Shown one piece after another: positions 1-64,000 of a stretch of 64,000 nt of DNA. The translations under genes and the position numbers were made by a program. Below the pieces are notes generated by a model. It saw only the letters and a program-made list of their open reading frames with translations, was not told the origin of the DNA and did no database searches. Source of the stretch: Zingiber officinale. Its lineage: Eukaryota > Streptophyta > Magnoliopsida > Zingiberales > Zingiberaceae. Position 1 is the stretch's first letter. The number at the start of each line of letters is the position of its first letter. The stretch lies in NCBI RefSeq assembly GCF_018446385.1, contig NC_056005.1, positions 92,284,984 to 92,348,983 of the forward strand, written 5' to 3'.

Positions 1-690
1 GTGATCGCAGGAAGAGATGGCTGGTAGCCTACGATGCTAGATGACGCCGATGTCATTGAGATCCGGTGGTGACACACCCGTCAACGCGATCAGGAAGAGG
101 CCAAGGGTGGAGAAGGCACTTGAATTTGGTTGCTGGCGGTGGATCGATCGTGAGAGAAAATCAATGCTAGGGCTTTCCCCCCTCCCTTTGGCCGACGATT
201 TGCCTGCACGGGGCGACAACTTGCGAAGAAGATAACCGAACGAACCTGGGCGATTGGTGGAGGAGAAGGAAGGCTCGACCAGCGGTAGGTTGGCCTGCGT
301 CAACGCGATCGGACTACTAGCGACGGTGGTGCGACAACAAGAGGGGAGTCAGGAGAAGAAATGGAAAGAAATCGTAGAGAGGGGGTTCAAGTAGAGGGGA
401 AGAGTTCAAGTTCGGCTGGGAATGGAATCGAAGAAGAAGAAATAAAAGCATTAAATACTTAGGTTAAATAATTTCAACCATAGGTTGATCAACTCAATCA
501 ACTCCCACTTTAACTGGGTATTCCAAACAGGCCTCCAACTGGCTCCATCGATTCATCCCCTCAAGACGAGTCATACAGACTCCATTTAAATCCCGAAAAA
601 AATCCTAAAAATCCAATAGGATTATTCCTCAAATAATCTTATTATTTAATTATTATTTGAGTGTCGTATTTTACATTATATACTCTTGTA
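1..690 (-). repeat. LTR-like promoter segment, copy 1
   Basis: Read on the minus strand this stretch runs from an AT-rich block (about 690-570), through a block containing GGAATACCCAGTTAAAGTGG (about 495-525), into a CT-rich leader and then GC-rich sequence. The same order of blocks recurs on the plus strand at 17,640-18,230, so the two are diverged copies of one dispersed repeat in opposite orientation. The layout (AT-rich upstream region, CT-rich leader, GC-rich start) resembles the promoter part of a Ty3/gypsy LTR, but I see no terminal TG...CA pair or primer site, so the family is a guess. Small open frames in the GC-rich part have no recognisable domain. Confidence 0.35.
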
Positions 691-1918
691 CTATTCATTT
701 TCTTGATACAAGAGACCATCAGAAATTGACTTGAGCGGTGACGACCAATATTACGACCTACTCACTGATCTACTAGAGGAGGGCGTCCCCCGGATTAGGG
801 CACGTTTCTGAGGTGTATTCTTCACGCATTTCGTTACTCTACCATTGAGCTTGCTCCTTATATATTGTTGGGACCGGCCTCGAGCGTCGGTGTGCAAGGC
901 CGGGGCAAGCCCCGGCTTGTTTGTAGATTCTTCCAGTGACGGGGATAGCTTACCCCCTCCTCTTGGTTTCTAACTTGAAGTCTTCTCACGGTCAATTCCA
1001 GCACCACATCATTGACGGTCCACTCTTCTTAGCTTCCGGACTGGATTAGATCCGCTGCACAACTAAAAAATTCTGTAAGTGTTGTTATCTGTATTGTTCT
1101 TTTGGATGTTGATGAAGGGCTTTTAAAGACATTATAGACTGTTCTTTATTTGCATAATCTGTGTGCTTCAGTTTCTATTTCCTGATTTATTCATCTTTTG
1201 AACTATGCTTGTGACACTTGGTTGGAAGTTGGAAGCAACCAACTTCATCTTGATAAATTTCTTTATATTATCTTTTTGTTGTTAACCAAGTGATTTTCTT
1301 CTTGTAATCTTCTTCATCTTGATAAATGATACTTCTTTTGGTAGCTTGACCTTTTCATTGAATTGGAGCTAATAATCCCTTCTCATTTGTTCTTACATTG
1401 GTTGACTGCAGTGTTTTAGTTTCCCTTGCAATATACTATAAACCTGGTTCATATATGCATCAATTTAGCTGTGCAGGTAGGAAATTGGTCTAGATGGTTA
1501 ACAGAGGTACTTGGTTGGTTTTGATGATGATGATGATGATTAACAGAAAGATGACCGGGACACCAATGAGAGTGATAACACTTACCTTCTTAATCAATGA
1601 TGGTTAACAGAGGTACTAGTTTTAGCCTTTCTGTATATGACTAGTTATTTTGGCTATGGATTTTGCTGTGTCTTTTCATTCTGCTTCAAGTGTTTGCTGT
1701 TCTATATCGTGTTTTGGGGTTCAGGTCTGTTCTTTGCTTGGTCCGAGTCTTTTGAATCATCTTCCTTTCTCTGCTAGTTTAGTTCTCAAACAGCAGTTCT
1801 CTTCTTTTGTACATCATTTCGATCATAAAGTCGATCTCAATCCTCATCTATAATATCATATTAAATCCATATCATTTCAATAAACGAATTGCAATGGAAT
1901 CATAAGGCAGTAGATTTT
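691..1918. other. Intergenic stretch, no gene recognised
   Basis: No coding region or RNA gene is recognised. There is a short GC hairpin (8-bp arms GCCGGGGC / GCCCCGGC, 899-916). A possible donor-like GTAAGT lies near 1,075, followed by T-rich, intron-like sequence to about 1,860, which could be part of an untranslated transcript. Nothing here is firm. Confidence 0.4.
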
Positions 1919-1947
1919 TTGTTTTGTTTTGTTTTGTTTTGTTTTAC
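1919..1947. repeat. (GTTTT)n microsatellite
   Basis: About five copies of the pentamer GTTTT in tandem, about 160 bp downstream of the SAP stop codon. Confidence 0.8.
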
Positions 1948-2108
1948 AGATTTTAGAGGGATAGAACACAAGGGATTATTTTTTTCTGGATTTCTTCTTC
2001 CCCTTGTTCTTTTGTTTCTCCACCGTTAGTGGCGGTTTCCCTTCCTCGTTGTCTTTCACACAGAAATAAGCAAGCACTAGCCAGCACGCTATCACAAGCA
2101 TAACGATC

Positions 2109-2576
2109 TCAAACCCTGACGATCTTGGCCGCTCGGACGACGGGATTCTCGCGAGCGATGACGGCGCGGGCGGCCGTCTTGTAGTCGAAGCTGCACTCGT
2201 GGCGGTCTGAGTAGCGGTGCTGGCCGCAGAACAGCTCGCCGCACCGGCACCGGAATCCCGCCAGCCGCAGTCGCTTCTGGCACGAGAAGCACCGGTTCGC
2301 CGGTCTCTCCGGCGCTTGCGGCCCCACGGCCGCGGCGGCGGCGGCTTCTCCCTTCGGATCTCCCTCCTCGGGAAGCTTCACCGGGGCCGGCGGGCGTGCT
2401 GGAGGGGCGGATCTAGGAGAGCAGGACCGGGGAGGCGAAGCGGAGGCTGGCGCCGCTGCCGATTGCAGCTGGAAGCAGGACTGACACATGTTGTTGGTGG
2501 TGGAGTTGCCGGGGAAGCCACAGTTGTTGACGCAGAGCCGCTGGAGCTTCGCCTCCTCCTCCTCTCGCTGCGCCAT
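2109..2576 (-). CDS. A20/AN1 zinc-finger stress-associated protein (SAP)
   Basis: A complete single-exon protein of 155 residues. An A20 zinc finger lies at residues 15-34 (Cys15, Cys19, Cys31, Cys34). An AN1 finger lies at residues 96-128 with the full ligand set Cys96, Cys99, Cys110, Cys112, Cys117, His120, His126 and Cys128. The linker is rich in Ala, Pro and Ser. Plant SAPs with this A20-AN1 order are usually 130-180 residues with an uninterrupted coding exon. They act in the cytosol and nucleus as ubiquitin-binding or E3-like modulators of stress and hormone signalling. The start follows the usual short acidic MAQ-type leader and directly precedes the A20 finger. A palindromic CACGTG box upstream fits stress control, but that is inference. 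Which SAP paralogue this is cannot be told here. A longer frame on the same strand (2,378-2,881) overlaps in another phase and is a shadow. Confidence 0.95.
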
Positions 2577-3546
2577 CGATGAATAGAGAGATCGAGGTCG
2601 GAAGATAAAAAAAGACCAAAAGAATGGGGTGATTTGGCGGAAGAAATTGGGATCTGGAGCGAGAAACGAACCAGCGGTTGGGTTTTATCAAGGGGCGAGA
2701 AACGCCGACGATGACGCGGCACGCGACGGAAAAAAGAAAAAGGACAAATGGAAAACGGTGGCAGAACGCGTGGTGGGCGTCTTCCGGACGGGCTCGCAGT
2801 TTCCAGGGGGCGTATTGGTAAATTCGGCCTTCCGGTCAACCCCGCGGAGCCGCCCAGTTTGACCACCACGTGGAAGTTCACTCATCCGACGGCTGCGGGT
2901 GGGTCGCCCTTTCCGTCGGCGTCGCGTCACGTCAGGCTGCTGCTGCCGCGGGCTCCCAGTCCTTCATCGTCCACCTGGTGGTGACGGCTATCGTCACGAA
3001 ACGGATCGCGTTGGAAATTTAAATGCGGCAAAAACTAAAGATGAACGTGTGAGTAGATAATAAGCCACGTAGATAGTGAAGATGGAAAATGACCCATCTT
3101 TTCTTTAATTTCCACGCTTTCCCGTGGATGAAACCGCCAAATTAATAAAGAAAGTTTTTCTACAATTTATCTGATTCATAATCCTTGATTGTTTTTTGGT
3201 AATTTGTACCTCAAATTGTTGCTGAAATTTATTAAAATTGGTTGTCTGTTAAGTTCATCTTTTCATTTAGATTATACGTACCATCATCGGTGATGGATGG
3301 ATTGTATGACATCGAGCAAGGGATGTCCTACCCATCGCTAGTGATCTTTGGCCGTCTGTCTAGGTGGAAAGGTGAATCCATGAGATATCACAATCAATTT
3401 TGATTGGATTTCAGTCACGATTCAACGTATAAATTGCGGAAGGAACTAGGAAAAGATTAGAGATTACGAACAGAGAAACAACTTAAGTGAAGGAATTGAA
3501 TTGAATTTCATTAGGAATTGAATTCTGGCAGGAATTGAATTCAATT
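2577..3546. other. SAP upstream region and spacer
   Basis: Promoter and 5' leader of the minus-strand SAP gene, GC-rich up to about 2,990 and AT-rich beyond. No second gene is recognised. An open frame across 2,629-2,984 has no domain and follows the GC bias. The last 60 bases begin the GGAATTGAATTC-type repeats that lead into the MITE at 3,547. Confidence 0.5.
2866..2873. promoter_or_regulatory. CCACGTGG G-box/ABRE-like palindrome upstream of SAP
   Basis: A perfect 8-bp palindrome with the CACGTG core, about 290 bp upstream of the SAP start codon. G-box/ABRE cores are bound by bZIP and bHLH factors in abscisic-acid and light responses. The assignment rests on motif and position only. Confidence 0.4.
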
Positions 3547-4049
3547 CCTATGTTTGAAATGGATTAGTGAATAATAGAATTGAATTGAATTCCTTAATTT
3601 GGAATCTATTTGAATTGAATTCCATTCTTATACATTTACCATTTTATCCTCATAACTAATCATTTAATAATCAAGTTAAGTTTTAGAGAATAGGAAGAAG
3701 GGATCGCACAGTTAAGACAACAGTATGAAGAAGGTGGCGCACGGGAGAAACGGTGCAAGGAGAAGTTTTCGACACAAGGAGAAACGACGCACGGGAGAAA
3801 GACAGGAGAAAACAAGAGAGTCGGCAGATAGAAAAAAAGGTTTTAAGTTAAAAGGGCAATTAAGTAATTTTAGTTGTTCATGATAAATCCCTATCCAAAT
3901 CTGACCATTTGAGGTCTGATTTATTATTAACGTTTTGAATGAAATTGGAATTGAATTCCATATAAAATCCATCTAAAAAATTCATTCTAGACTATGAAAG
4001 TGAATTCCAATTACCATAGGAATTCAATTCTATAGGATTCCAAACATGG
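3547..4049. mobile_element. MITE-like element with GGAATTGAATTC-type inner repeats
   Basis: The left end reads CCTATGTTTGAAAT and the right end, reverse-complemented, reads CCATGTTTGGAAT, giving imperfect terminal inverted repeats about 500 bp apart. The ends are packed with short GAATTGAATTC-like palindromic repeats, and the middle has no coding capacity. This is the form of a non-autonomous DNA transposon. I could not fix a target-site duplication, so the superfamily is left open. Confidence 0.45.
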
Positions 4050-4577
4050 TGTTAGTTTTTATAGTTGTAGTTAGTGGTTATTTTTTATAGTGGTAGATTT
4101 TATATATTTAATTTTACTTCTATGTAATAATATAGTTAAAATAATATTTTAATAAATAAAATAAATATCATTTTAATTTTATTTCTGTGTGATAATTTAA
4201 TTAAAATAATATTTTAATGAGTAAATATTTTAAATGAACATAATTTAATTAATATCGAGCGTGTAGAAATGATTATGTATCTTTTATAATGTGTAGCCGG
4301 TAGTTTTTACACTTAGAACTTAGCTGATAATTTCTAAAGCAGTGCTGAATTCAATGGTATTTTTATGACAAAATTATACTATAAGTGAACACGAAGTTTC
4401 TTGAATACACTTGGTCAATGTGATCTTAACATTAACACGATATTTCTTGGATAAATTTAAAGAATATTTTTCTTGATGGAATGAAAGGTTTAATCTTAAG
4501 TGAACTAGGCGAAGTGGATACATAGTAATACTACTTTGTATCAACAAATAAACATTCAACATCGTAAGTTGATACTG
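4050..4577. other. AT-rich spacer
   Basis: AT-rich intergenic DNA between the MITE and the 3' end of the pirin gene. It must contain the pirin 3' untranslated region. No gene is recognised; the minus-strand open frame at 4,374-4,562 has no domain. Confidence 0.4.
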
Positions 4578-6288
4578 TCAACCTTCTGAGGCTATCATTG
4601 CCTCCGACCGCCAAAACTTGGCCTTCTCAAATCCATTCTCGCAATATTGGAAGTCATTGATCGTCTGATCGATCTCCTCCTCAGTGTTCATCACAAACGG
4701 CCCTAATTGCGCCACCGGTTCGCCCAATGGTTCACCGCCAATAAGCACAAACCGCAAAGGCTTTACCGACTTATTCCACACCTCAAGTCCATCGCCGTGG
4801 CTCAAAAGGAGAAGATGGTGCGTTCCAATAGAGCCGGACTTTTCAACACCAAACACACCCTCACCTTCAAGGACATAGAGGAATGCATTCCAAGTAGGCG
4901 GGATGGGTTGGCAAAGATGCGCTAAAGGCTTCAGTGTGAAGTCCAAGTACATGGTCGGAGTCCTGGTGTAGACCGGCGAACTTATTCCCATCGACTCACC
5001 TGCGATAACACGAACCTCAATGCCATTTTTGTTGGTGCAAGCTATGTCCTTGCTTTGAAGCTCCTGGTATTTCGGCTCGATCCTACAATGATAAGATAGA
5101 GAATACATAAGCATAAGCTTTGTCAAGACATATGGAACAAAGTTAAGGGATACTTTTCTCTTTCTATTTTCTTTAATAAAAAGATAGTTTGATGCACCAA
5201 GTTTCTGTCAGTGTAAAATCTTGAAAACTAGTTTATTATAAACTATCTTATTCTGTTTTGTCAAAGAAGAAGATACTAAAAATAAAGGTTTTTATTATTA
5301 TTATTTTTGCATAAGAAAATTCATTATGGCCTACAAAATGTGCAACCAAAGTTAGGCTCCAACCACCAGACACTACCAATGCCTGAAATCATTAGATTGG
5401 TTCTTCCTGGCTCCACATTGCTGTGTTCTAAAGGGAGTCCCTGCTTTTACTATGTGGAAGCTTAAACTTGTTCAGAAACAAGACTCACATTTTGTTCCTG
5501 GAAGAGAGATTGACCCAAAGCTGCAACCCCTTGGCGACCCCTTGCCCTGCAGGCATCTCAGAGTGCACAATTCCCCTGCCGGCGGTCATCCACTGCAGGT
5601 CGCCGGCCTTTATCGTTCCCTTGTGGCCTTCAAAGTCTTCATGTGTCACTGCTCCCTGGGATATTTACATGGTCAATGGTGTAAACCAACAAATACTACT
5701 ACCACCTACTGCATGATTGTGAAAGAGCAACAAACTGATGGCTCTGTTTTGATGTAATTGAGCATCAAAAGATAAAGAGAATGATTTACCTCTAGCATGT
5801 AAGTGACAGTCTCAAAACCTGAAATATCGAAAAGGGGGAAGCAAAAATTTCAGTTAATTCTGAGTTTAGAATGGATCCAAATTTCTGGACTAATCATGGA
5901 TATATATATATACACCTCGATGAGGATGGTCAGGGAATCCAGCAGGAGCACAAACTGTAGCACAGAAGAATTAAGCTTCAGTTCTTATGAGATAATTCCT
6001 ACATGTAATGCCAGGCGATGGATCGAAGAACTCACCTGAGAACTCATCCAGAACAAGAAAAGGGTCGAAGTACCTCAACTCAAACCTGAACCAAAAAGAG
6101 GTGACTGTAAATTAAGATGTGAAATTGCAGTGCTGAAGGAGAAGATGATCAATTAATCAATCAATCAATCACCTTCCGATGCTTCTCCGGACGACGGCGC
6201 CGTAGCCTTCGCGCTGCGGCCGCGCCTGGAACTTCCTAGCCACATGCCGTGGCTTCCGCAGAGAGGAGTAATTGTCTGTATCAGCCAT
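4578..6288 (-). CDS. Pirin family protein (cupin), six exons
   Basis: On the minus strand the exons are 6,288-6,173, 6,085-6,036, 5,954-5,916, 5,818-5,790, 5,655-5,489 and 5,082-4,578. Together they give 906 nt, or 301 residues. All introns have GT-AG ends and the phases agree. Pirins are bicupin, iron-binding nuclear proteins. Plant pirins are tied to G-protein alpha signalling and, in some members, quercetinase activity. The N-terminal cupin keeps the expected metal ligands: His65 and His67 in FPDHPHRG, then His109 and Glu111 in GIVHSEMP. The C-terminal domain keeps the plant pattern SPVYTRTPTMYLDFTLKP and ends with GGEPLGEPVAQLGPFVMN. The length matches plant pirins (about 290-310 residues). 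The start is the first ATG before the RKPRHVARKFQARPQ leader. Three consecutive exons are very short (50, 39 and 29 nt). The gene looks intact. Confidence 0.93.
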
Positions 6289-8077
6289 GGAAAAGGTGGA
6301 GGTGTAATTGAGGAATTGAAGACGGTGGGCGATGGGGCTCTTATAGGAAGCTGGGGCTGCTCTGTTCCATCGGTTTTTCTTTCCTTTCCTTGGACTTTTG
6401 TTGCGTACTGAAACGGGGCCAGACAAACCGAACGCTGCTGCATCGAGTGGTTTGCTTTTGCCATAAAGTTGTCGCCTTCGTCCCTCGTCGTCATGCTGCG
6501 TTCATGCTGATGCATGCAGCGGCTCTGGGCGAAGATTGTTTTCTCTTAAGTTTGTTGATGTTGACTTTGGTGGTGGTTTGTGAGTTGTCTGCGTTTTCCG
6601 GTGGGCGGCGATGCTCTTTCAACGTAGAAATAAGAGGGAATTGATTAAGGATGACGGCCAGGTGACGCAGCAGTGATCGATGCAGTGTCGTGCATTGTGT
6701 TTAATAATTAATGGAGGCCCAGGCGAAGCCTCCCAATTAAATCACGCACCATGTTCATGTGCTGTTTGACTGGTGATTTGTTCTTGAATTTAAGGAATTA
6801 GCAGCATCGCTGATCCATGTCTATTCAAGAGAATTGACTAAATTGAGCACCATCGACTAAGTCGATGAAGATTGTTGTTTCTTAACTAGAAAGAGTAGAA
6901 CAGTTTGTATGTGAATGGATCAAAACAACCAGTAGAGATGAATGATTCAGTCGAAATTCCGAGAAAGGTAGCGATGCTCTTTGGTTCGTCTCCAGCTTCA
7001 ACTTCGCTTTCGCTTTGTGAGTACTTATATTTACTTCTCTCTATATCATGAGAACTGAGGGCCTTAAAGAGGATCTAACTTTTTTTCCGGTCAAAGTTGT
7101 GAGAAATCAGATGAGATTAATGAGTTGGGGATGAAGAAAAAACAGGAAGGCTTCTAAGTTGATGGGCTAGTGGGCTGATCATGGGATTGTCATAAGGGCC
7201 ATAGTATGGCTATTAGGCCTTGTGGATAGATGGTTATAAATGAATAATATTTGTGAATAAGATTGATATTTGATTTGGTAAAAATTTATTTATATTTATT
7301 TAATATATATAAAAATCAATTAAATAAATCAAGCTAAGTCAAGTTTAATAAAATTCAAGCTCTGGTGCAAGAAAAATCTAAACTTTAAAGGGATAAACTT
7401 TTGACTTGGAATTTAAAATCAGATTATGTTTTAAAATCTATATTTGTTATTTTGTTACCAGTAAATCTATAATCATCAAATTTCATATTCAAATTTTATC
7501 GTTTAAGCCCTCAACTGATACTCTGAAGATTTTATAATTATTTTTAGTAATTTTTATTTTTATGATATTTAAGATAATTTTGATATTTCTGTATCTACGA
7601 GTCTTAGTTTTTCTATATCAACATTTAATTTCAATTTCTTCTAAAAGATTTTATTTTCTGAATTTTTTCTTTATTGTTTTAATTTCAATTTCTTCTAAAA
7701 AATTTTATTTTCTGAATTTTTTCTTTTTCAATAAGATTGATTGAAATTGAAGTTCATATATTAATATTTCTTTTATTTCAATATTTCTTTTATTTCTTAG
7801 TTATAAGATCTAGATTATGTATAAATATGAGAATTAATCTCTTCTTTATTAACAAAGTTTCCTTTTATGATAAATTTAATGATTTTTTTTTTAATTTTTT
7901 TTGGTATTCTTTCTTCTTAGTTTCTCCTCAATATCTCATTTCATTAGTCCATAAGATAATCATTATCTTATCCGATATCAAATTTATAAAAAACGATATC
8001 AAATTTATAAAAAACAGTACGAGAGAAGCCATAAGTTAAGTTCAGTTTAAAAGTTAGAACTATATCGGCACCCTCCC
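6289..8077. other. Pirin promoter and AT-rich spacer
   Basis: The pirin 5' leader and promoter occupy the first few hundred bases. The rest is increasingly AT-rich, with tandem-like T-rich blocks at 7,560-7,740, where a phrase around TTTCAATTTCTTCTAAAA occurs twice about 60 bp apart. No gene is recognised. Confidence 0.4.
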
Positions 8078-8332
8078 TTCTATAAAAAATATGATTAATC
8101 AGGTTAAGTAACGTCGAGCCTGGGATGACTGATCCGACCCACGAAAGTTTTCCATCGGCCACTAAGATAAATCGGGAAGCGCTTACAGTGAACAACCCAG
8201 AAGCCCAACATTCTTTAGTTGCGTGTCCCATTTGAAGAATTTTTTTTTACAAATTTATCATAACTGAGACTCGAACCATAAATACTTAGATGATAATTTG
8301 AATATCCTATCGTTATACCATAATCCCGAGAG
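8078..8332 (-). mobile_element. tRNA-derived SINE, minus strand
   Basis: Read on the minus strand, the 5' end (near 8,330) starts GGGATTATGGTATAACGAT, a box A-like sequence. It is followed about 50 bases on by TATGGTTCGAGTCTC, a box B. That is the internal RNA polymerase III promoter of a tRNA-derived SINE. A body of about 160 bases follows and the element fades out near 8,080. The target duplication was not resolved. I recognise the layout but cannot name the family. Confidence 0.6.
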
Positions 8333-8639
8333 TAATATCATCCCTTCTACCGACTAAAGGGAGGGAGGCTGAATGGGAAATGCTTCCAGACGTACTGTGA
8401 TGGATTAGTTGAGTGTAACTTTCATTACACGAACATCTCAACTAATGGAAGATGTTCTTCTTAAGGAAAGAGTCAATCCATGCACTGTTGCATGTGAAAA
8501 GAAGAAGACAAATGTTGAAGTGGTCCTTTCATTGCTATTTGGCTTTTGTTAGGCTGAGACCAAGCTAGAAGGCATGAGGGGTCCCACCAAAGTTAATGCC
8601 GATTCATTAAACAAACACATGAGCTAGGTCAGCAAGAAA
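8333..8639. other. Spacer with one half of a diverged duplication
   Basis: No gene. The part from about 8,440 to 8,620 resembles 9,610-9,810 (shared phrases around GATGTTC and AAGCT-GAAGGCA). The two may be an old direct duplication separated by the foldback element. Confidence 0.3.
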
Positions 8640-9190
8640 AAAACAACCCTAAATTGTGAAAAAAAAAAAATCAACCATAACTTCAATTTTACTTTCTATC
8701 CTTATGTTAAAAAATATTTATTCTTATTTCCTAACTTAAACATAATAGTCCGTTAATTTATCTAATTATTTTTTATTTTGTTAGATATAAAAAATTTAAC
8801 AGAAGATATAATTCTTCCTAAATTCAATACATTTAAATAAAAATCTAATTTATTTTCTATCAAATTAAGCATGACTCTTTTTCCATCTAATTAATCGATT
8901 GAGAGTCATACCGACCCAATCGATTGGCTAGTCATACCGACCCAATCGATTCAACGTAAACCAATCGATTGGTTAGATTGAAAAAGAATCATGCTTAATT
9001 TGATAAAAAAATATACTAGAATTTAATTTAAATATTTTATAAAAATAAAATTAGATAAATCGATGTACATTAAAGAGTTGAAGTAAATAAAAATTTACAT
9101 ACAAAGAATGAGAATAAACTTTTTCTAACATGGAGACTGAGGAGGAAAACTAATTTGTTATTAGGGAGTTTTGAGTATTTTTTTCCAAAA
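8640..9190. mobile_element. Foldback/MITE element, copy 1
   Basis: The two halves are inverted copies of each other. TATCAAATTAAGCATGA near 8,856-8,873 matches TCATGCTTAATTTGATA near 8,988-9,004, and the resemblance extends outward for about 250 bp each way with divergence. The short centre (8,890-8,970) holds several ATCGAT-centred palindromes. There is no coding capacity. A second member of the family lies at about 28,540-29,275. Exact ends and target duplication are uncertain. Confidence 0.55.
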
Positions 9191-10039
9191 ATAATTGAAA
9201 ATAAGACCTGCTAAGCGAGCTAGATGAATATAATCAACAAGTCAAATAAACCAAGTTGACTGATCAAGACAAGTAATTTGGTTTGGCTAATCATGCATGC
9301 TAAAAGGGTTAATCAACCCAAATAGGCCAAGTGGATGTATTCCATTAACTCATATCCAATCTCGTAATCAAGTTCACACCCTAAATAGCTTGTCTAATCG
9401 AAATAAACTCATACTAAACCATTGAAACATGCACATAATTGTCTTCATCATTCAAGTATATATATATAATTAACCTAATTAATTTTGTCGATCTCATTGG
9501 CTACCAAGGCTCGTTTCTGCATCATTAATTCTCATAAGACAATTCATAGTTGAGTATAGCATCCTTTTAATTCCATGAAGTTATGCCATCAATAATTGCA
9601 AACTTTTGGACTAGTGGCCGATGTTCCCCTTGGGAAAGGTTGAAGGAGAGTCAAAGTTGTTAATGCGTCCCACTTAAGGTGCCTCACTGCACTGCATGCA
9701 TGTTCTTGGACTTTACTGGTCTTCCTTTATCCCTACACAAAGCTGGAAGGCACAGGAGTTCCACTAAAGTCACACCGACCACTACACAAAAGATACAACA
9801 AACAAATAATAATGATACAGTAAGTGTGGATCACTTACCAAAGCTGGAAGGATTCTCGTGGGTATTATTATGGCTACGGATCAGTGTCATATCAAATGTC
9901 GGATTACTGGTGGGGTTTTTTTTTTTGGTTACATTCGTTTATAGATTTCATATTATAGTCACTCGAAGACTGTAATGGGAGGGACTTATCTATTCATGAA
10001 AAAGAAGGGGTAACTTTAATATTTTATTTAGATGTATGA
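9191..10039. other. Spacer, no gene recognised
   Basis: AT-rich intergenic DNA. It includes the second half of the diverged duplication (9,610-9,810). An open frame at 9,679-9,975 shows no domain. Confidence 0.35.
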
Positions 10040-10383
10040 TCTGGTGAATCTTCGGTTTATAGGTTACAGATTTACTTGGACTAATGATATGATCTGGTGT
10101 AAATTAGATAGAACTTTGATAAATTTACATTGGATGTTGGTAGATTATGATAGTTATGCATAGTTTGCAACCCTCAACTGCCTATTGGATCACTCATGCG
10201 ACATTGTACACATCCTAGTCCGAGATCGAGCCCCTAACCGACCCTTTAAGTTCTTCAACATGTGGGCATTGCATGGGAATTTCCAAAAAGTGGTGGCAGA
10301 CTCGTGGGTAGGTTCGATTGTAGGGAATGTGCAGTTTATGCTCAAGGCGAAACTTACTCGGTTGAAGGTGTTGATTTTCTAAA
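10040..10383 (+). mobile_element. L1-type LINE fragment (endonuclease C-terminal part)
   Basis: Translation gives fragments typical of the end of a plant L1 endonuclease and the linker to reverse transcriptase: FTWTNDMIWCKLDRTLIN, then DHSCDIVHILV, then FKFFNMWALHGNFQKVV, then KLTRLK. The expected order YTWTN, KLDR, SDHSP, FRFFNMW, LKRLK is kept. An internal stop lies between the second and third pieces, and no reverse transcriptase follows, so this is a dead fragment. It ends exactly where the adjacent Copia LTR begins. Confidence 0.65.
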
Positions 10384-10710
10384 TGCATGAATTAAAATGA
10401 ATTAAAGACTTACAGCGATCTCCAGTAAATCTGCAATCGACGATGACTGAATATAATCTTTGGACTTGTTGGACTTGCTGTCGGAAGAGCAATCACAAAG
10501 TCAGAAAGCTCTCCATAATTTCACGAATCAAATCCCACCGCCTCGGATATTTTCCTTCCTCTCTCTTTCTCCACAACCTTCGTTGTCGTTCTTGTTGAAT
10601 GATCCTTGGGCGCACCCTTTATAAAGGGAAATAATCCAGGGGTATAATGGACATTTTTCATTAATAGTAGTGGGCAATGTGGGCATGTTTTCACGTTCCC
10701 ATTTCCTACA
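10384..10710 (-). repeat. Probable 3' LTR of the old Copia element
   Basis: On the minus strand this starts TGTAGGAAATGGG directly after the purine run GAGTGGGAGA (a typical Copia polypurine tract) and ends with TTCATGCA. A TATA-like CTTTATAAAGGG lies near 10,620. The TG...CA ends and the tract support an LTR of about 327 bp. No second copy was found to the right, which lowers confidence. Confidence 0.5.
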
Positions 10711-13700
10711 TCTCCCACTCGTCCAAGGTAAGTCACTAAGACTAGTTCATTCAGGTTAGTCACTAAGACTAGTTAGTCACAAAAACTAAATAAGTCACAT
10801 AGACTATTTGAGAATTTAGTCACATAGACCATATTAGAATATCCAATTCATGCTTAGAGAAAATGATTCGTGCAACAACAAGCACACTGAGCGATAGTTG
10901 CTAAGAAGATTGTTACACCTTACATAGTCGCTCTCTGAGCGATCAATACTAACAAAGTTGTTACGCTTAGTCGCTCCAATAAATTAGAGACACACTCTGC
11001 ATGACATATAACCTCTTTCCTGGTGGCACATAGCCTTTATTCAGGATTCATCCAATCTCCCAGTGGCACACAACTATTATCTTGGATATATCCATGTTTT
11101 GATATTTACCTGGATTAAATAATTTTTATTTACATCAATATGAACATCTCTAATCCCTTATAATGACCATTATATCAAGAGCATGTTCCATATCCAATAC
11201 TCACATTCATTTCTATACATAATAAAAATGAGTTGACTAGTGAATAACATCTAATTAATGATGTAAATATATTTAATCTTCCTTTTTAGCTAGAATCTAT
11301 TCATACTAATCAGTCGCTTTCCTAGTTATGCTCCATAGATCGAATCATACATAGTCATAGGATACAGGCTAAAGTAGCAGACATTGATTAGAACTTCAAG
11401 TAAACAGCTAAACAGTCATTAAGGTAAAAAATTAAGATTAACTTATAATCTCAAAGATCTCATATAGTAGAGAAATAGGGATCCATTCTCCTACTACCTT
11501 TATTGTCGCAATAGCACATGTGATATAAATCACATGTTACGATGTTATTCTCTTTACTAAAAAGAGTGCATGTTTTTCTCAAATTTAATATCATACAAAT
11601 TTTGATCTAAACATACCTAATGTCTAATCCTGAATTCAACATATGAATTCTAATCTGACCTTTAACATGTTCAATAAATGGTGGGTTCATTTAGTTCGAT
11701 CATTATTAACACATAAATGATCTCATCTTGACACAATTATCAAGGTGATCTCAACTTATGGATCTGTCTCTAATTTCGGCTACATAAGTTATTCCATAAG
11801 TAACAGTCTTACCTCTATTTGTACTTAACAAACATAGATGATTGCCCATGTGAGTGGACCAATCTCAATCTGCCAACATGCTCACCGAGATCTTATATGA
11901 ATGTAACAAATACAACATATACATTGAATAAATTATGACAAATGACACAATCAAATCATAAAGTCTGATTGTTATTTCAATATTGTTACATTTTACGAAG
12001 TCCCAAAGACTTTGCATATTCTTTAAATGACTCTTTAGTCATTAGCTTAGTAAAAGGATCTGCAAGCATAGCACGTGTAGGGACATACTCAAGAATTACT
12101 TTTCTTTTAGCCACAATATCCCTCATAAAATTATATTTAATTTCTATATGCTTGCCTTTACTGTGATATTTGGGATCATTGGAAAAACCTATTGCAGCTT
12201 GACTGTCACAGTAGATAGTTACTTGACTCCCACTATCCTCAGTAATTTTCAGATGCTTCAGGAACCTTCTCAACCAGACTGCTTCTTGCACAACTACTGA
12301 ACATGCCACATATTTAGCTTCCATAGCCGACAAAGCTACACAAGCTTGTTTCTTACTGTTCCAAGAGATGGTGCCACCATTCAGCAAGAATGCATAGCCT
12401 GATGTGGATTTTCTATCATCCAGATCCTCAACCCAATCTGTATCTGAATAATCTTTCACACTCATATCTGATCCTTAAAAATAGAGATAATAATCTGCTG
12501 TTGTTTTCAGATATCTGAATATCCTTTTCACCGCCTTCCAGTGTCTTGGTCCTGGGTTTGATTGGAAGCGATTGACCAAACCCACAACATAGCTGATATC
12601 AGGATGTGTACACAACATAGTGTACATCAAACTACCAATAGCACTGACATATAATTTTTTATTCATCTCAGCTATTTCCTCTAGAGTTTTAGGGCACATA
12701 CTCTTGCTCAAAACAATACCTTTCACAATAAGTGTATGTTCTACGTTACAATTTGACATGCTAAAATGATTTATCATCTTATTTATATAAGACTCTTGTG
12801 ACAGACCCAAAAGTCTTTAAGGACGATCTCTTATTATCTTCACTCCTAAGATGTATTCAACTTCTCCTATATCTATTGTATCAAATTGTGATGACAGTCA
12901 CTTCTTGACTTCATTCACATATCCTATGTTATTTCTAGCTATCAGCATATCATCAACATGTAATGATAAAATGACATACTTTTCTTTTTCCCTTTTCAGG
13001 AAAACACAATGATCTATCTCGAAACCATAAGATAAAACAACTTCGTTAAATCTTATGTTCCATTATCTTAACGCTTGCTTGAGCCCATATATAAACTTTC
13101 TAAGTTACATACTTTCTGCTTTTGGCCTTCAGCAATGAAACCTTCTGGCTGAACTATATGGATTTCTTCGTTAAGATCACCATTAAGGAAAGCGAATTTT
13201 ACATCCATTTAATGTAATTTCAAGCCATAATGTGTCACAAAGTCCAAAATAACTCATATTGACATAAATTTCACTACGGGAGAAAATGTCTCTTCAAAGT
13301 CAATACCCTCCATTTGGGTATATCCTTTTACAACTAAACAAGCTTAGTATCTGTTAATCAATCCATCAGTTTTCCTCTTTATTTTGAGAATCTACTTATT
13401 CCCAATAGCCCTTTAGCCCGGAGGAAGATCGACTAAGTCTCAAACATGATTCTAAATGATGGACTCCATCTCTTTAACCATTGTAGCCTTCCATTTTTCT
13501 CTAACTTTACATCCTAATGCTTCCTCAATGGATTGAGGTTCGTTGTCATTAATTGGAAGTGTAATCAATGTCTCATTCTCAATATCAAACCTCTTCTTAG
13601 GTTTGATCTTATGAACAATTCTTTGTAAGTTGGGCTATTGAGAAGTCAACTCATGACTCAGCATATCACTCTCACTCGGTTGACTAAACTCAGGTATCCA

Positions 13701-16700
13701 TTTTGGCATCTCTCTTATTGATAATATCTCATCCTCCTCAAATAGAGGAATATTTTTATCAACATCACCTCTGATTGGGAACTCTGTTTCGAGAAAAGTC
13801 ACATCTCTCGAGTCTATTTTGGAGATGATTCCATCTAATTACTCACCTATGAAAACATAACCTTTGGAGGTCTCATGATATCTTATAAAGATACATTTCT
13901 TACCCCTCAGTCCCAGTTTTCCATACTTGTGAGAACTATTATAAACATAAGCAGTTGATCCTCAGGGTCTCAAATTACTTAAATATGGTTTTATGTCTGT
14001 CCAACGTTCATATGGGGTAGATAAAACTGACTTTGAAGACACTTTGTTAAGTATATAGATTGTAGTTAATAATGTATCTCCCCAATAGGAGATTGACAAA
14101 TTAGTCTGTGACATTATAGACCTAACCATTTCAAGAAAAGTCCTATTTCTTCTTTCAACTATCCCATTTTGCTGTGGAGTTCTAGGGATTGTCAGTTGTC
14201 TTATAATCCCTCTATCATTACATATTATCTTGAACATATCAGACTAATATTCCCCTCCACGGTCAGTGTGTAAAGTCTTAACTTTATATTTCGTTTGATT
14301 CTCAACTTCGTTTATATAATGAATAAAGCAATCCAATGCTTCATATTTATGAGAAATCAAATATACATGATCGAACTGAGAGAAATCATCAATAAATGTA
14401 ATGAAATTGGAAGCTCCATGTCTAGCCTTCGCATTCATTGGACCACAAATATCCGAATGAATTAACTGGAATATTGATTCAGATCTAATAATCTTACCAA
14501 ATGGTTTTCTAGTTATTTTTCCAGCAAGACAATGCTCACATATGGACAAGTGAATCTTAGCTCGAGTGCCCATTAGACCCTCTCTAGCCAACCGATTCAT
14601 GCGTTCTTATTCTATGTGTCCTAATCTAGCATACCAAATCTCATCAGTTATATCTGCATCATTAGTTAAAACAATGCTTGAAAAAATAACCATGAATAGC
14701 ATAATTGACATTTGGTTCTACATCAACAACCATAAAACTATTTGTTAAAAAATCATGTCCGATTAACACTGAGTCAATCTTAAGTTCAACACACCGACTG
14801 TAAAAATTAATAGAATACCCTAAATCAAGAAGACACGTAACAGAAACAAGATTCCATCGAATTTCAGGAGTATACAGGACATTATATAGAAACAAAACAC
14901 TACCACCATAGAGGTTGAGTTTGCAAGTGTTGACTCCTTTAACTTCAACTCTTGCATTATTTCCTACATAGATCCACTTGTTGTCAGCTGGTACCCGACG
15001 ATACTTAACAAATGTAACTTGTTCCTAAGCTACATGGTTGGTTGCTCCTGAATCTATAATCTACAAAGGATAAGAATTAGCTAACAACACTGAACTAGCA
15101 ACAAATGCTCAAGAAAAGAAGACACACTTGGATTTACCTTTTTCAGCTCAGTGCACTCTTGAGCGAAGTGACCCTTCTTGCCATAGTTAAAACAAGTCAA
15201 CTTGTTTTTAAGTTTATTTCCAATCTTCTTTACTATCTTTTTGATTGGGCCCTGTCCCACAACAGTAGCTTCTCTCTTCTTTCCCTTCCCTTTCTTGAAC
15301 CTTTTCTTTTTCATGGATCTAGATGATCCAACAGAACCTACAACCATATAGGCTTGCCCAGAAATCCTTGCGAATTCAACTCTCTCCGCCTCCAATTCTA
15401 CATGGCGTGAGACATCAGTAAAAGTCTTGATATTCTCACTGTGAGTTAGGGTCTGCTTCATGGTCTCCTAATAATCTGGAAGTGAACAAATAACTTCTTA
15501 AACCTGTTGTTCATCGGTTAACTCATGACCAGCAGTTTTAAGATCCCAAATCATATTCGACATCTCCCTGAGGTGTTGAACTATTGATACATTTGGACGC
15601 TTCTTGTAGTTGTCAAACTTGATTGTCAGCTGTCGAAGCTTGCTCAAACTTACTCCACTGTATTTTTCTTTAAGGGCTACCCAAACTACATGAGCTAAAA
15701 GATACAACTCATACTTAAAACCTAGGTCATCTACTATTGAACTAATCAATATGCCCTTTGCAGGGGAGTCAATTTTCTTCCATGCCTTATAGGCATCAAG
15801 ATCTCATCTGTGTTGTACAGTGGGGCCATCTACAGGTTCTACCATAACCTGATTTACAACCTCCAGAACTTCTTGTTCCTCAAATACATATTGTATCTTG
15901 AGGTATCAGATCTTATAGTTATCCCTATTAAGTTTTTCATCCTTGTTGAGTTCAACTATAATATTTTTTGTTGTCATAATCTATCATAAATAAACACATT
16001 ATTTAGTATTCAGTGTAATTCATATACATGCAATTTATGATTGAATCAATACTAATTTGAGTTGGTTTACAAAATCAAGTGACAACAATGTCGTCACTCG
16101 TCATTCGTATAACCAATCAAATCAATATTAATCAATTCTATTACACACATCTCAACAAAAGAACTAATCATTTATAATATTATAATTTCTTTAATTAAAT
16201 GAATTGATCATTTAATAAATCATGATTAATTTAATTAAATGAACTGATCATTTAATAAAAATGAATTAATCATGTCGAGTAAATAGCATAAATAAATGAA
16301 CATATCATTAATATAAAATTATGCTGCATATTGTTAACATATAACTAACTAACATGAACGAAATGGACTAATATTATTCACATATAATGGAAATAACAAT
16401 AACAAAAGTCTAATAAACTAGATAGGCTACTACTACTCCCACTAGGACATACACTAGTGCAGTGGTCAACATTATTCATTTCAGTCTAGACTCATTTGGG
16501 GTAATCTCAGGTAGGACAACTTTAGGATTCTTTATTGGATCCACAATTGGATCCTCCTCAATCATTTCTGAGTCCTCTTCTAACTCTTCAGGATTCGCTT
16601 CAGTCATATGGTGAAGTAGTTCCTCACATAATACTGTGTAACGCGTCCTTGATGACACCCCTAAATATATTCTTCTATCATCCTAGGATTTTTTTTGGCA

Positions 16701-17160
16701 ATGAATGCATTAAAACTCAGATTCTATAACTGTTTAGGACTGGAAACTCTTCTCGCTCAAGTCCCCAAAATAGATCATCAAGTCGTCCAACGTGTCCATC
16801 GATTCCATAAGTAGAGTTATACTCTATCTCCTAAATTTCCTCCCTAAGATGATTTCGACGCACTTCGCGACGAGGAATGTGGTAATCGTCTCTGTCATCT
16901 GAAAAATTAAAATTAAATAAGTCAGTACAAAACTGACTAACCAATACAAAACTGGCTTAATTCAATTTATACAGGCATAGTACCAACATAATAAATCAAG
17001 AAAAATAAATTTTCTCGATTTTCAGGAGTCTAAGTCAACTGACCCATTAGATCGGTTGATTAGGAATTCAGATCCTAAGTTGGGTCCATTATCCACAATT
17101 AGAACTGATCTAACTGGATAGGGATCTTTGTACCTATGTTCTGTTACCATTTGATCTAAG
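10384..17160 (-). mobile_element. Old, broken Ty1/Copia retrotransposon
   Basis: A Copia element in minus orientation. Gag starts near 15,977, and a CCHC knuckle of the form CFNYGKKGHFAQEC lies near 15,170. The integrase region with HTDRGGEY and TPQQNGIVERRNRT lies at about 13,960-14,600. Reverse transcriptase and RNase H lie at about 11,986-13,250, with VALSAMEAKYVA and KHIEIKYNFMRD near the end. Gag before integrase before reverse transcriptase is the Copia order. A degenerate methionine-tRNA primer site may lie near 17,140-17,153. The element is a fossil with something like ten breaks. A 3' LTR is proposed at 10,384-10,710, but no matching 5' LTR is seen, so the right boundary is approximate. 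Confidence 0.8.
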
Positions 17161-17172
17161 TCCATGTTGGTC

Positions 17173-17375
17173 CCCTCGGGGCGGTGCGATGGTTAAGGCA
17201 TGGGGTGTTGCCACATGAAGTCTTGGGGTCGAAACTCGGCGTGATCGAGCATGACCACCCCCATGTCTTAACCATTTGCACTAATGGCTAGTAGCCACCC
17301 GTGATTTACCTCCTCCGTGTTGGCCTAGGGACGGGTTGGCGGGGGCGCTGGGGGCGAGCGAATCGCCTTTTGTCA
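17173..17375 (+). mobile_element. tRNA-derived SINE with target-site duplication
   Basis: A compact element of about 200 bp. It contains a box A-like GGTGCGATGGTTAAGG (17,182-17,197) and a box B-like GGGGTCGAAACTCGG (about 17,225-17,239), and it ends in a short T run (CGCCTTTT). Imperfect flanking repeats CATGTTGGTC (17,163-17,172) and CATGTTAGTC (17,376-17,385) match at nine of ten positions and look like the target duplication. The layout resembles monocot Au-like SINEs, but the family name is not proven. Confidence 0.7.
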
Positions 17376-17385
17376 CATGTTAGTC

Positions 17386-18240
17386 AATTTCAGACTTATT
17401 GATCAAACTCAGGTCCGTTTGATCAAACCAATGCTCATTTCTTTAAGTCTGACCAATTAGAACAAATCTAATCATTTAATCATATTAGCTCCAAGCCAAA
17501 TTAAATAACCGAAATTGATTCGGGTTTGGATCAAATTGGTTCGGTTAAACCAACTAATGGTTTAATTTAAATGGGGTCTAATTCTAATTAACTTTAAACT
17601 AATCCCATTTAAACTTGAACCCAGTTCAAGTGAACAAAATTTATTGCATTAAATTGTAAAATACGGTAATAAATAATAATTAAATAATAAGGTTTAATTG
17701 ATGAAAAATCTTAACGGAATTTTTAGAAATTTTTCTGGAATTAATCGGAGCTCGTACGACGCATTTAGAGGGGATACCCTTATTGGGCTGTAAGAAAGCC
17801 TATTCGGAATACCCATTTAAGGTGGGAGTTGATTGATTTCAATTAACCTAAGTCTAATATATATAAACCTAGGTTTTGTTTTTATTTTTGTTTTTTCTCT
17901 CTTTTCCTTTTATCTCCTCCCGATCCCCAAATCCGACGCCGAAGCCCTTGCCCGTGCCCTAGCTACCCCCACCGCGCCGAGCTTCTTCTTCCCCGTCAAT
18001 CTCTCCCTCTTGCGATTCACCTCCTTTGCCGGGCTCTCCCTCCTTCACTCTCCCTCGCACGAGCCCCAGTCGTCGGCCTCTCCTCCTCACGCGAGCAACA
18101 CAGCCGGTGATCCTTCTTCCTCGTGCGAGCGCCCTAGTCATCGAATCCTCTCGCCCTCGAGCGTCGCTGCCTTTGCCGACGCCGTTGACCTGGTGAGTCA
18201 TTGTCTTTTTTCCCGACCTTGAGCAAGTACATGTCTATAT
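17386..18240 (+). repeat. LTR-like promoter segment, copy 2
   Basis: A related copy of the segment at 1-690, here on the plus strand. It has an AT-rich block at 17,640-17,720, GGAATACCCATTTAAGGTGG at about 17,807-17,826, a TATA-like ATATATATAAACC near 17,857-17,869, a CT-rich leader, and then GC-rich sequence to about 18,220. This looks like the U3-TATA-leader part of a gypsy-type LTR. An open frame of 129 residues starting at 17,833 is low-complexity and shows no domain, so I do not call it a gene. Element ends were not found. Confidence 0.35.
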
Positions 18241-18872
18241 GATGATGTGAGATCCTTAGGGTAGAGGATAAGAGCTTAGGTGAGTCTGGTAAGCATGTCG
18301 AGGATGTGTGATTTTTTCTATAAAAATGCATGCTCTATTACATTTTCAAATAATTTATCAAGATTTTTTTTTTGAAGATGGAAAGTATTTTTAAACAATT
18401 TTTTTTCAAAAATTTAACTTTTTTATAAAATAATTTTTTACTGCTTATATGAAATTCATAACTTCGTGAAATTTTTTTCATAACTTTGGATATTTCTGCT
18501 TCACTATTGTAAAAAAAAATCAAAATTTTTGAACAATTAAATGTAATTCTAATAATATTTTCCAAAAATTGGTTATATATTACAAAAATCTAGATTTTTA
18601 AAATTTAAATTTGATGATTTTTCCAGATGATAGTCACTATATTTTTATCTCTTAGATTTTTTAAATATTGTGGTGAAGAAAGTGGCGGCAACGGTGTAAA
18701 ATGTGGAAGCAAAAACTGTAGACTAGGGTTCATGGCAGAAAATGATTTTTTTTTTATCTATTTAATGCATGCTGTGAAGAATGACATAGAATGCTTGATT
18801 ATTAAAAAAAATCATTTTATATTTTCATAATTAAATTCGATGCATGCATAAATGAAATGTTGATTTTATTTA

Positions 18873-19860
18873 TGTCACACCCTAGGTAGTCCCTGTATGA
18901 AGAAATTTCAGCAGCATCTCTCCTGTACGGGTGACAATCTGAAGTATTTTTACATACAAAATATATATCAGCCACATACGGTTAGGATATATACACAACC
19001 ACGCAGTTTATATCATCAGCCCACTCGGCTGGAACAAAATAATTACAACCACACAGTTTAATAGGCTTACACGGCTGAAAGTAAACACACAACAACGTAA
19101 ACGTAGCGGAAAAACACCAAACAATAAGAACGTAAGACCAACAACGACACTAACAAAAATACCTGTAACCACCAGACTAAACTCCAAAAATCCATAGTGA
19201 CTTGTTCAAAAGCAAAATACGCAAAGTTAACATGTCACCCAAACAGTAACAAAATCCAAAAAGAAAACTATCCTCGAGTGTGACGTGGGACTGGCAGCCG
19301 AGACTCTCCAAGCAACTTCTCAATTATCTACCTGCTACCTGGTGAAAGAAAATCATTTTGCGGGGTGGTGAGTATTGGAACTCAGCGGGTAAAGAAAGAT
19401 AGTGCATGAACATAATAAACAAATAGAGAATGAGCCAAGAGTATACAATCTCATAAGAGGAAATAGCAGATACTACAATAGAATCAAAATAAATGCTCAT
19501 ACCTAAAACCATATCCTAGGCTAGGTATAGTAGGTCAGAACTGGAACTAATCTGCTACCGTACTGCTCATAACTACAGAGGTAATAAGCAAGGTATATAC
19601 AACTTTCCAATGACTAAACATCTACAATGAGAATATATCTCAACACAAGTAAGCATATCAACATATGTGAACAACAGCAGTAAGTAAGCAATAACAGCAT
19701 ATATATAGACAGCAGCAGCCAAAACAAATATAATAACAACAACATATATACGGATGGTCACCCCTACCCACCTCTCTGCACCACGACCCCTGTATGGTAG
19801 AGAGGTCGGATCGATGACAACTGTACCACCCAAAGACCGCCAATATCGTTAGCAAAAATA
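18873..19860 (-). repeat. LTR-like fragment, probably Ty3/gypsy
   Basis: Begins TGTCACACCCTAGG on the plus strand, so on the minus strand it ends in GGGTGTGACA, a common terminus of plant gypsy LTRs. The right part, around 19,755-19,830, contains a CACGACCC...GAGAGGTCGGATCGATGACAAC block that has the feel of gypsy LTR sequence. No coding domains, primer site or partner LTR were found. It may be a solo LTR or a piece. The preceding 18,240-18,872 is AT-rich with nothing recognised. Confidence 0.3.
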
Positions 19861-22547
19861 ACTCTATGAAATAATTTTAAATTAAAAAATATGAATTTTG
19901 TTAAAAAAAATTATAGAAAATTAAGACAACGGTAAAAAAAATTGAAAGTTTTTCTATAGATGAATATTGAATTCCTCTTTCTCAAAAAAATTAGAATCAA
20001 ATTATTTTCAAACAGAAATTATACCAAAAAATTATTTTATCAATTCTAAGCAAGAAAAAAATATTAAATCAATTCAAATGTAAGACATGCATAAAAATTC
20101 AATCAAGCATGATTTTGGAACTCAAAATAGTTTATTTCCTACTGATTAATTACAAATTTTCTAAGGATATATTTTGGTGAAAACTTTTCAATTTGGTCTT
20201 TATGATATCTAAAATATCAATTAAGTTTTGAATTATTTTTATAATTTGAAGGAATAAAGTTGAACATGCCAAATTTTTCAAATTTTATATTTGTTTTTTT
20301 AAATCTTCATTTTCTATTTTTCGTTTGTCGAAATCTTACCATCCACAAGATGTTACTAGAGTTTCTTTTAAATTATCATTTTCTTTTAATAATTTTTTAT
20401 TCTTAATTTCTAATTTATAGGAAGTTTTGGATAGGATTTCTATAAATTTGTACAACTTATTAGGAGCCAGAGACCGTACCTGACTTACCTTGTCAATCTC
20501 TTGATCCGATGCTCCCTTGTAGTGCAACTTTCTTCTGACGTTGCTCTCCCTTCATCGATGCTCTCGATGTTCATTGCGAAAGAGCTTGCTTTGTCTTATT
20601 CTTCTTCTTAGTTACTTGCCATCAGTGCAAGTCCGACATAGGCTTCGATTTTTTATTCTGGTAAAGTTTTATCCCATGTTGCTTTTAGGTTCTTGTGCCT
20701 TTTCTGGGTTGGTCTTTTGTCCTTGCTCTTGTCATTGTTCTTGTCCTTGTTCTTCAATTTTGGATAGTTATCTTTCATGTGCCATTCTTCATTGCAGTGA
20801 TAGCATCTTACTTTTCTTTTCCTCATTTTACCCTGCACTTTACTAAACTTATTAGTTTTAAATAACTTTTTAAATTTCCTTACCATGAATGTTGTTTCGT
20901 CATCATTAAGGGATGTCTCAGAATCTGGTTCGTCCATTTTTGTCTTTAGGGCAATGTTCTTCTTCGTCTTCATTTCTAGCTCTGCATTTCTAGATTTGTG
21001 AATTTTAAATGTCGAAAATAACTCCTCTATATCACTTACCTCTAAGTCCCTAGAGATGAAATATGCATCTACTAGGGTTGACCATTCAGGAGTCCTAGGA
21101 AATGTGTTAAGCGCATACCTTAGTGAATCTCGGTTGGTTACCTTTTCTTTGATATTTATGAGTCCGGTGATGAGTTCCTTGATTCTTGAGTGGAGGTTTA
21201 CGACGATTTCTCCTTCTTCTAACCGGACGTTGCAGATCTGGTTCCAAAGTAGGTCTCATCTCGTGAGTTTGGCTTCAGACGTACCTTCGTGTAGCTCCAA
21301 GAACTTCTCCCAAAGTTCTTTTGTTGATTCATAAGTGTCGATTCTGTTAACTTCTTGCGGAGGTTGCACGCTTAATAGATGAAATTCGACTCGTCCATTT
21401 GCTACGAAGTTTGTTTGCTCCTTCTTAGTCCATTGATATTCTTTTTTGTCATTCGATGCTACAAAACCATACTTCAAAATTAGTAATAAATCAAAGTCTG
21501 TTTTGAAGAATACCTTTATCTTTCTTTTCCAAATCGTGAACTCCCCCTCTAATTTAGGCGAGTAGATGCTCGGTCCGACCATCTCTTGTGTTTCTGTAGG
21601 CGGTTAGTTCTCCTGAAGCGACCTCGCTCTGATACCACTTGTTGGTCTCTTGCGGTCGACAAGAGGGGGGTGAATTGCCCTACATAAAAAAAACAAATAA
21701 AACACTTTCCTAAAAACTTATAGCTTTATTAAAACAAACACATGTAAGAAAAAGAAATAAGAAGTAAATTAACTAAAGATAGAGGCACGGAAGAAATTAC
21801 TTGGTTTGTAATAAGAGGATTACTAATACAAGACAATTAAAACTCACTATCAAAATCTCCTTTAGACAGAGAAACTTCTTATAGCGTTGACAGCTCACAC
21901 AGTAGTAGAACAGACAAAATCAGGATTGTATTTATAGCACTGATCCGGACACCTGGAAGGAATCCGGATGCCTAGAGGTGGATAAAATTTTATCCACGAC
22001 TCAACAAATCGCGATAGCTCGGTAAAAGATAACTTTTCTAGTTTGGGCGCCCGAACCGAGCTAAACTAGCCCTCGACTAGGGCATGCACCCGGGGCACCC
22101 TGGCTGCCTCGGGTGATCCGGGCGCTCGGAGTCCACGCACCCAGAGTCCGAGTGCCCGGAGTAGAGTCAACTTCCAGTTGACATTCTGTCTAGGTCTTTC
22201 GCTCCAGTTCCGCTCGCCTGAGTAATTTCTGCCATCCGGAATAGGCCTCACCCGAACCCATTTTCCGGCCTTCTTGAGTAACCTTCCGTTCCGGCTTCTT
22301 GTCCCTCGGAACGTCGTGCGCTTTCTTCTCGTCTGCTAGTGTACTCTTCCAGAGCACCTCGTCCTTCGGATACACTGAGCCCGTCGGCTCTCTCCCGTGC
22401 TATCCTTCTCGCTAGCTATGTCTTTTGCTCGACTTTCTATGCTTCTAAGTTCCTGCACGCTTAGACACAAGGCATCAAAAGATAACAGGACCTAACTTGA
22501 CTTGGTTGATCACATCAAAACTACCATGGGGTACTTACACAAATCCT
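19861..22547 (-). mobile_element. Old gag-only LTR element (family C), partial
   Basis: A minus-strand element related to family B further right. The LTR is 21,640-22,547. The primer site complementary to the methionine tRNA end (TGGTATCAGAGC on the minus strand) is at 21,626-21,637. Gag starts at about 21,582 with the family pattern WKRKIKVFFKTDF, has a CCHC-type knuckle near 20,800, and shows DKVSQVR and a coiled coil near 20,480. No protease, integrase or reverse transcriptase follows. It is a broken fossil with several breaks and no left LTR. It is clearly older than the family A and B copies. Confidence 0.7.
21640..22547 (-). repeat. 5' LTR of family C element
   Basis: Starts TGTTGGTCTC beside the primer site. 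It keeps the family-B-like phrase TTGGTTGATCACATCAAAACTACCA near its other end (22,503-22,534). Length is about 908 bp, the same as the B LTRs. A TATA box (CTATAAATAC, minus strand) lies at 21,928-21,937, and a GC-rich repeated-motif cluster lies upstream of it at 21,944-22,165. Confidence 0.65.
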
Positions 22548-22908
22548 ATGGAATTATTACATCGAAAATTAGATCCCTGCTCTTATATTTCAATCTATCA
22601 CCCTAACTCGATTATGCCTGTGGAGCTTGCCACTTAGAATATAATAACAATATCACATGTAAATACTAATTGTGCCACTCCATGAGGGCAATCACTTAGC
22701 ATATATTTGTGCAAAAGGTCATATACTAAATCCAGCCGCCCCACACGGCCGCCCCCATATCTATATGTAGGAAGGTAAATCAAGAAATCGAGCAGATCAC
22801 CATATGGGAGGGTATTTTCATCAGCTTCGTCAGAAATCGACCCTTATCCATTTCTGCAAATCTGTCATGTAATGACCAACTCGATTATGCCTTCAGACAA
22901 GTTAGTAA
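22548..22908. other. Spacer, no gene recognised
   Basis: Noncoding. The phrase AACTCGATTATGCCT occurs twice (about 22,606 and 22,887), hinting at an old repeat. Nothing else is recognised. Confidence 0.35.
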
Positions 22909-23584
22909 GGCTACGTTTAGTAGGAGGTAATCTACCTTTTAATATAATCAAGATTACATTCCAATATTGATTACTTTATTTGGTACCGTCTTAAAGTTGT
23001 AATGTAATATAATTGGATTACAAAAGGTAATAAAATATTTGAATCTTGATTAGAAGGCCAACACAATATAATCCAATTTCATTATGAGGTCATTGTTTAA
23101 CTAAAATTTAAATGTCAAATATACCCTAGTCCATTTTCAACATCAACCGGTCATCAACGTCGCTTCCACCGCCGCCGCTAGTCGTCGACCATCCGCCGTT
23201 GTCAGCCGCCGCTAGTCTTGCCAACCGCCACCTCCGACACAGTTGACAGCTGCCTCCCGGCACTGTCAGCCATTGCCTCCGGCCATCGGCCACCTCTGCC
23301 TCCGGCCACTAGTTGCCTCCACCTCTGCCTCCGGCCACCGACCGCCGACGTCGCTGCCACCATCGTCAGTCATCGACACCGCCGCCGATGCCAGTCGTTG
23401 CCGCCACCGATCATCGACATCGCAAGATATTTTTGTTATTTTATAATAATACGAATTACATTCCTTATAAAAAAATATTATATACCAAATAAAAAAATAT
23501 AATCATCTTTATAATCAAATATTACATATATTACATTACAAAATTTATTACATTACAAATTTGATTATATTACCAAACGTAATA
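22909..23584. mobile_element. MITE-like element with GC-rich insert (Harbinger-like ends)
   Basis: The left end GGCTACGTTTAGTA and the right end (reverse complement TATTACGTTTGGTA) form imperfect terminal inverted repeats 676 bp apart. They are flanked by TAA on both sides, a trinucleotide duplication expected of PIF/Harbinger-Tourist elements. The flanks are AT-rich, but the centre (about 23,140-23,420) is GC-rich with runs of CCGCCG and CCTCCGGCCA-type repeats, unlike the rest. The element is non-coding as far as I can see. Confidence 0.45.
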
Positions 23585-23763
23585 TAAAGGAGTAACTTAA
23601 AATATAGACAGTGATGAAATTATCACCTGGGCAGCTCTTCCAAATGTCCTCTACTGTTCAGAGAGGAGATAACTTATAAGAGTTTTTCAATAACAATGGC
23701 ACATGTAAAAAGGAATTGAAATAACTAACGAAATATGTCATATCTATTTGGAATTGATTCTGG

Positions 23764-23799
<36 letters not shown>

Positions 23800-24950
23800 C
23801 CATCGTTTCAATATGTTTACATAATTAATTAATCAAGTCAGATAATATTATTATGAATATGAGATGACCATTCTAATCCAATAACTTTTTTTTTCCATCA
23901 ATTGAATAAATTAAAAAAATAATTAAAAAATGACGCCGGTCATTTCAATGACTCTACATAATAAAAAAAATAATTAATCAATAGACAATGAAAATATGAG
24001 ATGACGAATTTAATCCCACATATTTTTCCCATCGATGGAGTAAATTAGATAAATATGCATAAAAAAAATATTCCTCATCGTCAACATTCTCGGAGCCATT
24101 CAATAATACGACTAGAGAATAACTTAGAAAAAGTCACTTAAAATATAGAGGCGTATGGGAGTGGTCCTAGACAATAACTTAGATTCTGTAATTAAAAATA
24201 AAATCATTGTCTCATTAAAAGAAAAAGAGTAATAAAAAAGGACTATTTCCTTAGACTTTCAAATATTGCCAAAAAATATTAAATCCAATTAAAATTAAAT
24301 ACTGCCGACTGGACTCAAAACGCATTGTCCCCACTTTTGAACCACACAAACCCGGCAGCCGCAGGCCACATGAAGCGGGCCCCAGCTGGGTAAGGTTGGT
24401 GCACGCGGAAGCTAAGGGCACCGGCAAATCCTACGCGCCGAGCTGTACGTCGACTCGACGCATCGGATTGGTGTGGGGTCCGCAGGCTGGCGTTCGCATA
24501 GGAAAGGAACCGCGTAGGTTTTGGCCGTCGAGGGTGGGAAGAAGGGAAGACAACGCAACGCCGTGCACAGTAATTACGAACCACGCGGCGGCTTTCCTCC
24601 TCGTCCTCCTCCTTCGTTTGTCTCCTCCTTCGTTTAAAGAGAAGAGAATCGCCACCGCCTTTCCTCCTCCTCTCTTCTCGATTCGATCAATCCTGTCTGT
24701 TCTTATCGGCGATTTTAATCTTTGTGGTGTTGTGGGCGCATTGATGGAGGTTTGCCTTGAGGGGTGAAGCCGTGAATCTTTGCCCTTTGCTCCTAGTTTC
24801 TGAATCCGTGCAGAGAGAGCACTTTTCTCGTTCTTCTCGGTGTTTATTGTCCTAACACTTCGATTCGGGGCCTGATTCTCTCGGTCTGGAGGTTGCAATT
24901 TTAGTTTTGATTGATTGAATTAGGTAAAGACTGGTTTTTGGGAGGAAAAA
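23585..24950. other. Spacer and DUF789 gene promoter/5' leader
   Basis: AT-rich to about 24,310, with a (TA)n run at 23,768-23,798, then GC-rich. Bases from roughly 24,560 to 24,950 should hold the promoter and 5' leader of the DUF789 gene. Open frames on both strands at 24,315-24,898 have no domain and overlap each other, as expected for GC-rich leader DNA. Confidence 0.4.
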
Positions 24951-27324
24951 ATGGAGAATAACTGGCGGAAGCGATCCAATTTGCAGTCTTTCCTCAGTCG
25001 CACAACGCCGGCGGTTCCTGTTTACACCCTACCGAAGGTAAATGCTCTGCCTCTCTTCTTCAATCTCCTTAATCCGATACCTTCTACTGTAAAAATTCGA
25101 ACTATTTCAACGATATCTTTGATAACTTCTATGAAAAGGTTTGCTTTACCTCTTTCTATTGACCGCATTGGTACCTTGACTCAACTGATGTGTTGTTGAA
25201 TATCTTGCAAAGTGGGGTTGAGAACGAATGATTAGAGAATAAAAATTAAGTTGTATGAAGTTTCTCTTGTTTTTTTTTTTTTGTTATGATATTTGACTTA
25301 TAATTTTGATATAATTATTCACTGAATTCTGAAGGAAATCTTATTTATAGACATTTGTTTTCCTCCATTTGAAGGATCAAAAGATGAAGACTGATAGACA
25401 TGTGTGGATGTCAAACTTTTGTTCAGTTGCGAATTTATTTTCCCCATACTTGAAGCCATCTATTTTATTTATTATATAATTTTTCGCTGAATTGTTTATG
25501 GCACCATGTTTCAATTTATAGGCATTTATATTCCTCCATTTGGAGGATCAAAAGATGCATAGACGTGTGGATGTCGATTTTATGCAATGGACAAAATGTT
25601 ATGCTTGCTTTTTCTTGTCAACCTCTTCAACCAACAAGTGTATTAATGTATTGTGCCATAATGTGCTGATATCTTTTTTGTCATGGCACATTACATGGCT
25701 AGGAAGTTAGCATAACCTACTTTTGTTTGGAAATGTCCAAAAGTGGCCTAATAGATAATCTCTTTGGCACAGTGTTTCTGAAACTCATTGATCAAGGCGA
25801 TGAATCTTCCTCGATCTTGAATTGGGTTTACCAAGTTGTTTTTGCTTAAATTATCTCCAACTAGTCTAATATTTAGCTTCTATTTTCCTTAATATATTTA
25901 ATATAAAACCTTTCTAGCTTTTGTTGCCTTGGTAGCCATTTTGTATCCATCAGAGTGACTTCTTTTAGGTTTCTAACATCAAGCTCTAATAGGTACAGAT
26001 GAGTTCGCGGGATTTATACTGGCAGCCTATCCTGCAAAGCAAGGTTGAGTATTTCAATCTTGTAAACCTCTGGGATCAGTACAGCGAGTGGAGCGCATAT
26101 GGCCTTGGAGTACCGATCATTCTCGATAATTGTGATAGCGTAGTACAGTACTATGTTCCTTACCTCTCTGCCATCCAAATTTACACCAGCAAATCACATT
26201 CTCTTACAAGGTGGTTGCGCCCACCCTAATGTTTGTCGATGTTACTTCAAGTGATTTCTTTTTAGGAAATAATAAATAAAGCTTCAATTTTTGCCTTGTA
26301 CAGGAGCTTGTTGGATGATAGCGATAGGGAATTATTCAGTGATGACAGTGAGAGCGAGAAGTTGTCTAGATCATCTGATGCCGTATCAGATGACTCTTTC
26401 ATCGACCAAGAGGTTTCATGGCCGACAAGAAACCTCTTGGGGCAATTGTACTTGCAGTATATAGAATATGGTTCTCCTTATGGGAGGATACCCCTCATCG
26501 ACAAGGTACAAATGTTTTTTGCTAGGTCTATTGGATTTTCATGACTGATTCCAACAGTCAAAAAATATGCAAAGTAGGTTATTTTGTGCCTCATTATAAT
26601 TTCTATATTCATAATAATTATCCTCAATTATTGTTAAAAGGTAAGCGAACTAGCACATATGTATCCTGGTTTGACATCACTCAGAAGTGTGGACATCTCA
26701 CCAGCTAGCTGGATGTCGGTTGCTTGGTATGGCCACACCTCTATTTCATGTAGTTGTTGTGAAACTAAGTTGCTAAAATGTTTCTTGTGAATCCATGAAA
26801 GATGGAACAATACCTTTGAATTTTGTATTTATTATTTCTGATCAATTATTCCTTATTAGGTACCCAATCTACCACATTCCATCTTGTAGGAATGCAAAGG
26901 ACCTGTCCGCATGCTTCTTAACTTATCATACTATCTCTGCATCGTTCCAAGGTATGCACCTCATTATCTTCATGACATGATTCTCTCCTGTTGGCTATAT
27001 CGAAGTTGTTCGAATGTCACTCTACTTACATAACTTAGTATTTTTGAAAACGTATGAATTTCTGCAGAGAATAGTGCACCCGAGCAAATAACCGAGAACT
27101 ATAGCTCTACAAATGTAAGCAATGTGAGGGAGAATAAGGAAGGAAGTAACTGCATCTCACTTGCTCCCTTTGGTCTTGCCACATACAAGTTGCAGGGTAG
27201 CCTGTGGATGAACCCCGAAACCACTGACATCCAACGGATGAGCTTCCTGTACAGTGCTGCATATTCTTGGCTGAAGCAGCTTGGAGTCGAACATCATGAC
27301 TTTGACTTCTTCACCACTCACTAA
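24951..27324 (+). CDS. DUF789 family protein, six exons
   Basis: Exons are 24,951-25,037, 25,999-26,210, 26,304-26,505, 26,641-26,726, 26,860-26,951 and 27,068-27,324. Together they give 936 nt, or 311 residues. All introns are GT-AG with consistent phases. The protein carries the whole plant DUF789 pattern: an N-terminal [19 protein letters not shown], then [29 protein letters not shown], an acidic [12 protein letters not shown] stretch, [30 protein letters not shown], and near the end [14 protein letters not shown] followed by a WLKQLGV tail. The family is plant-specific and its biochemical function is unknown to me. No signal peptide or membrane span is seen, so it is probably soluble. The large first intron (961 bp) is unremarkable. 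The start is the only ATG that fits the family N-terminus. Plant members run roughly 280-400 residues, so this copy looks complete. Confidence 0.93.
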
Positions 27325-28057
27325 ATGAAAGTCATGTTCTTCCCCGCTAAGAGTAAGAGGTTTCAATGACATTTCTAACTGCTTTCGACAGGCGTAAGGT
27401 GAGTAGCTGGTTTCCATCAACTTCAACTTCAACTTCGAGTGGTTCTTGGCATTCTAACTATTAGACTGAATCTAATTATGTCGGGATGGTGGTTATGATG
27501 TTTCAATTTGCTCGTGGGAAAGCGACTATGAGTAGCATGTCTGTTTCGATATACTGATGTATAATGAGTTGTCTATTTTTAGTGTATCTTTACTCTAACT
27601 TCCTATAATGTCTCTCGATCACTTATTCTATCATTTGGTATCATTCGATAGGGACCGAATGGGCTAGCCCCGAGAGTTGAAACCTAGTGCTATGCTACTA
27701 TGGTTGTACATCAGTAATGGTATCGCGAGAGCCAACCTTTTGTTTTGAGTCAGTCTACTGCCTAAACTCAAGTTCGATCCTGATTCCATTTGGTCCTAGT
27801 GATATGGTTTCTGAAATGGCTGTACTAAGTTGAATAGGTGAATCTATAAGTTCCTGTACAAATCTCTACATATCCTCATGAATCCAATTTTCTTTGTTTC
27901 TATCAAGTTTTAGGGTTTGTTTATCATTATAGTCTCTTGAAGGCCCTCCACTCCTAGACTAACTTTAAGCTTTGACATTAGAGTTTGACCATGTTGGAGT
28001 TATTCTCAAAGGCTGTATATTTGATTTGAATGGCTCTGAGTCAAAGGCTGCTTAAGA
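27325..28057. other. DUF789 3' region and spacer
   Basis: Holds the 3' untranslated region of the DUF789 gene. No other gene is recognised. Confidence 0.4.
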
Positions 28058-28115
28058 GGTCAACCCTGCGTTCCAATGGTTGACCAGGTCGACCTTGTGT
28101 TCCAAGGGTCAACCA
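28058..28115. repeat. Two tandem 29-bp units with GGTCAACC / GGTTGACC
   Basis: Two consecutive 29-base units (28,058-28,086 and 28,087-28,115) share the frame GGTC-ACC-TG-GTTCCAA-GG-ACCA. Each unit carries TTGACC or its complement, the core of a WRKY W-box. They lie between the DUF789 and SufB genes. A regulatory role is only a possibility. Confidence 0.6.
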
Positions 28116-28347
28116 TGTGCTCTTAGTTGCTAACCTCATTCTCCATAAAATTTAAGAAAAATATTAAATGCATAAAAATTCTTTGGATGAATTAACTTTC
28201 TTCAAATTCTCAACATTTATTGTAGATCTAGATTTATATTTGAACTTGATGTCACTTCCATTTTTTTTAAATATTAAAATAGCATTTTTTTTTTCTATTC
28301 ATCTAAAAATACTCTTATTTCAATATTTTTTAGTAATTTTAATCAAA

Positions 28348-28361
<14 letters not shown>

Positions 28362-28419
<58 letters not shown>
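28362..28419. repeat. (TA)n microsatellite
   Basis: About 29 uninterrupted TA units, preceded by a short ATT run. Confidence 0.95.
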
Positions 28420-28425
<6 letters not shown>

Positions 28426-28539
28426 TTTTTCAACTTAATAAAAACTATTTTATTTTGATCAAAATTATTCAAACTTAATTTTACTTCAATACTATTTTAG
28501 CAATTTTATCAAAATGATTATATTATAAGGAAAATTTTA

Positions 28540-29275
28540 CATGCAGCCCCTAAGCACAAATTTACATATAGTCAGTCAATTGGTAAAAATTTTTGTTTCC
28601 ACTCCCTATTCAAATATAATGGATATCAATTTATCTAGTTGTCTCATATTTTGTAAGTATAAAAAGTTTAAAAATGAGTATAATTTCTTTTAAATTCAAG
28701 ACAATTATCTTTAAATAGTGTTCAATTGGATGAAAAATATATTAGATTTTCTTTAAATAGTACTGAATTTAGGAGGAATTATTTTAAGCGAAAAAAAATC
28801 TACTCAATTTTTTACTCCCTAACCAAACATAATGGATATTAATTTACCTAATTACCTCTTATATTTTTTTTAGGTATAAAAAATCTAAAAATGAGTATAA
28901 TTTTTTTAAAATTCAGCGCATTAAACTACAATCTAGTATATTTTTTTATCAAATTAAGCAAGATTCTTTTCCACCTCAATTGGATGAAAAATATATTAGA
29001 TTCTTTTTAAATAGTACTAATTCTCCTTAAATAGTGTTAAATTTAAAATGAATTATATTAAGCGATAAAAAAATCATGCTCAATTTGATAGAAAATATAT
29101 TTGATTCTAATTTAAAGTGTAGAATTGAAGAAAAATTATATTCATGTTGAATTTTTTATATTAAAAAAATATAAGGGACAATTAGATAATAATATTTACA
29201 TGAAAAAATTGAAATAAATAAAACTTTACATAAAACAAAGTTTTTTAAAGATGGGACTACATTTAAGGATTTTTT
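28540..29275. mobile_element. Foldback/MITE element, copy 2
   Basis: Diverged relative of the element at 8,640-9,190. It has the same inner arm phrase TATCAAATTAAGCA near 28,949 and the inverted partner ATGCTCAATTTGATA near 29,078, plus shared blocks such as AAATGAGTATAAT and TTGAAATAAATAAAACTTTACAT. Part of it (28,600-28,760 and 28,830-29,040) is duplicated internally. It is noncoding and its boundaries are approximate. Confidence 0.45.
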
Positions 29276-29580
29276 TTTTTAATTTACCGTTATAATTACT
29301 ATTTATTATTGTAGTAGTTATAGTTAAAATTGATATAATATATTAAAAAAATAAATGAATTATTATTTTAATATTTGAAATTAAAATATTTAAAATAATA
29401 ATAATAAAGGACGTTGTTTTAATTTTTGCCCTAAAATAATAATATGAAATTTTATTATGTTGCCTTTTAAAATTGAATGGCTAGGTAAAGATTTCTCTTA
29501 GGAGATTATAAAGAATAAAAAAATGGAATATTTAAATTATAGGGGTTAAAATAAGTTGTTGCAGTATGTAATTCTAATAT

Positions 29581-29594
29581 CAGCCACGTGGCTG
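29581..29594. promoter_or_regulatory. CAGCCACGTGGCTG palindrome in SufB promoter
   Basis: A perfect 14-bp palindrome centred on the G-box CACGTG, about 120 bp upstream of the SufB start codon. G-boxes are classical light- and stress-response sites in promoters of plastid-protein genes. Motif and position support a cis-element; the binding factor is inferred. Confidence 0.5.
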
Positions 29595-29711
29595 TCTCCA
29601 ACAGACTCCAAGTTATTTCGGTGGCGTCGATCGCCCGCCGTCTCCCTTCCACACGCCTATTTCTTCAATTTCTCCTTCCTTCTCCCAATCCCCTGCTCGA
29701 TCTCCATCTCC

Positions 29712-32700
29712 ATGGCTTCCTCCGCCGCTGCCGTTGCCTCCTCCTCCTCCTCCCTCCTCTTCTCGCCTCTCTCCTCTCTCCGAAGTCCTTCCCTCTCCAA
29801 TCACTCTCCCTCGTCGCATCTGCGCCTGGGCTTCCGCCGGATTCGCCTCCTCCCCAATTTAAGAACCCTAATCCCAGGTCGGAACGTCCGATTCCATCCC
29901 GTCCGTGCCGTGCAGACCGATCCCATGCCCACTCGCACCTCCAAAGACGGCGGCGACAACGAGGATGACGATGCCATCCAGCGCTTCCTCAATCGGGACT
30001 ACTCCCAGTGGGGCTTCGTCACCGACATCGAATCCGTATCCATCCCCAAGGGGCTCGACGAGAACACCGTCCGCCTCATCTCCGCCAAGAAGGGCGAGCC
30101 CGATTGGATGCTCCAGTTCCGCCTCCGCGCCTTCCGCCGCTTCCAGTCCATGCGCGAACCGCAGTGGTCCGACAACCTGTATCCCCCCATCGACTTCCAG
30201 TCGATCTGCTACTATTCTGAGCCTAAGAAGAAGCCCAAGCTTGGTAGCATTGATGAGGTCGATCCCAAACTCCTCGAGACCTTCGACCGCCTCGGTATCC
30301 CGCTCAACGAGCAGAAACGCCTTGCCAACGTCGCTGTTGATGCAGTAATTGACTCCGTTTCTATTGCGACCACTCACCGAGAGAAACTAGCTGAGAAAGG
30401 CGTTATCTTTTGCTCCATCTCCGAGGCCATCCGGGAATATCCGGATCTTGTTCGGCGGTACCTGGGAGAAGTCGTCCCTCCTGGTGATAACTACTATGCT
30501 GCTCTCAACTCTGCTGTCTTCAGCGATGGTTCATTCTGCTATATTCCAAAGGATACCGTGTGCCCCATGGAAATCTCGACCTACTTCCGTATCAACGACC
30601 AGGAGACGGGACAGTTTGAGAGGACACTGATCGTTGCTGATGAACGGAGCACTGTGTCCTACCTGGAAGGCTGTACAGCTCCTATGTATGATAAGAATCA
30701 ACTCCATGCTGCAGTGGTGGAACTCTACTGCCATGAGGGTGCTGATATTAAGTATTCGACAGTGCAGAACTGGTATGCTGGGGATGAGAAAGGCAAAGGT
30801 GGAATCTACAATTTTGTCACAAAGAGAGGGCTTTGTCAAGGTAAAGGGTCAAAGATTTCGTGGACACAGGTGGAAACTGGTTCTGCAATAACATGGAAGT
30901 ACCCAAGTGTTATTCTGAGGGGGGATGATTCAGTGGGAGAGTTTTACTCTGTAGCACTGACGAAAAATCTTCAGCAAGCTGACACTGGAACAAAGATGAT
31001 TCATCAGGGAAAGAATACGAGGAGCAGGATCGTCTCCAAAGGCATATCTGCCGGAAAGTCGAGGAATTGTTACCGAGGGCTTGTTAAGGTTCAACCTGAT
31101 GCTGATAATGCGCGGAACTTCTCACAATGTGATTCTATGCTTATTGGTGACACTGCCGGTGCAAATACATACCCATACATTGAGGTAAGCTGCTCATTAT
31201 GCTACATGACATTATTATACCATTATAGAACTTATCAATGGTGAGTATTTTGCCCTGTTCTAACTTCCAACTTTCTTGGGTTGATATATCCGACTTAGCA
31301 GTTTACCCATTGATATCAAAATGGCTAGAAATGAACTATGTTACTCGGGCTTGTATAGGATATTTAACATGGGTATGGATTCAGACATGTCATGTATTTT
31401 TTTTTTTTTTTTGAAATATGGACACAGGGGAGTTGTCAAACACCAAATAAATAACATAGGGAGGGGTGTTGAAATGTTCAATAACCTATTGGCTTACTAT
31501 TATTATGTTCAAATATTTCATGATCACAAATCTCAGAGTCCTCTCCCCTATGAGTTAAGTCCCTCGCACCTGCTCACTTTTGTCTGTGCACTAATCTGGT
31601 GATGGCTTCCCCTGCTTGCTTGCCATCTACTCCCAACTCCGGGTGACTTTTTTCCTATGCTCCTATGCTCTTCTCCTTCCTTTTTTCTTCCTCCACAACT
31701 TTCTTAATTTCCTTCTAAGGAGATTATGTTTGATGATCAGACTTGTATATCCTATTTGTGTTCATGTTGTGTCATGTCAAAATGGGAGGGAAATGATAAT
31801 CTCAAAGCGACAAAGGGGACCCCTAAATGTAAAGCATAAGTGAGAAATAGTTGACTATTATTGATACATGAATCACTTGTTTTCTATCAAGCAATCCAAA
31901 TATATGTTTATGAAATATAATGAATGATTTGAAGATGGAAAGTAAGGATCAACTTATCCAAAAATAAAATTAGAGAAAGAAATAGTAGAACAACGTGTTC
32001 ATATGAACAAGTTATTTCGCGGAATAGCTCAATGAAACTAGGTGTTTCATAACATTATAGGTTTTACTATAAAATTTGAATTTATGTCACCATTTTTAAG
32101 TTACAAAATCAATGGGTGACTCACTAATAAGAAGTTAGCTGTGTTTTCTTGCAATTTGGATTAATGATTATGAATTATTATATTTTATATTTTATTGTGA
32201 TTTTCTATTTTTATGGTTGCAATGTGAAATATGATATGTTGTTTTTATGTGTAGTGCTTACTTATTAATTACAACTTATTTATGTGTAATTATAAACCTA
32301 TTTTGATTGATTAAAGATATAGTTATTATATATATGTATGTGTGTCCTCATTCTTTTTTTCTTCTCTTTCCTATTTTAATATTATTTTAAAGTCAACCAT
32401 CTATGCCCCTGCTTAGGTGCTCGTCGATAGCCTAAGTGCTATGCAATGGACCGGTCGCCGAATGTTGAACTGCCTTTCTTTTAAACCTTGATCAAATAGT
32501 GTACTTATCTTGAGCATAATATGCTTGTTTTCTGATGATGGGTCAAACATATGGTTTGATCATGATGATATATAGTTTGTTTTCTGTTGATCAAGCTTAT
32601 GGTTTGATTGTGATGATATATCTTGTTTTCTGTTCTTGCACCCACCTTTTCTGTTGCCCAAACAAGGCCCTTTTCTCAGCTTTCATATTCTAGTAGTGAT

Positions 32701-33656
32701 TTTATCTTTGATGATATTTTCAGAATAGTATGGATTGTAGCAATCCTGTCCTCTTTGGCTACATAACCAAAAACTAAAAGTCCGACTAGATATGCTACAC
32801 AACCAAAAAAATCTTAGTTCATTTCGCCTGACTCCTGTTATAAGTTAGAACATTCCATCCATGAGGTTATCATGCATAATGCTTTAATGAGCTTTATCAT
32901 AGGATTTCAAAGTTTTGAGATTCTAAAGATATAACATCATATAACTTGTCAGTTTGGATTAGTTATTCCACTCGAGGTGTTCTTGCTGAGACTTCTTTCT
33001 ACTGTCTATTGTTCTCATTATTCTTCGCAATTAGCTGCTTTAGGAAGTTTCTAAAACTGCCGCTACGCCTAATTGGTATTTACGCATGATGCTGTTTATC
33101 ATTGCGCTTGCAGCTTCTACACATTTATTGGTCAGTAAAGACAATATAATTAGCTGAAAATGCTGAATTGTCGTTATTATGTGAACAGCTCGACATATGT
33201 TTAACCAAAAATGAGGCTAGTTAGATACTTGGAAATCCAAATGTGTATATATATAAAGTTTATTTTGTTCATTCAAGATATAACACTATCCTTTGTAAAG
33301 CTAATTTTCAGTTTCAGCAGCATTAGTCTGGTATTTCTTGATTGTGTGACAGCCAACACATGCAGCATAAACAACTTCAAATTTTCGTCAATTTTCGAAC
33401 TAATTGCTGTATGGCTATGTGAATGTCCATGAACCAGGTAAAGAATCCTTCGGCGAGAGTCGAGCATGAAGCAAGCACTTCTAAGATCGGCGAAGATCAG
33501 CTCTTCTACTTCCAGCAGAGGGGGATCGATCATGAAAGGGCTGTTGCTGCTATGATTAGTGGATTCTGCAGGGATGTGTTCGATAAGCTCCCGCTGGAGT
33601 TCGCCTCCGAAGTCGATGCGCTGATGAACTTGACACTTGAGGGTTCTGTTGGGTGA
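29712..33656 (+). CDS. SUFB: Plastid Fe-S cluster scaffold protein SufB (ABCI8-like), two exons
   Basis: Exons are 29,712-31,184 and 33,438-33,656, joined in phase 0 across a 2,253-bp GT-AG intron, giving 563 residues. SufB is the scaffold subunit of the SufBC2D complex that builds iron-sulfur clusters in the plastid stroma. Residues 1 to about 70 are rich in Ser, Arg and Leu with few acidic residues, as in a chloroplast transit peptide. The mature part follows the SufB pattern from [11 protein letters not shown] on, through [16 protein letters not shown]. It keeps the cluster-assembly cysteine in [12 protein letters not shown] (Cys473) and the His501-Glu502 pair in VEHEASTS, equivalent to E. 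coli Cys405 and His433-Glu434. The start was chosen because MASS begins a good transit peptide and the total matches plant SufB (about 550-565 residues). An in-frame ATG lies upstream at 29,556. A longer protein from there would bury the transit peptide. The gene looks intact. Confidence 0.95.
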
Positions 33657-35353
33657 ATACCCTTCCTGCTCGTCCTACGGAAACAGAACTCACACATGCT
33701 GTTCATAACTTTAGAAAGCCATCTTCCTCTGCGTCTGATTATCATGTGCAGATCGTATGCCCTCTATGTTTTATCAGTATCGATGAGGGGGGATGCTTCC
33801 TAAAGGGTAGTATGTTTACAGGTGAATCATAATGTCGATTAGGAAGAGTTTATCGGTTGTCAGTAATAAAAGTTGCTATATATATACTTATTTTATTATC
33901 TATCTTTTGTGCTACCAAGTAAACAAAGGAGTTAGCTTCTTGTTTTCAAGGAGCTCCATGTTCATGAAATATTGTAGCTTCGTGTGACATCTTGTGGGTG
34001 TAGATTTATGTGATTCATGAACGAGAACAACGGAATAAAGATGTAAATGCATAAATTAATTGTCTTGTTAAATGTAGAAGGTTGAATAACATCTTCTATA
34101 TAACCATAACAATAAACCTCCATGCCTCTAAGATATAACTGAATTGGTTATGCTGATTTATAAAATTGAGTATTGGGGAATTATGCTCCCATATAATGAC
34201 TAGTTTCGATTTTTTGATTACTACCTCCCAATGGTATATAGGACAGTCATGAGAGACCGCCAGGAAGATGGATTTCAACTTTTGCAAAATAATAATAAAC
34301 CTTCGCAATAGTTTTGTTAAAACCTTAAAATTAAAAGGTTGAATAATTAGCCTTTCAAGTTAATTATTATAGTAAAAAAAATTGATTATGCTCCCCTCAA
34401 ATATCTTTCACAGTCCCAAATGGTAAAGGGATGAGAGGAGTTTTTTTTTCCAAAAGCAAATGCTTGTCGGGATTGATCCATGTCTCATTATAACAAATAT
34501 ATTATCCTCTAGTCAACTTAATATCTCATAGGGACGCCTTTCAAGTTAATTATGCTCTTTAATATTCTTATTTTATTTTATTTTTATAAAGATAACAGTA
34601 ATGGTGCTCTTTAATTACTTTACTTGTAATTAGCCTTCATAACAATATTGATTCTAACAAAAAAAATGGAAATTTTAGGAGGCATTTTAAAAATATTGGA
34701 AACCCCTAGGAGCATATTGAAAATTACCACAACTCCCTTGACGAGCAAAGGTCGGTCGGCGACAGCAAATATGATCGGCTCAGCTTGTGGACTTCTCAAT
34801 CCATAAAATATAATAATGAAAATTTACTAAACCGTCTAGTCAAATTTTAATATCCAAAAAACGTACTTAACTGTCATATTTATCAAAATAAGTAGTTGTT
34901 TTCTATTATGCTCCTTTATCAGCAATCAACTGCTATGTAGACAATCAAGTGCAGTAGTCAATTTTTAAACTCATGGTACTAGAGTAATTGACTGTTGATA
35001 ACTCATTAGTCGACTGCTAAATTTTCAATGCTCCTATAGTCCTATTATATGACAGAATCATTAGATAGCTCTCAAAATATCACATTTTCGACAAAATAAA
35101 ATCTAATTTTGAATCTTTAAATTACTATATATTTATACCATATTTTCGACATTTTACCATGGGTATCAGGCCATGTTCCATCATAATTGCTAAGCAAGAC
35201 ATCATTTAAGCCATCCTAATTCATTTCAGCAAGTAGAAAGCATCCGTGATATATTAGGATTTCATAAATAGCCCTCAGGATAAGCATTTCATCCAGGTTG
35301 CTTTGAAACAAATTAAGTTTGTTTGGTGATAAAACAAAGACCTGTTCGAAGGA
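33657..35353. other. Spacer between convergent SufB and SPPL genes
   Basis: The 3' ends of the two genes face each other across this AT-rich stretch. A block near 34,900-35,040 contains several degenerate AGTCGACTGC / CAACTGC phrases, weakly like the motif of element A further right. No gene is recognised. Confidence 0.4.
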
Positions 35354-37894
35354 TTAGGGCTCCATCGAGTGGGACTTCTCGCTCGAGACTGGATAAGCTC
35401 CATCCCACAACTCCCACAATTCATACCTTCTCCAAGAAAGGAAAATAACTGGTCCTAAGGTGGATGGCACCTGCAGTGATGCAACTCATGAGAAGAGAAT
35501 GTCGAAAGACTTTATATGTTGTGAAGCATTTGGCTCGTAATGGATGTTGATGAAGGTTGGTAATTCTACATTAGGAAACTCACCAGATAAAGAAGCGCCG
35601 GTTGAGGTGATTGTGTCAAGATTCCAGCAGACAATGCGGTAACCAAACCGATTGCATATCCGGAGAACGCCCACCAAAAATATTTGCTCTCTTTTGAAGA
35701 CAATGCTTTAGGGGGAATAGAGATATCTCTGCTCTTTCTATGATCGAAACAGAGCACCAAAGCCAGAAGCATACCAGGAATAGCCTATCAAAACAAAGAC
35801 ACATTGTATCATCATCAGTTGACATGGTTCAGTAGATCAATTTTAACATGTCATGGAATGGCACATTATGATGTGAAGATATCAATTTAACTTCACTAGT
35901 TTAGAAAAACATGAATAAATTCCAAGAAAAATGTAAAGAACAGTTTATTGAAATACTAAAACCGTCTGATGTGTCCGAACCAGCTTCATTGACTCATCGA
36001 TACGAATCAAACTAACTAATCCAATCAGTCTATTAGAATAATAGAATGTGAAAATAGTAAATTTACAATAGATAAGGAAAAATTATTCTTGGAATAGAGT
36101 AAGAAATAATATTCCTCATTCCCTATAATTTAAAACTACTATTCCATAAGAATAGGAATACATATTTCATAGTCATTTTTGCTACCACACATAGGGTATA
36201 CAGGGAATTCATAGTTAACGCACCATTCGCCTATGAGGAACGAAGTGAATCGGGATTACCAAGGCTTTCAGTGAAGGAAGAAAAACTTGCTCCTACGAGA
36301 TTAAGGATCTCTAGTCTACAAACACAATGGCGTCCAAGTTAAGTGGCCAAATTGCAGCTAACGATCGTAACAGACATGGAGCTACTCAAGCAAGCATGAC
36401 AAGATGAGAAGGTGGCTTGAAGGTGGAAATCCAATGAGGCTTTTCACATTGAGAAAACAAGTGAAGATGTTCTCAACACAGGCGAATGACACAGTCAACA
36501 AACTGGCTTGAATCTCAGATACAGAGAAATATTAGATTGAAAATTGGATTGCATTATTTATGTCTCATTTTCATACAAAAATAAATATATATCAACTAAT
36601 CAAACATGATTTATAGTTATTCATATCGACCTGAAGAAAATAAAACTGAACTGATGGTTTGGTTTGGTCTCTTTCATTACAGTTCCCTTTGCTGATCAGT
36701 TTAGGTCAGTTAATAGATCCAAACAACCATTCTAATGAGCAGTTTTCTGCACGCTAAATCGTTAAAACCTAATTTGATGTTAAACGACCTCAATTCTATC
36801 AACCATTGGAATTAAACAGCACAAGTATCTAACATTCTCAAGTTCTTTCTGTTTGCAATTCAGATGCTAAATGTCAGAGATCGCAAGCTTCAAGGCATAA
36901 GCTATAGTATGTTACTAGATCACAAACACCAGATCCTGATTTGGATGGAATATGATTGTCAACTGAGAAAGACAAATGGTAGAGTTGACTGATATTACAG
37001 ACAACAAATCCAATAATTTAAAGGAAACTAGGATATCTAACAAAGGTTAAAAGAAGTAAGAACAATTGCCAACTTGTGAGTATTAAAACATACCATGTCT
37101 CCTAATCCCAGCATCATGTATTCCCCTCCACCACTGCTAGTGATTACTTGCCGACCCATCAAATTTCTTGGGAAAACAAGCTTTACAGGAAGCTCTAGTT
37201 TTTTTGTAATCAGCTGCAATCCTGGAAGGCTCAAGCTGGTCGCCACCTTGTGAATTGGGTTAGAGGCCTTTTGTGTCGCAACTGAGACCATAACATTCGC
37301 ACCAAAGAACCTCTCAGAGAAGAAAACCCAGAAAATATCATACAAAAATAAGCACACAAGAAGCAGTGCACAGATTTTAATATTTGGTAACCGCACATGA
37401 CTGACAAAGGCAATACATATGCAGATCCCCAAAATATTGTTCAGAATCCAATGCCCTGTGACTAGCCAAGTCGCCACGAGCATTATGCAAAAGAAGAGCA
37501 ACACCCCTTGGCCGCGTGCAAATGTCTTGGAACAGCATCTAGAAACCAGAGGATCCGTTAACCCAAATCGCGACCTGAGGTAGATCATGTAAGGCGAGAG
37601 GCAGAAGTAGAGAGCAGATGCCGATGCAACAGCAGCGAAGGCAGTGATAATTTGGGATACTGACGAGAAAAGATAGAACATTAACAACAAGCTGCAAGAG
37701 CTAGCAAGAGGTATCATAAGAGCTTGAGATCGGTCCAACGTAATCGATGCCTCTGAGAAATCCAGGTTCCTTTCCATCTCCTTCCCATGATCCAGGGCTC
37801 TGAAAGCCGATGCAAAGGTAACAAAAATCGCAGTCGCGATGAGAGTAACCGATGCTGGTTCAAGTAAGTAAGCAAGCTTCCACAGCGACTCCAT
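35354..37894 (-). CDS. Signal peptide peptidase-like intramembrane aspartyl protease (SPPL1-like), three exons
   Basis: On the minus strand the exons are 37,894-37,094, 35,784-35,584 and 35,470-35,354, all joined in phase 0, giving 372 residues. This is a GxGD-type intramembrane protease (presenilin/SPP clan), a polytopic endomembrane protein of about nine spans that cleaves type II membrane peptides. The two catalytic aspartates are visible: Asp186 in LYDIFWVFF and Asp266 in MLGLGDM. The PAL motif is at residues 329-331 (QPALLYL). Plant SPPL1-type hallmarks also stand out, such as GHWILNNILGICICIAFVSHVRLPN split over residues 147-171 and FFSERFFGANVMV. There is no long N-terminal PA domain, which separates it from the SPPL2-5 type. 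I chose the ATG at 37,894 (MESLWKL), the usual family start; upstream in-frame codons lack an ATG. A 5' leader intron is likely (about 37,970-38,143). The gene looks complete. Confidence 0.94.
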
Positions 37895-39097
37895 TTCACA
37901 TTCTAAGATAGATGAATCCACCTCAATCGCATATTTGCATAGACCTATCCTTCAAAGTTCTTGGTTTCTCTGCAGCAATCACAAATGGACAGATCTTGCT
38001 TCAGTAAGTTAAGACGATCAGATTGAATTTGAAAAGCCAGTCCGTAAGTGCCAGGAACTATATTAGAATCAAAGATATGTGAAGAAAAACGCAAAAGCAA
38101 TCAAATAAACGGGAAAAAAAGGGGGAATTCAAGATGCATGTACCAGTAGATCAACTGAAAGCTAGATCCGCCGCCACCTCCGCGTCGCCAACAAGACGAT
38201 TTTAGGTGCGAGGAGACGATTAGAGTTTCGGATTAGGGCTGGGGAAGGGAGTTAGGGCACGATCGCCCTCACGAACTGTTCCGGTGGCCAATCGCTGAAA
38301 TGGATTGACTTGCGTTTGCTTTTGTCTTTGTTACCGTCTCCTTCCTCGGCATTAAAGCGACGAATAATGACTCCCATTTTAATAGTCCTCTCAAATTTAT
38401 TAAAAAAAAATATTTTAAAAATTATATATATATTTATATTTAAAATAAAGAAATATAAAACCTATAATAAATTTAAAAATATTAAGTATCATATTTTATA
38501 GATGAAAAAAACAAATTGTGTTTTTTGAAAAGAAAATTAAAAATATAATGTTTGTAAATGATCAAAATTTTAATTTATAGTTTATTTTTAAAAAATAATT
38601 TAATGATAAATTTATGCCATTTTAATCTTTATTATTTTTAAACAAAATTACTTTTTATAATAATTGATTAAAATTTATAATTATAACTTTTTCTCTTTAT
38701 TTTTTTTAAAACATAACTTAAATCCTGTGTTAAATTGATCAAAGCAACTTTGCCAATAGAATATTTTCATAGGACAAAATCGATCATCTCCAAAATTAAT
38801 CGGTTCAAAAAATTAAATACCTAAATTATCCAAAAAAATAAAATAAAATAAAACCTAGCGCAATGCAATGTATGCCGAATCAGCTCGTGCAAGAAGCTTT
38901 TTTACCTAGCATATGCGACCATCCTGCTTTTAGATTTCTTTGAACCTTGAAGAATAGGTTCTAGTAGATCAACCAAAGTGTAACCCAAAGATGCATAGAC
39001 TTTCCTTGCATGGGAAGGTTGTTGTAGCCACAAAGCCTCAATCTTAGAGTATAAATGAGATGCATATTGAACTTCTCCATGGCATAGCTATTCATAT
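37895..39097. other. SPPL 5' leader/promoter and AT-rich spacer
   Basis: Contains the probable noncoding first exon of the SPPL gene (ending at 38,144) and its promoter. Very AT-rich DNA follows from 38,390 to 38,870. The last 200 bp should be the PPR 3' untranslated region. No other gene is recognised. Confidence 0.4.
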
Positions 39098-40705
39098 TCA
39101 AAGAATGAAATTCTCATCATCAGGACACTCAAAGAGTTCCATATGGCATGCTAAACAATCCAAAATTGTCAATATCTCATTAAACTGATTGTCTGAACCA
39201 TCTGTTTTAAACTTATAGACCTTGCCCCCAATTTCAATCCAGGCATATGCGGTGCTCGCTCTCAACCCCCTCTCCTTCATCAACTTTCGAACTTTTGCTG
39301 AATGATTCCAATACCCTGCACTTGCATAAAGATTTGCTAACTGAAGATAAGTTGCGGCACATTGTGGTTCTAGCGAAAGCCTATTTTCAGCAGCATGGAT
39401 ACCTATCCAGACATTTCTATGAACCCTACATGATGACAGCAATGAACCCCATATAACAGCATTCGGACGCATAGGCATTTTCTTGATGACATCCAATGCT
39501 TCTTCCAACAACCCTGCACGGCCAAGAAGATCAACAATGCATGAGTAGTGATCTAATTCTGGACTTACCCCATGTTTAAGCATTAGGTCAAAGCAAAGTT
39601 GTCCTTTCTCCATGAGTCCTGCATGCCGACATGAGGAAAGAACGCATAAATAAGAAATAGCATCAGGTGTTGCATTCTGTGCATACATCTGATTCAGCAA
39701 ATCTATGGCTGTATCAGCAAGCCCGTGTTGTGAGAATCCTGAAAGCATGGAGTTCCATGAGATTTGATCTCTGAATTGCATATTCTCAAAGACAAAATGA
39801 GATTCATTGATGCTACCACATTTAGCATACATCGAGATCAATGCATTAGAAACATGAGTATAAGAACCAAAACCCATTTTAAGTTCTAAAGAGTGAACAC
39901 TCCTTCCAAACCCAAGATATGCAGTAGTGGTGCATGAACTCAAGATGCATAGAAATGTGATGTCATTTGGTTCTATCATTGCTTGTCTCATTGAAGAAAA
40001 TAGTTGCAAACATGTCTCGACCTCCTGGTACTGTGCATAACCTGCAATTATAGCAGTCCAAGTTACAATATTTCTGACAGGCATCATTTGAAAAATATAA
40101 TAAGCATCTTGCAACTGCCCAAGCTTGGAATATAGGCTGATCAATGAGCTCCCTGTGGTCAAAGAAATCTCACAACCATTTTTAATTGAGAGAGCATGAA
40201 GCTGGACTCCAGTGCCAAAAGCCCCAGAGGAAGCACAAGAACTAATGATGAAAGAAATGGTGGGAAAATCCAACTCTATCCCTCTATTGTGCAATTTGAA
40301 AAATGACAAAAGAGCATCTTCCTTTATTTTGTTATTTGTTCTAGTATATAACAAGGATTCTTTGTGACGACTCGTTTCAACTATATCTTTGACTTTATAG
40401 AACAAATTAGTTCTTGCACTCTTCTTAACAGATTTGAAGCAATTCTGTTGATCAAAATTGAGAAGATCATGCATGCAACCATTTATCAGTTGATGAAGGC
40501 CTGACTTACCTTGAACATCACTGGTTCTGGGGATAACTGAATCCAAAACTTTCAAAGCCTTGTCAACTCCCTTGTCTTTTACATTTCTATATCTACTAAG
40601 AGATGTAAAGGTGCTGAATTGTTCTAGAAGGTGATGTGCTATGGAAAAGGGTTTTATACAAATGAAAGAACGGTTGGAAGAAATATGCAACAACTGAATC
40701 CACAT
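39098..40705 (-). CDS. Pentatricopeptide repeat protein, PLS class with E domain
   Basis: A 535-residue coding exon. After an N-terminal region of about 150 residues it shows a run of PLS-type pentatricopeptide repeats, visible as GSSLISLYSKLGQLQDAYYIF, VTWTAIIAGYAQ, SNALISMYAKCGSINESHFVF, ISWNSMLSGFSQHG and YSCIVDLLGRAGLLEEALDVI. It then has an E/E+ type tail with TYLQLANLYASAGYW and AYAWIEIGGKVYKF. There is no DYW deaminase domain. Such proteins bind specific RNA sites in mitochondria or plastids and act mostly in C-to-U editing or RNA processing. The chosen start gives MWIQLLHISSNRSF, basic, hydrophobic and nearly free of acids, as in an organelle-targeting peptide. The frame is open a little further upstream (to about 40,771) but has no ATG there. 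A 5' leader intron at about 40,802-41,471 is plausible. It resembles Arabidopsis At2g37320-type proteins, but that identity is from memory. Confidence 0.88.
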   Translation of the reverse strand: MWIQLLHISSNRSFICIKPFSIAHHLLEQFSTFTSLSRYRNVKDKGVDKALKVLDSVIPRTSDVQGKSGLHQLINGCMHDLLNFDQQNCFKSVKKSARTNLFYKVKDIVETSRHKESLLYTRTNNKIKEDALLSFFKLHNRGIELDFPTISFIISSCASSGAFGTGVQLHALSIKNGCEISLTTGSSLISLYSKLGQLQDAYYIFQMMPVRNIVTWTAIIAGYAQYQEVETCLQLFSSMRQAMIEPNDITFLCILSSCTTTAYLGFGRSVHSLELKMGFGSYTHVSNALISMYAKCGSINESHFVFENMQFRDQISWNSMLSGFSQHGLADTAIDLLNQMYAQNATPDAISYLCVLSSCRHAGLMEKGQLCFDLMLKHGVSPELDHYSCIVDLLGRAGLLEEALDVIKKMPMRPNAVIWGSLLSSCRVHRNVWIGIHAAENRLSLEPQCAATYLQLANLYASAGYWNHSAKVRKLMKERGLRASTAYAWIEIGGKVYKFKTDGSDNQFNEILTILDCLACHMELFECPDDENFIL

Positions 40706-42033
40706 AACTAGTATTATCCATGTGATATTCCCTTTCCAAACGCATGTGACCTTTCTGTAACCATGAAGCAACTTTACCAGCTCCAGTTTGCCAATTAACT
40801 TCTGTAGATAAGCAAAATACTTTGGTGAGTAAGAAGAACAACTAGGGTAAATGGGTCAACAAAAAAAGTAGGATTAGTTAGAAAAGGCTAAAACTACTAC
40901 TGACAGTTATTTATTAATTCTTCAAGTCATTGGTGATTGGGCAAACATATGATGAAATTTTGGTAGAGTTATAGCTTGATTTGTGAGAGAGTAATGCCCA
41001 TAAAAACAATCTTCTAAAGAGTTGCAGGAGTGGTCAGAAGCTTCAATAGCAACTAGGATGTTGCATAAAGTGACTAATCTTCTCTGCCTTCAACTAAAGA
41101 TAGTTCTTTTTGGATTGCACATGGAGCTCAAACAGTGAGGAAAACAGCTATCGCAATTATTTATGTATAGAAATCATTTGACTCAAATACTATTAGGAAG
41201 TTTCGATATCTCAGGCTGATTCAGCACAGTGCAACGCTTCAATTGAACTTTCGAGATGGACAAGAAATCAAGAATCAAGTATTATGAGCCACAATCATGA
41301 TCAAAATTTCCTGTCAATCAACATGTCCATGCTCTATGAAACTTCTTCAAATTTGCTACCGAATTTTGAAAGAAGCCATCATATTTTTGCTACGGTCTCA
41401 TTGAGGAATTTCATCAAGCAAGTGATATGCAAATCGACCATGGGTGAATTAGAAGACAAAGAGGAGCATACCTGAGGAAGTAGAGAAGGTAGGCTTCAGA
41501 ACTTCGATCTGAGATCGGTACTTGCGTTGTCATCCACCCTGTTCTCTTCTTCAGCGCCTCAATATCGCAAATAGGGGGAAAAAAAGTCGGGTCGGTTTAG
41601 AGAGAGTCCACCCGAAATACAATTAGGGTTTAAAATTTCCATTCTTCTTCTCCTCGTGGATTAGCACTCCTGTAGACTGGGCCTTGTTGCCTCTTCCGTC
41701 GCCGCCGCCATATCCTCCTCCGACCTCATCCTCCACCTACACCTCGCTCCTGCCGCCGCCTCCATTGCTTCGGTCGACTGGACAAAACTCCACTGTCGGG
41801 TTTCGCGTCTGACGAATTTCAAATTATTCTTTTAATGGCAAATATCTTTACCGGCGATAACTGATAATACAAAATAAAAGGATAAAAATATAATATCCAT
41901 CATTTATATTTTTGTCAGATGCCAATTTAAAATACTTTTATATTATACCATATAAAAATTAACATCCAGCCTTTATAACAGATAATAATTAACAACTAAC
42001 TTTTACTATATATTATCAATTTAATCGACTAGT
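40706..42033. other. PPR 5' leader, promoter and spacer
   Basis: Includes a likely noncoding first exon ending at 41,472 (donor GTATGC) and its promoter near 41,600. Sequence beyond 41,820 is AT-rich. No other gene is recognised. Confidence 0.4.
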
Positions 42034-42064
42034 AATTAACTTTTATAATTAGAAAAATTAGATG

Positions 42065-42113
<49 letters not shown>

Positions 42114-42158
42114 TTTATAATTAGAAAAATTAGATGTTATATATATATATATATATAG
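42034..42158. repeat. Tandem duplication carrying (TA)n runs
   Basis: The phrase ACTTTTATAATTAGAAAAAT is repeated at 42,034 and about 42,110. Each copy leads into TAGATGTTATAT and a TA run (about 42,065-42,109 and 42,137-42,157). Confidence 0.75.
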
Positions 42159-42215
42159 GATTGATATGCTGCGCGCCTGCACAGTGCGCGACTGTGCGCA
42201 CGCAGCATATCAATC
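42159..42215. repeat. Strong GC-rich hairpin with perfect 15-bp outer arms
   Basis: GATTGATATGCTGCG (42,159-42,173) is perfectly inverted at 42,201-42,215. Inside it sits a second perfect inverted pair, GCACAGT (42,179-42,185) and ACTGTGC (42,191-42,197), around GCGCG. The block stands out as GC-rich and palindromic in AT-rich DNA, right after a TA run. It could be the terminus of a foldback or Helitron-like element, or a minimal palindromic MITE. Confidence 0.7.
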
Positions 42216-42990
42216 GACGTTTTTCTACTGCAGGATTGATAGTGTTTTTTAATTTTTTTTTATTAGTTTTTAAATTAAAAAATAATTAAAATTTTTTTTA
42301 TGATTTTATTTCTAGGGTTCAAGTTTTGGTTGTAGTATTAAAGTTATATTTTTTTTTTAGATTTTACCTATAGGTTTAGGCTTTCCAATTAGGTTATAGT
42401 GTTTGGTTTAAAAAAAACATTAAAATAAAATTAATTTAAGTATTTATTGAGTATTGTAATATGTTAGATGTTAATTTTTACATGTTATAAAATCTTATTC
42501 TTAATTTTCACTAATTTTATATCATTTTAATTTTACTTATTTGATTAATAATCCAATTAAAAAAATATTTTAATAATGAAAATAAATGAGTAGAGATTCC
42601 GTAACATTTATTACATTTCAAATGAACATTATTTAATTACGATCAATTATGTAAAATAACATAAAGCTTCTACAACAACGTATAAAAGTTAATTACTAGC
42701 TTATAAAAGTTAATTACTAGCTTTTACAATATGTAGAAACTTGAACAATGGGACTTCATTATACTTATTATATTTTAAATATACATGATCTAATAATGAC
42801 CGAGAACTAGCTAGCATATACCCTCTACAACATGTAGTAGTTAGCATGTAACTTCTAGAAGGTACATGTTGAGTTCTACAACAACATTAAATCTAGCTAG
42901 ATGTATTTTTGAGATAAAATTATCAAAGGGGCGTTCATTTAACTTTTTTTAATAAAAAAGATATATATATTTTTAAAATTATTTTTTTAC
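42216..42990. other. AT-rich spacer
   Basis: No gene. One short phrase (TAAAAGTTAATTACTAGCTT) is tandemly doubled near 42,685-42,722. Otherwise nothing is recognised. Confidence 0.4.
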
Positions 42991-43897
42991 TGATCCTGTC
43001 CGAGAGTCGAGGTGACGAATGCTGGGGATGTGGTGCTCCTGTTGACCGTGAGTGGACTTCCGACGAGATTAGCTTGCAAGCACAAAAGCGTCAATGTCGA
43101 GCCAGTGAGTGGTTCCTCGGCGATGGCCCTCCGACGCTCAAGTCAGATCTCCGACGAAACAGCAAGCAAGCAAACAAAGAAATGAAAGTGGCAGCGTAAC
43201 TGTAGCTACAGAGAATGAACATACCTCCGTCGAAGTCCCTGGGATCCTTATATAGGGCTCCCAGGAGACGCGCGCATGCTTCCCAAGGCATGCACGCTCC
43301 TTAAAGCATACCTTGAAAGGGCGTGTCAGAAAAGTATGTCTGACGTCATACCTTAACAGCCCGAGCATATCCCTGACGTGACAGTGGAAGCTTCCACGGT
43401 ACGATTCTCTGTCTGACCATGCCGCGAGCCGTGCCGCCTGTCGGCGACACTGGTTCCTAGGAAGATATTCCCAGCTACTCCCTTTGTTCATTACTGGTCC
43501 AAGCGGGAGAGTGCCGAGCGGGAGAGCCGCTTAGCCGATCCGTGTCCGTCAGATGGCTGCTCTTCTTGGGGGCCGAGTGGAAGAGCCACTCGGCTAACCG
43601 CCGATGTCCTGGTGATGCTGTCTCTAGGGCCGAGCGGGAGGACCACTCGGCCGCTATTCGACTGATCTGCCCCCTATTGTCGAACGAGGGAGTCATGTCT
43701 CTGCGTTTGCCGGATCCGAGACCTTGTGAGTCCGAGAGGGACGACCGCTCGGCACACGCTTCAGTGATGAACTCTGAGTGTCGGAAGCTCAGTACCTGGT
43801 TGAGCCGTACTGATGTTGGTCCCTAATTCCTTGACCCGACCGGACGAGTAGGGCGTAAGGTTGGACGATGATCTAGGAACGTTGACTGCCTTGATCC
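42991..43897 (-). repeat. LTR-like segment (probably Ty3/gypsy), host of element A
   Basis: GC-richer than its left flank, with a sharp start at 42,991. On the minus strand a TATA box CCTATATAAG lies at 43,247-43,256. Upstream of it (43,501-43,765) is a cluster of paired motifs of the type CCGAGCGGGAG and CCGCTCGGC. The segment ends at GATCC, directly beside the start of element A, so A appears to have inserted into it. No coding domains are in view, and the family is inferred from style only. Confidence 0.45.
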
Positions 43898-44964
43898 TGT
43901 TGGGACCTTGACGTTCGCTAGAGGGGGTGAATAGCGTCTCACCCAAATCGTCGCTTCCTACGCTTGTTAGTGCACAGCGGAAACAAAAATACTAACAAAC
44001 AAAAGTAAAGCTAACCCTAGAAAATAATAAACAAGTAGCAAACCCAATGACACGTTGTTTAACGTGGTTCGGAGATGAAGCTCCTACTCCACGGCTGTCC
44101 GTAAGGTGGACGATCCCGATCCGTCGGTGGATGACTCCCCGGAAAACCTCCGACTAGCTCATGTAGCTCCTTGTGGGTGGAGAAACCTCGCCACAAACTC
44201 TTACCAAGGACTCTTGAGAAGCTAGGGCACTAGTAGACTACTAATAGGGGTTAACCACCTCTATTTCGTCAACCTTAACCAAGCTTCCAATGCTTGGTTA
44301 TATAGGCCACAAGTTAGAAAACTCTGCCTACCAGTCGACTGCCAAAACATGCAGTCGACTGCCCTTCATGGAAATTCGACCGTTGCAGCCCAACGGCTCG
44401 ATACCAACTCTCTGTTCGCTCACAGTCGACTGCCTCGGTCGACTGCACCAGTCGACTAATGAAACCACCAGTTAACTGCTACAGTACTACTACAGTAACG
44501 CTGCAGTACCGCTACAGTACTGCTACAATAAACCCTAATTCTAGGATTTTACCCCGAGTACATTCGCTCAACACTCGTTCTCGCCCGACCAACCTAGACC
44601 TAGCCTTCTAGCCTCCTTCATCAGCCTTGCGTCCCTCGGATGCCTCCTCATCATTCACGTCTTGCCTTCTAGAGCTTCCATCGGCCTTGTCATTGTTGTC
44701 GGGTCTTCCTTTGTCAAGAGGTCGCACCTCCGGGACTTCATCCATTGCCAAGTCACACTTGGACTTAAGTTGCCAAGACTACATGCTTGAACTTACACCG
44801 CCAAGACTCATCCTTGGACTTTCCTCCTTTGCCAAGATCACACTTGGATTTTGCTTGTTGTACCTATATCCTGCACACTTACAATGCATATCAAATACAA
44901 CAATAATCCTAACTTAAACCTTTGCCCAAACATCAAAACTTAGAGTACCCAGATTGCTCCAACA
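43898..44964 (-). repeat. 3' LTR of element A
   Basis: 1,067 bp with terminal TGTTGG...CCAACA. The TATA box (CCTATATAA, minus) is at 44,298-44,306. Five GTCGAC-centred palindromes lie just upstream of it (44,331-44,458). The left flank GATCC (43,893-43,897) is the expected target-site half; its partner should lie beyond the window. Confidence 0.85.
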
Positions 44965-45075
44965 ATCTCTCCTTTTTTGATATTTGGCAGCCCGTTTAAG
45001 TTAGGGAAACAATATAGCAATAATAATGTAAATAAATATACAATCTACACATGCATAAATCATGGAACCTAATTC

Positions 45076-45250
45076 TAGGCTCCCCTTCACCTAAGCTCCC
45101 CCTTGAGCTAGGATTTCTTGCAAAGATAAACTTCTCCCCCTTTGCTAATAAATGAGCAATCTCTCCCCCTTCACCTAAGCTCCCCCTTGAGTTAGGATTT
45201 CTTACAAAGGTATGTAGGTTTCCCACTTAAACCTAAATTTCTCCCCCTTT
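45076..45250 (-). promoter_or_regulatory. Five extra polypurine-tract-like runs in element A
   Basis: Besides the LTR-adjacent tract, the minus strand carries five runs of the type AAGGGGGAG at about 45,096, 45,131, 45,161, 45,179 and 45,238. Polypurine tracts prime plus-strand DNA synthesis in LTR elements, and SIRE-like Copia elements are known for repeated tracts near the 3' LTR. Function here is inferred. Confidence 0.55.
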
Positions 45251-45407
45251 GCCATACATCAAAAAGAGCTCCAACAATATCTCAATTATTGGACTCTTTG
45301 ACCTCTAATTACCATAAACATCATGTATTAATCCCCCATAAGATTACATACATGTTCACCACTCTTTTGGTCATTTTCTAATGCTGAAAAAAAAATTTCA
45401 GACCGTA

Positions 45408-45603
45408 TCAGTCGACTGCTATAAGTACCAGTCGACTGACATCATCAAAACGATCTTACAGAGACATTCTGTGCTCATGAATAGTGCTACCAGACGACTG
45501 GTAAAACCATCAGTCGACTGGCCTCGTCAAAATGAGCTTACAGAGGTCCTCTGTGCTGAAAATTACTGTTATCAGTCGACTGGTAACTGTACCAGTCGAC
45601 TGG
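45408..45603. repeat. Second GTCGAC palindrome cluster, inside element A
   Basis: Five CAGTCGACTG-type palindromes and one variant lie within 196 bp. They are embedded in a roughly 120-bp tandem duplication that also repeats CTTACAGAG and TCTGTGCT. The motif is the same as in the LTR cluster of this element. Confidence 0.75.
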
Positions 45604-48600
45604 TACTCTTTTTGGGCAAAAATTAACCTTTTTTTACCCACTTTCAGAAATATGTCAAAAATTCCACAGACCTCCAAAAAATCTCAAATTTTGTGTAGAG
45701 GTCTATTTTATCCATGTATACTTGGGAAAAATATATATAAAAATATATTTATCACAGATTCCAAGATTGACACAAAATTCAAAACTAGCTAAATGGTTCA
45801 ATTGAACCTTAATCTAAAGTCCTAGTTTTGGCTTCCTCTTGATGTATCTGCCCATACTAAACCATAATGCATTCCTAGCATTAGTTTATATGACATCTAT
45901 ACATCAAAAACTAATTTTCATGAAATATGAACTCAATTCACATTTCAATGCATGAAATACATCTCAATTGTGTCAACCCACTCTGTTAGAGACTTAAGTC
46001 CGTCTCCTAACCACTTGGTACATTTGATAACCCATCTACCATGGGTCCCAAAGGCTCTTCCTAACCTTAGGAATCTTAACCTTAGTCGCCTCCCTTGGTG
46101 ACTCATCCACTATGGCTAGGCCACTTTGGTGCACCTCGGGTGACACTTGGCCTACAAAACTCACCTCCTTAACCTTAGACACATTGTCTTTGGTTAATTT
46201 CTTCTCGTCCTTAACCTTGGACATCCCATCCTTGCCATAATTATATGTCACCCTAGCATATTCCTTCTTATTGGCCTTGGATGACTCTCCCTTGTCCTTG
46301 GCCACACCTCCCTTACCAATGTCATGTGCTACCTTAGCACTTGACCTCCTTTTGGTCTTGGAGGGACCTAATTTGATATTTTTGGATCTTTGACCACTCA
46401 AATACATGTCAAGTCCTTTAGGTCCAATAATGAACCTCTCTAGGACTTTCTTCATTTCCTCAAGCTTTGTCTTCAAGGCTTGATTTTCCAATTCTAGGGT
46501 TCTAACCCTAGAATCAACATGTCCATTATGGACATTCCTAGACCTACCCTTCCTAAGCATTGTAAAAAATCATGATCATCCATCTAGGATGTCACTTGAT
46601 ATGATCCCTCTTGTTGGGACACTTCCATACATAATAAATGTCTTTGTCCTTAATTACAAGGAAATTGACATATTGCATGATGATTAATGGCATACATCAA
46701 AATAAGCAAAGCATGTTATAGCTACATGATGTATGCATGACATGACATGACATTTTTATATTTTTCATAATAAAATGTGAATGCTAAATATGATGTCATG
46801 GCATATGATGGGCAAATAATCATGGCAAGTTAGCATAAATAAAATGTGCCTAGATAATCTATTTAAGTATCCTTAATTCTTAGCTACACCTTAAAATTAA
46901 ATCCTAGATTGCCCAATTTCATTGAGAAAGTGCCAAACCCAATTTTGACATTTCTTTTTCCCTTTCTAAATTTGTGTTATTTTTAAATTAAACAAATTCC
47001 TCAAAGTATGACACATTTTATTCTTTCAAAGAGTATATGAAATCAAATTAAGACTTAGATTCGCCTTTAACCTTCTAAGAAAATGTCAAAACCCCCAACT
47101 TGGCATTTCTTATCCTTTTCCAAATGTGTCAATTTAAATTAAGTTCAAAACCTCAAAGTTTGACACATTTTACTCTTCTAAAGAGTAAACGTCTTACATT
47201 AGGACCTAAATTAATTTTCCTTTAATTACCCTAAGAGAATACCAAACCCCCAATTTAGTATTTCTTATATTTTTCCACATTGTGCCAATTTAATTCAAAC
47301 ATAATTCTTTAAGATTTGGCACATGTTACTCTTTCCAAGAATGACAATTTGGATTAAGATTTACATTTCCCTTAATTCCATAAGAAAATGTCAAATTCCA
47401 AATTTGGCATTACTTTTGCTTCTCTCTAGTGTGTCAATTTAAATTAGATTTAACTCCTCAAATTTTGACACATTTTTGCTCTTCAAGGCTTTAAACACAT
47501 TTGATTAAAGCATGGGTTTTCTCTTAATTCCTTAAGAAAGTATCAAAATTTTAACTTGATTTTTCTTATACTTTTCTTAAGTGTGCCAAGTTAGATTAAG
47601 TTCAACTCTTCAAATTTTGGCACATATATTACTCTCTCAAAGAGTAACCCAATAACCTTTTTCATTTTCAAAGGTTAACAATAACCTTGAAAATGCTCTC
47701 AAGTGTCAACTTTACAAAGGTTGGGTTAACTACCTTTCCAATTGGAGTTGACACTCTCTAACCCCATCTAAGGTGTAGAGAATATGCTCCTAGGAACCCA
47801 ATACCTATTGGTGCTCCTTGGATGTTCTAGGTCACTTCTAGGAATAACTTCCCTTGTAACCTTCTTTGTGACTTTATTAGACTTCTTAGAAGTCTTAGTC
47901 ACATTAGTCTTGTCAAAAGTACTCTTAGGGATTCCTTCCCTAGTATCTTTGACTTGACCTCTACACCTAGGGTTGGCCCCATAGTTATATGGAACCCTAT
48001 GAAAGGAAGTCACATCCTCCTTGGCTTTAGGTTTGTATCCCAAACCCCTATCGTCATTGGATGGCTCTTGTCTAGCTTTTCCTAGGTTATGCTCATTTTG
48101 ACCCCTAAGCATGTTTTCCATTCTTGCTAAGGTCCTTTCTAAATTATCAAGTCTTGTCCTCAAGACTTGATTTTCACTCCATAAATTCCTAGATTTTGGG
48201 TTTTCATTGAATCCTTGAGCATTTCTATTTTTAGGCATATATCTAAAATCCTTGGTGTTATTGTCTAAGTTGTTATTTACCTTCCTAACCTTAGGTGTGA
48301 CAAATCTAGCATGAGGATGAATATATTTATCCTTAAGGTTATCATGCCTCCTATTCTCATGATAAATAGCATTAAGATGATAAGAGTTATTTCTAGCATG
48401 CTTTTTATCATGTGTCAACGGAATGGATTCATTAAATGATACCTTGGTTTTTACCTTGGAAGCTTCCTTCTTCTCCCACTTCTTCAAATGCGCCAATTTC
48501 ATGAGCTCTCCTCTCCTTGGGCACTTTGTGTGGTAGTGACCCCACTCACCACATGTAAAGCACCTAATGTGCTTCTTCTCCTTCTTCTTCTTCCTACAAC

Positions 48601-49413
48601 TCACATTAGTTTCTAAATTAACTTTAGTGAGTTTAGGGTTACCTGCTTTACCTTCTTTAGCGAAGGACACCTACTCTTGTAGTGCCCTATCTTACCACAC
48701 TCAAAACATTTGATGCGGTCCTTTGTATTCTTCTTGGTAGTTGAGGTGGAGGGTTGAGCTTCCAAGATCTCCTCTTCCTCGGATTTCTCTTCTTCCTCTT
48801 CACTTGAAGATGTGGATGATTCCACTTCTTCCTCCCTTGAAGATGTGGATGATACCTCCTCTTCCACCTCTTCCTTCTCTTTCTCTTCCTCCTCTTCCTT
48901 TTCCTCCTCGAATGTTGACCTCTTGTCAACATCGGATTGATCCTTCTCTTCTTGGACCAATGAGCCCTTCTCCTTGGGCTCTTCCACTCCTTGGATTTTT
49001 GTAGGGTCTTCATGATAGGCAATGATCTTTTTCCAAAGATCACTTGCATTTGTGGTTTCACCTACTCTCAACAAAATATTAGAAGGTAGTAAATTGTGCA
49101 AAATTGTCGTTACCTCCTTGTATGCCTCCGATTGCTCTCGTTGCTCTTCAGTCCAATGCCGAGGTCGGAGGCGTTTACTCTTCTTGTCCGTAGGAGCTTC
49201 AAATGGGTCACTCAAGACAACCCATTGGTTCCAATCCATTTGGAACCATGTCTCCAACCGCTTCCTCCAATAATTGAAGTCTTCTTTGTCGTACGGAGGT
49301 GGAATTCGGATATCCCATCCAAGCGGTCCTTCGGACTCCATCTTCTTCTTCCTCTAGCTTCTTGCTCTCTTAGCGGTTAGTCCGTAGAAGAGCGACCTCG
49401 CTCTGATACCACT

Positions 49414-49574
49414 TGTTGGGACCTTGACGTTCGCTAGAGGGGGGGTGAATAGCGTCTCACCCAAATCGTCGCTTCCTACGCTTGTTAGTGCACAGCGGAA
49501 ACAAAAATACTAACAAACAAAAGCAAAGCTAACTCTAGAAAACAATAAACAAGAAGTAAACCCAATGATACGTT
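49414..49574 (-). repeat. 5' LTR of element A (visible part)
   Basis: Matches the first 160 or so bases of the left LTR at about 95%, then gives way to the B array. The rest is expected beyond the window. Confidence 0.85.
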
Positions 49575-49936
49575 TGTTGGTGCAGCGGAGACCGGCAAGA
49601 GGGGGGGTGAATTGCTGAAAACAAAAACAAACTATACCCTCCTCGGATTTCAACTCAGAATTTAAATCAGCAACTAAATTAGTGAAACAGAAAAAGAAAC
49701 CCGAATGGAAAAGACTCAGAGATTTAACCTGGTTACAACCAAGGAGGTTGTTAATCCAGGACAGTAGAAAAGCGTAGTAAGAAAAATCTCCTTCTCTGAA
49801 GGCGGAGAAGCCTTTTACACTTTTGAAGCTCACTAGTTGCTTAGGAATTGCTAACAGATTGATTGCTTGAGTTGTTTTCTAATTCCTAGCTCCAGGGGCC
49901 TTTAAATAGCCTCTGGAAATTCTATCCCGAGGGTCC

Positions 49937-50118
49937 AAGGCGCCTCCAACAAGGTTCAAGGCGCCTCCACAGCTCGGTCAGCGGATAGAACTCTATCCGA
50001 ACGTAAACGGTCATTTTGACCTGTTGAAGGCGCCTCCAATCAGGCTGAAGGCGCCTCCAGCCTGGTTGAAGGCGCCTTCAAGCTGGAGGCACCTCCAGTC
50101 AGTTGGAGGCGCCTCCAA
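49937..50118. repeat. GGCGCC palindrome cluster, LTR of B unit 1
   Basis: Six GGCGCC cores plus one near-match in about 180 bp, in the settings AAGGCGCCTCCA, GAAGGCGCCTTC and TGGAGGCGCCTCCA. On the minus strand it lies 30-220 bp upstream of the TATA box. Confidence 0.85.
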
Positions 50119-50395
50119 GCTGGCAGCTCAGCTCCTTTGAGTTCGTTTCCAGCTTGTTGCGACTTCCGATGCTCCGATCTTTTGGGTGATTGTGGCCAAC
50201 CGAAGTTTCCGGCCTTCCTCGAGTAGCCTTCCGTCCCGGTTTAACGTCCCTTGAACGTCGCGCACGCTCTTCACGCCCACCGGAGTACTCTTCCGCAGCT
50301 TTCTCGTCCTTCGGACGCACCGAGCCCGTCGGCTCCCTTCCCGTGCCGTCCTTCTCGCTAGCTGCGTCTTCCGCTCGACTTCCTGTGTTCCTAAG

Positions 50396-50842
50396 TGTTG
50401 ACGAGTGGCTCATATTTGGATGAAGGGATGTCATGGAAGAAAAATCTGTTAAGATTTTTCGTAATAAAATTTTGTTAAGATTTTATATAACAGAATTTTG
50501 TTATGTTTTTCATAACATATTCTGTTACGTTTTTACCGGGTCTGGGGGTTTAGCAGTATTTATAGGGATCATTGTAAACCCATTGTAGATAAGACAACAC
50601 AAGAATCATTAGATGTGATTCTCTTGTGTAGAAGAGAATTCTAATAAAGCTTCGGCCGTTTTGTGGAGTAGGCAAGTCGCCGAACCACGGTAACTCGTTT
50701 TCTTTCTCTTCTTCTTCTCCTTCCTGGTGTTTGCTCTCTTTTGTGCGTCTTTGTCTTGTTGTTCCGCGCGATCTCTTTTCTCTCTTCCTCTTCTTCCGCG
50801 GTTCAGAAAGGTTGAGAGGTATTGCCCTCTCTTTGCACAACA
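50396..50842 (+). repeat. 5' LTR of the young Copia element
   Basis: 447 bp, TGTTGACGAG...TTGCACAACA, followed after two bases by the methionine-tRNA primer site. Confidence 0.93.
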
Positions 50843-53800
50843 ATTGGTATCAGAGCTCCAGGTTTTTGGCAGATTTCTTCAACATGTCGGGGATGACTTC
50901 TGCGAAGTTTGATATGGTGAAATTTGACGGAACCGGAAACTTTGGATTATGGCAGAGAAGGGTCAAGGACTTGTTGGTGCAACAAGGCATGGTGAAGGCG
51001 CTAGGAGAAAGAAAACCGGAAAGCATGGAGAAATCAGATTGGGAAGAACATCAGGCGAAGGCAGTAGCAACAATCAGGCTTTGTCTTACGGATGACGTGA
51101 TGTACCATGTCATGGACGAGGAGTCACCGGTGACAGTTTGGCAAAAGCTGGAAAGCCGGTACATGTCAAAATCATTGACAAACAAGTTGTATCTCAAGCA
51201 GAAATTATTCGGGCTGAAGATGACAGAAGGAACCGATCTGAGTCAGCACATCAACGTATTCAACCAGATTGTAAGTGATCTGAAGCGGATTGATGTGAAG
51301 ATCGAAGACGAAGACAAGGCGCTGATGTTGTTGAATTCTCTACCTTCATCTCCTACGTACGAGAATTTGGTTACTACTTTGATGTGGGGTAAGGAAACTC
51401 TCAAATTGGAGGAGATCACAAGTGCGTTGCTGAAGCGATGAAATTTCTCAAGGAGAAGGACTTGTGGTAAATAGCAACCAAGAGCGTGGTAGGAGCAAAT
51501 CTTGACATAGATATGACAACAACAACAAGACTCGTTCTAAGTCGAGAAGGAAGAAGGTGATCATGTGCTACAAATGTGGAGGTAAAGGCCATATCAAGAG
51601 AAATTGTCCAGAGATAAAGAAATATGTTGCAGAGAACAAAAGTAGTTCGGCAAAGTCTGCAAACATAGTTGAAGAAGAAAATTCAGAAAGCGGTGATGGA
51701 GATATGCTATCAGTTATGTCAAGTTCGGAGCAGCTGACGGATGCATGGATTTTAGACTCTGCATGTTCATATCACATGACTCCAAACAAGGATTGGTGTG
51801 ACACCTATAGGGTAGTGGATTCTGGTTCAGTGTTGATGGGAAACGATGCATCATGCAAGGTTATCGGCATAGGGAATGTCAGAATCAAGATGTTTGATGG
51901 TGTGATCAGAACCCTATGTGATGTCAGATATATACTAGAGCTAAAGAAGAACTTGATCTCCCTAAGCACACTAGATGGTATTAGTTGTAGTGACAAATCA
52001 ATGAGCGGGGTGATAAAAGTCAGCAAGGAAGCTCTGACGGTGATGAAAGGATAAAAGTTAACAGGGAACATCTATAAGTTAATAGGAACTACAGTTGTAG
52101 GTGGAGTCACATCGGTGGAGTCTGAATTAGACAGTACTATCTTGTAGCATATGTAGCTAGGGCATATAGGTGAATGTAAGATGCTAGAACTTTACAAGAG
52201 AGATTTGTTGAAAGGTGTCAAGATGTGCAAACTTGAATTCTACAAATTCTATGTTCTTGGGACACAAAGCATGCAAAGTGCAATTTAAGACGACAACAAA
52301 CAAGACGGAGGGGATTCTGGACTACGTACATACGGATCTCTGGGGACCGGCCAGTGTAGCATCACGTGGAGGGCACTTGTATTTTGTGAGTTTTACTGAT
52401 GATTTCTCATGAAAGGTATGGGTATACTTTATGCGTCACAAGTCAGAAACTTTTACAAAGTTTAAATTGTGGAAAACTGAAGTAGAGAACCAGACCGGAA
52501 GGAAGATCAAATGCCTTAGGTCAGATAATGGGACTGAGTACACAAATTCAAAGTTTCAAGAATTCTGTGAGCAGCATGGGATAATGAGGCACTTCTCGGT
52601 TCGCAGGACACCTCAGCAGAATGGGGTAGCGGAAAGGTTGAACAGGACAATCATTGAGAAGGCAAGATGTCTCAGGCTGAATGCAGGGCTTGCAAAGAAT
52701 TTCTGGGCGGAAGCAGTTAACATGGCATGTTATCTCATTAATAGATCACCAAAGGCAGCACTAGAAGGCAAAGTATCAGAGGAAGTATGGACAGGAAAAC
52801 AAGTAGAATACTCTCATCTTCGAGTTTTTGGATGTCCAGCCTATATGCACATATCTAGTGAGGAAAGATCAAAGCTGGATGCAAAGTCAAAGCAATGCAT
52901 TTTTCTGGGCTATCAGAAAGGAGTTAAAGGCTTCAAGCTTTGGGATCCTAAGGCAAACAAGGTGGTGATCAGCAGAGATGTGGTGTTTGACGAGAAAGTT
53001 ATGTTACAACGTACTCATGAAGAAGGAAAGGAAACACCACAAAGCAACAAAGAGAAAGATATTGTGCAGGTGGAGCTAGAGACTCATGACTTCGATGATT
53101 CTAGCTCAGAGCACATGGAGCATCGCACTATAGCTAGTGGTAGAACGAGACGAGTCGTAAAACCACCCACTAGATACGGATTCGAAGACTTGGTATCTTA
53201 TGCACTTACCACTAGTAGCGGAGACCCTACATCTTTTCAGGAGGCAATACATAGCTCTGAGAAGGACAGGTGGACGGGTGCTATGGCAAAGGAGATGGAG
53301 TCGTTGCATAAGAACCAAACGTGGGATCTAGTGGAACTTCCTGAAGGAGAGAAAGCTATAGGGTGCAAGTGGATATTCAAGAAGAAAGAAGCAATGTCAG
53401 AGGGAGAAGAAGTGAAGTTTAAGGCTCGGTTGGTAGCAAAGGGGTATTCACAAAGAAAGGGGATTGACTATGAAGAAATTTTCTCTCCAGTGGTAAGACA
53501 TACGTCAATTAGAGCGGTATTGGCTTTGGTGGCACATCACGATTTGTATTTGGAGCAAATGGATGTGAAGACGGCATTTCTTCATGGAAATTTGGAGGAG
53601 CAGATTTTTATGTCACAACCTGAGGGATTTAGTCAGTCCGGACAAGAGCAGTTGGTTTGTAAGTTGAAGAAATCGCTCTATGGACTGAAACAATCTCCTA
53701 GGCAATGGTACAAACGTTTTGATTCATATATGATTCAAAACGGATATAGGAGATGCGAGTATGACTGCTGCATATATGTGAAGGGCCTTGAAGATGAATC

Positions 53801-54873
53801 ACTGATTTTCTTACTACTATACGTAGATGACATGCTCATTGTTGCGAAGAAGATGAGAGAGGTTGACAAATTGAAGAGGCTACTGAGCAAGGAATTTGAC
53901 ATGAAAGATTTGGGAGAGGCCAAGAAGATTCTTGGGATGGAGATTCACAGGAATAGAGTTGCAGAGAGATTATGGTTGTCTCAACGTAGCTATGTGGAGA
54001 AGGTGTTGGATAGGTTCAACATGAAGAATGCAAAGTCGGTGAGCACACCCCTGGCGCATCACTTCAAGTTATCCAGTACACAGTGTCCAAAGACGGATGA
54101 CGAGATCCAAGAGATGTCAAAGGTTCCTTATGCCAGTGCAGTTGGTTGTCTGATGTATGCCATGGTTTGCACGAGACCAGATTTGGCGCAAGCAGTTAGT
54201 ATGGTAAGCAAGTTTCTCTCAAATCCTGGTCAACCACATTGGGATGCAGTGAAATGAATTTTCAGATACTTGAGAAATACAACTAATTATGACATCATGT
54301 TCAGTAGACAACCGGAAGATCCTTTAGTTGCTGGGTACGTAGATGCAGACTATGCAGGATAACAGGAGGTCTACTACAGGATACGTATTCACTGTGGCAG
54401 GAGGACCTATTTGTTGGAAATCTATGATATAATCTATTGTTGCATTGTCTACTACGGAATCCGAGTACATGGCAGCAGCTGAAGCAGCGAAGGAAGCTTT
54501 ATGGCTTACAGGGTTGGTCAGAGAACTGGGTGTTCAGCAAGGTGGAGTCAAGTTGTTATGCGATAGTCAGAGTGCTATTTATTTGGCGAAGAATCAGGTG
54601 TATCATGCGAGAACCAAACACATTGATGTGAGGTTTCACAAGATCAGAGAGTTGATTGCTTCCGGGGAAATTCAACTTGAGAAGGTTCACACTGCAGACA
54701 ATACTGCAGATATGCTGACAAAGCCAGTGACCACAGAGAAGTTTAAGCATTGCTTGAACTTGATCCATATCTCTAGATGCTAGAGAAAGGAAGCCCAGAC
54801 CCAGAGATCCAGATGGAGTTTTGTCCAGATATTCGTATTCTTTGAAGGGGTGAATATTCTCCAAGGTGGAGAT

Positions 54874-55320
54874 TGTTGACGAGTGGCTCATATTTGGATG
54901 AAGGGATGTCATGGAAGAAAAATCAGTTAAGATTTTTCGTAATAAAATTCTGTTAAGATTTTATATAACAGAATTTTGTTATGTTTTTCATAACATATTC
55001 TGTTACGTTTTTACCGGGTCTGGGGGTTTAGCAGTATTTATAGGGATCATTGTAAACCCATTGTAAATAAGACAACACAAGAATCATTAGATGTGATTCT
55101 CTTGTGTAGAAGAGAATTCTAATAAAGCTTCGGCCGTTTTGTGGAGTAGGCAAGTCGCCGAACCACGGTAACTCTTTTTCTTTCTCTTCTTCTTCTCCTT
55201 CCTGGTGTTTGCTCTCTTTTGTGCGTCTTTGTCTTGTTGTTCCGCGCGATCTCTTTTCTCTCTTCCTCTTCTTCCGCGGTTCAGAAAGGTTGAGAGGTAT
55301 TGCCCTCTCTTTGCACAACA
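54874..55320 (+). repeat. 3' LTR of the young Copia element
   Basis: 447 bp, the same length and ends as the 5' LTR and about 99% alike, preceded by the polypurine tract. Confidence 0.93.
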
Positions 55321-55411
55321 CTAAGCTCCTGCACACTCAGACACAGGGATCAAACACAGCAGGACCTAACTAACTTGGTTGATCACATCAAAACTACCAC
55401 GGGGTCCAACA

Positions 55412-57661
55412 ATCTCCCCCTTTTTGATGTGCATCAACCCAAGTTCAAGTTAGGGTTAAACTAGACATAAAAAGTAATTTTAAAGAAAAATTACTAAACT
55501 AACAAGTTATGCATAATTTTTGCAATTAGTAAAATTGCAACACTTTTTATAAAAATAATAACAGAAATGTTAAATTTTTTTTTTAACTCCCCCTAAACTT
55601 GTACTTTTCTCTCCCCCTTTGATCACAGCAAAAATGGGGTTAAGAAAATACGAAACAAATAAGTTAAGTGAAATGCATAGAATTTTTTTTTAAAAAAAAA
55701 ATCTAAGATGAAAAAAAATTCTAAGTTATTTTAAAAAAATAATCTTCTAAGTTAAATTTTTGAATTTTCTGAAAAAAAATTTCTAGGGAAAAAAAAAATT
55801 TCTCAGTCAAATTGAATTTTTCTACAAAAAAAATTTTAAGTCAAATTTTTGAATTTCCAGAAAAAAATTTCTAAGTCAATAAAAATTTCCAAGTCAATAA
55901 ATATTTTTTTTTTAATTTTCACAATCTGACATTTTAGAATTTTTAAAAAGATTTAAAAACTTTTAAAACATTATTTGATTCTAGTTTAATGCTTTTTCAA
56001 AAACGTTAATTAAACATTTTCTTCCAATATTTTAGCTTCCAGGTCGTGGCGAGGCACTAGGCCTTCTTGTTTATTGGAGCAACAACCACTTCCTTAGACA
56101 AAGCTTCCGTAAAGAATTTCAATGTGTAATTCTCTCACTATAAGCTTTTAATTTTTGAAAAATTAATTAAGCATTGATTTTGGAACACAATAGAGGTTTC
56201 TTCCTACAGGATTATTCAAAAATCTAAGGGGTACATAGTTTCTTGGTATTTTTCTAAGTTGACCTTGATGTTTCCTCATATACCAATTTAATTTACCATA
56301 AGTCCTAATTTTTGACTTTGGAAATTTCTTTAAGTATGCATCATTTTTCAATTTCTAATTTTAAATTTTCATTTTCTGATTTTAGATGATCATACATTTC
56401 TAACGGGCATGCTCTTGCTAAGTTCAATTTTAGTTCAGCATTCTCTTTTTCTAATTGATCTAACTCTTTAGAAAGAGATTTGATAAATTTGAAAGATTGA
56501 GTTGGGGTTAGATTGCGTACCTTACTTACCTGGTCTGGTGACGCTCCCCCTTTTCTTCTGATGTTCCTCCCCCTTCATCGATGCTCATCTCTGAGCTGGA
56601 CGTTTCTTCTATCTGATGGTTGGCCATCAGTGCTAGTCCCGAGAATTCTTCGACTTCCGATTCGGAGGATGACGAATCTGACCAAGTAGCCTTCAGATTC
56701 TTGTGCTTGGAGGGTTCTGGTTTCTTGTATTTTGGCTTTGCCTTTTCTTTCTCCTGTCTCTTTAGCTTTGGACAGTCATCTTTGATGTGTCCCTCTTCGT
56801 TGCAGTTGTAGCAGCGAACCGTCCTCTTCTTTCGATCATGCCTCTGCGATTTAAATTTATTAGTACTAAAAAATTTATTGAAGCGTTTTACCAGTAGTGC
56901 CGCTTCTGATTCGTCGACTGAGGCTTCAGAGTCAGAACTGTTTATTTTTGCCTTTAGGGCAATGTTCTGACTTGTCTTCTTTGCTTCGTTGGGTTCTAAA
57001 ACTCGAGATTCGTGAAGTTCAAAAGTAGAAAATAATTGTTCTAAAGTACTTACCTCGAGATCCTTAGAGATGTAATACGCATCTACTAAGGAAGCCCACT
57101 CTGGAGTTCTAGGGAAGGCGTTGAGCGCGTACCGGATGGAGTCCCGGTTGGTTACCTCTTCTCCAAGGTTCGTTAGTTGCATTATTAGCTCCTTGATTCT
57201 CGCTTGGAGTTACGCTACCTTCTCGCCTTGGTTCATCCGGAGGTTCGTTAACTGGTTCCGGAGGATGTCGCGCTTCGCTAGCTTTGCTTCGGAAGTACCT
57301 TCGTGTAGTTCCAAGAATTTTTCCCAGAGATCTTTCGCTGAGACGTAGCTTCCGATCCGATTTACTTCTTGTGGTGGCAGCACGCTAAGCAGGTGGAACT
57401 CCGCCTTTCCGTTGGCGACGAAATCGGCTTGCTCCTTCTTGCTCCATGTGTTTTCTTCTTTGTCTTTCGGCGCTGCAAAACCATATTTCATTGTAATAAG
57501 AATATCAAAATCCGTTTTGAAAAATACCTCCATTTTGCGCTTCCAGGTGGCGAAGTCTCCGTCAAACTTCGGAGGATGGATGTTTGCTCCGGCCATCGTC
57601 TTGATCGTAGTGCTTCAGTTGGCGGTTAGTCCTTCTGAGGCGATCAGGCTCTGATACCACT
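55412..57661 (-). mobile_element. Internal region of B unit 1 (gag only)
   Basis: In minus reading: primer site (57,648-57,659), gag from 57,596 (MAGANIHPPKFDGDF, KRKMEVFFKTDFDIL), CCHC knuckle CYNCNEEGHIKDDC near 56,790, a coiled-coil tail near 56,400, and a C-terminal end with NYVPLRFLNNPVGRN near 56,190. Then comes an A/T homopolymer tract (55,550-55,930) and the polypurine tract at 55,412-55,425, with two more tract-like runs at about 55,588 and 55,611. A fossil with a few breaks. Confidence 0.8.
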
Positions 57662-58568
57662 TGTTGGTGCAGCGAAGACCGGCAAGAGGGGGGGTGAATT
57701 GCTGAAAACAAAAACAAACTATACCCTCCTCGGATTTCAACTCAGAATTTAAATCAGCAACTAAATTAGTGAAACAGAAAAAGAAACCCGAATGGAAAAG
57801 ACTCAGAGATTTAACCTGGTTACAACCAAGGAGGTTGTTAATCCAGGACAGTAGAAAAGCGTAGTAAGAAAAATCTCCTTCTCTGAAGGCGGAGAAGCCT
57901 TTTACACTTTTGAAGCTCACTAGTTGCTTAGGAATTGCTAACAGATTGATTGCTTGAGTTGTTTTCTAATTCCTAGCTCCAGGGGCCTTTAAATAGCCTC
58001 TGGAAATTCTATCCCGAGGGTCCAAGGCGCCTCCAACAAGGTTCAAGGCGCCTCCACAGCTCGGTCAGCGGATAGAACTCTATCCGAACGTAAACAGTCA
58101 TTTTGACCTGTTGAAGGCGCCTCCAATCAGGCTGAAGGCGCCTCCAGCCTGGCTGAAGGCGCCTTCAACCTGGAGGCGCCTCCAGTCAGTTGGAGGCGCC
58201 TCCAAGCTGGCAGCTCAGCTCCTTTGAGTTCGTTTATAGCTTGTTGCGACTTCCGATGCTCCGATATTTTGGGTGATTGTGGCCAACCGAAGTTTCCGGC
58301 CTTCCTCGAGCAGCCTTCCGTCCCGGCTTAACGTCCCTCGAACGTCGCGTACGCTCTTCACGCCCACCGGAGTACTCTTCCGCAGCTTTCTCGTCCTTCG
58401 GACGCACCGAGCCCGTCGGCTCCCTTCCCGTGCCGTCCTTCTCGCTAGCTGCGTCTTCCGCTCGACTTCCTGTGTTCCTAAGCTCCTGCACACTCAGACA
58501 CAGGGATCAAACACAGCAGGACCTAACTAACTTGGTTGATCACATCAAAACTACCACAGGATCCAACA
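57662..58568 (-). repeat. LTR of B unit 2
   Basis: 907 bp, TGTTGG...CCAACA. The TATA box is near 57,987-57,996. Confidence 0.9.
58023..58204. repeat. GGCGCC palindrome cluster, LTR of B unit 2
   Basis: Seven GGCGCC cores in about 180 bp upstream (minus) of the TATA box. The spacing differs from units 1 and 3 in its last third. Confidence 0.85.
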
Positions 58569-60825
58569 ATCTCCCCCTTTTTGATGTGCATCAACCCAAG
58601 TTCAAGTTAGGGTTAAACTAGACATAAAAAGTAATTTTAAAGAAAAATTACTAAACTAACAAGTTATGCATAATTTTTGTAATTAGTAAAATTGCAACAC
58701 TTTTTATAAAAATAATAACAGAAATGTTAATTTTTTTTTTTTAACTCCCCCTAAACTTGTACTTTTCTCTCCCCCTTTGATCACAGCAAAAATGGGGTTA
58801 AGAAAATATGAAACAAATAAGTTAAGTGAAATGCATAGAATTTTTTTTTAAAAAAAAATCTAAGATGAAAAAAAATTCTAAGTTATTTTAAAAAAAATAA
58901 TCTTCTAAGTTAAATTTTTGAATTTTTTGAAAAAAATTTTCTAGGGAAAAAAAAATTTCTCAGTCAAATTGAATTTTTCTACAAAAAAAATTTTAAGTCA
59001 AATTTTTGAATTTCCAGAAAATAATTTCTAAGTCAATAAAAATTTCCAAGTCAATAAATATTTTTTTTTAAATTTTCACAATCTGACATTTTAGAATTTT
59101 TAAAAAGATTTAAAAACTTTTAAAACATTATTTGATTCTAGTTTAATGCTTTTTCAAAAACGTTAATTAAACATTTTCTTCCAATATTTTAGCTTCCAGG
59201 TCGTGGCGAGGCACTAGGCCTTCTTGTTTATTGGAGCAACAACCACTTCCTTAGACAAAGCTTCCGTAAAGAATTTCAATGTGTAATTCTCTCACTATAA
59301 GCTTTTAATTTTTGAAAAATTAATTAAGCACTGATTTTGGAACCCAATAGAGGTTCCTTCCTACAGGATTATTCAAAAATCTAAGGGGTACATAGTTTCT
59401 TGGTATTTTTCTAAGTTGACCTTGATGTTTCCTCATATACCAATTTAATTTACCATAAGTCCTAATTTTTTACTTTGGAAATTTCTTTAAGTATGCATCA
59501 TTTTTCAATTTTTCAATTTCTAATTTTAAATTTTCATTTTCTGATTTTAGATGATCATACATTTCTAACGGGCATGCTCTTGCTAAGTTCAATTTTAGTT
59601 CAGCATTCTCTTTTTCTAATTGATCTAACTCTTTAGAAAGAGATTTGATAAATTTGAAAGATTGAGTTGGGGTTAGATTGCGTACCTTACTTACCTGGTC
59701 TGGTGACGCTCCCCCTTTTCTTCTGATGTTCCTCCCCTTCATCGATGCTCATCTCTGAGCTGGACGTTTCTTCTATCTGATGGTTGGCCATCAGTGCTAG
59801 TCCCGAGAATTCTTCGACTTCCGATTCGGATGATGACGAATCTGACCAAGTAGCCTTCAGATTCTTGTGCTTGGAGGGTTCTGGTTTCTTGTATTTTGGC
59901 TTTGCCTTTTCTTTCTCCTGCCCCTTTAGCTTTGGACAGTCATCTTTGTTGTGTCCCTCTTCGTTGCAGTTGTAGCAGCGAACCGTCCTCTTCTTTCGAT
60001 CATGCCTCTGCGATTTAAATTTATTAATACTAAAAAATTTATTGAAGCGTTTTACCAGTAGTGCCGCTTCTGATTCGTCGACTGAGGCTTCAGAGTCAGA
60101 ACTGTTTATTTTTGCCTTTAGGGCAATGTTCTGACTTGTCTTCTTTGCTTCGTTGGGTTCTGAAACTCGAGATTCGTGAAGTTCAAAAGTAGAAAATAAT
60201 TGTTCTAAAGTACTTACCTCGAGATCCTTAGAGATGTAATACGCATCTACTAAGGAAGCCCACTCTGGAGTTCTAGGGAAGGCGTTGAGCGCGTACCGGA
60301 TGGAGTCCCGGTTGGTTACCTCTTCTCCAAGGTTCGTTAGTTGCATTATTAGCTCCTTGATTCTCGCTTGGAGTTGCGCTACCTTCTCGCCTTGGTTCAT
60401 CCGGAGGTTCGTTAACTGGTTCCGGAGGATGTCGCGCTTCGCTAGCTTTGCTTCGGAAGTACCTTCGTGTAGTTCCAGGAATTTTTCCCAGAGATCTTTC
60501 GCTGAGACGTAGCTTACGATCCGATTTACTTCTTGTGGTGGCAGCACGCTAAGCAGGTGGAACTCCGCCTTTCCGTTGGCGACGAAATCGGCTTGCTCCT
60601 TCTTGCTCCATGTGTTTTCTTCTTTGTCTTTCGGCGCTGCAAAATCATATTTCATTGTAATAAGAATATCAAAATCCGTTTTGAAAAATACCTCCATTTT
60701 GCGCTTCCAGGTGGCGAAGTCTCCGTCAAACTTCGGAGGATGGATGTTTGCTCCGACCATCGTCTTGATCGTAGTGCTTCAGTTGGCGGTTAGTCCTTCT
60801 GAGGCGATCAGGCTCTGATACCACT
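58569..60825 (-). mobile_element. Internal region of B unit 2 (gag only)
   Basis: Same layout as unit 1: primer site at 60,812-60,823, gag from 60,760 (the longest continuous frame of the three, to 59,687, with CYNCNEEGHNKDDC), then the SPDQVSKVRNLTPT segment and coiled coil to about 59,330, an A/T tract at 58,730-59,070, and polypurine tract beside the LTR. A fossil with a break or two. Confidence 0.8.
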
Positions 60826-61733
60826 TGTTGGTGCAGCGGAGACCGGCAAGAGGGGGGGTGAATTGCTGAAAACAAAAACAAACTATACCCTTCTCGGATT
60901 TCAACTCAGAATTTAAATCAACAACTAAATTAGTGAAACAGAAAAAGAAACCCGAATGGAAAAGACTCAGAGATTTAACCTGGTTACAACCAAGGAGGTT
61001 GTTAATCCAGGACAGTAGAAAAGCGTAGTAAGAAAAATCTCCTTCTCTGAAGGCGGAGAAGCCTTTTACACTTTTGAAGCTCACTAGTTGCTTAGGAATT
61101 GCTAACAGATTGATTGCTTGAGTTGTTTTCTAATTCCTAGCTCCAGGGGCCTTTAAATAGCCTCTGGAAATTCTATCCCGAGGGTCCAAGGCGCCTCCAA
61201 TAAGGTTCAAGGCGCCTCCACAGCTCGGTCAGCGGATAGAACTCTATCCGAACGTAAATGGTCATTTTGACCTGTTGAAGGCGCCTCCAATCAGGCTGAA
61301 GGCGCCTCCAGCCTGGCTGAAGGCGCCTTCAACCTGGTTGAAGGCGCCTTCAAGTTGGAGGCGCCTCCAAGCTGGCAGCTCAGCTCCTTTGAGTTCGTTT
61401 CGAGCTTGTTGCGACTTTCGATGCTCCGATCTTTTGGGTGATTGTGGCCAACCGAAGTTTCCGGCCTTCCTCGAGCAGCCTTCCGTCCCGGCTTAACGTC
61501 CCTCGAACGTCGCGCACGCTCTTCACGCCCACCGGAGTACTCTTCCGCAGCTTTCTCGTCCTTCGGACGCACCGAGCCCGTCGGCTCCCTTCCCGTGCCG
61601 TCCTTCTCGCTAGCTGCGTCTTCCGCTCGACTTCCTGTGTTCCTAAGCTCCTGCACACTCAGACACATGGATCAAACACAGCAGGACCTAACTAACTTGG
61701 TTGATCACATCAAAACTATCACGGGGTCCAACA
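60826..61733 (-). repeat. LTR of B unit 3
   Basis: 908 bp, TGTTGG...CCAACA. The TATA box is near 61,151-61,160. Confidence 0.9.
61186..61370. repeat. GGCGCC palindrome cluster, LTR of B unit 3
   Basis: Seven GGCGCC cores in about 185 bp. This copy has a doubled GAAGGCGCCTTCAA step where unit 2 has TGGAGGCGCC, so the cluster varies between units while the rest of the LTR does not. Confidence 0.85.
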
Positions 61734-64000
61734 ATCTCTCCCTTTTTGATGTGCATCAACCCAAGTTCAAGTTAGGGTTAAACTAGACATAAAAAGTAAT
61801 TTTAAAGAAAAATTACTAAACTAACAAGTTATGCATAATTTTTGCAATTAGTAAAATTGCAACACTTTTTATAAAAATAATAACAGAAATGTTAAATTTT
61901 TTTTTTTAACTCCCCCTAAACTTGTACTTTTCTCTCCCCCTTTGATCACAGCAAAAATGGGGTTAAGAAAATATGAAACAAATAAGTTAAGTGAAATGCA
62001 TAGAATTTTTTTTTAAAAAAAATCTAAGATGAAAAAAAATTCTAAGTTATTTTAAAAAAAATAATCTTCTAAGTTAAATTTTTGAATTTTCTGAAAAAAA
62101 ATTTCTAGGGAAAAAAAAAATTTCTCAGTCAAATTGAATTTTTCTACAAAAAAAATTTTAAGTCAAATTTTTGAATTTCTAGAAAAAAATTTCTAAGTCA
62201 ATAAAAATTTCCAAGTCAATAAATATTTTTTTTTTTAATTTTCACAATCTGACATTTTAGAATTTTTAAAAAAATTTAAAAACTTTTAAAGCATTATTTG
62301 ATTCTAGTTTAATGCTTTTTCAAAAACGTTAATTAAACATTTTCTTCCAATATTTTAGCTTCCAGGTCGTGGCGAGGCACTAGGCCTTCTTGGTTATTAG
62401 AGCAACAACCACTTCCTAAGACAAAGCTTCCGTAAAGAATTTCAATGTTTAATTCTCTCACTATAAGCTTTTAATTTTTGAAAAATTAATTAAGCACTGA
62501 TTTTGGAACCCAATAGAGGTTCCTTCCTACAGGATTATTCAAAAATCTAAGGGGTACATAGTTTCTTGGTATTTTTCTAAGTTGACCTTGATGTTTCCTT
62601 ATATACCAATTTAATTTACCATAAGTCCTAATTTTTGACTTTGGAAATTTCTTTAAGTATGCATCATTTTTCAATTTTTCAATTTCTAATTTTAAATTTT
62701 CATTTTCTGATTTTAGATGATCATACATTTCTAACGGGCATGCTCTTGCTAAGTTCAATTTTAGTTCAGCATTCTCTTTTTCTAATTGATCTAACTCTTT
62801 AGAAAGAGATTTGATAAATTTGAAAAATTGAGTTGGGGTTAGATTGCGTACCTTACTTACCTGGTCTGGTGACTCTCCCTCTTCACTGCTGCTTTCTTCT
62901 TCTGATGTTCCTCCCCCTTCATCGATGCTCATCTCTGAGCTGGACGTTTCTTCTATCTGATGGTTGGCCATCAGTGCTAGTCCCGAGAATTCTTCGACTT
63001 CCGATTCGGAGGATGACGAATCTAACCAAGTAGCCTTCAGATTCTTGTGCTTGGAGGGTTCTGGTTTCTTGTATTTTGGCTTTGCCTTTTCTTTCTCCTG
63101 TCTCTTTAGCTTTGGACAGTCATCTTTGATGTGTCCCTCTTCGTTGCAGTTGTAGCAGCGAACCGTCCTCTTTTTTCGATCATGCCTCTGCGATTTAAAT
63201 TTATTAGTACTAAAAAATTTATTGAAGCGCTTTACCAGTAGTGCCGCTTCTGATTCGTCGACTGAGGCTTCAGAGTCAGAACTGTTTATTTTTGCCTTTA
63301 GGGCAATGTTCTGACTTGTCTTCTTTGCTTCGTTGGGTTCTGAAACTCGAGATTCGTGAAGTTCAAAAGTAGAAAATAATTGTTCTAAAGTACTTACCTC
63401 GAGATCCTTAGAGATGTAATACGCATCTACTAAGGAAGCCCACTCTGGAGTTCTAGGGAAGGCGTTGAGCGCGTACCGGATGGAGTCCCGGTTGGTTACC
63501 TCTTCTCCAAGGTTCGTTAGTTACATTATTAGCTCCTTGATTCTCGCTTGGAGTTGCGCTACCTTCTCGCCTTGGTTCATCCGGAGGTTCGTTAACTGGT
63601 TCCGGAGGATGTCGCACTTCGCTAGCTTTGCTTCGGAAGTACCTTCGTGTAGTTCCAGGAATTTTTCCCAGAGATCTTTCGCTGAGACGTAGCTTCCGAT
63701 CCGATTTACTTCTTGTGGTGGCAGCACGCTAAGCAGGTGGAACTCCGCCTTTCCGTTGGCGACGAAATCGGCTTGCTCCTTCTTGCTCCATGTGTTTTCT
63801 TCTTTGTCTTTCGGCGCTGCAAAATCATATTTCATTGTAATAAGAATATCAAAATCCGTTTTGAAAAATACCTCCATTTTGCGCTTCCAGGTGGCGAAGT
63901 CTCCGTCAAACTTCGGAGGATGGATGTTTGCTCCGGCCATCGTCTTGATCGTAGTGCTTCAGTTGGCGGTTAGTCCTTCTGAGGCGATTAGGCTCTGATA
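61734..64000 (-). mobile_element. Internal region of B unit 3 (gag only, runs to window end)
   Basis: Gag from 63,940. The tail at 62,971-62,486 shows an acidic Ser/Glu stretch, SPDQVSKVRNLTPT, a coiled coil (QLEKENAELKLNLARA) and the terminal GRNLYWVPKS. An A/T tract lies at 61,890-62,250. The window stops within the primer-site complement (GGCTCTGATA), so another LTR should follow at once. Confidence 0.8.

Follow-up and report, generated by a model that had tools for sequence, protein, structure and literature searches.

The window analysed here is a stretch of 64,000 nucleotides (C20:92284984-92348983 of a 3.09-Gb genome), and feature coordinates are given in its plus-strand numbering. Frames that resemble host genes lie at 29556-31244 on the plus strand (SufBD core) and, on the minus strand, at 37037-37921 (signal peptide peptidase) and 39098-40771 (PPR protein with an E motif). 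The PPR frame and the primer-site motif of the array element suggest that the DNA comes from a plant. From 49575 to 64934 there extends an array of LTR elements in the order LTR1-internal-LTR2-internal-LTR3-internal-LTR4, with no other DNA between its units. The array and the two elements associated with it are listed in Table 1.

Table 1. Positions of the array, of the element that houses it and of the element nested in it
Feature	Position	Strand	Remarks
Host LTR element, older; the array sits in its second LTR	43898..64000 (within the window)	-	TSD GATCC
Left TSD copy (ACGTT, 5 bp) of the array	49570..49574	.	Right copy at 64935-64939, just past the window, in L009
LTR1, first piece, 821 bp	49575..50395	-	
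Nested Copia element, 4,925 bp, in LTR1	50396..55320	+	447-bp LTRs (4 differences), TSD CTAAG
LTR1, remaining piece; its first bases are the second TSD copy of the nested element	55321..55411	-	
Internal region 1; longest element-strand open frame 218 aa	55412..57661	-	
LTR2, 907 bp	57662..58568	-	
Internal region 2	58569..60825	-	
gag open frame, 357 aa, Retrotran_gag_2 and CCHC knuckle	59687..60760	-	Within internal region 2
LTR3, 908 bp	60826..61733	-	
Internal region 3; longest element-strand open frame 161 aa	61734..64000	-	True end 64005, past the window
LTR4	64006-64934	-	Beyond the window, read from the genome

Layout of the array and identity of its element

An earlier note, made from the letters of the window, had described head-to-tail units that share their LTRs with no DNA between them. 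This description was borne out, as BLAST self-comparison of the window revealed the head-to-tail repeat, the two complete units measure 3,164 and 3,180 bp, and the three internal-to-LTR junctions are identical, each consisting of the end of the primer site, two bases and TGTTGG (the LTR termini in the array being TGTTGG...CCAACA). Unique DNA between units, which was looked for as a refutation, was present at none of the junctions. The succession of LTR-gag units also held as to its order, but unit 1 is split by the 4,925-bp element in LTR1, and the orientation and coding strand of the array element are minus. In internal region 2, we take the end at 58569 to be PPT-like, and the end near 60823 is presumably a primer-site-like motif.

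In the genome sequence past the window, LTR4 begins at 64006, and its end, at 64934, is the end of the array. A fourth LTR had been expected exactly where the window stops; it does exist, but it starts at the sixth base beyond. No further unit was found in the ~39 kb of genome sequence fetched beyond the array, which comprises exactly three units, four LTRs and three internal regions, with an LTR at both extremities. Because the sequence beyond the window stops at three units, the array is not long, contrary to what had been thought possible. It is a shared-LTR tandem, in that LTRs and internal regions alternate within a single 5-bp TSD.

The 357-aa frame of internal region 2 matched Retrotran_gag_2 (1.1e-16) and zf-CCHC, and the gag profile, PF14223, is described as the gag-polypeptide of LTR copia-type elements. 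No pol was found in internal region 2, the one region on which the absence of pol was tested in full: its remainder, 1.1 kb, holds 19-36 stops per frame in the six frames, and none of its five open pieces of at least 40 aa matched pol (one had coiled-coil matches below the cut-off). One frame each of internal regions 1 and 3 likewise gave no pol match. The gag match and the lack of pol agree with the gag-only element that had been proposed. Since 4 of 21 other internal regions of the family retain a frame of at least 481 codons, against longest element-strand frames of 218, 357 and 161 aa in internal regions 1, 2 and 3, the gag frames of the array appear to be broken.

A full single element (LTR-internal-LTR) is ~4.07 kb long and contains gag. 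Judged by its sequence, the element is non-autonomous, gag-only and Copia-type, a TR-GAG by the definition in the available text of PMC6022998. Its length and gag place it outside the TRIM class, for which the same text sets a length of <2,000 bp and the absence of coding domains. A search for Cassandra-type 5S in the LTR returned 0 Rfam matches at the gathering score between 57600 and 61800.

The family is abundant, with one internal pattern occurring at 997 places genome-wide at no more than one mismatch. We fetched 16 other loci (L013-L028) at 10 kb. The structure LTR-internal-LTR was present in 14 of them, the exceptions being L025, in which no second LTR matched, and L028, which is partial. 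None of the 16 contains a shared-LTR tandem within its respective 10 kb, and diverged fragments (65-77%) lie near L026 and L027. A perfect 5-bp TSD was present at 11 of the 13 loci checked for ends, the ends of L019 and L022 not being resolved. In three loci, the relatives of the LTRs are not those of the internal region. The internal regions of L021 and L025 are 0.016-0.020 from a young group from which their LTRs are 0.07-0.10 away, and the internal region of L024 pairs with that of L023 (0.020) while its LTRs sit with the young group (0.024-0.032). This mismatch of kinship suggests template switching between sub-families. Within the window, 22262-22532 is ~80% identical to 61458-61727, in and beside LTR3, and is probably an old LTR remnant.

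A single insertion into an older element, itself split by a younger one

One 5-bp TSD, ACGTT, is present on both flanks of the entire array. The host element has its first LTR at 43898-44964 and its second at 49414-49574, resuming at 64940-65845 past the window, and the first LTR represents the empty site, with one ACGTT at the corresponding point. When the two array flanks were joined, the resulting 1,067 bp aligned end to end with this first LTR at 92.6% identity (1,080 columns, with 54 mismatches and 26 gap positions). The single TSD and the empty site in the partner LTR demonstrate that the array is one insertion and not a set of merged neighbours.

The TSD matches on both sides and the empty site is intact, and we therefore rejected the hypothesis that LTR recombination joined two or three neighbouring but independent insertions and removed the DNA between them. 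Complex elements have classically been explained by such fusion, according to the available part of PMC1950507, yet it predicts no matching TSD, whereas ACGTT flanks the array; in addition, the host LTR runs uninterrupted from end to end across the site, and the internal regions of the array are one another's closest relatives in the set (see below). For this locus we regard it as scarcely credible.

The host element (43898-49413 in the window) has 1,067-bp LTRs with the same type of ends as the array element. Its three frames of at least 150 aa gave only a zinc knuckle above the cut-off and no pol match, so that this element, too, could be non-autonomous and of gag type. The nested Copia element has frames that match gag, a zinc knuckle, Pol_BBD, SH3 and RVT_2, with an integrase core slightly below the cut-off, and it is confined to LTR1 among the four LTRs of the array.

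The three layers differ in the divergence of their LTRs, with 54/1054 differences in the host element, 16/818 between LTR1 and LTR4 of the array and 4/447 in the nested element. By these counts, the order of age, oldest first, is host element, array, nested Copia element. At the grass substitution rate of 1.3e-8, which may not be that of this host, the three would be ~2, ~0.8 and ~0.35 million years old, respectively.

Kinship of the units and timing of their gain

The K2P distances among the internal regions of the array are 0.0099 (1-2), 0.0121 (1-3) and 0.0143 (2-3), with the nearest of 14 other internal regions at 0.0144; the LTRs of the array are 0.0148-0.0202 apart. In the IQ-TREE analysis, internal regions 1-3 formed one clade (SH-aLRT 93.4, UFBoot 97) in which 1 and 2 were sisters (90.1/90), and LTR1 and LTR2 were likewise sisters (88.6/97). 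The earlier note had offered two origins, unequal recombination between LTRs or joining before integration, and had proposed a tree as the test between them. The tree of internal regions gave the pattern that it had linked to local exchange (UFBoot 97, and 90 for 1 plus 2), but the LTR tree did not separate the four array LTRs from those of L019. Because neighbouring internal regions are closest relatives, local unequal exchange is favoured, and joining before integration keeps some likelihood, mainly for the first junction.

The shared changes give a more specific view of the kinship. Internal regions 1 and 2 have in common four substitutions and a 13-bp deletion, all absent from internal region 3 and from 14/14 other internal regions. 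Genome-wide, the deletion has 5 occurrences, of which the array accounts for 2, and the three outside copies do not have the four substitutions; the variant at position 659 occurs at 17 places, 2 in the array. No other place in the genome combines the 13-bp deletion with the 659 variant. Two further substitutions mark all three internal regions of the array and none of the 20 other internal regions aligned. Their exact patterns were found genome-wide at 2 and 3 other places, with no overlap, the second pattern having missed internal region 1, which bears a private change inside it. A single site unites internal regions 2 and 3 (plus L018 and L021) against internal region 1. The base at internal position 529, found in all three array internal regions, was not used, the other 20 being gapped there in the alignment, and we dropped the notion of single marks private to the array, as each occurs elsewhere and just the combinations were not found elsewhere.

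Among the LTRs, LTR1, LTR2 and LTR3 carry a 20-bp deletion that LTR4 does not have; it occurs at 5 places genome-wide, 3 of them in the array. LTR1 and LTR4 differ at 16/818 sites, in this deletion, which also recurs elsewhere, and in a minisatellite. We found no substitution unique to all four array LTRs, and two substitutions are common to them and both LTRs of L019. In two TSD-flanked single copies, L015 and L032, just one LTR of each pair has the 20-bp deletion, which, by this comparison of sequences, is recurrent or spread by conversion. The minisatellite (~21 bp, palindromic core GGCGCC) lies at 58112-58205 and 61276-61375 in the window, and its length varies even between the paired LTRs of one insertion. 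LTR3 resembles LTR4, with a one-base difference, at the minisatellite (LTR position 508-527), and LTR1 at position 629. A breakpoint in LTR3 read from this marker would agree with chromatid exchange, but the marker mutates too often to be relied on.

As reconstructed from these trees and changes, the units nest as ((unit 1, unit 2), unit 3), with LTR4 outside, though gene conversion between units could also copy shared changes from one to another.

Could the three units be a product of the assembly, with one or two real units duplicated or misjoined? Near-identical repeats are prone to such errors. The units, however, are 1.0-1.4% apart in the internal region and have 6, 10 and 13 private internal singletons as well as private indels; the nested insert is present in one LTR only, and the ends of the array fit a single TSD. 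Given the internal divergence, the private indels and the insert confined to LTR1, an artefact appears highly unlikely.

We then compared the splits between units with the insertion itself, scaling internal distances by an LTR:internal divergence ratio of 1.53 (ratio of means, 36 pairs among nine young loci). The scaled distance between internal regions 1 and 2 is 0.015, against 0.020 between LTR1 and LTR4, which dates the insertion. The second step, that is, the separation of units 1 and 2, was therefore probably younger than the insertion, a gap that is not significant by itself at ~20 differences per count. The scaled distances 1-3 and 2-3 are 0.019-0.022, against the same 0.020. Of the 15 changes counted along the lineage of internal region 3 (13 private, 2 shared), 2 are older than the split (95% interval 2-40%), so the first split and the insertion appear indistinguishable in age, and a dimer formed before integration may account for the first step.

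In one alternative, then, template switching or recombination linked two packaged RNAs or cDNAs into an array, or at least a dimer, that inserted in one step, the third unit perhaps being added by a later exchange. Such joining accords with the single TSD around the entire array and with the split between internal region 3 and regions 1/2, which equals the insertion age within error, just 2 of the 15 changes in the internal region 3 lineage being older than the split; template switching has also been published for complex insertions with TSDs (PMC1950507, in its available part). On the other hand, both outer LTRs would derive from one reverse transcription, and the deletion shared by LTR1-3 and absent from LTR4 would need a second event or conversion. 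The resemblance of LTR3 to LTR4 at 508-527 and to LTR1 at 629 is the order expected of chromatid exchange and not of two cDNAs joined end to end, with the reservation that the minisatellite is hypermutable. A trimer formed in advance would, moreover, leave the changes common to internal regions 1 and 2 unexplained unless two of its three templates came from one sub-lineage, and the pairing of the 659 variant with the 13-bp deletion was seen at no other place. On balance, we consider joining before integration a possible but rather unlikely origin.

The family has another three-unit array at C2:125712926-125723042 (L034/L033/L035), with the structure LTR-internal-LTR-internal-LTR-internal-LTR and the TSD GAGAG. 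It was found through a same-strand pair ~3.0 kb apart, the sole such pair among the 100 places, out of 997, that were listed. This array is more diverged in type, its internal regions being 89-91% identical to internal region 2. They form a clade (98.9/100) with an inner pair at merely 71.9/73 (SH-aLRT/UFBoot) and are 0.0101-0.0189 apart (0.0155 for 1 to 3 and 0.0189 for 1 to 2). LTR distances are 0.0011 for LTR3-LTR4, 0.040 for LTR1-LTR2 and 0.026 for LTR1-LTR4. Because LTR3 and LTR4 are nearly alike while the internal regions differ by 1-2%, there may have been a recent exchange or conversion at one end. The scaled splits of internal region 1 in the C2 array are 0.024-0.029, against 0.026 between the outer LTRs, in which the C2 array also accords with joining before integration; its oldest split would thus be of about the insertion age, and a second split is suggested at UFBoot 73. 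Since both arrays, at unrelated sites, have an oldest split near the insertion age and a younger second split, one could envision a two-stage process in the family, in which a dimer arises at insertion or very shortly afterwards, or perhaps before integration, and more units are gained later by LTR-LTR exchange. We hold this to be a minority possibility.

Probable stepwise unequal exchange and comparison with known tandems

The reading that we prefer, with a probability of about 0.7, is that the array grew after a single insertion, through two unequal LTR exchanges that yielded three units and four LTRs. A gag-only Copia element of ~4.07 kb would have inserted once, on the minus strand, in an LTR of the older element, generating the ACGTT duplication; because the element is without pol, mobilisation would have been in trans, by an autonomous partner. 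LTRs of the array could then mispair between sister chromatids or homologues, and a first unequal exchange would produce LTR-internal-LTR-internal-LTR. A second unequal exchange, involving the left-hand unit, would have generated the present three units and four LTRs. The 20-bp deletion fits this course if it arose in LTR1, whose right-hand portion was then copied into the new LTRs of the middle. The 4.9-kb Copia element would have entered LTR1 later. An unequal LTR exchange copies the right-hand part of the LTR together with the adjacent internal region; it thus predicts ((1,2),3) in both, with LTR4 outside, as is seen. We infer both that crossing-over between LTRs was the mode of exchange and that the first step took place after integration.

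How does the array relate to what has been described in plants? In its available text, PMC11899658 reports from rice LTR elements in tandem that share LTRs and have a 5-bp TSD, and tandems also in Arabidopsis, almond and cotton. Gypsy elements make up 82% of its 28 curated rice tandems, and the two rice loci that it details have two units each. The earlier note had taken chains of this kind to be uncommon; according to the available portions of PMC11899658 and PMC4717578, shared-LTR tandems are frequent in plants. The present array resembles the tandems of PMC11899658 in its alternating LTRs and internal regions, shared LTRs and 5-bp TSD and in being read as a single insertion. It differs from them in belonging to a gag-only Copia family, in having three units, and in that shared derived changes order these units. 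TR-GAG elements (PMC6022998) are, like the array element, LTR elements with gag as the sole domain, and tandems lie outside their definition as given in the available text. Among the titles and abstract openings listed from the openly licensed literature, we found no description of gag-only elements in shared-LTR tandems and no published count of them.

Many plants are known to have TRIMs in tandem and arrays of Cassandra (PMC4717578 and PMC7215508, available text), and for maize Wukong unequal crossing-over has been suggested (PMC4528315, likewise). These arrays are similarly non-autonomous, with the order LTR-internal-LTR-internal-LTR. In contrast to the array, TRIMs are short and without gag, and Cassandra LTRs contain 5S, whereas no Rfam family was matched at 57600-61800 in the array. 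Template switching before integration has been proposed for complex insertions in Triticeae (PMC1950507, available part), which, like the array, have a shared LTR and a 5-bp TSD around the whole complex. Those insertions are fusions of two elements with highly similar outer LTRs, whereas LTR4 here is without the 20-bp deletion of LTR1-3.

The plant survey of 2025 (PMC11899658), in the text available, regarded insertion as a tandem and recombination as both possible and stated that the origin was unresolved. This question is testable from one assembly, and a family of about a thousand places offers more arrays. The array itself is nothing unusual for a plant chromosome rich in repeats, and its kind is already known in plants. 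Its contribution is to record the order in which units were gained, as shared derived changes make units 1 and 2 sisters that were probably separated after insertion.
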